Shown here one piece after another: positions 1-64,000 of a stretch of 64,000 nucleotides of DNA. Made by a program: the position numbers and the translations under genes. The DNA comes from Escallonia rubra. Taxonomy: Eukaryota; Streptophyta; Magnoliopsida; Escalloniales; Escalloniaceae. The number at the start of each line of letters is the position of its first letter. The first letter of the stretch is position 1. The stretch lies in assembly GCA_033065855.1 (NCBI GenBank), contig JAVXUO010000563.1, forward strand, positions 1 to 64,000, read 5' to 3'. The notes below the pieces were generated by a model. That model searched no databases, was not told the origin of the DNA, and saw only the letters and a list, made by a program, of their open reading frames with translations.

Positions 1-278
1 TATTACCAACTATTATCGACAATTAGAGTAGCGGGCATATTTTTAAATATAAATTTAAAATGGGGACTATTGAATAAATAAGAGATTACATCAAATCTGA
101 TTTTAAGGTTAGTTATCTCTCTAATTTTGGGGCAAAATTAGAGAGATAACAAGGGAGAGAAAACATGAGAAATTTGAGATTTTTGAATTTATTACATTTT
201 TAGTTAAAAAAAAGAACGAAAGAAAGAATTCAGATTTAAGAGAACTGAGGGAGAGACATTTCGTTACTAGAGAGAGAG

Positions 279-332
<54 letters not shown>

Positions 333-2517
333 GATCGAAGAAAGAGTTGAGGGATCGAAGATCGTGTTTCAGAGGAGAATTTTAAAAGGTAATCTCTAAG
401 AACCGTGCAATTTATGTGTGTATATATATGTGCATATGCCTACGTATGTATATACATGTCTTTCTTCGCATAAAATCCCCCAAATTTGATCATGGATCTT
501 ATATTGCTGTTATAGAATGTGTTAGGGGTTATAGGAAGGAATTAGAGCAAGAAAAACGATAAAAAAATGAAGCAAAAAAGGAAACAAATCAAAACTAGGG
601 TTTGCGATGTAAGCTGCTGGAAGAAGACGTTGAACAGTACCCAAGCGCCACACATAGGGACGCGTGGGTAGTCTCTGGCCACTTTTTTGGCCAATTCTAT
701 TTACAGTCACAAAGTTATTTCAATTTTAGAATTTTTGAGAAATTTTTAGAATTTCCTGATATTTTTTATATTTTGCGTAAGTTTAAAAATTTTAAAATCT
801 GTTTGGACGATTTAAAATAATCATTTCATTTTTTTTGTACTGTTTATATGATTCTACGATGTTTCAGTTCCAATTTCAGAATTTTCAAAGGTGATTTGCT
901 ATGATTTGTATTTGCGCAAAATGAATAATTTAATAATAGTTTTAAGGATTTTCTTGACCTGATTTTAGTTTTTGTATTTTTCTTCCATTTTTAAGGCTAC
1001 TATAAAAATTATGGAATTTTTTTTGACCTAGAATTTTTAATGGCTATTTTTCGGGTTTCTTCTAATTAAGGAAATTATTTTTAAATATTCAATATTCAAA
1101 AATCAGATATTTAGTATTTTGATCTTGTATACTATTTTAAGCTATAAAAGCTTGCCTGTCTCGCATGGGCACATCCCATCGTTCTACTGAATTTAATAGG
1201 CCAGACTTGCACGGGGCTCCTTTTGGATAAATCGTCTGCGGTTAGCCCAAGCCGATAATGAGAGAGCAGGTGAGCTGACCTATGCACATATTTTATCCAT
1301 GAAATCGTCTTAACGAGGGCCACCTCACTCTGGAACCACACTGCTGCCCGCTGCCCTTCGGGCACAGCCTCTTCTCAAGAACCCATTCTTACAGAATGGG
1401 TTTATTGTGAATTTTGAAGTGTGGTTAGGTATTGGGGTTGTGTTAGAGTTTCTAACTAGTTTTGGCTATCTATGCGAACTATTGCAAATTGGATTATTCT
1501 GACCATCGTGTAAGCAGTTAATATTGGTCTTATGACTTTGTAATTTAGACAATGTTCTAACAACTGTGCTGCCCCAACTTAGGTTACTCAGAGGACTTTG
1601 ATCGATATCATTTAGTTTCTCTTAACTTGGAGCTAGATAAGAAATTTCTATCCGAAACCTATTTTCTCGAATTTGATTTCGTAAAATTTTATTCTTAATT
1701 GTCATCAAAATTATTTGAACTCTGTTATATTTGAGGTGAGCATATACTTTTGTCTTTAAAACCCTACTTTGAGCCTTAACCGTTCGTTAAAAATTCTTAA
1801 TGATGCTCATTATTCATTACTCATCGAGCATCTTTATTCATTGAAATGGTGTTTATTGTATTCGGTATATTGACATGAGATTTTGCATTAGTGTGTTTTG
1901 ATAGAAGTTGGTGTGCAATGGAGGATTTGATGTGGGCTAGTACCTTGATAGACTAGCCGGTGTACATGTGCATATGTAGTTATTAGTGCTAGTGAGCATT
2001 GCCTGTGTGGCTTTGCTGAGTGATTACCCTACACAGCCTGTCTGGCTTCGCAATTGCTCATGTTCAATATCATCTGTAATTGTTTGCATCGTACCTAAAA
2101 GTGTTCTTATAGATATCTGATCGAACTAGTTGTGATCATTTTGAAACTCTTAGAAAACCATCATCGAATTGCATCTGTAAATTATTTCATAATTCCTATT
2201 TTTGAGCAACCTTATTGAGTTCTCAAAAGCTCACTCTGGTTTGACTTCCTTTTCGCAGGTGATAACCAACAATAAATCGCATTGGGTACGGATTAGAGCC
2301 GAGCGAGGAAAATTTAATTTAAGTTTTAGTATTGTCCATTAGAGGCCCTGCGCAGACATAGATTTGGTATTCATTTATGACAATCTACTAAGAGTACAAT
2401 TTAATTGACGATTTGGTTGCTCTGATGATGGTTGTCCATTTTGGTTATGAGGATATTATTGTCTTAGTGTAAAAGATCAAGTGAGTGCTAGCGTTCCGAA
2501 AATTTCGGGATGTTATA
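1..2517 (+). mobile_element. Long LTR fossil, probably Ty3/Gypsy-type retrotransposon
   Basis: This stretch has no coding region. Its right end (about 2395-2517) closes with a GGGATGTTATA-like terminus. The same terminal sequence recurs at 47040-47177 and, in inverted form, at 58662-58740, where it begins TGTAACATC. Part of its left half recurs inverted at 45330-46365. Long plant Ty3/Gypsy LTRs with TGTAACA-type ends look like this, but the family call is from memory. The window starts inside it, so the left end and any internal region are not visible. Divergence between the copies suggests an old element. It is a fossil with no protein-coding part here. Confidence 0.5.
268..330. repeat. (GA)n / (GATA)n microsatellite
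   Basis: An uninterrupted GA tract with a short GATA block, lying inside the LTR fossil. (CT)n tracts occur in the inverted relative near 46077-46118, so the repeat may be ancestral to the LTR family. Confidence 0.9.
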
Positions 2518-3570
2518 GTTGATCAATGGTGTGAGCCATAAATGGAAAAGGAGAAAATGCTACATATTTTTAGATGGAATATTGGTAAAAAGTTCATTCA
2601 ATTGTTACTAAGTAAATAAATGATGAAAAATATATTTCTTGAATGTTTAACTTCTTAAGCTCACTTTTTTTGGTACAAAAATAAAATTAGTACGAGGATA
2701 CTTTGGAATAAACTAAAAGTATTATTTGCTATGGAGTAATTTATTATTTGTGGCATATTTACTTTTTGAATACTTTATTCTGTACCTTCAACATTAATAT
2801 TGGTAATAATTTCGAGTGCAAAAAGGATATTAAACTATAACAAAACTATATGCGCATGTGATTTAACTATAATTTTCTACTTATGTCTCGCCCACCAAAT
2901 TTCAAATTCATAAGAAACAAATATAATTTTTAAAATTTTTTTTTGTATATGCATAAGTATGATAATTAGGCATGAATTTTTTTTTCTCCGTTTGACATCT
3001 CTTTCAATCAAATCACATAGTAATATAGTATTTTAAAATACATGTTAATTTTGTTTTCTCCGTTTGGTTGTGAATATCCTCACCAACAACATATTAGGCG
3101 ATCTTGACATGACTGTACAAACGATATTCACTAGATTCTAATACATAACAACTAAAAGAGGATACAAAGAAATAGAAAATAATCATGTTAGTGAAAACTA
3201 GATATCTTTCCATGCAGTAGTTCTAGATATATTGATATAATGTATTAGTATAGTGATGCATCAAAATGAAATACAATTTCAATATTTTACACAATTGCCG
3301 TCAATATGATTATAATCGTCTTAAGTAGTTGATTGATTTATTTATGATATTTATATGCATGAGTCATTTCAAATATTATGTCTTATCGTGTATATATCCA
3401 TTACCCCAGTGAGAGTAATTTCATTTGTTATTTTTCTAACTTAAAATACAATCGAGTATGATATAAATATTATTGACGAGAAAATCAATTTTACATCTCA
3501 ACCCGACTAAATTACATCTGAATCCATGCACGTGCACGGATCCGATGCATGGATCCATTAGTTAGTATAG
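2518..3570. other. AT-rich intergenic DNA, no gene seen
   Basis: No open frame or known domain is visible. The last 60 bases contain palindromic ATGCACGTGCAC / GATGCATGGATCC sequence followed by TTAGT, which could be a decayed Helitron 3' end placed just before the P1 promoter-like segment. This is weak. Confidence 0.4.
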
Positions 3571-3935
3571 TATAATAATAATAATAATAATCATCATTTT
3601 TGTCTATTTATTTAGCCAATGAACGTAACCAAATATAGATAGATGAGAAGATAGAAACATTTAGTTGACCATACCAAGTATTTAGTCCTCGTTTGAATAA
3701 TGACCACACCAACCATTTTGTCCTCTTTACATGTTATTACAATAGAAAAAAGATCATCTGTATAATTTTGTCCTCGTCTGAATAATGACCATAAAAACAA
3801 CAATTTTATAATGTGATAGTAGTGAACAATCTGATACCAGGTTCCCCTTCTTTTTTATTTTCCGGGAACACTGCGAACAATTTTAACGTGGCATAATAAT
3901 AATACAAAATCATGATCAGGGATGCTTTGGGCCTT
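3571..3935 (+). promoter_or_regulatory. P1: first copy of a GH1 promoter-like segment
   Basis: This segment aligns by eye with 11765-12048 (P2) and with the DNA just upstream of GH1 copy 1 (13045-13096 joined to 14075-14310, P3). Shared landmarks in order are an AATGAACGTAAC-like block, ATAGATAGATGA, CGTTTGAAT(A/C)ATGA, GTGATAGTAGTGAACAATCT, and AACAATTTTAACGTGGCAT near its end. No coding exon follows P1 in place; a decayed CACTA element does. It is either a tandem promoter duplicate or the remnant of a lost GH1 copy. Confidence 0.6.
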
Positions 3936-4199
3936 ATCTTTTGCCGAGACACAAGGGAATTCTTTATCTACCTGTCTAGCCAAGCAGAGTAGCAGACGGA
4001 CTCCGCTCCTTAAGTTTTGACGTACTGCAGTCCCATAGCTTTATGTGCTCGTCCAACCAAGTAGACTCCTTAAGCTTTATCGGACTTCGGCCCCTTAACT
4101 TTGTATGCTCGTCTATTCAAGCAGATAGACTCTGGGTCCTTTAGCATTGTCGGACTCCGGCTCCTTAGCCTCATTTGCGCATCCAGTCGAGCAGATGGA
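3936..4199. repeat. Degenerate tandem repeat, about three 65-70 bp units
   Basis: Units share CTCCTTAAG(C/T)TTT, TCGGACT(T/C)CGG, and ATGCTCGTC...CAAGCAGATAGA. The array is interrupted at 4200 by a CACTA insertion and resumes at 11538, where the GGA target duplication repeats. Function unknown. Confidence 0.55.
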
Positions 4200-4529
4200 C
4201 ACACAAAAAAAAAAGGGTCTTTAGCGGCAGTTTTTTGTCGGTAAAAACTCGAATTCCGTCGCTAAGGAATTTTACCGATCAAAATTTCTATTGGTAAAAG
4301 TCCGTTAGTAATAACCCATTCGCTAAAAGTTTAATGACGGAATTATTCATTCTGTCGGAAAAAAAAAAGTTTACTTCTACTATCAAAATTAATTATTTTT
4401 AAGGACAGAATATTCCGTCGCTAAAGATATTTTCTCTATTTTTTCCTAATTTCTATGTTTTTTTTAAAGAATTGTAAAAAGACCTTTAGCGATGAAATTG
4501 CGTCACTAAAAGTTCGATAGTAAAAATAA

Positions 4530-7005
4530 AATTAATCAAATTTTTTTTTTAAACCCAAACATGTTTCCTGTAATTCAATTTGCACAAACAATTTATTCCA
4601 CCCACATTCAACCTCAATCAACCAGCCTGTCAGTAAATTTCAATGGATATATATACTATATACAAATGCATACCATGTGCGAGCTCAGTCATCATCTAAA
4701 GCGGCATCTTACTCGTTGTCGTCCCTTTTTTTTCAGCCGCTTTATAGGCAAGCAACTTGAAGACGTAGTTCCTCCCTACATCAAAAAGATGGACAAAACA
4801 CTCTCGTTATTAATTGTATATTAACATTTAACCAATTATAAGTTGGCTTGTAAGCGTACACCACTACACCCGTGCATAACAAAGCAAGGATTTAGGACAT
4901 AAAAGCTAATGATTCCACTCCAAAAAATACAAGGAAAATAATTAATTATATTAATAGAAATACATTAACCAAAGTCAGACATTCTCATCGTATAACTTAA
5001 CAGAGAAGTTGTAAAAGATTCTACGAAAGTTTTCCTTATATCACGGAACCAAAACTACATTAACAAGGACATTAAAACTTATCCCAAAAAAAGATTATCA
5101 ATAACAATATAACCAAGCACAATGGCATACCAAGAGTGTGGTGTCAGTGTAAAAGACATTGAAATCAAACGAATCATTTAGGCATAAGAAAATCCAGTGC
5201 CCAAATAATATGCTTAGTTATTAAAGGCTTCCGCAACTAAATTGTCAGTACCATACAGTATAAAAACTTCAAATATCCTTTATGAAACCCATTAGACCAA
5301 CAAAAAAAGTAATATGAATTAATAAGCATCAAATGTAACTCATTTTTGCCAGGGAGCATCAGCATCAGACCAATGAAATAACCCTCAAGACAATGCACAG
5401 CGACAGTAAAACGCAACAGAGATAAAGTGTTACAACATTTATTCAGCCCAGATTCTAGGAGGCTTCGACCTTTAGTTTGGAGAAAATATTCAGTGGTTGT
5501 CTAACGCCACGTCATTAGAATATGTGGTGTTAAACTACCATTAATGTCTTTCCAACTCACCAAAGTGATCAGGTGTGGACAATAACAGCGAATCCTGTTA
5601 GGTAACCATGATTAATGAAAAATTCAAATTCAAATTTTTACTAAAATTTTAAAAATCCCGCTCACCAATTTTCTGCCATTAATATATTTCCATTTCTTTT
5701 TCTCATTTTCTTTCTTCACCTTCATCTTCCTTCTCTTTTCTCTTTCATTTTCACCATTATAGAAAATAAAACATAAAATGTAAAGGTCACATCTCCAACC
5801 TAAAGCATCATATTTTCTTCATGACAACCACATATTCTATCACTCAGCTTGAATTTGCCTCGTCTTTTTTTTTTTTTTTGGATCCTTGCTCACTAACTTG
5901 AACACATTGTTGTTGTTGCTGCGTATCTAAGTGGCCATTGCCAATTGGATAGTTGTTCAAGACATAACGTCCATAGCGTAGGTCTATTGTCTTACATTGT
6001 GTTTTAAGTACACAATGGCGGCGAAGATGTGCTTTGTCCACCGATTCAAGAAGTTCCTCTAGCGATGGCTGTGTTGCGGTTTTCAGATTTTTAGATTTGT
6101 TTGATCAAGATACATACCAAATGTTGAATGAATTTTGTTTTAATTAAGGAATTGTGTAGCCATTGATTTGTAAACTTTAGTAGTTCAAAATTTTCTTGTA
6201 CCTTCAATGTACTTTGAACAGTTATTATTTTAGAAAATCTTCTTAGCTAGTTTGTGGTATTTGTTGCATTAGTTATTATTTCTTCTTTGTGGGTTTTAGT
6301 AGTCATCACTCTTAACGATGTTGGTGCACTTGAATCTGGTTGCGTACTTGTGAGTTTATATTTTACTTGTTGAAGATTATGGACAAAATAAGGAGCAGCA
6401 GGTTTTCTTTTTTGATTCTGAGTCCACTTTTTATCAAGAGTTCTCTGACCATCCAAGATGACCAAGATCTGTATATAATTGTTTGCTCTTATAAATATGG
6501 TATATTCTGCGGGGTGGTTGTCGAAAATTAAACGAAAGAGAATGAAGATGAAAGAGAAGAGAGAAGATGTTGGTAAGTGGATTTTGGTAGCCATAAAATC
6601 GTTGTTGTGCATTATCCTTCATTTGATGTCAACATAGAAGACAAGTACAGTTGCTATACATTCATACTGGACTGAGGAAGTTACAGTTTGTGAAGTTGCC
6701 AAGATGTGACAGATTGTTCACTTTAAGCAGAAGCTAAAGTGGGAAGAAAAGGAAGACCGGGAGCTTCAAACTGTTTGAAGTGACTGATATATTCATACCG
6801 GATGCACTTGAACTTTTAGAGCTTGTTTGGAACCATGGATTTCTTGGGATTTGGAATTGAAATTGGAATTTCGACTGTTTGGAATACTTAAAAATGGATT
6901 TAGAATTGAATTTCATGAGATTTAGTTTAAGTACACAATCAAGATGACCAGTACACATGTTCAAAATAGTCAACTGTTCATATCCATGCTCATATACAAA
7001 ATTCA
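4530..7005. other. Interior of old CACTA, no gene recognised
   Basis: Short open frames occur, for example minus-strand 5844-6041 with a poly-Gln/poly-Lys end and 6247-6612, but none has a domain I recognise or intact splice structure. They are probably chance frames in decayed transposon DNA. Confidence 0.5.
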
Positions 7006-7007
7006 AA

Positions 7008-7195
7008 ATCAAAGGTAGTCCAATACATGAGGTTCCTCCACTCCCGAATCAAATTCCCGAGTCCAGCTCATCTCCTTGCGGAGAAGGGCATTATGAGCAC
7101 ATCCTTACCCTTAGTCTACGGTACTGTTTCTATCTTTCGAAGGCGTGACCTCTAGGCCAAATGGAGCAACCTTGGCGTTGCACCAAGGTTCAACC
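7008..7195 (-). mobile_element. tRNA-derived SINE, Au-like
   Basis: On the minus strand it starts near 7195 with a tRNA-like head: CTTGGTGCAACGCCAAGG resembles box A, and GGTCACGCCTTCGAAA resembles box B. GATAGAAACAG follows, the block typical of the plant Au SINE family. The flanks CTCATATACAAAATTCAAA (ending about 7005) and CTCATGTACAAAATCCAAA (from about 7196) look like a diverged target-site duplication. The element is old, judging by mismatches in the duplication. Confidence 0.6.
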
Positions 7196-7356
7196 TCATG
7201 TACAAAATCCAAATTTCTTAAAACATATCAAGTAATAGCATAGCATGGCACACATGGATAATTAGGAACCTGAACTTTAAGAATCCCAAATTGGTCTCGA
7301 CCCTCTACTCCTACCCCAACCCTGACAACAAGCTATATACTATTGTCTAACATATA

Positions 7357-7728
7357 CTCCATCCATCCCACATAATATGATCAAAAAATTTTGCACGCAG
7401 ATTAAAAAATTATTTATATATTACGTGTTTCTCATACTACCCTTTACAGAGAGGATGTGAAGAAAGTGGGTCATGAGAGAGAAAATGAGGCAATAGAGTA
7501 TTAAATATAGAGAAAGAAATATAATAAAAAAAAGTTTAAGAAAGTAGGCTACAAGAGAGAAAATGAGTTTGTGGATAGTTAAAATGTGGAGAGAGAACTA
7601 GAATAAAAAAGTGTAAAAAGTGTAAATATGTAAAATACATACATAATCTTTCTTAATTTAGAAAGTAAACAATTTTTGTAGGATGACCCAAAAAGGAAAT
7701 ATGATCAATTTTTGTGGTACAGAAAGAG
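7357..7728. mobile_element. Stowaway-like MITE (Tc1/mariner type)
   Basis: The element is bounded by TA on both sides (7355-7356 and 7729-7730). Its termini are inverted repeats: CTCCATCCATCCCACATAAT at the left and, on the other strand, CTCTTTCTGTACCACAAAAA at the right, both leading into ATATGATC. Plant Stowaway elements have CTCCCTCCGTCCC-type ends and TA target duplications. It is about 372 bp and non-coding. Confidence 0.7.
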
Positions 7729-7944
7729 TACACTACACGGATTTGTCCTATACAGATACAGTCAATTACCTATTTCCTATGTGTTTACACTATTACATTA
7801 GTAATCTTTACAACTTATAAAAGTGTGGATGTGAGTAAATCATTTTTTGGACAAGAATACCCTTCGTATATATATGAATCACTCAATTGCCATTCAAATG
7901 CAATTAATATACTTAAAATCTAGATTCTTTCAATAACTCCACTT

Positions 7945-8580
7945 TTTTCACACTTACAAATATTGCAATTGATAGTCAATGTACTTTTCATGTCATCTAT
8001 AACTTGATGCTTGGTATAGAATAGGTTAATAATTTCAGCAATTTTCATTTTTTAGATGACCATTAGTTAATCATGGTTTTTGCTTTCCTATAGACAAATC
8101 CGAGTTTCTTACTTTTTAACTAATAATTGAATCTGCCATTTATGTTGGCAATGATATTTTGCCAATACACTTCAATAAAAAAGAAAAGGTACAAAATTGG
8201 ACATTTTTAGTCTCTTTCACTTTCTTACGTTTGGCTAAGACTTTCACACTTATAAAAGTAATAGCAATTAGTATGTGAATGTACTTTTTATGTCATCTAT
8301 AACGTGATGCCTGGTATAGACTAGGTTATGAATGACCTTAATGAGCATAGAAACTTATGTAATAATTCAAGCAATTTTTTTTGAAATTACCATTAGTTCA
8401 TAATGAGTTTTGCTTTTGATTGATAAATTAGACTTTCGTATTTTTTTAACTGATAATTGAATCTGACTTTTTATCTTGGCAATGATATTTTGCTAATACA
8501 CTTCAAGAAAAAAGAAAAGGTAAAAACTTGGATATTTTTACTCTCTTTCACTTTCACTTTCTTGCGTTTGGCGAAGACCT
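7945..8580. repeat. Two tandem units of about 300 bp
   Basis: The block from CACACTTACAAATATTGCAAT to the CTTACGTTTGGCTAAGAC-like end is repeated, with the second unit starting near 8247. Shared landmarks include TGTCATCTATAAC(T/G)TGATGC and GGCAATGATATTTTGC. The units differ at many positions, so the duplication is old. Confidence 0.7.
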
Positions 8581-10209
8581 GATAATATGTGGGAGGTATG
8601 TGTATGTGTGTCTTTAGTGGATGTATGGATTTAATTTCTCGGACAAAAATGCCCTTATACACTTTTACAAACTACATTAATGCATTTCAAATGTTACCAC
8701 ATCAGTAACTGCCAACCTATCTCAAAGCCTATTCATTTTCCCTCTTACTGTGTACTATACACCTTCATACATCTTCAATAATTCAAATTATGTGACTCTT
8801 CATCTCCACCTTGTCAAGTGACCAGATGATTAACTTTTGTGCTTGTTGTTCAAAGTTTGTTTAGAGGTAAATTAATTTTACGTTCTAGCCCTTGATTGCT
8901 TAATACTCCATATAACAAATGCTAATTGATATCCTTCTACTTCTGTCAGTTCAAAATGAGTTTTGATTTGTGAGTTTATGTAGTTTCGGGCTCTATAGAT
9001 TTAAAGCTTCCTAATCTCTTATGCTCTTTACACACTTTGACTTTTTTTTAGGATGAGGTTTGATAACTCTAGGGTTTATTTTAGGTGTCAGCTTTCAATA
9101 TAGGCATCAAAATATTATCAGCACTAAGATTCAATAGATAATTTACCGGGGGAAAAATGGTCTAGATAAAATAGTGAGAGCCAAAACTTTACTTTTCATG
9201 ATCGAACATTTTATTCGGTGTTACTGATAGGCAGTATGATTGACAAGTGTTATGTTTAAGTCGTTAATAACTTTGAAAACATCCCATGTACTAGATTAGA
9301 GTTATCGAATGGGAAGCAAACAACCCTAACTCCTCCGGAACAAACTTACTAGGATATTCTTTCAAATTTGTGAATCTGTAAACTTTGTTTGAGTATGTGT
9401 GCGGTTTGAATATTCTATTCTTGTATATGATGAGGCCATTTTTTCTCTTCTATAAATTACGCCTTAGAGGTTTAACCAAAAAGAGAAGTGAAGGAAAGTC
9501 ATTGCTAAAAGCCAAAAATAAGATTAAATAAGATAAAATCATTTGTGAATTAAAAAAAAACTGAAGAAACCTATTCATAGTCACCCAAAAATAGCCATGG
9601 CCACGCAGAATAGCCTACAAAGTTATATTTCAATAATTGTTTTTGAGAAATTACTACACAATACCTTTTTAACAATAAACACTGAAGTTACATGTCAATA
9701 ACTCATTTAGCCTAAGTTAGCATTCGGGGAATACAACTCTCTATATCTTTAATAGATATAACACTTTGGTATTAACAAGACGTCCAAGATGCTAGCTATA
9801 TTAGTGCTACATGAATGTAAATATTTTATCTCTAATACAAATGAAATATTTTTCTATTGACCGATAAACAAGGAAGGAGTTATTGAAAATATTTGACCAC
9901 TAGGCTTAGAAAGAGAAATTTTAGCCTTGATCTCTGAAGATGGTTGTTTTATGTGTTCCTAGATTGTTGCATTGACTTATTTTTTGGTCTTAAATGTTAT
10001 ACACTTGGTTGTAAAAGATAATTTTCATGCTTATGCCATGTTTATCAAAATGCATTCCGCGACCAAAATATTTTGATTTGCATCTATATTTTCATATGTC
10101 GGTTGCTTAGCAACTAATATGTTCAATTGCATATATAACCTCTATTAATTCCTTACTTGATTTTCATTGTGATGCATACTAATTTTATTGGCTATGAACC
10201 TTCTGAAAC
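8581..10209. other. Interior of old CACTA / Helitron body, no gene seen
   Basis: AT-rich DNA without a plausible coding frame. At least the right part is probably the body of the Helitron whose 3' end lies at 10246. I could not identify its 5' end. Confidence 0.4.
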
Positions 10210-10246
10210 ATTGGTGTTCACGTGCATCGCCCGTGGACTCAACTAG
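10210..10246 (+). mobile_element. Helitron 3' terminus
   Basis: CACGTGCATCGCCCGTG can fold as a short GC hairpin and is followed by ACTCAACTAGT. Helitrons end in a hairpin followed by CTRR, with insertion before T. Only the end is supported; the body probably extends left. Confidence 0.6.
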
Positions 10247-10821
10247 TAAGTAAAAATGTAAATAAATATAACCCTTAGGCTATTTAGGCAATTAAGTAGT
10301 TGCATTCTATAGCGAGTTTCAAGACGAATTCTCCCCGTTCTTTGCTCTATAAAACTAACCTCCAAACAAAACAATCGAACCTTACATCACAACATATTTG
10401 TTTGAAATATATGCAACGTGTAGTATTTTCAAATAAATATAATCAACCCATATTATTAAACAAGAAAAAGTTTATCATTCAACATATTGGATAATAAACA
10501 CACAATACCGAACAACAAAAGAACTACAAATAATAAATATTCAAACACAAATTTAAACGAAAGTACGATACTTTTTACAAACATTAGGATTTCTTTAGTA
10601 TACATAAAACCAAAGTCAAAAAGACATATTCATAGCAAGAAAAACAAAGAGAACAAAGTTAAATTACTGCCATTTGCCTAGTTAAACCGAGAAAAGGGCA
10701 GTAAAAAGGCCTTACGAGAAAGGCTAGTCTTTGTTGTCAACCCAATAACAAAATCGGTTGCTCTTAAAGAAAATCTTTCACTCAAAATCGAAGATAACAG
10801 AAAGAGAGTAGGAAGAAGAAT
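10247..10821. other. Interior of old CACTA, no gene seen
   Basis: Small plus-strand frames (10300-10681) are A-rich and show no known domain. I treat them as chance. Confidence 0.4.
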
Positions 10822-10952
10822 TAGGAGGGGATGGGGGGCGGGGGTGGGGCACGTGCGAGGCTGTGGCAGGGGATGTGGGGGTGCGACAACGGGGTGGGGG
10901 AGGGAGGCATGGGCGGTGGGAGGGGGAGGGGGAGGGGGAGAGAGAGAGAGCA
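10822..10952 (+). repeat. G-rich low-complexity tract with quadruplex potential
   Basis: Runs of three to six G separated by short spacers (GGGGATGGGGGGCGGGGG and three GGGGGA repeats) end in (GA)n. It lies just inside the right end of the old CACTA. It matches in position and character the C-rich region near 25000-25140 of the younger CACTA, read on the other strand. Overlapping proline-rich frames on the minus strand come from this composition. Confidence 0.7.
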
Positions 10953-11537
10953 ACGGCAGGGAGAAAAGAAGAAGAAATTTTGGGTGTTACCCAACTTGTA
11001 GAAATCTTCCTCAAATCCCGTATATAGTGACAATTAATAGTCGTTAAATGTTTATAGTACATTTTCTGCTAACACTTTCAACGACAATTCTTATATGCAT
11101 TTTTTAGCATCATTAAATAAAAATCACTAGCAACCAAAAAATTTTCAAAAGGAAAGGAAGTAGGGTTTTGGTCCATTTAATGGATTTTGGTCCCTGCTAA
11201 AACTCCGCTTGTAAATGCCATTAAATGTTTTTGAAGATATGGATTTTTACCAACGGATATAGTCCATCGGTAATATTCGCCGCTAAAGACCATTAAAAAT
11301 TCTTCTTCAAGAAAGAAGCTGAATAAGGGGCAAATTTTGAAAATGTAAATGAGTGACGGAATTACTGTCGGCAAAAGTCCGCTGCTAAAGACTTTTATCG
11401 CCAGAATATTCTGTTGGTAATTGTTTTTAGCGACCGACTTTTATCGGCAAAAATAACGGTTGTTAAAAGTCAATTTTAACGACGAATTTTATTTTGTTGT
11501 TAAAAGTTCGTCACTGAAAGGTGTTTTTCTTGTGGTG

Positions 11538-11764
11538 GGACTGCTTTGGAGGACACGAGTCCTTTAACTTTCACTTTCTACATGCTTGCTCTTCCTCTTC
11601 AGAATTTTATCTCACGTTATAAGTTTTGACTTCGGCATCATAGATTTTCCATCGTAGCCCTCTCCAAGGAGTCATCGTTTTTTTCATTTTGTGCTTTGCA
11701 GGTCCAATCGCACGCTTGTCCGGTCTCAATCAACTTTTATCCGCAATAGGGTCAAACCCAAAAA
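11538..11764. other. Continuation of DNA interrupted by the old CACTA
   Basis: Begins with the second GGA copy. It continues the sequence broken off at 4199 and leads directly into the second promoter-like copy. Confidence 0.5.
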
Positions 11765-12048
11765 TGGTATAATAATACTCATTTTTGTCTCTCGGTTTGG
11801 CCAATGAACGTTACGAAATATAGATAGATGAGGTGATAGAAACATTTAAGAGATGATGGCCTCTTTGCACGTTATTTCAATAGAAAAAGGACCAGTTTTA
11901 CAATTTACCTCGTTTGAATCATGACCATACCAACAATTTTATAGTGTGACAGTAGTCAACAAAATGGTACCGGGTTCGTTTTTTTTTCTTCTTCAATTTT
12001 TTGGGAATACTGCAAACAATTTTAACATGGCATAATTATACCAAAAAT
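11765..12048 (+). promoter_or_regulatory. P2: second copy of the GH1 promoter-like segment
   Basis: Shares with P1 and P3 the blocks CCAATGAACGTTACGAAATA, ATAGATAGATGAGGTGATAG, CCTCGTTTGAATCATGACC and AACAATTTTAACATGGCAT, in the same order. It keeps the A/T junction where a Helitron sits in P3, so it serves as an empty site. No exon follows it directly. Confidence 0.6.
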
Positions 12049-13044
12049 GCATATATATTTAGACATAACATAATCATTAAAAAATTTATATGTAATACTT
12101 ATTTTTAATAATCAAATTATAAGACAATTTTTCACTTTGATTAGACCGCATGACCAACAAAGTGACTATATTGCATATATGAGATTTTGAAAAGAATCAC
12201 ATATGTACTAGGAAAAATATGGTACAATTAAATCAAATAATTCTTAATTTCTATACTTGAGAATATATAAGATGAAAAAATGTATTCATGTAATTCTACA
12301 AAACTAACGATAAACTAGTTCGTTTTTAGATAGGACCCTAACGGTCAATAAAAAGTCATTTTTATTTATACGTAATTGAATTTTTATGAAAATAAGACTA
12401 ATTAGTAAATCTTAGACAAGTTATAAGCATTAAAGTTTAGTTATGATTATAATGGAGTTTATTATAACTATGAGTGGTGATTATTGTGCGAATTTAATAA
12501 CAAGTGGTTGATTAACGTTGAGTGGTGATTAACGCTAGCCCTATATATAATATTAGCCTAATATAATGACATTTGTTATCATTTCCAAGCTCCTAATAGT
12601 TATATGTATAATTTGATATATTTTGGTATATAAATGTTATATTAAGTTTTGATAAAACAAGTATAATTCCTCAGAAAATATCATTAAATGCACTTAGTAG
12701 ATACAAAAACTATAACTTGGCGCTCAAAATAAAAGTTTAAAGAAGGTAAGTATCTAGCGGCTCCACTATGTCGCTACCTATTCTTTGACTTTCACCTTAC
12801 ATTATAAAGAAATTACAGATAAACACACATGTATATGCAAATATTTCATAATAATTGCACAAAGCCTAATCAAACACAAAATGTTATTTGATAATCGCAA
12901 GTTAAGAGTAATGCAAGTAAATTAATTTTTTGATATTTTACTTAGGTTTGTCGTGATTAATTTAGGTACTAAGGTTATTTTTTCTAGCCAAATAAAACAC
13001 TTTTTCATAATGTTAATATTTTTTTTGTCTCACGATATGTGGTA
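12049..13044. repeat. Repeat block X, inverted copy in GH1 copy 1 intron 7
   Basis: Several blocks reappear in reverse complement at about 18530-19830: the GTGGTACGCATTAATA end, the TTAGGTTTGTCGTGATTAAT region, AAGACTAATTAGTAAATCTT and GGTGATTATTGTGCGAAT. It separates P2 from P3. It is AT-rich and non-coding. The class is unknown; a non-autonomous DNA element or Helitron is possible. Confidence 0.55.
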
Positions 13045-13096
13045 CGCATTAATAATTATTTTTGTATATTACATTTGACCGATGAACGTAACAAAA
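13045..13096 (+). promoter_or_regulatory. P3, left part, interrupted by a Helitron
   Basis: TTGACCGATGAACGTAACAAAA matches the same place in P1 and P2 with a few changes. The match then stops and resumes at 14075 with TATAGATAGATGATGAG. Confidence 0.6.
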
Positions 13097-14074
13097 CTCT
13101 AATTATATATAATATGAAAGCCGAATTTGACCGAGAATGTAACGTCTATGTACACCGCGTATATATATATATATATTTATTTATGCCATGTGGATTGTCT
13201 AAAAAATTTGCCATGTGGATTAAAAAATTTACTCTAATATTCTAAATTTATGTCCCTAAAATTTAGTCATTTTAAATGAGTGATTGAAGACATTCATTAT
13301 ACAAATTAGCTTTACCTGATTTTTCTTTTAAATTTTAAAAGCTTCTTTTCTATTAATCTCCCAAAATCTCTCTCTGAATCTCTCAAAATTAACTAACGGT
13401 AATATTATAAATATATGTTATAATTGTCTCATTAATCCTATCATTTCTTTTATTCAATATTATGAACCCACTCTCTACCTAAAGCATTTTTGGCCTGAAA
13501 ATTGAAAGTTTTAGGAGTTGGACGCCAACATCGATTCAAGAAAAGAAAATTTTCATTGCATTCTTTAGTTGTTATAGAATTTAATAATCTTATGTTATCC
13601 AGAATATCTTTACATAGAAAGAATGGGCCAAGATGGACCTAAATTTGTATTTTTTATTTTTATATTACTTCTTTAAGCTTCTCATTTGTTACCAAATTTG
13701 TTTATTTTATTTTTCCGTGTGTTCAAGTGTTATCTGTTTTCTTTATCCCATGTGCAATATTTCAGGACTTTCTTTCTAATTAAAAGGGTACTAAATTTTT
13801 ACTTTTTTTTATTACTATTATATCACAACATAGATACACTTCAAAAGTATCGCTTATAATCATCTAACGTCTTATTGCACGAAAAATACTATTTAGATCT
13901 CGCTTATAATTATGACATTCGAAGAAATCCACGTTCCTTTTTTGTATTATTTTTTATATATAATAATTCATAATACAGTTGTACTACAAAATCCATTTAA
14001 GTAGTCAAATAAATTTTTATTTTTTTTTTATTTTTACACAAAGTTCCGTGTGCAACGCATGTGATCAAAGCTAG
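13097..14074 (+). mobile_element. Non-autonomous Helitron inserted in the GH1 promoter segment
   Basis: The 5' end reads (C)TCTAATTATATATAATATGA, a usual plant Helitron 5' TC start. The 3' end has a GC-rich hairpin region (CCGTGTGCAACGCATGTG) followed shortly by CTAG at 14071-14074 and then T. Removing it joins AACAAAA to TATAGATAG, which is the uninterrupted sequence in P1 and P2. That gives an A|T insertion without target duplication, as Helitrons do. It is about 978 bp with no coding region. The first base could be 13097 or 13098. Confidence 0.75.
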
Positions 14075-14310
14075 TATAGATAGATGATGAGATAGAAACA
14101 TTTAGATGGATGAGGGCATCTTTGCATGTTAGTGTTTCGACAGAAAAAGGACCGCTGCATAATTTATTCCTCGTTTGAATCATGATGTGATAGTAGTAAA
14201 CAATCTGGGAGCAGGGTTTTTTCTTTCATTTTTTGGGAACACTGCGAACAATTTTAACGTGGCATAATTAGTAATACAAAATTGTGATCTGGGACGCGTT
14301 GGTATCGGGA
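14075..14310 (+). promoter_or_regulatory. P3, right part: upstream region of GH1 copy 1
   Basis: Continues the promoter-like segment with GTGATAGTAGTAAACAATCT and CGAACAATTTTAACGTGGCA, ending about 50 bp before the TATA box. A related but more diverged stretch lies upstream of GH1 copy 2 at 55348-55460, for example GATAGTAGTGAACAAT and TATCGGGACCACTGC. A short (AC)n tract follows at about 14320-14342. Confidence 0.6.
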
Positions 14311-14360
14311 TCACTATGCCAAACACACACACACACACACGCACGTCAGTGTTTTTTGCC

Positions 14361-14368
14361 TATAAATA
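14361..14368 (+). promoter_or_regulatory. TATA box of GH1 copy 1
   Basis: TATAAATA lies 120 bp before the ATG. The same CCTATAAATACAGGGTTC context stands 120-127 bp before the ATG of copy 2, which supports it as the core promoter. Confidence 0.75.
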
Positions 14369-14480
14369 CAGGGTTCAAAGATCTCTTCCTCCACAAGAAG
14401 AAGGCAAACCGTTTCTGCTATTGTCTACTTCACAGCCAGCCAAGTGTTAGCACAAACACCGTTTGTAGCCAAAACCTTTG

Positions 14481-15094
14481 ATGGCAGCCCCAGTTCTTCC
14501 CGGCGCGACCTTCCGGCCCGATTTTCCCGAGGGTTTCATCTTTGGTGCATCAACCTCTGCTTTTCAGGTACATTTTCCAACATACTCCAACCAAAAAATG
14601 AGGTAATTACCATTACCGTCTTTATATATCTTTATAAAAGGCTGAACTACCACAAAATGGAGCCAGTTGTTTTTCTCATCCTACGTAACTTTCTCTCAAG
14701 TGCAAGTACCGGAGAGACATATTGGAGGGTCACCGCAACTAAGGTGCTCTACTATATAAACAGATGGAGCAGAGATTGCACATTGATTGAACCATGACCT
14801 TACTAACACCACCTTACTAACAAGTAACAAGAGATCTCGTATTGAGTTACCAACTTCTTTATGTTTACCAATTGAACCGAGTATTTCATAACACTCTTAT
14901 AAAATTTGGTTAGTCTTGTCAAAGTAGATATTGTTTATGTTAAAGTTATTTGTACTTTGAGGTGGTTGTATCATATGCCGTTGTTTTGACAAAAAATATA
15001 TATCTACTTCAGGATAATGACGCACGTTAAAATTTTGAGGCAAAGTTTCTAAGAACAGGGACGAATCAGATTGGAAAAGTCTTTCTGCCTAAAG

Positions 15095-15131
<37 letters not shown>

Positions 15132-18100
15132 ACGCCACTGCATATCTTCTCTTCTGCTAATTTGCTTTTGCCTTTTCAGATTGAAGGTGCTGTGGACGAA
15201 GATGGGAGAGGTAAAAGCATATGGGATACTTATGCCAAGGAACAAGGTCCTCTCTCTGCCCCTCCTCCCCGTGTCCTGTGTCATTTGTATTAAGTAAGAT
15301 AACATTGTTGGGTCCATTCTCTAACAGCTTAAGCTTTTAGAGCAGATGGTAACTTAACAATTTGGTATGTGAAAAAGACCTTGAAGTACTTTCTTTTGGA
15401 CGATGATGAAGAACACCCACGTGAGCTTGCGCTTCACTCGAGACTAAGATGTTTAGATTGGATCTTTGATTAATTAACATCTCTTTTTTATCTACTTCCT
15501 TTGGATAATGTCAAGTTAATTCCTTACATCGGCCCACTGCCCGTAAGAAAACAAAACATTTTTGGATCTAATTTTTTTTTGTTATCTCAAATAAGTAATA
15601 AAAATCACAAACCTACTCAACCACCAACCATCGGAGTCCTTTAGTAATTAATATCTCCTTTTTATTTATTTCACCCTTATTTTAACACTGGACAATATCA
15701 AGAGTAAATTCCTTGCATTAGTCCATTATTGGACATATATATAGAGCATATCTGCTTAACCGTCGGCCCCTCGCATTCCTTTTAGTACTTCTTCTAACGC
15801 ATCTAGAAACTGCTTTTTTATGGTTGAAAAAAGAAAAAGAAGCACACAACTTTTACCAACATCTTTCTGCTATTTTTGTACTTTTTTCACTATTTAAATT
15901 CCCTTTGACTCGATTAAATTGCCAATATTCCCCTCTGTCTATCACTCCTGTCCACACCGTTTCCATTTTCTTCTTCCTATAAAACAAGCTTCTACATTGA
16001 TGTGGAGCTGGAACAACTGGACGGGGAGATGGTGGTTTACGGGCCCGAAGACGACTTCATTTTGGTGGTCATCTCCAAAAGTAGCCAGTTTTGACTTGGG
16101 AGGTTTATTTATTTATTTTTTCCTATTTCTGGAACCAAAACTTGCGACTTGGGAGCTGCAGATTCCCAAGGGGCGCTGGTTATGGCCTTTAAAAAACCGA
16201 AGTTGAAAGCTGAGAGGGGAAAACAACGGGATAAAATGCATCATAAATTGGGATTTTGGAATTTGGAGGGTTTCTATTTTGAGCTTATAACTTGTATATA
16301 TCGAACTAAAGGGGGTAGACTTTCTATTTAGAACTTAAGGGGTACACTTGTTATTATGTGAAAATACTAAAGATTCAGTTGCATTGTTGTTCAATGACAG
16401 GTCTAGATGGTTGGCAGGAAGGTACAGATCATTATCACCAATATGAGGTTCGTAAAACAAAATTTCATCTGATACAACCATAAATAGTCATTTCACTAAT
16501 ATGCTTCAAAATCATACATTCTTGAAAGGAAATGCAGATATTCTCTCCTGTCACAATGATTTTGAAGTACAGTAGGAACGTTAATTATGGTCCATTCCAT
16601 GAATTATCGGTTCATCTACTCATTTTTGCTACCTACTCATCAGCTGATTAGTTACATCATTTTCAGGAAGATCTGAAGCCCACGAGCTATATGGGACTGG
16701 ATTCTTACCGATTCTCAATATCATGGTCGAGAGTACTACCACGTAAGCGTTGATGTTGACCAATATTTGACATCACAGATTATCATATCTATACTAATTG
16801 ATGCGTGGTACTTTTAACATAGAGCTTATTGCGAGTATCTGAATGGCACGATAAGTAGTAACTCCAAATACATCTGCAATTTCGCGATTCCATTATTGTG
16901 CTTACACTGTTTGCTTTCTCTGCCTAATTGCATTTTTCAGATGGAAAAGCATCTGGGGGTCCTTTTGGCGATGGAAAGAACCAGCAAGGCATAATATTCT
17001 ACAACAATCTCATAGACAGGCTTCTTCTCTTAGGTTATGCTTCAATACTGAGTCCATCAAACACACACGCTCAAGCACACAACCACACTCGAGGACACAT
17101 TTGTAACCGTTTCACCTCAGAGAGTTTAATCTTCGTGTATATGCATGCAGGTATAATACCTATCGTGACTCTTTCCCACTGGGACATTCCCCAAGCCCTA
17201 GATGATGAATATGGTGGTCTTCTGTCCCCAGAAATTACGTGAGTGGCTTGCTTGTTGTCCCATGATCTATATCTATGTGCGAAATCATGAGAAACATGTT
17301 TAACTATCATGAACTATTTTGCATATTGATTGTCTTTTCAGTCTATAACCAGAGAATAGGGTGTGAGGTGTGAGTGTTAGGACTCGGTGTGGACAACGAC
17401 AACCCATGTCTACCTCTTTATCAGATTAGAGTTGAAGGAATAAAAATAGACTGACTCCATTTTGTATGATAGAAAGAATCCAAATCGGAGTCGACGCTCT
17501 AATAATCAATACTTGACTGACTCCATTTTGTAGGGTAGGGTTCATATAGTGTAATCATTTGTGATGAATAATTTTGAAAGTCTTTTATACTGTTACAAAT
17601 TATAAGAGAGAAAATATGTGCATATGTTTGTACCGTATTGCATGCAGTGCTTGTGCATTCTAAAATAAATATCGATGACAAAAGGGTCTCATTTTCACGT
17701 TATGGTGCCCAATCTTGTGGTTGAAAAAGTTACAAGCAAAACGCTCGATCAACACTGGTTCGAAAGGATATCAGGAACTTTTTTATTAGACTTAATTTGT
17801 GCAAAATGCTCAATCAACGATAGTTCTAGCAGATATATTTCTCTATTAATAGCTAGTAAAGTCATACATCTAATAAACCAATAATGTTCAACATGTGAAA
17901 GATTACCAATTATAAGAGAGTCGACTTCCTGTAGCAAAAGCTGAAGCAGAGACTGTGTGTTTTGTGTATTAGATTGTTTTGGATTAGGGATTTGCTATAA
18001 CATGATGAACTACCTAATGAACAGGAAGGACTTCTTAGACTTTGCCAACCTTTGCTTCAATGAATTTGGCGATCGGGTGAAGCATTGGATCACATTCTGC

Positions 18101-21100
18101 GGACCTTGGAGCGTGGCTTATACTGGATATGGAACGGGTACCATTGCTCCCGGTCGCGGGGTTAGTTCCAGCGCAGTCGAAACATTTGCTGCAAGGAGCC
18201 TCCTCCCTCCAGATCTCACTTTTTCTCAGTCATATAGAACAAGAATTCATCGTGACGCTTCCGGGGATCCAGGAACAGAACCGTACTTGGTGGGACATCA
18301 TCAGCTTCTTGCTCATGCAGCTGCAGTGAAGTTATACAGGGAAAACTACGAGGTTATAAATTCTGCATACATTATTTAACTTCCAGTAATGCCACTCTCG
18401 CTTAGCTGTCCGAGCGACGGTACATAAAAAAAAAAAAAGCGTCGTCAATTATACAAAATTAGCCCAGTAACCCGAGCCAAACTTGGGTCTGTTTTTTAAA
18501 AATACAGTACACCATAAAGTTTCAAAAAGTTTATTAATGCGTACCACATATTGTGAGATAAAAAAAGACATTAACAGTATAAAAAATGTCTTATTTGCCC
18601 GTATAAAATAATCTTTGTACCAAAATTAATCACGACTAACTTAAGTAAAATATCAGAAAATGAATTTACCCGCATTACTCTTAACTTTCGATTATTAAAC
18701 AACATTGTTTGTTTGATTAGGATGCATGCAATTATTATGAGATATTTGCATATACATATGTATTTACTTTCCTTCTTCAAGCTTTTGTTTTAAGTTGTCA
18801 AGTAGTATTTGAAATGAATATTGACTTAGCACCTAGAGTAATAGAATAGTCATGCTAGTGCCATATAGAGTTAAATAGCGAATGCGATTGTAGTTGTAAC
18901 TAAAAAAAGTGACGCTATCACGTATCACTTTTGAATTGTAAACATCATATATGGATTTAATTCCTTAAATTCAGAGGGATTTTAAAATGTTAGACATGTT
19001 CTCGAAGATATTATAAGGATTAAGTATAAATTTAAAAGGAATAAAATTGCATTTCAAATCCAACAAGAATTATGTATACACCTTATCACTTTCAAATAAA
19101 TTATCACTTTCTGTAAAAATAATTTTTAACAGAACGACCACATAGTATTCGATTTTTTCATATATATGTTTTTATTTAATTCTTGTAAGATGCTATTAAT
19201 GAGAAAATTCAATTGATGAAGATGACTTGTCCTCGTTTTGGTGTGTTGAGATTAATTTTCATATCTTCCATGACTATTATTTGTCAGCAAATTGTAGTTT
19301 CTATATCTACTGTATGCATTTAATGACTTGTTTCATCACAACCTAATACCAAAATATGTCGGGTTATATCTATAACTGTTATAAGCTTGTAGAAAGTATT
19401 ATTATATTAGGCTAATATTATATGGCGAGCATTAATCAATCACTTGCTATTGAATTCACACAATAATCACCTCTCATAACTGTAATCAATACCATTATAA
19501 TTAGACTAAATCTTAATTTTTATAACTTGTCTAAGATTTACCAGTTAGTCTTATTTTTCTTAAAAATTTAATCAAGTATAAATAAAAAAAGTCTTTTCTA
19601 GATCGTAAGGGCCCTATTAAAAACGAAATGGTTAGTTTTGTAGAATTAAATGGATATATTTTTGTATCTTAAAGGTTTTAAATGTTCTTATATATATTTC
19701 AAGAATTAATTATTTGATTTAACTGTACCATTTTTTTTAATACGTATGTGATTTCTTTTCAAAATATTAAACTTATATTATATATAGAAAATTTTTTGGA
19801 AAAATTATATTATGCATAAATATATATACATTTAGTAAATTATAATAAACTTAAATTAACTGTAACATAATTTTTTTATTCTAAATATCATATATATTTT
19901 TTTTTCTAGATACACGATTTTTTTATTTTTTATGAGAGAGTTAAATTTAAAGACATGATAGTCAAAATTAAATCCATATAAATCCATATATTTAGAATTT
20001 TCATATTATATAAGGCTTCTTAATATAGCCCTCATATAGTTCCTGCAAAATTAAATATCGAAACTGACATATTAGATTTAGAAGAGAAAAACAATGATAT
20101 TACAGTTGAGATTAAAAAAATTTAATTGAGATTCAAACAATAAAAATAATGTAACAATTGATTCATATTAATTTTATTTTAGTATATGCTTACTGTATTC
20201 AGTGTAAAGATTTATCAATATAATATATAACTTTTAGAATCGTTCTGGTAAAATAAAAAAATTAACGTTATTTTTAATTAAATAATTGTATTATAATTAT
20301 TAATTAAAATTGTAACAATGATAAAGCTTATTCGTAAATCTGATAATTGAAAATGATCCAGTGCTATATACTGAATATGTTAGTGTATCTAAAGATATGC
20401 AAATATTATTTTGGTTTTGATCCATATTTTTAAGTTTATTTAATTTTGGAGGAACTATATGATGGCTATATTAGGAAGCCTTATATAATTTGATTATTGA
20501 ACTTATATTTTATATAGATAATTTTTGTAATAATTATGTTATGCGTACATATATATACATTTATTAAATTATAATAAACTTAAATTAACTGTAACATTAT
20601 TTTTTTCTTCTAAATCTCATACGTTGTTTTTGTTCTCTATATACATAATTTTTTATTTTTGTATGAGAGAGTTAGTTTTGAGGGCATGATAGTCAAAATT
20701 AAATCCATACAAAGTAGTATATTTTAAGTTTTAAAATTAGTTTTCTGATTATATAAGGCTTCCTAATATAGCCCTCATATAGTTCCTACAAAATTAAATG
20801 AACTTAAAAATAAAAATCACATCTAAAATAATATTTGCATACCTTTAGATACACTAACATATTTAGTATATAGTTATGAATCATTTTTAACTATCGGATT
20901 TACGAATAAGTTTTATTAACATTGCAATTTTAATTAGTAATAACGATACAGTCATCTATTGGTCGCGTGATCTTAGCAAAAAAATAACGTCAATTTTTTA
21001 TTTTACCAAAAGATTCTAAAAGTTATATATTATATTGATAAATCTGTACATCAATTATGGTAATGTAACATCATATTTTTTTCACATCTAAATCTAATTA

Positions 21101-24017
21101 TTTTCCTTTTTTAGATATATAAATCTTCATATTCGTATTATAGAGTTGTTTTAAAGATACAATAGTTAAAATTAAGTCCTAATAAGTGAGTTCATTAATT
21201 AGTCAGAGTTTCAGAATGTTTACAATTAGTTTTTTAATTATATAAGGCTTATATATGAAAAATTAACTTATCAAGAAATAAAGATCTCATCCAAAATAAA
21301 ATTTGAGACCTTTAGAGACACTTATAATGTTTACAATTCTATTTCACATTAGATATATAATGCGATGACGTGTCAAATAAAGAAACTATCTCTATGATGA
21401 CGTGTCACGCAAACAAACAAAAAACTATCGCTTCGCTTATTATATATTATATAGATATATATATTTGGCATAAAGAGTTGTGCAATGATACCGGTTAGCG
21501 ACACCTGTTAGGTAATAAAGACAGCGTTTGACATAAGTTTAACGTGAGACTATTTCGACACTCGGTTTAAGAAAATACAACTTTAACGATTGAAAAGGCT
21601 GAATTTAACGTCACGCTTTCTTTGCATTTTATGACCAAAGAGTACCCATGTTGGCTGCTCTATGTCCTTCATAAAACTGGTCATTTATTGGAGCTTTGTA
21701 TGTTTTATGACCACAGAGTACTCAAAAGGGAAAGATTGGGATTATTCTCCAGCAAATTTGGCCTATAGCTTTGACCGATACTGAGGAAGACCGCGCTGCT
21801 GCACAACGATGCAAAGATTACATGTTGGGATGGTAAGTTGTGCATCTTCCTTATGCTTTGGAAGTGTGCTTAATGTAATTATGAGGAGGAAGTCTGAGAG
21901 CCATACTTTTAGTTCTAAACTAATACACCAGACCCCAGTTTGATAAGACTTCCTTTAAAGAAGTCATGGATTTCTGATTCACGTTTTTTACGTGCCATTT
22001 TATACTTTTTCACGCTCTCACTTATTCGTTGTTGCAATATTTATGTGTTGTGTTTACTGCATATCTTAGGGACAAAAAAGAAGGTGGATTAGCATACATG
22101 GTCCAATCTAACAGACGCTAAAAATGTTATTGTCTTATTGCTATTCGTTTTCTGTAGAAAATTGGTGTACTTTCATATTGAGCGTTATGCCCCCCACCCC
22201 CCACCCCCCCCCCCCCCCCCACCCCGAATACAAGCAAATTTTGGTTTCACCCCTCATGATTGTAACGTACAATCACTAATGCATCGAGGAATACACAAAG
22301 TCCAGGGGCATGAAGCAAGATCACTCTTGAGTCTTGACAAAGCCGAATGCATATGGTGAACAAGATCTATGTGTGCAGGATTACATTGACAAAGTGCAGA
22401 AAGAAAGTTTCAATACTTGAGATAAATCATAGAAATCTGCGCCGACATCTATTACGCGATCGTCAATCCTTCGTTCCGCATTTGGGATTGTTCAGATCGG
22501 TGTGTTGCCATTTGGGTTTCCTGCGTTTACACTCATTTCCGTTTCCTTTTTTCGACACTTCTAGCCCTCTCTTAATCTTTGTTTACACATATCGTTAATT
22601 TTAGTTTACTGTTAAGCATGATAACAATTATAGTCCTATTATCTAACAACTTAAACTTATCATATGGTAGCTTTAGATTCGACTGTTCCTACTTGCACAT
22701 TTGGTTTCTTTTATTACACTACGGTTTTCACTCTTTTTATTTATGTATTTGGTGGTGACATCTTGATTTGTGTCTCCACGTATAGTTGAGCTTGCACGTG
22801 AAGGGAGTGTTAAGTATGAAAATCTTGTTCGGCATATTCTCCTATAACTTAAACTATAGATCGAGCAGATTGTAACTTAACATTTACCATGTCTATATAT
22901 TAGGTTCATGGATCCATTGTATAATGGTGACTATCCAGATAGCATGAAGGATTTCATAGGATCCCGTCTCCCAGCATTCACAGATGAAGAATCCCAGATG
23001 GTAAAAGGGTCTTATGATTTCATAGCACTTAACTACTATACTGCTGCTTATGTGAGAGATGCACCTGAGGCTGCCGATGGACCCCCAAGTGTTGTTACCG
23101 ATCCCAGAATTGCATATGAAAGTAAGTTTGAGATCAACTACCATTTTTTGTTAATAAGCCACTCTTTATGGTAAACAAATAGAAGTCAAGAACCTTCTTA
23201 GTTCACGCTGTTGGGGTTCTAAGAATATCCATTTTCTTTTCTTTGGTAGTCGAGCGTGACGGGGTACCAATCGGTGAACAGGCAAGTCCTTCAATTTAAT
23301 CCACACTTCTTTAATTTGTATCTTTTTTTTTTTTTTTTTGAATGCATTGTGAAGTACTTAGAAAATTGTTTTATTACGACAATGTTGCAGGGAGGTTCAA
23401 GTTGGATAAGAGTGTATCCAGCTGGGATTCAGGAATTCTTGGTCTACGTGAAGAACAAATACGATAACCCAGTTATTTACATATCTGAAAATGGTAATTG
23501 AGCTTATTTTGTTAAAGATCTCTAATAGATGACATTTGAAATTGACTTCCATGCTATATTTCAATTGCAGGGATTGATGAGATAGACGATCCCTCGTTGA
23601 CACGCTGGGAATGCCTTACCGATCATTGGAGGGTATCCTACTACCAAAGGCATCTTTCCTACCTAAAGAGAGCCATCTCCGAGTAAGTACTTTATTGAAA
23701 AAGACCTTATTATATTAGTTAGGCAACATATAAAGGAATTCTGAGCGCATTTGAGTCTGGACTTTTAGCTGTTGCGCGCGATGAAAATCATATAATGCCT
23801 CACTTGCCTCCCTTGTTTTTTGGTCATTCGATGTAGAGATGGAGTGAATGTGAAGGGCTACTTCGTATGGTCATTGACGGACAACTTCGAGTGGGGTGCA
23901 AGCATATATTCCCGTTTTGGAAACGCTTACATAGATTATGACAACGGACACACAAGGAACCCGAAGCTTTCAGCAGAATGGTTCAGGGTGCATCTCCTGA
24001 AGCCTACTCCAAGGTGA
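14481..24017 (+). CDS. GH1 beta-glucosidase-like protein, copy 1 (acid/base Glu replaced)
   Basis: Exons by splice consensus and homology: 14481-14567, 15180-15246, 16401-16447, 16667-16742, 16941-17033, 17151-17238, 18025-18352, 21717-21832, 22904-23121, 23250-23281, 23391-23493, 23571-23682, 23837-24017. They join to 515 codons with no stop. GH1 hallmarks: FQIEG (Q29), LSHWD (H133), NYYT (344-347), SENG nucleophile (E417), [10 protein letters not shown] (467-476). GH1 enzymes cleave beta-glucosides by a two-glutamate mechanism. Here the acid/base motif NEP reads C178-G179-P180 within WITFCGPW. Overall it most resembles raucaffricine/strictosidine glucosidases. No signal peptide and no ER-retention tail are seen, so it is probably cytosolic or nuclear. 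The segment before DHYHQYE is several residues shorter than usual. Intron 10 has a GC donor. Activity is doubtful, but the gene is structurally intact. Confidence 0.9.
15990..16235. other. Extra segment in intron 2 of GH1 copy 1
   Basis: Intron 2 of the two GH1 copies matches around the block CTATAAAACAAGCTTCTACATTGA and again from AAATGCATCATAAATTGGG. Copy 1 has about 220 bp between these points that copy 2 (about 52880-52950, reversed) lacks. One frame of it reads as plausible protein ([18 protein letters not shown]) before a stop. It may be a captured exon piece or chance. Confidence 0.35.
17239..18024. other. Intron 6 of GH1 copy 1, enlarged
   Basis: It is 786 bp against 275 bp in copy 2. 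It contains two direct copies of TTGACTGACTCCATTTTGTA-like sequence (about 17449 and 17513) and two ATTATAAGAGAG blocks. No gene is seen. Confidence 0.5.
18430..21480. mobile_element. Composite transposon insertion in intron 7 of GH1 copy 1
   Basis: Intron 7 is 3364 bp here but 376 bp in copy 2. The flanks match: TAATGCCACTC...CTTAGC on the left and TGGTTAGCGACAC on the right. The extra 3 kb is AT-rich. It holds an inverted copy of repeat block X (about 18530-19830), then two direct repeats of about 260 bp (19795-20050 and 20520-20795), and a pair of inverted arms of about 290 bp (20205-20492 and 20755-21055). Its right end carries a minus-strand Helitron 5' terminus. Confidence 0.65.
21425..21455 (-). 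mobile_element. Helitron 5' terminus (minus strand)
   Basis: Read on the minus strand it starts TCTATATAATATATAATAAG and continues into GCGAAGCGATAG, a common plant Helitron 5' end. The body would lie to the left within intron 7. I could not place its 3' end. Confidence 0.55.
21833..22903. other. Intron 8 of GH1 copy 1
   Basis: 1071 bp, with a C-rich tract (about 22190-22225) and small chance frames. The homologous intron in copy 2 is 885 bp (49298-50182). Confidence 0.6.
23282..23390 (+). other. GC-AG intron 10 of GH1 copy 1
   Basis: The exon ends GAACAG and the intron starts GCAAGT, with no GT that keeps frame. The acceptor is TGTTGCAG. The same junction in copy 2 reads GAAGAG then GCAAGG. 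GC donors usually have such an otherwise strong consensus. Confidence 0.8.
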
Positions 24018-24678
24018 GTACTGATCGATGCCGAAACTTCATGGCTTGTTTGCCGCCTCAATACGTGGTTGGGAATTTCTCTAACTCAATAAAAGATGGC
24101 GAAAGCATCTGGCGTCAAGACAATAAGACTGAGGCAGGAATGAGCAGCAAGCCCCACTACATAACCGACGTCTTCTATTTGCATGTTTTTTTGAACTTTG
24201 ATTTCAGCAGTTGCGTTTCATTTGTGTTTTTGGTGTGTTGTAAGATGGAAGTTCTCCATTGATTTCTAATGGGAAATTTTATGAGAAATATTGTATGAAC
24301 AAAATGTGTCACCTCTGTTGAACATAGCATGCTAATTATGCCTAACGTACGCTGCAAAGGCCTGTTCGTCTACATTGGAAACTCTATGGCTGACACCATT
24401 GCTGGAAGCAGTGGCTATTGGAGAGGCTCTTATACGAGCTACGAAATCCCGATTTCACTCAATAATGAACCTTGGATATAACCGGGCGCTAGGCCTTCCA
24501 CACATGATCAGTAAGACTTTGTTTCAAATGAAAAGAAAGAATGTCAATTCACATATCTCACTACACAATTTCACTAACTCACTTCGTGCTGTTTCACATT
24601 AACAGTGTCAATTTAGAGTGATTTAGCTCTTTCTTTTCTTTTATTTTTTATAATGAAATCGTCATATATCAGTCTTTT
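24018..24678. other. 3' flank of GH1 copy 1, shared with copy 2
   Basis: It matches, in inverted order, about 47600-48197 downstream of copy 2, including CATTGGAAACTCTATG, GGCTCTTATACGAG and CACATGATCAGTAA. It contains the 3' untranslated region and is cut at 24679 by a CACTA element. Confidence 0.7.
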
Positions 24679-24689
24679 CACTACAAGAA

Positions 24690-24945
24690 AAGATGGCTTT
24701 AGCGACGGACTTTTAGCGACGGAAGGTATTCCGTCGCTAAAAGACTGATTCAACGACGGTATTTACCGTCCGTATAAATCCGTCGTTAAAAAAGTTTACC
24801 AACGGACCATTCCGTCGGTAAAAGAATTTGCCAACGGATTTTTACCAACGAACTTTTAACGACGGAAAAACCGTCGCTAAATAGATTTAGAAAGTTTTAA
24901 CGACGGAATATTAGCGACGGACTTATTCCGTCGCTATAGGTCTTT
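24690..24945. repeat. Left subterminal repeats of CACTA
   Basis: Many direct and inverted copies of the 12-bp motif TTTAGCGACGGA and close variants (AACGACGGTA, ACCAACGGA). In CACTA elements such motifs are where the element's own DNA-binding protein attaches, so they are the likely cis sites here. Confidence 0.85.
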
Positions 24946-25021
24946 CCTTAATACGCAGATCTGCTTTCTTTCTTTTCTTTCTCCCGTTTCTCTCTCTCTC
25001 TCTCACCCACCGGCGTTCTCA

Positions 25022-25137
25022 CCTCCGGCGACCCCCTCTACGGCAACCCACCTCCGGCGACCCCCTCTACGGCAACCCACCTCCGGCGACCCCCTCTACG
25101 GCATCCCACTTCCGGCGACCCCCTCTACGGCAACCCA
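25022..25137. repeat. 29-bp minisatellite, four units
   Basis: The unit CCTCCGGCGACCCCCTCTAC plus nine bases starts at 25022, 25051, 25080 and 25109, with two changes in the later units. It follows a (CT)n tract and probably lies in the transcribed 5' leader of the transposase gene. A consensus donor (CTCCG then GTAAGT) at about 25262 could open a leader intron ending at TTCAG just before 29255. That leader intron is inference. Confidence 0.75.
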
Positions 25138-25855
25138 GCCCCAGCGACACCCCTATCTTCCCCCCGACGTCGCGCCACCTCCGGCGGCCGTCACGGCCAG
25201 TCTTCAACGACCAGATCGATCTAGCGAAGTCTGCCTAGATCTTTGAGCTTCGGCCAACTCCGGTAAGTTCTTGTGTGCATCTATCTGTAATTGTTAATTG
25301 CCTTCTACCGTCACCTTAACAATCGAATCTATGGCTATGGCTTGATGCTACTGTTGCTATTTTTATATTTGCTTGATTTTGTTATCTATTTGTTACTTGT
25401 TATTGTTAACTTGAAGTGTTTAGAACTGATTTATTAATTTATCTCTAAATAAAAACTTCCTATAACAGCTAAGTAATATGCCAGTAGTAAAATAGAAAGA
25501 AGCAGAAATTAGAAAATATATGTGAACTATCATGATTAATGAATAAATGAAAACTGGTTAAAAAACAAAAAGAACAAAATTCTGACACTTGCTCGTTTAC
25601 CCGCGAGTGCACATTTAGACATGGCTTGAAATCTAACAAAAAGATGGTAAAAACATAAACAATGATGCGCACAAAGACATTGGAAAATATATCTGCTTCC
25701 GATATATTATGTCAACAAGCTTGTTCTGAACCAGTTGCAACTTAAGCCTTTTTCAAATTTATGGCTGATGGAGAAGATCCATGGGATCGGGGGCAGTGGA
25801 GGTGAGCATAGCATAATTAACTCAGCGGGTGCAAACATACCCATATACCTAAATT
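25138..25855. other. CACTA interior between leader and minisatellite
   Basis: No coding frame with a recognisable domain. It would be intronic if the leader intron proposed from about 25262 is real. Confidence 0.4.
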
Positions 25856-27000
25856 GAACTAATTGAACCCTAAATTGAATGCCCCAAATCAATCAAACCC
25901 TAAATTGAACTAATAGAACATCCTAATTGAACCCTAAATTGAAGTTATTGAAGCCTAATTAAATCCTAAATTGAATGCCCAAATCGAATCGAACCCTAAA
26001 TTAAACTAATTGAACCCCTAATTGAACCCTAAATTGAATGCCCCGACTCAACCGAACCCTAAATTGAACTAATAGAACCCCATAATTGAACCATAAATTG
26101 AAGTAATTGAATCCTAATTAAACCCTAAATTGAATGCCCTAATCGAATTGAACCCTAAATTAAACTAATTGAACCCCTAATTGAATGCCCTGATCCAACC
26201 GAACCCTAAATTGAAATAATTGAACCCCCTACTTGAACCCTAAATTGAATACCCCAAATCAACCGAACCCTAAATTGAATCAATTGAACCCCCTAATTGA
26301 ACCATAAATTGTTGTAATTGAACCATAATTAAACCCTAAATTGAATGCCCTAATCGAATTGAACCCTAAATTAAACTAATTGAACCCCTAATTGAACTCT
26401 AAATTGAATTCCCTAATCCAACCGAACCTTAAATTGAACTAATTGAACCCTAAATTGAATGCCCCAAATCAACCGAACCCTAAATTGAACTAATAGAACC
26501 CCATAATTGAACCTTAGATTGAAGTAATTGAACCCTAATTAAATCCTAAATTGAATGCCCTAATCGAATCGAACCTTAAATTAAACTAATTGGACCCCTA
26601 ATTGAACCCTAAATTGAATGCCCTAATCCAACCGAACCTTAAATTGAACTAATTGAACCCTAAATTGATTGCCCCAAATCAACCGAACCCTAAATTCAAC
26701 TAATAAAACCCCCTAATTGAACCCTAATTTGAAGTTATTGAACCATAATTAAATCCTAAATTGAATGCCCTAATCGAATTGAACCCTAAATTAAACTAAT
26801 TGAATGCCCTGATCCAACCGAACCCTAAATTGAAATAATTGAACCCCCTAATTGAATGCCCAAAATCAACCGAACCCTAAATTGAATCAATAGAACCCCT
26901 TAATTGAACCCTAAATTTCTGTAATTGAACCCTAAATTGAATGCCCTAATCGAACCGAATCCTAAATTAAACTAATTGAACCCTAAATTGAAATAATTCA
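25856..27000. repeat. Telomere-like minisatellite rich in CCCTAAA
   Basis: About 1.1 kb of irregular repeats built from AACCCTAAATTGAA, CTAATTGAACCCC and GAATGCCC(T/C)AAATC. Every 15-40 bp carries CCCTAAA, the plant telomere heptamer, but units are not perfect telomere arrays and no subtelomeric junction is seen. It lies wholly inside the CACTA element. Confidence 0.85.
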
Positions 27001-27399
27001 AGCGCACCAGATATGTGCATTTTGAACAATTTTTTTCCATTTGAACATTGATAATTTGTTTCATAATTTTAGGTTGTTAATTGTGCATTTGAGAATTGTG
27101 ATTATTGATCTGTGATTTTAGGTTGTTAATTGATGATTTTAGGTTGTTAATTGATGATTTTAGATTGTTAATTGTGCATTGAGTATTTGAGATATTGAGA
27201 TTATTGAAGGAGGATGGGACCCAATTGGATTGAATGTGTGATTTTTGTTAATTTTTATTGCATTGAGCATTTGAGAATTGAGAATTGAGATTGTTGACGG
27301 AGGATGGGACCCAATTGGATTGAGATACCTGTTGGTTAGCGCAGACACGGACACCACGTCTAATCGACGGTGTCCGACATTTAAAAAAACAAATTAACG
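27001..27399. repeat. Short direct repeats inside CACTA
   Basis: Repeats of GATTTTAGGTTGTTAATT (27113-27175) are followed by two copies of GGAGGATGGGACCCAATTGG (about 27208 and 27298), each preceded by TTGAGA-type sequence. Non-coding. Confidence 0.6.
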
Positions 27400-27556
27400 T
27401 ATGCCGATGTGTCTGGAGGTACGTGCCGGTGGGCGTCAGACACGTGTCCGGAGGCGTTGGACACATGTCCGGAGGCGTCGGACACGTGTCCGGAGGCGTC
27501 GGACACGTGTCGGTATGTGTCGGACACGTGTCCGGAGGTGTCAGACACGTATCGGA
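27400..27556. repeat. 21-bp minisatellite (CGTGTCCGGAGGCGTCGGACA)
   Basis: About six units, GC-rich, with changes in the outer units. Because 21 is divisible by three, it creates open frames on both strands with PPDTCPT-type repeats. These are not genes. Confidence 0.85.
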
Positions 27557-27689
27557 CACCATATCGACACCCTATATGAGGTGTCGGAATTGAGGTTGTT
27601 GAATGTGCATTAAATTTAGGTTAGTTAGGTTAATGCGACATTTTTAGCATGCACCCCCTGGAATCTAATCGTGGCTCAAGCGCTGGTTA

Positions 27690-28515
27690 TAATTAGCCCT
27701 AATTAGTCCTGATTAACAATATTTTAGTAAATCAATTAACCCTAATTAGCTCTAACGAGCCTAATTAGTTTTAATTAACCCTAAGAACCTCATGAAATTC
27801 AAATTAGCTGTAATTACCCCAAATTAGCCCAAATGAACCCAATTATGCGCATATTGATTGTAGTTAGCCTAATTAGTCATAATTTGCACTAACATAACCC
27901 AATTACGCCTAATTAGCGCTAGTTAGGACTAATCAACACTACTCGGCACCATCAAAACCCTAATTAGGACTAAATAACCCTAATTAGTCCTAATCAACCC
28001 TAATTAGCTATAATTATTCAAAACTAGCCCTCATTAACATTAATTAGCTCTAACATAACCCAATTAAGCCTAATTAGCCCTAATTAGGACTAATCATCAC
28101 TACTCGGCACAATTAAACCCTAATTAGTCATAATCAACCCTAATTAGCTATAATTATCCGAAACTAGCCCTCATTAACATTAATTAGCCCTAACATAACC
28201 CAATTAAGCCTAATTAGCCCTAATTAGGACTAATCAGCACTACTCGGCACAATTAAACCCTAATTAGGACTACATAACTCTAATTAGTCCTAATCAACCC
28301 TAGTCAGCTATAATCATCCGAAACTATCCCTCATTAACATTAATTAGCCCTAACATAACCCAATTAAGCCCAATTAGCCCTAATTAGGACTAATCAGCAC
28401 TACTCGGCACAATTAAACCCTAATTAGGACTAAATAACCCTAATTAGTCCTAATCAACCCTAATCAACTATAATTAATAATCGTAATTAACCCTAATAAC
28501 CCAGTTAGCCCTAAT
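27690..28515. repeat. CCCTAATTAG minisatellite with higher-order units
   Basis: Built from TAATTAG, CCCTAATTAGGAC and AACCCAATTA. The landmark CACTACTCGGCAC recurs at about 27938, 28098, 28238 and 28398, which gives a higher-order period of 140-160 bp. It is inside the CACTA element, upstream of the transposase. Confidence 0.85.
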
Positions 28516-29263
28516 TAGCCCTTGTACATCCCATAATTACTCCATGTTGTCCAGAGATGGTTCAATTACTCGTTGTTTACAAACCCTGCCTTCTTTATAT
28601 TAATTGTTGTTTTGAGAAGTCCATTGGCAACGAGATGGTTCAACTCGTTGCCAACGAGTTCTATTTAATGTGGAATTGGTAACATATGCAACGATCATTC
28701 TGCAGTTTTGATATTTCGGAAAGATTCTTGCATATCTTATCAATTTCTGAACACATGCATGCATAGAAACCCTTAGTTCCCGTTCAAAGGTACTCATTAC
28801 AAAGTAATGCCTTGTAATGAGCCTTTGGATGTCCAGTTTGGACAGTTTGGAAAAGCTAATTGTTTATAAAACAGTATTTTGACTCATGCTTTATGTTCTA
28901 TGTCGTGGATATTTGGTACACGTTCTCGTGTGTTTCTCCGGGTGCATACAGATCTGGTGTTCTAACATCCGTCAAACCTTCCTGAGCAAGGTTAGATGAA
29001 TGTTAGAACACCTAATCGATGTGGTGTACTTGGAGAAATGCGGGGAGGTGCTGCCGAATTTTCCACAGACATCGGACTAAGCATGAGTTATTCACTGTTT
29101 TATAAACATGTGCTTTTCTGAATGGGATAGGACCACTACCTGTTCAAGAGTGGAGGGGAAATATGTAGACATGTTGTAACATTCATGCATTGATATTTAC
29201 ATCGGCAATGCCTAATCACTGGTCATTATTGAAGGTGGTATATAGTACGATAATTCAGTCGTC
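28516..29263. other. CACTA interior just upstream of the transposase
   Basis: No coding frame with a domain. The sequence ATAATTCAG at about 29254, nine bases before the ATG, is a good intron acceptor for a leader intron. Minus-strand frames such as 28600-28797 look like chance. Confidence 0.4.
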
Positions 29264-32200
29264 ATGTCAGTCGATCGAAGTTGGATGAAAAGGAAGAATG
29301 CTGAAGATTTTGAGTGTCGCGTTGACGAATTTCTCGACTTCGCTTATGCGCATCCTGCACATGTTGACCTTGATAAGATAAGGTGCTCGTGCGGTAGATG
29401 TGAGTTGTTGCACTGGAGAAAAAGAATTGAAGTAAAATGGCATCTTCGTCGGTACGGTTTTATGGGTGGATACACAAGGTGGACGCAGCACGGGGAAACG
29501 ATAGTATTGTCGTCCAACCTGGCTAGTCAAACTGAAGTTAGGGAGGAGGCACGATATGATTTCCGAGATATGATTATGGATGCTGGGCATGCTAATGTTG
29601 ACTGGGGTAACGACAGTCCACAACCGCCGAACGAGGGGGCTCATCAGTTTTATGAGTTGTTGAGAGCTGCGGAAGAGCCGCTGTGGGATGGAGCTCCGAA
29701 ACACACACGGCTGTCTGCGGTTAGTAGGTTATTACAGTTGAAATCAGACCACGGGCTGAGTGAGAAAGGTTTTAACGAGTTTGTTACCTTCATCAAAGAA
29801 ATACTGCCCGAAAGTGAAAAGCTACCGCCGTCGTACTATGACGCGAAGAAGATGATGAGGAAACTTGGGTTGAGCTATGACCGGATAGATGCGTGCAATA
29901 ACGATTGTGTATTATTCTGGAAAGAGAATAAGGATTTGTCATTATGTCCAGTGTGTGATCATTCGAGGTACAAACCGGACAAAGGGAAGAAGAAAAACAT
30001 TGCATGGAAGATATTGCGATATTTCCCGGTCACACCACGGCTTCAGAGAATGTACTACTCCTCCAGTACGGCTGAACATATGAGGGCTCACCGTGAGACT
30101 CGCAGCAACGATGCCGATGTGCTGACACACCCAGCTGATGGAGAGGCGTGGAAGGAGTTTGACCGCAGGCATCCAGTTTTTGCTCAGGAAGTTCGGAATG
30201 TTAGACTTGGTCTGGCAACCGATGGGTTCAACCCTTTCGGTCAGTCTACCACGCCTTACTCCTGTTGGCCTGTTATTATTGTCCCTTACAACCTTCCACC
30301 AGGCATGTGCATGAAGAAGCCGTATATGTTCTTGTCGTTGCTTATTCCGGGGCCGAAGAGTCCCGGTAAGGACATAGATGTGTATTTAAGGCCGTTGATT
30401 GATGAGTTAAAACAATTATGGAATCATGGAGTCGAAACATATGATGCATCCCTTAAACAAAATTTTCAGATGAGGGCTGCTTTGATGTGGACTATACATG
30501 ATTTCCCCGCATTGGGAATGACGTGTGGCTGGAGCACACATGGGAAGCTAGCATGCCCTGCTTGTATGGGCGTGAACCCCGGTCATACGTTAAAGCACGG
30601 CGGAAAGGCCTCGTGGTTCGGATGTCACCGTAAGCTTTTGCCACCGGGCCATCAGTTTCGTAGGCAGAAGGATAAATTTGACGGGACAATCGAGCGTGAG
30701 GTTGTCACGCTGGACTACCCATCTGGTGAAGAAGTACTCTCACACCTGGAGGCACTTGATACTGACATACCACACGGTAAGGGTGTGCCGGATCAGAAGA
30801 TTACAGGGTTCGGGAAAGAGCACAACTGGAGAAAATTTTGTATCTTCTGGGAGTTAGCCTACTGGAGGACGCTCGTTATCCGAAACAACATGGATGTGAT
30901 GCATATTGAGAAGAACATTTTTGATAATGTGTTCAACACAGTGATGAATTTCAAGGGCAAATCGAAAGATCACCTTAAAGCGAGAAGGGATCTACAACAG
31001 TTGGGTGTACGCCGTGAATTGCATCCTCGGACAGTCAGTGGGAGGACCATACTTCCGAAAGCACCTTACTGTCTAGACAAGAAACAAGTGGAGAAGGTCT
31101 GTCAGTGGGTTAAGAATTTGAAGCTTCCGGATGGGTTTGCGTCCAACATATCTCGTTGTTGCAATGTATCGAAATGCAAGTTCCAAGGGATGAAGAGTCA
31201 CGACTGCCACGTATTCATGGAGAGATTCATTCCTATTGCCTTCCGGGGACTGTTGCCACGGGTTGTTTGCGAGACTTTGACTGAATTATCTCATTTCTTT
31301 CGAGATATATGCTCTTCTACGATCCGGGTGAGTAACATGGAAGTGCTTGAGAAGAACATTGTGGTGACGATTTGCAAGCTGGAGAAAATCTTCCCACCTT
31401 CGTTCTTTGATTCAATGGAGCATCTGCCTGTTCACTTGGCATATGAAGCTAAGATGGGTGGACCCGTGCAATATCGGTGGATGTATCCCTTCGAGAGGTA
31501 ATCCTTAAATTGTTACAGTTGTTCGTTTACACTTAATGCGACATCTGTTATCATTGATATTCCACCTAACTCGATTCCCTAAACTTCTAGGTTCATGTTC
31601 CATTTAAAGAAAAAAGTCCGTAATAAGGCTCGGGTTGAGGGCTCAATTGCGGAGGCTTACGTAATGGAAGAACTTGTAAACTTTTGTAGTCAATATTTCG
31701 GTTCGGATGTTGGTACAAGGTTAAATCAACTAGGCCGAAATGATCCCGGAGCAAGCACAAATTTGGAAGGGCAATTGTCAATATTCAAGCAGTCAGGTAG
31801 TCCGTTCGGCCGAACGTATACTCGATGGCTAACAGATGAAGAGTACAGTGCTGCAACAATATATGCCCTTCTAAATTGCGATGAAGTTTCGGCATTCGTT
31901 GAGTAAGTTAAAGTCTTAATTCACTTACATTGCTGTACATAATTGAAAGTGTGTGTTAAGCGAGTTAAATGCATATTGGTTTGCAGTGAGTTCGATGCGG
32001 AATCTTTAATCACTGATCCCGCTGGACTTGAATCTCATCGGAAATCACAATTTGTACAGTGGTTCAAAATCCGTGTAAGATTATTTAACGAAATTATATT
32101 ATGTGTTATATACAGTTCTGTGGCCAATTAGTATACTGATTTATCCTTAATTTTTACCGTCATCTACAATAGGTTCAGTCAATGGATAGACCAGTGGCCT

Positions 32201-32922
32201 CCTGCTTGAAATTACTAGCCGAAGGCCCTAACAAACAAACATCCTGTTACGGAGGCTATATCATCAACGGGTTTAGGTTTAACGTAAAAGATGATGACCG
32301 AACAAAACAAACCCAAAACAGTGGAGTCTTGGTCAACGGCGACTGTTATGCCGAGAATTGCATGGATTTTTACGGAGAGCTAGATGAGATTGTTGAGCTA
32401 ACATATCTGGGTTCCCAAAACCGCCTGGTAATGTTCAAGTGTACGTGGTTCGATGTCACATGCAGTAGAGGAATCCGTGTTAGCTCTCAAGGGATTGTAG
32501 ATGTCAATGTCAAGTCAAGACTTGCATCAGACGAGCCCTTTGTGTTTGCTAGTCAAGCTGTACAAGTCTTTTACGCGGAGGACGTCGCCAATCCCAAATC
32601 TCATTGGTATACAACTATCAAGTCCAAGAAATTGCCCGTGACATATGACAGTGAGCTAGACTCCTTTCAAGCCGACCAACCACGTGTCTTGTTCCCTGTT
32701 GAGGTCAACAACGAGGAGGACGATCTTCCTCTTCCAACAACACTTCTTGTGGGAGAAGAAGTCGTAGATGATGACGCGGAAGATGTTGAAAGTGTTGGAG
32801 ATGATGTGACCGAGTCTACTGATGAAGAGGATGAATTAGAAGATGAAGAGGACGACGAGTCCCACGAAGAAGAGGGCGACGAGGATAGTGATGAAGATGA
32901 TTCGCAAACTGAAAATGATTGA
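29264..32922 (+). CDS. TNP2-like transposase of CACTA transposon
   Basis: Exons 29264-31497, 31591-31902, 31987-32074 and 32173-32922 join in frame to 1127 codons without a stop; all introns are GT-AG. Domains in order: an N-terminal transposase-associated domain (about residues 1-78, SWMKRK start, CSCGRC cluster), the TNP2 transposase core (about 200-430, with FPVTPRLQRMY and GWSTHGKLACPAC), a DUF4218-like region (about 640-790), a DUF4216-like region (about 885-1040), and an acidic Asp/Glu C-terminus. The protein recognises and cuts element ends, usually together with a second element-encoded binding protein. The start is the first ATG after a plausible acceptor. Full length suggests recent activity. 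Confidence 0.93.
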
Positions 32923-33002
32923 CTTGTAATGTTGTAACATCACGGGAAAAATGTAGTAACATTTTAGAACTTGGTGTTTATTGATGTGTTTTTGCACATC
33001 CG

Positions 33003-33006
<4 letters not shown>

Positions 33007-33035
<29 letters not shown>
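33007..33035. repeat. (TA)n microsatellite
   Basis: A TA tract between the transposase stop and the second CACTA gene. Confidence 0.9.
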
Positions 33036-33037
<2 letters not shown>

Positions 33038-33100
33038 CCGATGATGATTTATGCCTAAATTATTGTTTTTCACGTGTTAATGTCTTTGTATATAATCTAT

Positions 33101-33748
33101 ATGAAGTCAGATATGGATAGGATACGGGCTATTCGTGGCCGGGCTGGACGCCGAGCTGCTTCTTCCCCGGTTAGTCCCACCTCGTCATTGCCTACTGATG
33201 ACGAAGCACAAAGTGATCGCGGTCGGTAATCAGGGGCCCAGCCACAGCCGTCGCCGTCGCCCCAGCCCCAGCCCCAGCTCGAGCCGTCGCCCCAGCCCGA
33301 CGCAGATTCATCCCACACGCGCGTGCATTCTCCATCTTCCGTGGGTTCTACCTCAGGTATAGTTGATAACGGTGTTTCGTACATTTTCGCTAGCCTTATA
33401 TTTGAACTGTATTAATGTCTGTGTTTTGTAGGATCTCGACGAGGCCGTGGTCCGACACGCGGGGTACGCATCGACCCCCAGCGTAAACAGAGAGTTACGC
33501 TCACGCAGGAGGGCTTGTAAGTACTAAAAATATCACCTCATGCCTTATGTTTAAAATTTTTTGGTGTTAATTTATATTTGAACTGTATTAATTAATTTAA
33601 TTACTTCTTTGGCAGGATCCTGGAGAATATGGCGAGGACGAAGATCGGCGTTCTTGTGAAGGGCCGATTCTTCGAGCCACGCCTGTACTGGAAGGACTGG
33701 GATGCCGCTGCGAGGGAGGCCCTATGGGAGGAGTGGCTGGTACGATGA
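33101..33748 (+). pseudogene. Second CACTA gene (TNPA/transposase_24-like), truncated
   Basis: Three short exons by splice consensus: 33101-33356, 33432-33516 and 33616-33748. The start is Arg-rich (RIRAIRGRAGRRAASSP), then Pro/Gln-rich (QPQPSPSPQPQPQ), then GSRRGRGPTRGVRID and a segment ending LWEEWLVR and a stop. In the frame set by the ATG a TAA lies at 33229-33231 between the Arg-rich and Pro/Gln-rich parts. After the last exon the element goes straight into the right subterminal repeats, so most of the usual protein, including the coiled C-terminal part, is missing. The element probably relies on a related copy for this function. The family call is tentative. Confidence 0.6.
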
Positions 33749-33837
33749 AGTATTTTTTTCAGCGTTAGTAAATGTTAAATTACAGTTTGCTTTATGTTAT
33801 TAATTTGTGTTATTGAATGCATTACATGAGGGGTTCA

Positions 33838-34035
33838 CGTATATCCGTCGCTAATGAAAAATAAATCCGTCGGTAAAAATCACATATTTAGCGACGGATT
33901 TAAAAATTTCGTCGCTAAACTATTAGTGACGGGCTTTTATACGAGGGATTTTTAGCGACGGTGAATCCGTCGCTAATTCTTTTAGCGACGGATTTTGGGC
34001 TTTTAGCGACGGATTTTCCCGTCGCTAAAAGCCTG
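33838..34035. repeat. Right subterminal repeats of CACTA
   Basis: At least eight copies of (T)TTAGCGACGGA or its reverse complement in 200 bp, several as inverted pairs able to fold. Confidence 0.85.
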
Positions 34036-34048
34036 TTTTCTTGTAGTG

Positions 34049-34480
34049 TTTACTTGGAATCGTCTTTCATTTTTCTCAAGGGTCCGATTAGCAAATAAAA
34101 CGAGCATGAACTAAAACATTGTATTACATGTTGGCATGCTGCTATGTTCAATAAAGGCTTCCTAATACTTAAAAAAAATGAATTTTACAATATTTGAAAT
34201 AACTAACCCCAGATAACCTACTTCGTTTTCATGAGTGTGGTAAGGTGGTAATCAATGGTGATATCACAAGCCGACAACCGACCAAGTTAGCTATATAAAG
34301 AACATTCTAGCTAAGAGCAAGACGAACAAATAAATAATTCCCCTTGCTGCCTAGGAAAAGACTAGATTATCACTTCCCGAAAACACTAGGAAAGGACAAG
34401 CAAGCACCTATTTAATAACACTAGGCTCTCAAACAATTTGTTGAAGATTGCTCTAGGAAAGATGGAAGCCAAAAAATTAT
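34049..34480. other. 3' flank of GH1 copy 1, resumed after CACTA
   Basis: It matches 47190-47600 in reverse complement: CATTGTATTACATGTTGGCATG, AAATAATTCCCCTTG and GATTATCAC(T/A)TCCCGAAAA. It marks the outer part of the inverted duplication. Similarity fades near 34480, which is close to the duplication border. Confidence 0.65.
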
Positions 34481-35961
34481 TGTTTTTTGGTTTCTGTGAC
34501 CGTTGTTTGGTTTTCAGAAGACATGCATGCTCTCGGTTAGTTGTTGTAGATCACTTTCTATTTTGTTGGTGAAAAGTGCTTGATATAACGATTCAGAGAC
34601 AATTGCCAAGAGTATTTTTGTTCTTAAAGAGTATTTTTGTTCTTAAAGAGTATTGTTTGGGGGTTTTGAAAGTGTTTCATGCCAATTGCCAAGAGTATTT
34701 TTGTTCTTAAAGGTCAACATGGAACCATTTTTTGATCAAGATTAGCTAGCACCGAAATTTTATATCAACTAGTAAAAATCAAGTGCTTCGTATGCAAAGT
34801 AGTGATACAAAATAAAGAGCTTATAAATCTTAGTGTACAACACAATTAAACTTAATTAATTGAATCATAATAAGTAAAATTAATTATGAATTGCTAATCA
34901 AATATTTGAAGCATTAAAAGTTCATTGAAGAAAACATGATCTTACTTTGAAATACGAATTGCTAATGTCAATTACTAGTAATATTTGTCGCTATTTATCA
35001 TACTTTTTTTTGTAACATTAAGTTAATATTAAAGAGAATTCTGATAGTCCATATTATACCTTGTTACCCAAGGTACAAAACAATGTAATATATTTCAAAC
35101 ATTTTTCATAAATATTTACTTGTCACCAAATACATGGCATCGCAGCAATAAAAGTAAAGAAAGTGTTTTAGAGATAGTGCTTGCAATATATTTTTTTGGC
35201 TCATATATAAGTCTAGAAAGTGAAACCAAGAAGAAGTTTGAATTATAATTAAGATTTTAGCAAAAGTTCAATTTCTAGCTCAAAAGTCGTAAAAAGTAAA
35301 AAGTTTGATGGGAAGGAGTGGCAATTAATACTTATATAATAAATTTAATAACATGGAAAGAGTTAAGAGCTTAAATGTTGCATCTTTGAAACCAAGAATC
35401 AAATGAACTCAAGAGATCTAACAGGACGCATAAAAAACTAGCTTGTTTAGGCAATAAATTTAGTAGTTGTAATTTTCAAGGATCTTCCTAAACTTTCTAT
35501 GATTCCCTTTTAAATTTTCGTCAATTTTCCTAAAAGCTTCTTTACCAAAATTAAAAATATGATCATTTCAAACTCTTGTTATCCTTAGTTATCCTTCTTG
35601 TTTAGTGATGCTGTTTCTTGTAGCGATCAATCGTTTGAGGTCAGAATTACCCCCCATTTTATTTTCTTTTGGCAATGATTTAAACTTATTACAATTTTTA
35701 TATATCTCTTTCTTGAAAGTCGAAGTACATAACATGTCTGTTTCCAATTATTTCCTACCTTAAGGTCCAAATTTCAAGTATAATTTGTCTATAATTCGAT
35801 TTTGGAACGGTCTATAATGTACTCTAATGCTCTCTTCATAGTATACTATAAATTTTCTTTTGTTTTTACGTAGCATGACCTCATTGCTCTTATGGGTCAT
35901 AATTATAATTTTGCATCTAATCTAGCAAGTATTTGACATAAGACTTTTGTTTTTAGCACAG
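34481..35961. other. AT-rich intergenic DNA, no gene seen
   Basis: Contains three direct copies of GAGTATTTTTGTTCTTAAAG (34610-34712). No coding frame is supported. Confidence 0.5.
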
Positions 35962-35986
35962 ATATATATATATATATATATATATA
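35962..35986. repeat. (AT)n tract, left of fold-back element 1
   Basis: Pure AT dinucleotide repeat. Confidence 0.9.
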
Positions 35987-36140
35987 GGGAGCTGATCCGT
36001 TGCTAGCGCTGGCAGGCTTGCCAGCGCTGATTTGTCGTCCGCTACATAATGTCGCGGACGGCAACTATCGTCCGCTACATTATGTAGCGGACGATAATGT
36101 AGCGCTGGCAAGCCTGCCAGCGCTGGCAGTGGATCACGAC

Positions 36141-36142
<2 letters not shown>
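35987..36142. mobile_element. Fold-back (MITE-like) element 1 in (AT)n
   Basis: Ends are inverted repeats: GGGAGCTGATCCGTTGCTAG at the left and, on the other strand, GGGTCGTGATCCACTGCCAG at the right. Both continue into the same CGCTGGCAGGCTTGCCAGCGCT. The middle holds the palindrome CGTCCGCTACAT-T-ATGTAGCGGACG. The whole 156 bp can fold into nested hairpins. (AT)n lies directly on both sides, as for rice Micron-type MITEs that target (TA)n. Confidence 0.75.

Positions 36143-36182
<40 letters not shown>
36143..36182. repeat. (AT)n tract between fold-back elements
   Basis: Pure AT repeat shared as the flank of both fold-back elements. Confidence 0.9.
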
Positions 36183-36184
<2 letters not shown>

Positions 36185-36401
36185 GAGCTGATAAAATGAT
36201 AGCGCTAGCAACTTAACCCAAGTTGCTAGTGCGATCTGGCCGTCCACAGGCGAGAATGGACGGCCAGATCGCGCGCCACAACAGCGAATTTTTTCACCGT
36301 CCGCTATATAATGTAGCGAACGGTAAATTAACGTCCGCTACATTATGTTGCGGACGGCCAAACAGCGCTAGCAAGTTGCTAGCGCTATCAACGGATCAAC
36401 T

Positions 36402-36403
<2 letters not shown>
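36183..36403. mobile_element. Fold-back (MITE-like) element 2 in (AT)n
   Basis: 221 bp with inverted ends of about 30 bp (TGATAGCGCTAGCAACTT at the left mirrored by AAGTTGCTAGCGCTATCA at the right), and GGGAGCTGAT / GATCAACTCC outermost. Inner parts also pair: GGCCGTCC...GGACGGCC, and CCGTCCGCTA...TAGCGAACGG. It is related to element 1 but longer and diverged. Non-coding. Confidence 0.75.

Positions 36404-36467
<64 letters not shown>
36404..36467. repeat. (AT)n tract, right of fold-back element 2
   Basis: About 64 bp of pure AT repeat. Confidence 0.9.
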
Positions 36468-36471
<4 letters not shown>

Positions 36472-36615
36472 GCCGAAGTTGAGAGAATGTTATCCAGTCA
36501 TTGTTTACTTGGATATTCTCTTAATTCGTCATATGAACTTTCCTATTTTGAATTTTTAAAATATTTTAAATTTACTTACCTTTGTAATAATGATTTGGAT
36601 TCACTGATACACACA

Positions 36616-36664
<49 letters not shown>

Positions 36665-37360
36665 ATTTGAATTTATTCTTTCCATTTGAAATTCAACCAT
36701 TTATATAAATTTTATATTCCTCTCTCTTCCATGTCAACATGCCCACTCAAAAATTTTATTTATATCTTTGCAATTCCATTAGTTCTTAAATTTTGACATA
36801 AGTATTTCTTTACATATTTCTTTTTAATCTTAAATCTTTTTTATTGTTCACGGAAACACAATATTCTCCATCAGTTTTCACTTAAACTATCCTAATGTCA
36901 ACATGCCCACTCAACATATCTTTATTTAAAATTTTAGAGCCATCTTTAACTGTTGTTCTGTCTAAATTTTCATAGTTTACGATTCATCTGGTTTTTCCTC
37001 TAGCCTGTGCTGCATGATTTTTTATCATGAAAGTGGGACTTAAATAATGACTCCTGCTGGGTTTTATTAACCCTTATTTTAGTATTTCAAGAATTTGTCA
37101 TTCAAATTTTTGGACCATGTCAAGACTATGATGCATTGCTTTTACGTTAACCACATAATTTTTATCCTTGAAAGTTAATGCCGCCCAAGGTTTCTCCTTT
37201 TCTCATAATTTTTGCAGGTCATCACTAAAATTATTTTCTAACATCTTTTTTATGTTATCAAGACTAGGAATTTATTTCCCTTGTTTGCATTGATAATGTT
37301 GGTTTATTTCTTTAACTCAACTGTCATCTTCTTTGGTTACTTATTCTTTAAGTAATATTT
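36468..37360. other. Intergenic DNA with (CT)n, no gene seen
   Basis: A (CT)n tract lies at 36615-36661. The rest is T-rich on the plus strand without supported coding frames. A short direct repeat ATGTCAACATGCCCACTCAA occurs twice (36731 and 36896). Confidence 0.5.
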
Positions 37361-37460
37361 CCATGAGGCTGTTTTATATATATGTATATATATATATATA
37401 TATATATGTACACACACACACACAGATATACACACACAATCATACATGTGTATATGTGTG

Positions 37461-37498
<38 letters not shown>

Positions 37499-37510
37499 AC
37501 AGCCTCATGG
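37361..37510. repeat. Inverted repeat CCATGAGGCTGTT around microsatellites
   Basis: CCATGAGGCTGTT at 37361-37373 and AACAGCCTCATGG at 37498-37510 are perfect inverted copies. They enclose (TA)n, (CA)n, (CT)n and (TA)n, which are also roughly complementary. It is a 150-bp fold-back structure, perhaps a very small MITE. Confidence 0.65.
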
Positions 37511-38699
37511 AAAAGGGGCAAGGGAGAGTAAATTTGTGAGCTTGAATTGCCCAGTAAGGTACCAAACCGACAAGATATTAAAGCAAAACTATTGGAATCG
37601 AACAATAATACTCGATGGAAATGGACAAACCATATCCCTATATCAAATACCGAAGCAAATGTAATTAAGCATTTAACCTAAAATACATACATATAATATG
37701 CCGCGAACGCTAAAAACACACGATTACTATGTTGGTCATAGGACCCAAACGTTGAACCAAACATACAAATATAAAACGTGTACTATCAGTAGCGTGCTAG
37801 GCGTCTACTGATGGCTAGCATTTAAACAAAAGTGTGTCCATAGGACCCTCTCGAACTTGAGAGTTGTTCAAACATAGTCAATATTAGCCTTAGATTGACA
37901 AGTATAAAAAAAATGGGTCTCATGAAATTATAACTGCTTATTTTAGAATTTAAAAGAAAGGTGCACACGTATTCTGGAACAATAAATTAAAAAAAAACGG
38001 ACATAGAGTGCAGTAGGAACTTCAAATGGCAAAATATGAAGATTAATGATAAAACCTTAGGCAAGGCATTAGACTAGAAAAAAAAAAGAAGTTATATGCC
38101 AATTAACGTGTGAACAGCAGCTGGGCAGAGAAATTCTTAGTGTCAAAGAAAAGGAGAGTGGATCAAGAATTCAAGCCAAGTTTCATTGAATAAAGGCAAG
38201 GACCTTAAAGCTTTAACAAGTAAGTTTTTATTTTTTTTATTTTTAAAATAATCAGAATTACAATTTATATTTCCCAGTCTGACGGTACGGGGGATTCGAG
38301 TCCCGAGGAGGCCAAGAGTCTGCCAGGTGTCTGGACACCTCATAAATTTTTCCACCTTCTACTCGTACGTTGGGTGGGAAATGGGCTGCTTACATCTTTG
38401 GGCTGAAGGCCATTGAACTTAACCTTTCTATTTTTGGGTCGTATCCTCTTTTTACTTCTGGACCCACTTCCTTCTCTTCTTGCCCACCTTGTAACATAGC
38501 CCAAGATACGACTGAGGCCTCTGAGACCGAACTTCCCCCTCTCTAAATCAGCCGTGGCCTCTTGGGTCTCAGTTAAACCAATATGGTTATAATTATGGCC
38601 TGTTGGATCATAACACGTTTCAGTCTAGCCCTGGCCTACCTCATCTTTCTGGTACCGTGGCCTCTGTTGGCATACCCACTGTGATGTCTCTAATTCCCT
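37511..38699. other. Intergenic DNA upstream of the LINE
   Basis: No gene seen. A tRNA-like box B (GGGATTCGAGTCCCG) near 38290 is isolated, without a box A or cloverleaf. The part from about 38380 may be LINE leader. Confidence 0.45.
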
Positions 38700-41690
38700 C
38701 TTCACCGAGCTAACTTTCACCAGTTTTCCACCTTCGCACTCCCTCTTCCATGGACTTCCAGGCAGTGGATGATATGCAGGTCCAACCGATTTTAACATTA
38801 GGAGGTTATTTAGAACTCATATTGCATAAGGTTGACTGTGTAAGGCATTTGATGGCGCGCACTCCTCATTTTCATCTTCTACTAGCTCCTGTAAGCGCAT
38901 TCATGGCTCAGTCTCTTAGACATTATTTACTGACTCCGTCCAGAAAAAGCAAAAAATCTTGGTTCTTTCCTCTCCTGACTTCTGAGATATACATGATCGA
39001 CAGTAGTGAGGAGTTCGCACACCCCGCAACAGGTTGTGCGTCTGTGCAGTCCCCGTCACAGAAGGTCTTGATTACCTCTTCCCCTAAGTATGATCCTAGT
39101 GAAGTGAATCAATCAGTTGTGAATTCATGCTCGTCCAGCTCATCCGGCTCTAGGAAACGTGATCGACAAGGTGATGAAGACCCTATTCTAGAAGAGCATC
39201 GACTGAAAAAATTCCGAGCTTATCTGTACATTCCTGGGTTCTTCCTCCTGCTACACGTTTGGCTTCTGAAGTTACTACATCTCGTAATTGGTCTTGGGTT
39301 AATATTTCTTTACCTCCTATGTATGCATCTTTTTCATCTTCATCTTATACTGATGCTGGTTTGGGGTATAATTATAGGGCTTGGTTTGCATTTGTTGTTG
39401 TTTTTTTTTTTTTTTGAAGGAATTAGAACTGCATAGATAGGTAACCCTTGGGGGAGGGAAGAATCGAACACGGGACCTCGAGGTCACTCCTCGATGCCCC
39501 TCGCCAACTCAACCAACCCCTTTGGGTTGGTTTGCATTTGTTGTTGGTTATATTGTTTCCCCTGTTGGTTACTCTGTCCGGTCTCGAGTACGAGGGTTTA
39601 GTGAATGGGCCTGACCAATCACGAGTTTCCTTATGATTATCCTTTCTTGGAATTGAGGAGGCATGGGTCAGGCCTCCGCAGTCCAACTTGTGCTCTCTCT
39701 AATCCGTGTTCATAATCTGGATGTCATTTTCCTTATGGAAACCAAGATGTGCTTTTGTACAGTTGCTTTTATCTTTTGTAAATATGGGTTTGTTGATTTT
39801 GTTGGGATGGATCTTGTTGGTTTAAGTGCGGGTTTCTGGCTCGGTTGGCGTTCACCTGCCAGCTTGGTAATTCGGAGTGTCCATCACAACTTCATTCTTG
39901 GCTTGTGTCTTAATCATGAGGGTACGTCCGTACATATTTCTTTGGGGTTTGTTTACGAACACCCCCGGGTTAAGTTTTGTTGACTTATGTGGGAATTAAA
40001 TGCTACTTTCTTAGTAGGGATTACTGAACCTTTATGTTTGTGTGGCGATTTCAATCAAGTTTTGGTGCCGAAGGAGAAAACATGCATTCACTTGCGTGCC
40101 ATTCCGGGTGCTCAAGATTTTCGAGACTCTTTAAAACTCTTTAGCCTCTCAAATATTAGTTGGATTGGTCCTCCTTTCACCCGGGTAACGGCTCTCCGAA
40201 GCATGGGTTTGTGTATGAAAAACTTGACCGGGTGTTGGCTTACCCGTCACGGTTAATTCTTTTTTCCTCCGCTACAGTTCGTACGCTCGAACCATGCCCC
40301 AATTCTCTGCACTACTTCATCTTCTCTTCGTTCCTTCCCCACATCTCATCGATTTGAGGCTACGTGGTTATCCGATCCTAGGTGTTTGCCTCTCATAATT
40401 GCTATATATCGTCGTTCTCCAATGGGATCTCCCTTTTTTAGTCTTATGCATTCCTTACAGTCCATCCTTGATGTTTAACATGCCTGGAGTCTCAGTCATT
40501 TTGGGAATTTGTTTGCTCAAATTAAGTTGGTCAAGAATTCTCTTTCGGCTTCTCAAGATAGAGTTTCAGATTCAGAGTTGGATCGGCTGTAGATTTTCAT
40601 AATCGTTGTAGGCTTTTTTGTTTGAATGTGGGCATGTTTTCTGGGCTTAACAATCAAAGCTTACGTGGTTGGATGGCGGGGATCGAAATACCAAATTATT
40701 TCATACATCTACCGTTATTTGTCGCCGTCGTAATCACATCCATACTCTTATTGATGACACGGGCTGTGAGTTGGTTGATATTAATGCTATTAGAAGTTAC
40801 CTCATTTCCTACTTTGGTAAGCAGTTCCAGCCTTCCATTCCATTTCATCTTGATCAGGCTGATCTGCTCACTTATCTTCATCGGTTGTCACTAATAACCC
40901 TGACTAACTAGCCATCTTAATCATTTAAATCAACCTTTCACCCGTGATAAGGTTACAGGAGTAGTTTTTAGCTGGGTTGCTTTAAAGCGCCTGGTCCTGA
41001 TGGGATTCCAGCAATTCTACTTCAACGATTTTGGCTTGACTTAGGACCATTGGTAGTTAAGGCTATTCTCTCTTTTCTTAACTCAGGTAGAATGCTTCAG
41101 GAGACGAATTGCTCCTTCGTCACTCTTGTTCCTAAAACTCTCTCTCCATCTATTGCTTTTGATTTTCGGCCGATCAGTTTGCGCAATGTGATCTATAAAA
41201 TCATTTCAAAAGTCTTAGTAAATCGGATGAGCCCCCTTATGCAAGATCTGGTTTCGCCTTTCTAGAATGCTTTTGTATCTGGAAGAAGTATTTCAGATAA
41301 TATCCTATTGGCTCGGGATTTAATTGAATGTGTTCGGCATCGCAAAAAGGTGACATAATTTTGGTGGCACTCAAACTAGATATGAGCAAGGCGTTTGTTC
41401 GGTTAAATTGGGAATTTATATTATTTGTTCTTTCTCGTTTGGGTTTTCCACAGAGGTGGACTTATCTTGTACTTCAATGTGTTACCATCGTTACCTACTC
41501 GATTCTTGTAAATGGAGCCCTACACGGAGTTTCTCCCCCACTTGTGGCATTCGACAGGGTGATCCTTTGTCACCTTATTTTTCATTCTTTGCTCTGAGGT
41601 GTAATTCACTTCTCCGAAAGTCATACTCGTCTATTTTGGAATGCTACTTGATCCAAAATCTTTGGCAGACTAAAAGTGAAACTAATTGTT
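38700..41690 (+). mobile_element. LINE (L1-type non-LTR retrotransposon), broken
   Basis: The first frame (38750-39400) looks like ORF1 with a Ser-rich, basic middle (SSSSSGSRKRDRQGDED). From 39640 the APE endonuclease is visible (LSWN-stop-GGMGQ, DVIFLMETKM, then LCGDFNQVL near 40035). Then reverse transcriptase: KAPGPDGIPAI near 41000, FRPISLRNVIYKIISKVL near 41165-41220, and LKLDMSKAF near 41370. It ends near 41690 before the catalytic YADD region. Many stops and frame changes break it, including a TGA in the SWN(C)RG motif. A SINE is inserted at 39401-39526. Confidence 0.8.
39401..39526 (-). mobile_element. tRNA-derived SINE inserted in the LINE
   Basis: On the minus strand it has GGTTGGTTGAGTTGGCGAGG (box A region), GGTCCCGTGTTCGATTCTT (box B) and a 3' oligo-A (plus-strand T run at 39401-39415). 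A perfect 20-bp duplication, TTGGTTTGCATTTGTTGTTG, lies at 39381-39400 and 39527-39546. The perfect duplication means a recent insertion relative to the decayed LINE. Length 126 bp. Confidence 0.88.
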
Positions 41691-43341
41691 AGTAGACAAT
41701 TTTAGTTCAACGAAATCTTGGTTGAGTCACTGGCTCCATAAGCTTCTCTTTCATCTAATACAAGTTCTGAAGCATTTCCTTTGAATAGTCGTTATTTGAT
41801 GTCATATTTGGCTTGGTCGTAATCCTTTAGTTTTCAAGGGCAAGGTTATCATAAAGCCTGATCCATTTTAAGATACTGTCTCTACTATTCTTTATGCTAG
41901 TGACTGCACTTTGCTAAGTTACTACATACTATCTTCTTTATTTCGTCCTCACAATTTATTCATCAGATTTGCAGTAGTGCCTCCCAGTTAGTGGCTCGTG
42001 ATCAAGTTTTGTTCAGGATGACTTATTGCTGCAGGAAGTTGCATTCGTTGCATATAGCCCAGGGTACCGAAGGTATGTAGGGTCACAAGAGTCATTTTCT
42101 ACTTAGTTAAAAAGGTCGTGCTAACATGCATGCGTTCTTAGGGATACGTGACAACAAGCCTTTGGTAAGGTCTAACTACTTCCACTATTTGTAACAAATT
42201 TTTGTTATGCTTTTGTGGAACTGGCCTTGCCACTAAATGCTATTAATGCTTCTTGATTGGTTACTAAAATGACACATAAGGGCCATAAACTAATTTTTAC
42301 AATTTTGTTTACACAGTTAAATAAACATTTCTTTACCCGGCTTAAAAAAGTTAAAAAGAAGATAGTCTCTTTTTGGAGTATCTTTTTACCTTGTAATTAA
42401 CTTTCTTGATAATGCCAAAGGATACTATTTGTGATGGTGTCTATAGTTAGATATTTTCTTCCTTTTTGACATAAGTATCTTGATAACCCTTAAACTTTCA
42501 ATTTTGTTCTTTCCAAGTTAAAAGATAATGTTGAAAAGTGCAATTTCAAATGAAAAGATTTTGGTTGCAATTCAATTAGGATAGGAGTAGCCTCGAACCC
42601 CTAATATATTGACCATTAGTTGTCGTTAAATATTATTAGTGACTTTTTGCAAACATCTTTACCGACAATTATTAGTATCAGTTTTTTTGCCTAATCAAAT
42701 CTAGGAACCATCATTTGGCACTATATTGGGATCGAGGGTCAGGGGGCTAGACTATTCCTACAACCAGAGTTGCAAATAATTTTTTTCATTTCAGTTTGTA
42801 GTAATACTACGTCACTCTCAAATTAGATAAAACAAATAATCTTTTCAAATTATAAAGTGTTGAAGAAAAACCCAAAATAAAAAAAAAATAAAAAATTTAT
42901 GACCAAGTGATTAAGGAGGTTGTAGAAGTCCTTACCAGGATTAGCCAAGCTATTATTAATACTTATTAATTCTCCTTCTCATATTAATTAAGGTAAGTGA
43001 CTCGTAGATATACCAAGTAGTTGAGCCATTTAATTATTCCTAGCTTAACATGTTCTCCCCGGGCATATGTTAAGTTAAAATACTACTAATTGATACCTCG
43101 GAAAACACAACTATTGCAATAACTTTATTATCAATTTCTATGATAATTAAGATAGCTGAACCCTAATAATTATAATACCTCTTAATTAACATGTGCCCAT
43201 AGCACATGTGAGTTAGAATTGGCCTACTTTTTCTTATTTTCAGCGGGACCAAATTTAACTTGTTTTTCCAAATAATTACTTTTCAACATGTACCCCAAAC
43301 CAAATGTTCGTTATGTTTGGGTATCATTTGATCCATTTTTT
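41691..43341. other. Intergenic DNA, no gene seen
   Basis: The first 400 bp may be further LINE remnants but no motif is clear. Around 42600-42690 there are weak CACTA-like subterminal traces (GTCGTTAAATATTATTAGTGAC). Confidence 0.4.
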
Positions 43342-43501
43342 TCTCTTTTAATTATGTTTCATATTTTTAGGGCCCTTTTTTTATAAGGATATGATAACCA
43401 CTTGACGAATAGGGTTATATCTTTCTCTTTTATTTATGTTACATATTTTTAGTACCCTTTTTTATAGGAATATGATAACCACTTGACGAATAGGGTTATA
43501 A
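43342..43501. repeat. 82-bp tandem duplication
   Basis: Two units starting at 43342 and 43424, both ending CACTTGACGAATAGGGTTATA. Few differences, so fairly recent. Confidence 0.8.
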
Positions 43502-44403
43502 CAAAAAAGTATAACACTGCTTTTTAGAGAAAATCTTAACTATTCCAAAGCAGCGCTATGGCCGAAAATAGTTTCATAAAAGATAATCATGAAAACAACA
43601 GAAAAAAGGTTGCAACTCCAGGGAACAGTAGGTGATGTACGGCTTGGAGCCATTGCGATGGAAGATGTTGCGAGAAGTGAAAAAGGAGAAACTCCAGGGA
43701 ACAGTAGGAATAGGTGGCTTGGGAAAAAACTCATCAACATACAACTGGAAGTGAGATTACAACCAGTCGTATGAAGAGAGATTAATCCCAGCCAGCTATC
43801 CCTATGGCCCTCCTGGAGGCCCACCTCCCTTTTCAAATCTCCCAAACTAAGCATGCTAACCTCCTTAAGAGGTCTGGGAACGAGGTATACTGGTGCTCCT
43901 TATATAGAGACAAGTAGCCCAGCTTAAGGGCAGGAACCCATGGTTTTGAAAACCACTTGACAGTAAATGCGCAGGAGACTTGCAGAGCCAGCTGAAATTT
44001 TGCAGGTCTGGTGCTCTTTACTCTTTAGTGAAGTGTGGGCTGGTAAGCTATAAATATGTCAAAAGAGTGGTTGGGGTTCATAAAGGTTATATTTGGGACC
44101 CATCCTACCATAATCGTTCTTAAGGACATGAAGAGAGAGAGCCAGAGAGAGAAGTTTCTTGCTGTTGCTCTTGCATTCAGTTAGAAGGAATGACATGAAA
44201 TGATGTTGTTAAGGATGTTGCTCAAAAATGAATTGTCGACACTTTTACTTTTAGTCAAAATAAGAGTGTCAAATTATTTTCAGGATGCAACTATTTCCAG
44301 AGACTTTCTCGATACACATGCTTAAACTTTATTCAAAAAAAAAAAAAAAAACATGCTTAAATTCTCTAATTTGACTTGATTTGCTACAACACCCATATGG
44401 TGA
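43502..44403. other. Unassigned DNA, no gene seen
   Basis: Minus-strand frame 43540-43854 has no recognisable domain. CTCCAGGGAACAGTAGG occurs twice (43616 and 43691). An LTR remnant is possible but unsupported. Confidence 0.35.
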
Positions 44404-44602
44404 TAATTAACGATCACTAAGTATAGTTCAAAATCTTAGAACATTCACAAAAGATATTTGTAAAAATGTCACTGACCATATTCGGATGGCACTTGGTGAC
44501 AACTTCGTTGTAGTCAACATTCATTTAGCCTTTGTTCTTTCTCACCCTCCCACTTTTCCTCATCTTGGAACAATTTTAAATTTTGTGGTTTCATTTTAGC
44601 CA
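44404..44602. repeat. 199-bp direct repeat, left copy
   Basis: Identical by eye to 45121-45319 except one base four from its end (TTTTAGCCA versus TTTTGGCCA). Confidence 0.9.
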
Positions 44603-45026
44603 TATCCCACACCAAAGTTTAGCGGACCAAATCTACTCGCTAAATTTGGTATAATAAGACTATGAATAACAACTCTTCGACATTGGTTTACAAGAAAAGT
44701 ATATATTGGCAGCGCCGCGCGTAAATAGCTATCATGTCACGTTTCAAGTGTTAGCATGAAAGTGTGTTTGATAAGGGATCAGTAAATAATAATTATCTTG
44801 AGAAGCTCTCCAATTCTAGACATTCTCTTTTTCAAGAAAACAAAAAGCAATAAAAGAAGGATTTTCTATATAGAACAATGAGATAATTGAGATAAGAGTT
44901 ATATTCTTGCAAAACTCTCTATCAATCTCTCAAAAAAATCCGATGAACATTGGGGGAGTTTTGAAGGCTTCAACAGACTTTTGACATCAAGAGAGAGCTT
45001 TTGCACGACTCTTTTGCTCAAGCCTC
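44603..45026. other. Single-copy DNA between the 199-bp repeats
   Basis: No gene seen. It lacks a clear primer-binding site next to the left repeat, so a miniature LTR element is not supported. Confidence 0.45.
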
Positions 45027-45120
45027 TGACTACAAGAAAACAAGGTTTACTGCTAAAATATTCCATCGATAAAGGGGTCCAATCCAACGCTAAAGATCTT
45101 TAGCGACCAAAATTATGTGG
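45027..45120 (+). mobile_element. CACTA end fragment
   Basis: GACTACAAGAAAACAAGG is a decayed CACTA terminus and is followed by ATTCC...ATCG and CGCTAAAGATCTTTAGCGACC, which match CACTA subterminal motifs. The body is absent or scattered (see 46753-47035). Confidence 0.5.
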
Positions 45121-45319
45121 TAATTAACGATCACTAAGTATAGTTCAAAATCTTAGAACATTCACAAAAGATATTTGTAAAAATGTCACTGACCATATTC
45201 GGATGGCACTTGGTGACAACTTCGTTGTAGTCAACATTCATTTAGCCTTTGTTCTTTCTCACCCTCCCACTTTTCCTCATCTTGGAACAATTTTAAATTT
45301 TGTGGTTTCATTTTGGCCA
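45121..45319. repeat. 199-bp direct repeat, right copy
   Basis: Second copy of 44404-44602, 717 bp downstream. Confidence 0.9.
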
Positions 45320-45329
45320 AGATCTAAAA

Positions 45330-46074
45330 TCTGACATCATAATATGAACCTAATACTAATTGGTTTAACCTTGCTCACTTCGACATGCTCGACATAACCC
45401 AAATCAAAACGGGTCCCATGTACGGCCAACTTAATCGAAAATTTCGGACGCTACTTAAGGCATAATGATACTCCAATATTTATAATAAATTTTCATAAAC
45501 ACTTTTATAGCTTAAAACATCATAAAAAGTTAAAACATGATTTTTTTAAAATTTTGAATACTTTTGAATTAAAATAATTTCTTTAAATACAAGAAAAACC
45601 CAAAAATAGCCATTAATATTTCTAGCTCAGATCAAAGTCCTGCAATTTTTCATAATAGCTTTAGAAAATGTAAAAAAAAAAATATTCAAAATGAGAATTT
45701 AAAAAGCATTAAAACCAGTTTTAAATCATCTGTTTTGCTAAATCAAATACGATATGGATAATGGTACCAAATCAACTCTGGAATTCATAAAACTTAAACC
45801 GAGACTTGTTTGTACTATAAAAACATCACTATAATTTTTTCAGAATCTAATATGAATTTTAAAGCGTCAAAACGAATTTTAGAAAAACTAAAATTGCAAA
45901 AAATATTAAATATATTTAACAATTTCAGAAAAAAATATGAAATTCTACCAATAATCCTAATATATCCCTAAGAACTTTTCTATAAAGTTTCAGCAATTTA
46001 TGACCATTGCAAGCTATCCCACGAGTACATGATATCATTATGCAAGCATAGTGTACCATCCCACGAGTACATGA

Positions 46075-46119
<45 letters not shown>

Positions 46120-46365
46120 AGCCTTTCTCTTCTTCCTTTCTTTCTTTTATTTCCCCTTTCTTCTCTCTTTCTTTTCTGCCGAGACTCTGTGTGTGTGTGT
46201 GTGTGTGTGATTCTGTATAATTGTAACCCAAAATCTTAATAAAAATTCAAAGATCCCATTTTCTCCACTTTTCTCTCCCTTTTTCCCTCTTTAGCTGACT
46301 TTCCAAAATTAAAGAGTTGATAAAATTTTAGATTATTATCTCTTTAATTATTTAATAACCCCAAT
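45330..46365 (-). mobile_element. LTR fossil, same family as 1-2517
   Basis: Reverse complement similarity to the left half of the first LTR fossil, clearest at 45590-45640 (AAACCCAAAAATAGCCATTAA) against 1020-1070. It includes (CT)n at 46077-46118 and (GT)n at 46190-46209. It is partial and diverged, with no coding part. Confidence 0.5.
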
Positions 46366-46752
46366 AAGGCCGAAGCACTAGCAGGCCTTTGTGCGATAAA
46401 TCTGGCTTTGCAAAACAAGTGCACGCATGTTATCTTTGAAGGAGATGCGCAAGGAATTGTTGACTGGCTTAACCATCATGATCAGATGCCTCATTGGAGC
46501 TGCTACTCCATCATTGCTGAAGCCAGGGAAAATCTTAACTTGTTCATTTGCTGGTCTTTTGTGAAAGTTAGTAGAGCTGTAAATAGGTTAGCCCATAATC
46601 TAGCTAAATGAACGGATAACTCCAACTCATTCGGCTTGGTTCCATCCTCATCCCTTATTCCTCTTTTGTCTTTGGATGAATCTGTGAACCAAGCATCTGT
46701 TCTTGTAATTCCTTCCTTTTAATGCATTGACTTGATTAGAAGAAAAAAAAAA
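46366..46752 (+). mobile_element. LINE 3' fragment with RNase H domain
   Basis: The frame from about 46368 to 46611 reads AEALAGLCAINLAL, VIFEGDAQGIVDWLN, and VSRAVNRLAHNLAK then stop. This is the RNase H (RVT_3) end of plant L1 elements. A short 3' tail with oligo-A follows at 46741-46751. ATTTAATAACCCC before it and ATTTAACTAACCCC after it look like a target duplication, so it is a 5'-truncated insertion into the LTR fossil. Confidence 0.75.
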
Positions 46753-47035
46753 TTTAACTAACCCCCTTTTACTTCCATTAGTTGCCTATTGTACCCAACT
46801 TCACTAATCTACAACTTTCGGTTGAAGAAATGTCGCTAAAGTTACCAAAAAAATATCGCTCACACCAATCGTCACTAAAGACCCCAATTAATATCACTTA
46901 TAACTGCTATCGTGAAATTACGAACTATGCTTCCTAAAAATTATCGCTAAAGATCATAAATTATAATGCTCACCAATTCATCGCTAAAGGTCCATTGAAT
47001 AATCACTTGGGATTTTTACTATAAAACCAGCCTCA
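46753..47035. mobile_element. Decayed CACTA subterminal fragment
   Basis: Five to six blocks of (G)TCGCTAAAG in about 200 bp. No terminus is found. Confidence 0.45.
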
Positions 47036-47039
47036 GGTT

Positions 47040-47177
47040 TTGGGGTATTAATTACTTGATAGTTTAGTTGCTCTAACAGGTTGGTGGCATTATATTTGGT
47101 AGAGTTTGAGGGTATATTACAATCTTAGCGTAAATGATCGATTGAGTGTCTACGTTCCTGATTTTTGGGACATTATA
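47040..47177 (+). mobile_element. LTR 3' end fossil, same family as 1-2517
   Basis: Matches about 2395-2517 in order: TTGGTTGCTCT-like, TATATTACAATCTTAGCGTA, GATCGATTGAGTG and TTTTTGGGACATTATA. Fragment only. Confidence 0.5.
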
Positions 47178-47189
47178 CAATCTTTTTCA

Positions 47190-48197
47190 GTTTCTCCATT
47201 GCTGCCTTATTTTCTAACACTAACTAGTGTTTTCCTTGTCCTTTCCTAGTCTTTTCGGGATGTGATAATCTAGTATCTATCTTGTATACACCTTGTGGGC
47301 AAGAAGGGGAATTATTTATTTGTGTTGTCATTCTCTTAGCTAGAATGGCGAGAATGGCATTGGTCGGTTGTCGGCCCATGAATTCACCATTAATTGCAAC
47401 CTTACCGCACTACGTAAAGACGAAGTAGTATATATAGGATTAGTTATGTGCTTTGATTAAAACACGCAATTTTCTCTTTCTTCAAATCTTGTAGAATCCG
47501 TTTTTAAGTATATATAGGAATCCTTCGTTGAACATAGCATGCCAAAATATGTAATAACAATACAATGTTTAAGTTCATTCTTTTTTCATTTGCCGATCAA
47601 ACTCTGACGAAAAATGAAAAACAATTCAATGTAAAAGAGCGCCACTGGGGGAAACTGAGCTAAATCACTCTGAACTGACACTGCTAATACGAAATAGGAT
47701 GGAGTGAGTTTCAGTTGTGCAGTTCACAATTGACACCCTTTATTCTATTTGTAGAAAATTTTACTGATCATGTGCGAAAGGCGTAGCGCCGGTTATATCC
47801 AACACACATAATTATGTGAAACTGGGATTTACTTAACTCGTATAAGAGCCTCTGTAATAGCCACTGCTTCTATCATTGATGCCAGTCATAGAGTTTCCAA
47901 TGAAGATGAACATGCCTTCAAAGCGTTATACGAATTGGCATGCTATATTCAACAAAGGCGACACTTATTGTTCATACATTTCTCCTAACTATACAACAGA
48001 GAACTTCCATCTTACAACTGCTGAAATCGAAGTTCAGAAACATGCAAATAGTGGCTGGTTATACAAAAGGGCTTGCTGCTCAAACTTGCCTCAATCTTAT
48101 TGTCTTAAAGCCAAATGCTCTCGCCATCTTTTATTTAGAGAAGTTCTGAACCACATACTTAGGCGGCAAACAAGCCACGAAGTTTCGGCATCAGTAC
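47190..48197. other. 3' flank of GH1 copy 2, shared with copy 1
   Basis: Inverted match to 24018-24678 joined to 34049-34480. Around 47610-47650 it preserves the site where copy 1 has the CACTA insertion: on the minus strand CTCTTTTACATTGAATTG is continuous, with one TTT. Confidence 0.7.
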
Positions 48198-55220
<7,023 letters not shown>

Positions 55221-55339
55221 CAGAGGTTTTGGCTGCAAATGGCGGTGTTTGTGGTAACACTTGGCTGGTTGTGAAGTAGAAAAATAGCAGAAATGGCTTT
55301 GCTGCTTTCTTGTGGAGGAGAAGAGGCCTTGGAACCCTG

Positions 55340-55347
55340 TATTTATA
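55340..55347 (-). promoter_or_regulatory. TATA box of GH1 copy 2
   Basis: TATAAATA on the minus strand, 127 bp before the ATG, in the same CCTATAAATACAGGGTTC context as copy 1. Confidence 0.75.
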
Positions 55348-55460
55348 GGCAAAAACATTGAAGTAGAACAGCAGCCTTTAGTAGTCCTTTTGCAGTGGTC
55401 CCGATAAAAACGTGCCCATCATTATGACACGTTGGGAACTGTCAAATATTGTTCACTACT
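55348..55460 (-). promoter_or_regulatory. Upstream region of GH1 copy 2, related to P1-P3
   Basis: On the minus strand it contains GATAGTAGTGAACAAT and TATCGGGACCACTGC, matching P3 before copy 1. CCAACGTGTCAT(G/A)ATGATG occurs twice. Only one copy of the promoter segment is seen here, against three before copy 1. Confidence 0.5.
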
Positions 55461-58400
55461 ATCATCATGACACGTTGGGTCTATCACCTAATCTCTGTAA
55501 AAGCTTTCTTCTCTTATCGGGACTTGACGAGGCGATGAATGCAATAACGACAAATATTATTGTAACTCGCCCAATATCTCATGTCAGAGAGACGATTTTA
55601 TTAAACAGTAATTTATTTTAATAATTTTAAATTGTATAAAAAAAATTATTGCATAATTTTATAATTTTGTAATTATTTTATCAAAGATGGTCACTTCTTT
55701 TTTTTGGTGAACTTTTTTTTTAATAAAATAAAATAGCACTCGTGATAAATTATCAATAAGTAATGTCCTTGTGCATATTTGTTAATTCTGATTTGATAAC
55801 TATATAGATGAACAAAAATTAGAAACTATCTAGTACACAAAAAAGAAAAATATTAGTTCCATTGATAAAAATATGCGGAGAACGTGTTGACATCAAATTG
55901 CTATTGTATAAGACGTTTTTATTATTGTGTAATTATCTTTTAAGATAATTTGTACATTTCAATGGTTTGTCATAACGTTAACTACTTATTAGTTTAAATT
56001 TCATAAGCAAAATTTTGATCCATATATATTCTTATAGCATATGATTTATAAATTTAATTTAAAAAAGGATGATGTGGCATTTTTAGAAGCAAATGAAGTT
56101 TACCAATAAAGTATATAGAGAAAATAATATCTACCGTATGAGATAATAATATAAAGTTTATAAAAGTTAACTAGCATGACTAAATAGGATAGTTCAAAAC
56201 CTCGTAATAAGCAAATTGTTGAACAAAAAATATCACTAACATTTAACAAAGTATTACGTATATAATAAGCATTCTTACTAAGTCAGAGTTGTCTTCAAAT
56301 ATAATAAAGTTTTCAATCTATCACAACACAACTGATATCATTTTATATTTTATATGCAGTTCTATTTTTTTAGATATCTAGTTTTCTTTTTTATATATAT
56401 GAAAGAGTCTTTAAGAGTATAAAAGCTAACACAAAATTATAATTTATTGATATATTGCTATGCAGAATTTAGAATACTTAAGAGTTTAATTACTCACAAT
56501 AAAAACACTATAGAAAAACATGTGTTCAAAACTTTTCCAGCATAAAATTAGTTCAATTCAACTCATGCTCACATGCTTAAGGTTTTAGATTTATACTATT
56601 TTTTTTAACATATCTCATGTGGAATTTGCATAGCATGATATTTCTACATTTAACAAATGCGACTGAATAGGTAAGCGCAAAATCTTAGAATAAAGAAATC
56701 ATATACCAAAATTTTTAACCAACAAATTTATCAAGTTAGATTCATTTTTGAATTTACGAAGGTTGATAATTTAGTTGAAACCTGACTTAATCATATTAAT
56801 ATTTTTTTTGTTTGTACATATCTTTACAATGATATTCTACAATATCTCCTTTGTGCGATACATCATTACTTATCATCACATTATGAATTAGTTTTTCTAT
56901 TAGTAAGCCTTATATAATTTTTTTTTCAAAATTAAGACAATCTAAAACACTTCCTAATCAATTTATTAATCTATCAACACTTAATTATGGCAATCATATA
57001 TTTAAAAAACTTATTCTTATAATGATAATAAATATCTATATATCTAAAATATATATATATAATATCTAATTAAAGTCATAATAGCTTATTATATTGGTTA
57101 TTAAATTTTAAACGTTTCAAATTGATTTTTGAATTGCATAAGGCTTACGACCTAAAAGTTTACTATATTTGCAGATTTAATTAATTATAAAATTGAAGAC
57201 CTCGGTCAAATAATGTTTGAAAATTTTCAGCAACATCAATATGTTTAGCTTTAATTTTTGTAACTCCTGTTACATTAGAAGCAAAATACAATGATGTGTC
57301 ATGAAAAGAAGCTATCATGGCATTTTTTGCCTCAATTATTAGATATTATAGCTCAAGATCCCAAGCCTAGCTCAAATCAGTTAATAAATTATTTTAAAAG
57401 GCTATAAAAAGTGTATTATTCTATACCACATTTCATGAAGCAAAAAGAGATTAACATCTTATTGGAAAAAAAAACTATCTACTTTTGCTAAAACTATTGT
57501 TGTTGGTAAGAAAAATTGTAATACTTTCTTTGTACCAGCTTCAAGTAAATTGTCAAGGTAATATAGTACTATTAAATTCTTTTAGTAATCCAACATGTAG
57601 CTTTTCAAAACTAAGTCTCTCATCTTAAAAAGTTTGGTTAAGAATTTTTTATCTTTGGAATCGTAAATGTCATAGTCATTTCTTATCTTCTTCATGAATC
57701 ATTGTTTTAAGAAATCAATCACCAACTTATAAAAATACGAACATGATATCCAGTAAAATTTTATTCATCTCATACACATTTAAAATTGAAGTCTTAATTA
57801 GATGGTCATGCAATTCTTGCGTAATATTTTCATACGACTATATGTTTGCTTTAGTTCCTTTGAACTGTAAGTTTAAAGAACAATAAATAGATTGTGTTAC
57901 AGTGCCGTCGCTAGCTATCTACGTTATTTAAACTTTTATTTTACATCGTCAAAACATCATTTCAAATGAATATATATGCTTAGCATTTAGAATAGTTGAA
58001 TAGTTATGATTGTAACGTGAACCCAAATTAGCAAAAAAGGGTGGCACTTTTTACATATTCATTTTGATTTTAAATGCCTATGTACAAATCCTATCCTTCA
58101 GGTTTAAAAAGAGTTTTTAAGGTGGTAATGCCCGGAAACATACTCATAGGTATTAATAATGATTAAGTAAAAATTCGAAGGACTTACAGACATCTCATTA
58201 ATTTCAAGTACGTTATTCACTTTTACCTAAATAATTTTAATAAATGATAAAATCATATCGAATAATTGTTTATATACATCTTTTGCTAATTTTTGCGAAA
58301 TGCACGTGTGAGGAAGTTCAATAAGCAAAAATGTGTCCTTTTTTTGGAGTGCTTTTGAGGCGTTAATAGTCAAAAATACTACCTGGTATGTATGTAAGTA

Positions 58401-58661
58401 CATTGACAAAGTATAAGTTTAAAAAGGCTTAAAAGGTTGACTTTGCTTTCCACTTCTTATAGATCTGCTATTTTTCACAAAACTATAGTTCTTACATCTA
58501 ATAAATGCCTTTAGTAGTACTTTTCCATGAATACTTATTTTATCATAATATAATATAACTTTTGCATACCATTGCATACCAACTTTTGTCGAGTTATTGC
58601 TGTTGACTACATTGAGCTTGTAAATTTAGCAAATATCCTTATATTAAGCTAATGATTCCAG
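55461..58661. other. AT-rich intergenic DNA, no gene seen
   Basis: Very AT-rich, with no frame that carries a known domain. The part around 57130-57780 has a composition like decayed transposon coding sequence on the minus strand, but I could not identify a family. Confidence 0.4.
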
Positions 58662-58740
58662 TGTAACATCTCGGAATTTTCGAAACGTTAACACTCACTC
58701 GAATCATTCACATATAGACGAAATTGTCCTCATAACCCAA
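58662..58740 (+). mobile_element. LTR terminal fossil, interrupted by a CACTA element
   Basis: Begins TGTAACATCTCGGAATTTTC and is the reverse complement of the end of the 1-2517 fossil (about 2438-2517). It stops exactly where CACTACAAAAAG begins at 58741, so the rest of this LTR should lie beyond the CACTA element, outside the window. Confidence 0.55.
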
Positions 58741-59019
58741 CACTACAAAAAGTGATCTGTCGCGGCGCTCTATGTCGGCGGCCACGCGAAGGCGTTGCGG
58801 TATATGGACTACGACGGCGCCTTCATGATAGCCATTGTTTTAGGTTCTATATTGACGCTTTAAGCCGACGACCGCATGTTCGGCGCTGCCGTAGGTCAAA
58901 TTTACACCCCAAAATATGAGCACCAAATTGAGCGCCAAAACATGTTCTATGCCGGCGATCTAATTATTTTAGCCGACTCGCTGACCGTTGACATAGAAAA
59001 ATGCTGGTTTACATTCAAT

Positions 59020-59149
59020 TTTTCTTTTTTTCTTTTTTTAATGTTTTCCTCCACTAAACGCACGACTCTCTGGTTCGTCTCTCACACGACTGTGACGACA
59101 CATCTTCAGGTTCGACTCTCACACGACTGTGACAACACATCTTCAGGTT

Positions 59150-59199
<50 letters not shown>

Positions 59200-60890
59200 T
59201 TCCTCTCCATTCTCCATTAATCCCTCCCCTTTGCTGAATTTCTCTTCTTGTTTCCAGCTCCTCACTCTCCATTGTAGCCAATGCTTAATTAATTGCATGA
59301 CTTCCTCTACTGACTGGGCCTGCTGTGTGAATATTCGATTGTTTCTCTCTCTCCAAATCATATACACAGCAACTGAAATTCCTAATTTTCTCAACTTGGA
59401 TTTGAACATTCTGCCTTTGAACTTTGAAACTGCATAATCCAAAAACTGCTTCCATGAGTTCCCTTGAGGTGTTATCAGCATTTTTTTCCCCGTCTCCTTC
59501 CATATCTTCTTTGTAAACTCACACTTCCAAAACAAGTGATTAATGTCTTCTACTTGTTGGCTGCATAGAACACACATTTCATCTGTTATGAAATTACATT
59601 GCTTCAGTTTGCTCTTTATTCTAATCCCATTATTGCAAAGCATCCATAGAATACATGCACATTTAGGGATATTGCCTGTGAACCACACCAATTTCCACCA
59701 CGTCACATTTGCTTTCTTAGTTCTCATTGCATCCCAAGCTGAGTTTACTGTAAATTGACCATTGTTGTTCAGTTTCCACAAGAGTTTGTCCTCCCTATCT
59801 CCCTAAGGCAATGGTATGATGGTCATATTTTCCTTTCGTAGCCTGAGAGCTAAGACCCAGTGATCATTTTCAATAATGGTAGCCACCTTACATTCCTCCC
59901 CTAAACCAGAATCATATATGATTCTTCTTCCAAATTGGTTGACTAGGCTTCCCATAGGCATCCAGCTGTCAAACCATAACCAGGTCAGTTGTCCATTACC
60001 AATGTCATACTTGATATGCTGATGAACTTTGCCCCTGAGTTTGATGATCTTGATCTAGGTCCATGATAGATTTACTGGTGGCTTGAAAGACCATAGATTT
60101 TTCCCCTTGAGTATATATGAGTGGCACCATTTGACCCATAAAGAATCTTTCTTCCTAGCCAAATCCCATATATGTTTTGCCAAGAGAGCTTTATTCCACT
60201 CACCAAGCCTTTTTATTCCCAGCCCTCCTTCCTGTTTTGGTACACAAAGGTCCTTCCAAACCACTTTAGCTCCTCTGCATTTAGTGTCCTTACCATGCCA
60301 GATAAAGGCCCTTATCTTTTCTTCAAGCTGTTTGATGATGCTCTGTGGGAGAACAAAGATTGAACACCAATAGACCAGCATACTTAATAGGACTGAACAA
60401 GCCAACTGAATCCTTCCAGCATAAGAAAGATGTTTTGTGGACCAGCTTGATATCTTCTTTATAATTTTCTCTATCAAAATGTGACAGTCCTTCTTAGTTA
60501 GTTTGGTTGTAATGAGTGGAACCCCCAGATATGTCACAGGCAACTCAGCAAGGGGAACATTAATGACTTGTTGGAGTTGATTATTTTCTTCTTCTTTGAC
60601 CCCAGCTATAAACAATGAACTTTTGTTTAAATTTGGGTGTAGCCCTAATAGCATACCAAACTCATCCAGAGCCTTTTTAATGATGGCCAAAGAGTTTCCT
60701 TCTGCTGCAGCCATGATGAATAGGTCATCTGCAAAGCATATGTGATGGATTTGGTGCTCCTTGTACTTTGGGTGAAATTTAAACCCTGAGTGACTAGTGT
60801 ACTCCCTCAGCATACCAGAAAAGGCTTCCATTACCAACAAAAAGAGATATGGTGACATGGGGTCACCTTGTTTTTGGATTCTTCAATTTG
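59020..60890 (-). mobile_element. LINE (L1-type) 3' part, 5'-truncated, inside CACTA
   Basis: The minus-strand frame 60858-60055 starts at the QGDPMSPYLF motif of reverse transcriptase and has the catalytic FADD (about 60724-60735), NKSS and YLGVPL motifs. It continues to GGLGIKRLGEWNKALLAKH. The next frame 59781-59143 is the zinc-binding zf-RVT region (GIRIKSK, CVLCSQQVEDINHLFWKC) followed by WRERNNR. A stop near 60055 and a break before 59781 interrupt it. The 5' border at about 60888 lies mid-RT. A T-rich run at 59020-59041 may be the reversed poly-A. TTCAATTT near both borders is a possible target duplication. Confidence 0.78.
59083..59156. repeat. 37-bp tandem duplication next to (CT)n
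   Basis: CACACGACTGTGACGACACATCTTCAGGTTCGACTCT-like unit present twice with one difference. It is followed by (CT)n at 59155-59192. It lies in the 3' region of the LINE. Confidence 0.8.
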
Positions 60891-63589
60891 CTTTCGGATT
60901 GAACTCACTTTTGGGTTACATCTAATCAAGTATCTATTTCTTTCACCCAAGCAACGATTGATGTACAATTGATTGTTTCTATGATGTTTAGAATATTTTG
61001 CAATTGCTGATTCCAAATTTCAGACATCTGGGTCTTTTGGAGTCATCACCGGCGGCACCATTCTCTTTTGGAGCGTCATAATACTTTTGCTGAAAGTTCT
61101 TCTAACTCAGAAGAGGTAAGACTTTGGCATTTTGTTTATAATATCCATGCTAAGCTTTTTGTTTTTTACTGTTACACATGCAAATTTGTAGTTTGTGGAT
61201 GCTAAATTCAGCATCTATAATATGAATCTCCAGGTAGTTAAAATTAAGGTATTACTCCAGGTAGTTGGATCCCGACTATTGTCGTGGATTCAGTAGTTGG
61301 CAATGGTTTGGACAGTTATGTGTAAAGTTATGATAGTCCCCTTGTGAAACTTTGAGATATTTTTTTAAGAAATCAGACTTAATTAATAGGAACCAGCATC
61401 AAAATATATCATATCTCATTGTTTCACCCAAGTAGCCCTAACTTTTCATTGCAATCTTTCTTGCCAATGAATTTGCCGTTAAAGCTTCATTTTTATCATT
61501 CCACTGTTCTCATTTTTGTTTATTTGATAGTTAAGTTGATAAATACTAGCACCATTGTGATCTATCATACTAGTGTTCTTGCTTTCCTTGTGTGCATTCC
61601 ATATATAGTCACCATATGATTTTGCTAAGAGGGGCTTTGTTGTCCTAGAGAAACCAACAAAACAGCATACGTGCGAAGCCTAAGCTGTCATCTGCCAAAA
61701 TAAGAACATGCCACTTCAGGAAGGACTTACACCCTTGCTGCTATATTAATGAGTAAACTTCTCTAAACTTCTATGTTACTTTGCAGTTCTTTTCTTGCTA
61801 AGAAGATAACTTTAATGTGTAACTATTAAGGGATTACAGCTACTGAAATTGTTGGGTTCTCATAACATACGTGCATGTTAAAGTTTTGATCTCTATATTA
61901 GGTTGGGTCTAACTTCTAAGACATGTTTATTGTATTTTTCTTTTGGAGATGCCTTCTTTAATGAATCAGTGTAGTCAATCCTAGAGCTTGGGTGCAAATT
62001 CCTTGTGGACTAATGGTGAACGGCCAGCTGAGTTGTTAAAAGTGGTTACTATTTTTGCCATTGAGAAATTTGAAGGCATAAGCTTTAGATTTAAAACCTG
62101 TAGCTACTGTTAATGTATTTGGCTTGAATGCAGCTATTGTTTAGTTAATTGGCTTTAGCATGACAACAAAACATTCATGCATAATCAATATTAACACCAA
62201 GGTTAAGTAGATATAGTCTCGAGTTTTGATAATAAGACATTGTGTTAAACATTCTTGAGTCTCTTATATAGTAGTTTTTGTCTTCTTGATTCTGCAATTT
62301 GTTGATTGAGTATACCTTAAAGCTTGGGATATGCTCTTTCAAACTTTACTAGATGTTTGTGGTGGCATGGGTATTATGCAATGTGTGAGTTGGCTGTGTA
62401 GCTAGTAGGGGTTGTGCCGTGGTGGCGGTGCACCGCCATTTTTCCAAAAATATTGAGAGTTGGAAGATGTGCGCATCTCTTCTTCTCAGATTTAGTTTTA
62501 GTAAGAAACAAATGAAGGACTTAGCATGAGTTGTGTTATGCTTAACCTTTTGCCACAGTGTTATCCTCTCCCAATTGCATTTAAATAAATACATGAATGG
62601 CCTATTAACCTTTCGAGGCTTCAAAGTTCCACAGCCTTACATGCTTGTGTTCAGTGTTCTGGACTCTGTATTTTGCCTTAGAAAGGGCATATTGAATTGG
62701 AATGAAGGGTGGTGGCCACATTCCTTGTTTTGTTTGGACTTTGGAGAAGAATATATAAAGGGGGAAAGGTAGAAGGGTTTGGAGGGACAAAAGGGAGAGA
62801 AGCTGGAAAAAAAATCTGGATTGAAACGCATACAATAATTAAGCTCAAAACTTACCGATGTTTTTGCTATTTCACTTCTTTACGTTGCTATTTCACTTCG
62901 TTTCTGTGAATCACTTTCTTGTGCATTTGTTGAATTTATTTGGAAAGTTAAGAATAGTCTTGAAAGACTTCTCTAGACAATGATATTCACAACTTGAAAA
63001 ATGTAAAACATACAATAACCAACTAAGTAAAGATGTGTATAACAAGAAAGTTGGGTTAGTGCGTATTCAAGCTTATGACTTGGGATAAAGAGGTATCCAA
63101 ATTGATTATTGGTTGGGTTCTATTTGTTGCCTGTTTAATATGTGAACATATTCTTTGTTGAACATATTTGAAGTGCAAAGAGACTAGTAGATGTAGTATT
63201 TCTTTCTTATTCTATGTTTAACATGTGTTACCTATGTATCAGGTTGTTGCCAAGGTGAATGGAAATGGATTAATCTCAATCTTGGTGGTTAATGTTGATC
63301 ATGTGCATGGGCGGTTGCCGGGTTGATTTGGAAATGTGCATGAGGATTTACTAGGTTTTGTACAAACTTGTAAAAAGTCATGTGATTTCGCTTCTATATT
63401 CTTTCTAGACAAACATGTGTTATTGTTCTGAATTTGAATAGATTGCGGTTGTTTTGTGACCAATCAAGTCCTAATTTAGATTTAATTTGCATTTGATTTT
63501 TACTAGCTATAGGGTATGAGAAAAGCAATGTAAGAAACAAAACAGATCTATATACAAGCTGTTGGCAAAGTCGGCAATGTCTAGCAAAG
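60891..63589. other. CACTA interior, no gene recognised
   Basis: A short frame at about 61010-61100 could encode a hydrophobic segment (GGTILFWSVIILLLKVLL). It is too short and isolated to call a gene; a captured exon is possible. The rest has no domain I recognise. Confidence 0.35.
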
Positions 63590-64000
63590 GTGATAACTTT
63601 TGGAGGCGGTAAGTACCGCTGGCATAAGTGAATTATGTTTAAAAAAAATCTAAAACAAGCCTATGCCGGCGGTCATACATGCCGGCATAAGTCCATACGT
63701 TCCAAGAAAACAAATGCAAAACGAAACCTATAATGGCGCTTGGGACCATTGACATAGGTTCAATAATTCAGCAGATTAATAAAAAGAAAATGATACCTAC
63801 CGCGGCGGTTTCTTAACGCTGCCTTTGCTATTTAATCCAAATATATATAAAAAAAATTAAAAATTTACCTATGCCGGCGCCCGTAGCCGCCGACATAGGT
63901 TTAGACCGCTGCTATTGGCAACATTAGAAGACGGATGTTAGAACCCTTTTAGAGACGGCCGACCGCTGGTATAGACCACTTTATGCGGCGACATAAGTCT

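Follow-up and report, generated by a model that had tools for sequence, protein, structure and literature searches.

To our knowledge, few plant pseudoglycosidases have been described. Myrosinase (1myr and others) is a GH1 protein without the acid/base Glu, with Asn-Gln-Pro at the site where the proteins reported here have Cys-Gly-Pro (CGP) instead of Asn-Glu-Pro (NEP). Strictosidine glucosidase, raucaffricine glucosidase and OpBGlu1 (9lf6, 3zj6, and 9lfr, respectively) resemble the CGP proteins in fold family, nucleophile and glycone pocket. Among solved structures the highest-ranking match, 8in1, is a tandem GH1, and 9lf6 and 9lfr rank best of those with a single domain. In the printed alignments these two show NEP and, at exon 3, a longer loop (DGSNG in 9lfr), as opposed to the CGP motif and short exon 3 of the proteins reported here.

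Rice Os4bglu14 and Os9bglu33 are likewise plant GH1 proteins without the acid/base Glu, and their genes have transcripts, but the rice proteins have Gln for Glu (PMC1781453), in contrast to the expanded clade reported here, in which Asn and Glu have both given way, to Cys and Gly. In Catharanthus roseus, shSGD is an inactive relative of strictosidine glucosidase that acts as a regulatory pseudoenzyme and inhibits the active enzyme; it arises by alternative splicing and has a truncated C-terminus, whereas the CGP genes are full-length and occupy loci of their own (PMC9266299). Sugar-binding pseudoglycosidases and the GH1-like Klotho proteins are also known (PMC7828330). Alpha- and beta-Klotho are catalytically inactive and have a new binding role, as we propose for the CGP proteins, but they are animal proteins that belong to a receptor complex and contain GH1 repeats in tandem (PMC7828330). 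Engineered thioglycoligases carry an inert residue for the acid/base and keep the nucleophile, as the CGP proteins do, and accept thiols, small anions, phenols and carboxylic acids; they are laboratory mutants, and the available part of that source mentions no change at the neighbouring Asn (PMC7519651). A limited literature search found no report of a plant GH1 with CGP, and the accessible text of the ipecac pathway paper (PMC12568652) contains nothing on this motif.

Two GH1-like genes with Cys-Gly-Pro at the acid/base site

The window, by which we mean the whole 64-kb stretch of DNA analysed, contains two GH1-like genes of 13 exons, each with a splice model that ends in a stop codon. Copy 1 lies on the forward strand (14481..24017; exons 1-7 at 14481-14567, 15180-15246, 16401-16447, 16667-16742, 16941-17033, 17151-17238, and 18025-18352; exons 8-13 at 21717-21832, 22904-23121, 23250-23281, 23391-23493, 23571-23682, and 23837-24017). 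Copy 2 lies on the reverse strand (48198..55220; exons 1-7 at 55220-55134, 54605-54539, 52049-52003, 51831-51756, 51565-51488, 51365-51278, and 51002-50675; exons 8-13 at 50298-50183, 49297-49080, 48955-48924, 48829-48727, 48645-48534, and 48381-48198). The spliced models encode proteins of 515 aa (copy 1) and 511 aa (copy 2), with no stops or frameshifts and with GT-AG introns apart from intron 10, which is GC-AG in both. Membership of GH1 is supported by matches to the Pfam profile PF00232 across the protein (copy 2, E=2e-142, 475 bits, residues 13-501; clade B, introduced below, 454 bits in two stretches). Scans of the 64-kb window for tRNA and Rfam families returned nothing.

The first-pass annotation had claimed that both genes have Cys-Gly-Pro in place of Asn-Glu-Pro, and this was borne out. 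The codons TGC GGA encode Cys178-Gly179 in copy 1 (18098..18103, forward strand) and Cys173-Gly174 in copy 2 (50924..50929, reverse strand), replacing the Asn-Glu of NEP. The surrounding WITFCGPW had been placed at residues 174-181 in both proteins, which holds for copy 1; in copy 2, which lacks a 5-residue insertion present in copy 1, it spans residues 169-176. The other GH1 hallmarks described at first (QIEG, HWD, NYYT, SENG, and WSLTDNFEW) are indeed present in both copies, and the 3' end of exon 11 (copy 1, 23391..23493, forward strand; copy 2, 48727..48829, reverse strand) falls inside ISENG, the motif of the retained nucleophile Glu. Exon 3 has a short form of 11 residues where a DGSNG-type loop is usual (copy 1, 16401..16447, forward strand; copy 2, 52003..52049, reverse strand), a form common to the modelled CGP genes and their NEP sister genes. 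By simple hydropathy, the modelled N-termini (MATPVV..., MAAPVL..., or MEIPLS...) show no more than a weakly hydrophobic segment and no obvious signal peptide, so that the CGP proteins are probably cytosolic.

In the printed structure alignments that extend to the motif (9lf6 strictosidine glucosidase, 9lfr OpBGlu1, and 3ptk), the Cys-Gly pair aligns onto the Asn-Glu of NEP with no nearby gap. Sequencing error, chance and misalignment were ruled out by this gapless alignment and by the presence of CGP at 10 loci, spread over 8 contigs, the window genes included. No alternative NEP exon was found within the window at E 0.01, and we therefore rejected both restoration of NEP by alternative splicing and, as these are also full-length separate genes, a truncated splice isoform of an active gene of the shSGD type. 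A displaced Glu in the acid/base place, which the first-pass annotation had set as a test of its claim, was not seen near the motif in sequence: the CGP genes have 31 fixed columns, of which just D305, D372, and E378 (copy 2 numbering) are acidic, and none of these is close to CGP along the chain. An acid contributed from another part of the fold is conceivable.

Of the features expected of a catalytic GH1 beta-glucosidase, the acid/base Glu of NEP is replaced at all 10 loci, and the nucleophile Glu of (T/S)ENG is kept, with SENG in 7/7 CGP genes aligned (a count that leaves out C788, C721, and the second C2426 locus). The glucose-contact residues corresponding to maize Q38, H142, E464, and W465 (PMC1781453) are kept in the CGP genes aligned, except that Q could not be scored in C1650, as the alignment did not include exon 1 of that gene. 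We also considered whether these proteins could be hydrolases of the myrosinase kind that use an external base such as ascorbate. Myrosinases function without the acid/base Glu, and the nucleophile is kept here; they retain the Asn and carry Gln for Glu (NQP), however, whereas the CGP proteins have Cys-Gly and differ at both residues, which makes this explanation very improbable.

Origin of the CGP subfamily and selection after the loss

Genome-wide, CGP was found in 10 of the 86 GH1 exon matches spanning the site, the two window genes among them; the remaining 76 have NE (69), ND (6), or DN (1). Some of the 10 loci are probably haplotype copies. Seven belong to a clade (A) that includes both window genes and three to a second clade (B), with ~57% identity between the two and only ~55% between CGP genes and their NEP sister genes. 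Clades A and B form one group with UFBoot values of 95 (protein) and 96 (codon), so that at a tree support of 95-96% CGP has a single origin. The tree neighbours of this group are NEP genes that share the short exon 3, from which we infer that the short exon came first and CGP later. Neither stops nor frameshifts occur in the models of five full-length clade A genes or of the one clade B gene modelled. With ten loci sharing CGP, the earlier description of two intact paralogs was too small a picture.

Selection stayed purifying after the change from NEP to CGP. Estimates of dN/dS were 0.27 on the stem of A, 0.29 in B, and 0.48 within A, against 0.31 for the NEP/NDP paralog background, and dN/dS=1 was rejected on all three post-loss branch classes (p=2e-7, 6e-9, and 6e-9, respectively), a result that holds with two sequences dropped. 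A two-ratio model of CGP versus the rest gave 0.39 vs 0.32 and was no improvement on one ratio (p=0.21), nor was a three-ratio model (p=0.17); a five-ratio model was an improvement (p=0.012). Estimates for the CGP stem itself exceeded 1 (1.2 and 4.06, 3.98, and 49 across runs) and were above background (p=0.034 and 0.016), but dN/dS=1 was not rejected there (p=0.49 and 0.36), which is weak evidence of positive selection.

Cys and Gly are invariant, and the Pro that follows is likewise unchanged, while nearby codons vary synonymously (GGA/GGG; CCT/CCA/CCG), and the neutral chance of both surviving in the 7 aligned genes is 0.008. The 7 aligned CGP genes also keep ten further residues of the glycone site (one not scorable in C1650). 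On assumed starting codons, the chance of this is ~7e-13 under neutrality and 2e-5 at the average dN/dS, a generous yardstick because pocket residues are strongly conserved across GH1 generally. Neutrality was rejected at the family level, so that neither pseudogene status nor the dN/dS near 1 that, coupled with no expression, had been named beforehand as contrary evidence describes the subfamily. With the loss common to the whole subfamily and purifying selection afterwards, the original preference for neofunctionalisation over decay is strengthened.

Recent relaxation is nonetheless possible in places, because the tips of copy 1, C1650, C143, and C98 have dN/dS indistinguishable from 1 and the alignment block containing the motif gave the highest pairwise dN/dS between copy 1 and copy 2 (0.87). 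C1650, which is probably copy 1 on the other haplotype, is missing the upstream region, the start codon and the first 12 codons, and copy 1 may therefore be dispensable. Extended to all CGP genes, these observations and the raised within-clade dN/dS (0.48) would suit a relaxed family heading for loss, with CGP as the fossil of an early inactivating event. We find this hard to credit for the family, given the uninterrupted models in both clades, the rejection of dN/dS=1 in each post-loss branch class (p<1e-6), and the kept glycone residues.

Candidate roles for a GH1 fold without acid/base

Purifying selection, together with retention of the nucleophile and glucose site, points to a function that has been maintained and can do without the acid/base. 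Derivation from a glycosidase (NEP sisters, single origin), loss of catalytic residues, and maintenance by selection (dN/dS <1) are the marks of a pseudoglycosidase, and our preferred explanation, to which we give a probability of about 0.5, is that the CGP proteins bind a beta-glucoside for a new job, e.g., as a sensor or as a partner of active paralogs. The change from NEP to CGP removed the general acid/base Glu and the adjoining Asn and left the nucleophile Glu and the remaining glucose pocket in place. A beta-glucoside could then be bound in the old active site, where its leaving group would not be protonated nor water activated. The retained binding may have been put to other use, either in sensing or holding a glucoside or in modulating an active glucosidase paralog by docking onto it. 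That hydrolysis is lost, that a glucoside is bound, that the proteins are cytosolic, and that they act as sensors or partners are all predictions from sequence. The retained nucleophile suits a residual transferase equally well; a pure binder would have no need of it.

The presence of NEP sister genes in the genome would also fit a protein that is a partner subunit or inhibitor only, forming hetero-oligomers with active paralogs, with sugar binding incidental. Such a role leaves retention of the whole glycone pocket unexplained, and the low identity to the sisters makes mixed oligomers less certain; we regard it as rather improbable.

The main rival to a binding pseudoglycosidase, unlikely in our judgement, is a natural acid/base-free glucosyl-transferring enzyme. 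Its kept nucleophile would take up glucose from donors that carry a good leaving group, e.g., 1-O-acyl-glucose, for transfer to a strong nucleophile (carboxylate, thiol, or phenolate), as in engineered thioglycoligases. The nucleophile and pocket kept in the aligned CGP genes, the purifying selection, and the replacement of the acid/base by an inert residue all suit such an enzyme. Loss of the Asn that contacts O2, however, should weaken transition-state stabilisation, and a limited literature search found no natural enzyme of exactly this kind. Retaining glycosidases with a replaced acid/base do turn into ligases with activated donors and strong nucleophiles (PMC7519651), and Opassiri et al. 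raised such transfer as a possibility for rice Os4bglu14 and Os9bglu33 (PMC1781453). A more specific and quite doubtful version is a GH1 class without any carboxylic acid/base, in which the nucleophile would react with a self-activated donor to give a glucosyl-enzyme, and the invariant Cys, at the former O2-contact position, would bind or activate the thiol acceptor or itself be one. Such a protein would be a natural ligase of thio- or acyl-glucosides or a glucosyl carrier that depends on thiols.

Here a whole gene family is available in which the order of events can be inferred and the sugar pocket is kept, and its catalytic-looking sisters are found in one and the same genome. It is thus directly testable whether a GH1 fold came to serve as a sensor of glucosides, as the partner of an enzyme or as a transferase that needs no acid/base. 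The subfamily would also be a warning against annotating CGP-type genes as beta-glucosidases.

Cys-Gly-Pro in place of Asn-Glu-Pro in the window and across the genome

The genes with Cys-Gly-Pro (CGP) at the site of the catalytic Asn-Glu-Pro (NEP) are an expanded, selectively maintained GH1 family without the acid/base Glu. The two copies in the window, copy 1 (14481-24017, plus strand, 515 amino acids) and copy 2 (55220-48198, minus strand, 511 amino acids), are convergent and encode products that are 82.5% identical. Both rebuilt splice models comprise 13 exons and run from start to stop codon without a frameshift; all introns are GT-AG except intron 10, which is GC-AG. The TGC GGA codons lie where the first-pass annotation had placed them (18098-18103 in copy 1, 50929-50924 in copy 2), and alignment with solved GH1 enzymes puts Cys-Gly exactly on Asn-Glu, as it had claimed. 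It had also numbered WITFCGPW as residues 174-181 in both products, which holds for copy 1 but is five too high for copy 2.

Exon 7 of copy 2 served as the query against the whole 566-Mb genome and gave at least 100 matches; only the best candidates were scored, so all counts are lower bounds. These matches are loci rather than distinct working genes, because some contigs probably represent alternative haplotypes of one another and stops occur in some of the matches. Fourteen of the 100 listed matches reach only the end of the exon. Each of the other 86 covers the motif, which was read from 30 loci, from 51 short pieces and from five other loci (L003-L006 and L049). Among these 86 listed matches, NE followed by P or A was found in 69, ND followed by P or S in six, DN in one and CGP in 10, copy 1 and copy 2 included. 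Seven of the CGP loci form clade A (copy 1, copy 2 and genes on contigs C143, C98, C2135, C1650 and C788), with exon 7 80-100% identical to that of copy 2; the other three, clade B (two on C2426, one on C721), have the motif ITICGPW and about 52% identity to copy 2 in this exon. The earlier description of CGP in two intact paralogs was thus right about the motif but too narrow in scope, as at least 10 loci carry it.

The two clade B loci on C2426 (L017 at 13.2 kb and L018 at 75.6 kb) are 62 kb apart and 99.97% identical across 3.3 kb; either the region was duplicated very recently or the assembly contains it twice. The six exons with NDP or NDS (L019 and L020 on C2321 and C2322, L079, L088, L094 and L096) are a second departure from NEP in this genome; because stop codons were read in L079, L094 and L096, this group seems partly decayed, in contrast to the modelled CGP genes. 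One GH1 exon piece, L099 (C3083:55974-56078), has DNP where NEP is expected.

Origin of the motif and selection after the loss

Gene models were built for the clade A genes C143, C98, C2135 and C1650 (the last covering exons 2-13), for one clade B gene, for the NEP genes C2189 and C2205, and for the NDP gene C2321. In the clade B model the exon 6/7 junction was placed manually, where there is a strong GTGAGT donor. A short exon 3 (L-x-G-W-...-HY) is common to the CGP genes and the two NEP genes, which are therefore the closest catalytic-looking relatives found, whereas the NDP gene and OpBGlu1, a plant NEP enzyme of solved structure (9lfr), have a longer exon-3 loop. Clades A and B were grouped by IQ-TREE with bootstrap support of 95% (protein) and 96% (codon), meaning that CGP arose once, after the short exon 3. 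The loss of NEP looks old, because the distance between the clades (about 57% identity) nearly equals that of either to the NEP sisters (about 55%). The C2205 sister (L048, C2205:57000-65500) has an exon 5 without a good GT donor in our model and may be defective.

Branch codon models were run in our own implementation, whose single-ratio branch lengths agree with those from IQ-TREE. The dN/dS ratio was 0.31 for the NEP/NDP background, 0.27 on the clade A stem, 0.29 in clade B and 0.48 within clade A. The first-pass annotation had suggested neofunctionalisation, a reading that a ratio near 1 would weaken; a ratio of 1 was rejected on the clade A stem (p=2e-7), in clade B (p=6e-9) and within clade A (p=6e-9), and the suggestion stands on this check. 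Leaving out C1650 and C2205 altered nothing important. Neither a two-ratio model separating CGP genes from the rest (0.39 vs 0.32; p=0.21) nor a three-ratio model (p=0.17) fitted better than a single ratio, but a five-ratio model did (p=0.012). On the stem where CGP originated, the estimate exceeded 1 and was above background (p=0.034; p=0.016 without C1650 and C2205) but not significantly greater than 1 in these models. Among the tips, copy 1 (0.64), C1650 (0.45), C143 (0.82) and C98 (4.5) were indistinguishable from 1, whereas copy 2 (0.38, p=0.02) and C2135 (0.22, p=8e-8) fell below it, as did the copy 1/C1650 group taken whole (0.44, p=6e-4). A simple pairwise comparison of copy 1 with copy 2 gave 0.46, with a maximum of 0.87 in the block holding the motif.

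Residues kept and possible functions

All seven aligned CGP genes encode the Cys by TGC; for the Gly, clade A uses GGA and clade B GGG, and the next Pro is CCT, CCA or CCG. Survival of both residues in all seven by chance has a probability of 0.008 without selection and 0.16 at average dN/dS, so this conservation alone is modest evidence. Ten other positions that belong to the glucose site in this family are kept in every scorable CGP gene (C1650 lacks one column). Given assumed starting codons, neutral evolution would leave them all intact with a chance of about 7e-13, and evolution at average dN/dS with a chance of 2e-5. Five of the ten, including the nucleophile, also appear in the residue list of a rice GH1 report (PMC1781453). 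As a yardstick, of the 248 positions that do not vary among the NEP/NDP genes, the CGP genes other than C1650 retain 168. Another 31 columns, a few at poorly modelled ends, are fixed in the CGP genes and differ from the three NEP/NDP genes; they include the motif neighbourhood (A179, Y180) and the QQ and P of GIILQQ(I/V)WP.

Without a general acid/base, ordinary O-glucoside hydrolysis by the GH1 mechanism should be very slow. The kept pocket and nucleophile would fit a pseudoglycosidase that binds without turnover. They would also fit a transferase that takes its sugar from activated donors and passes it to strong nucleophiles, by analogy with engineered thioglycoligases (PMC7519651), but the Asn contacting O2 was lost simultaneously, which weakens the transfer reading. 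No signal peptide was evident in the CGP proteins by simple hydropathy, and a cytosolic location is therefore probable. Precedents for such proteins are Klotho (PMC7828330), shSGD, a Catharanthus splice form that inhibits strictosidine glucosidase (PMC9266299), and rice Os4bglu14 and Os9bglu33, which have Gln for the Glu (PMC1781453); the sections of these papers that treat them do not describe the double replacement of the CGP family.

A probable second haplotype and other elements of the window

Contig C1650 is collinear with the window, at 95.9-99.2% identity in the four long stretches that fall within 8628-24421 and at 86-98% in pieces past 34 kb, and is therefore probably its other haplotype. 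It lacks 13796-14516, the upstream region and first 12 codons of copy 1, start codon included, so copy 1 may be dispensable in this plant; this presence/absence variation hits an intact GH1-like gene. The C788 locus, broken off by the contig end, matches C1650 at 99.3% identity across a compared stretch of 0.9 kb. Also missing from C1650 are an AT-rich insertion of ~3 kb in intron 7 of copy 1 (18555-21580) and about 9.4 kb at 24679-34048. The latter, probably a haplotype-specific transposon insertion, contains a CACTA-type transposase (Transposase_21, DUF4218, DUF4216; 29246-32922) and satellite-like AACCCTAATT tandem arrays. On the minus strand, retroelement fragments (RVT_1, zf-RVT) lie at 59143-60882.
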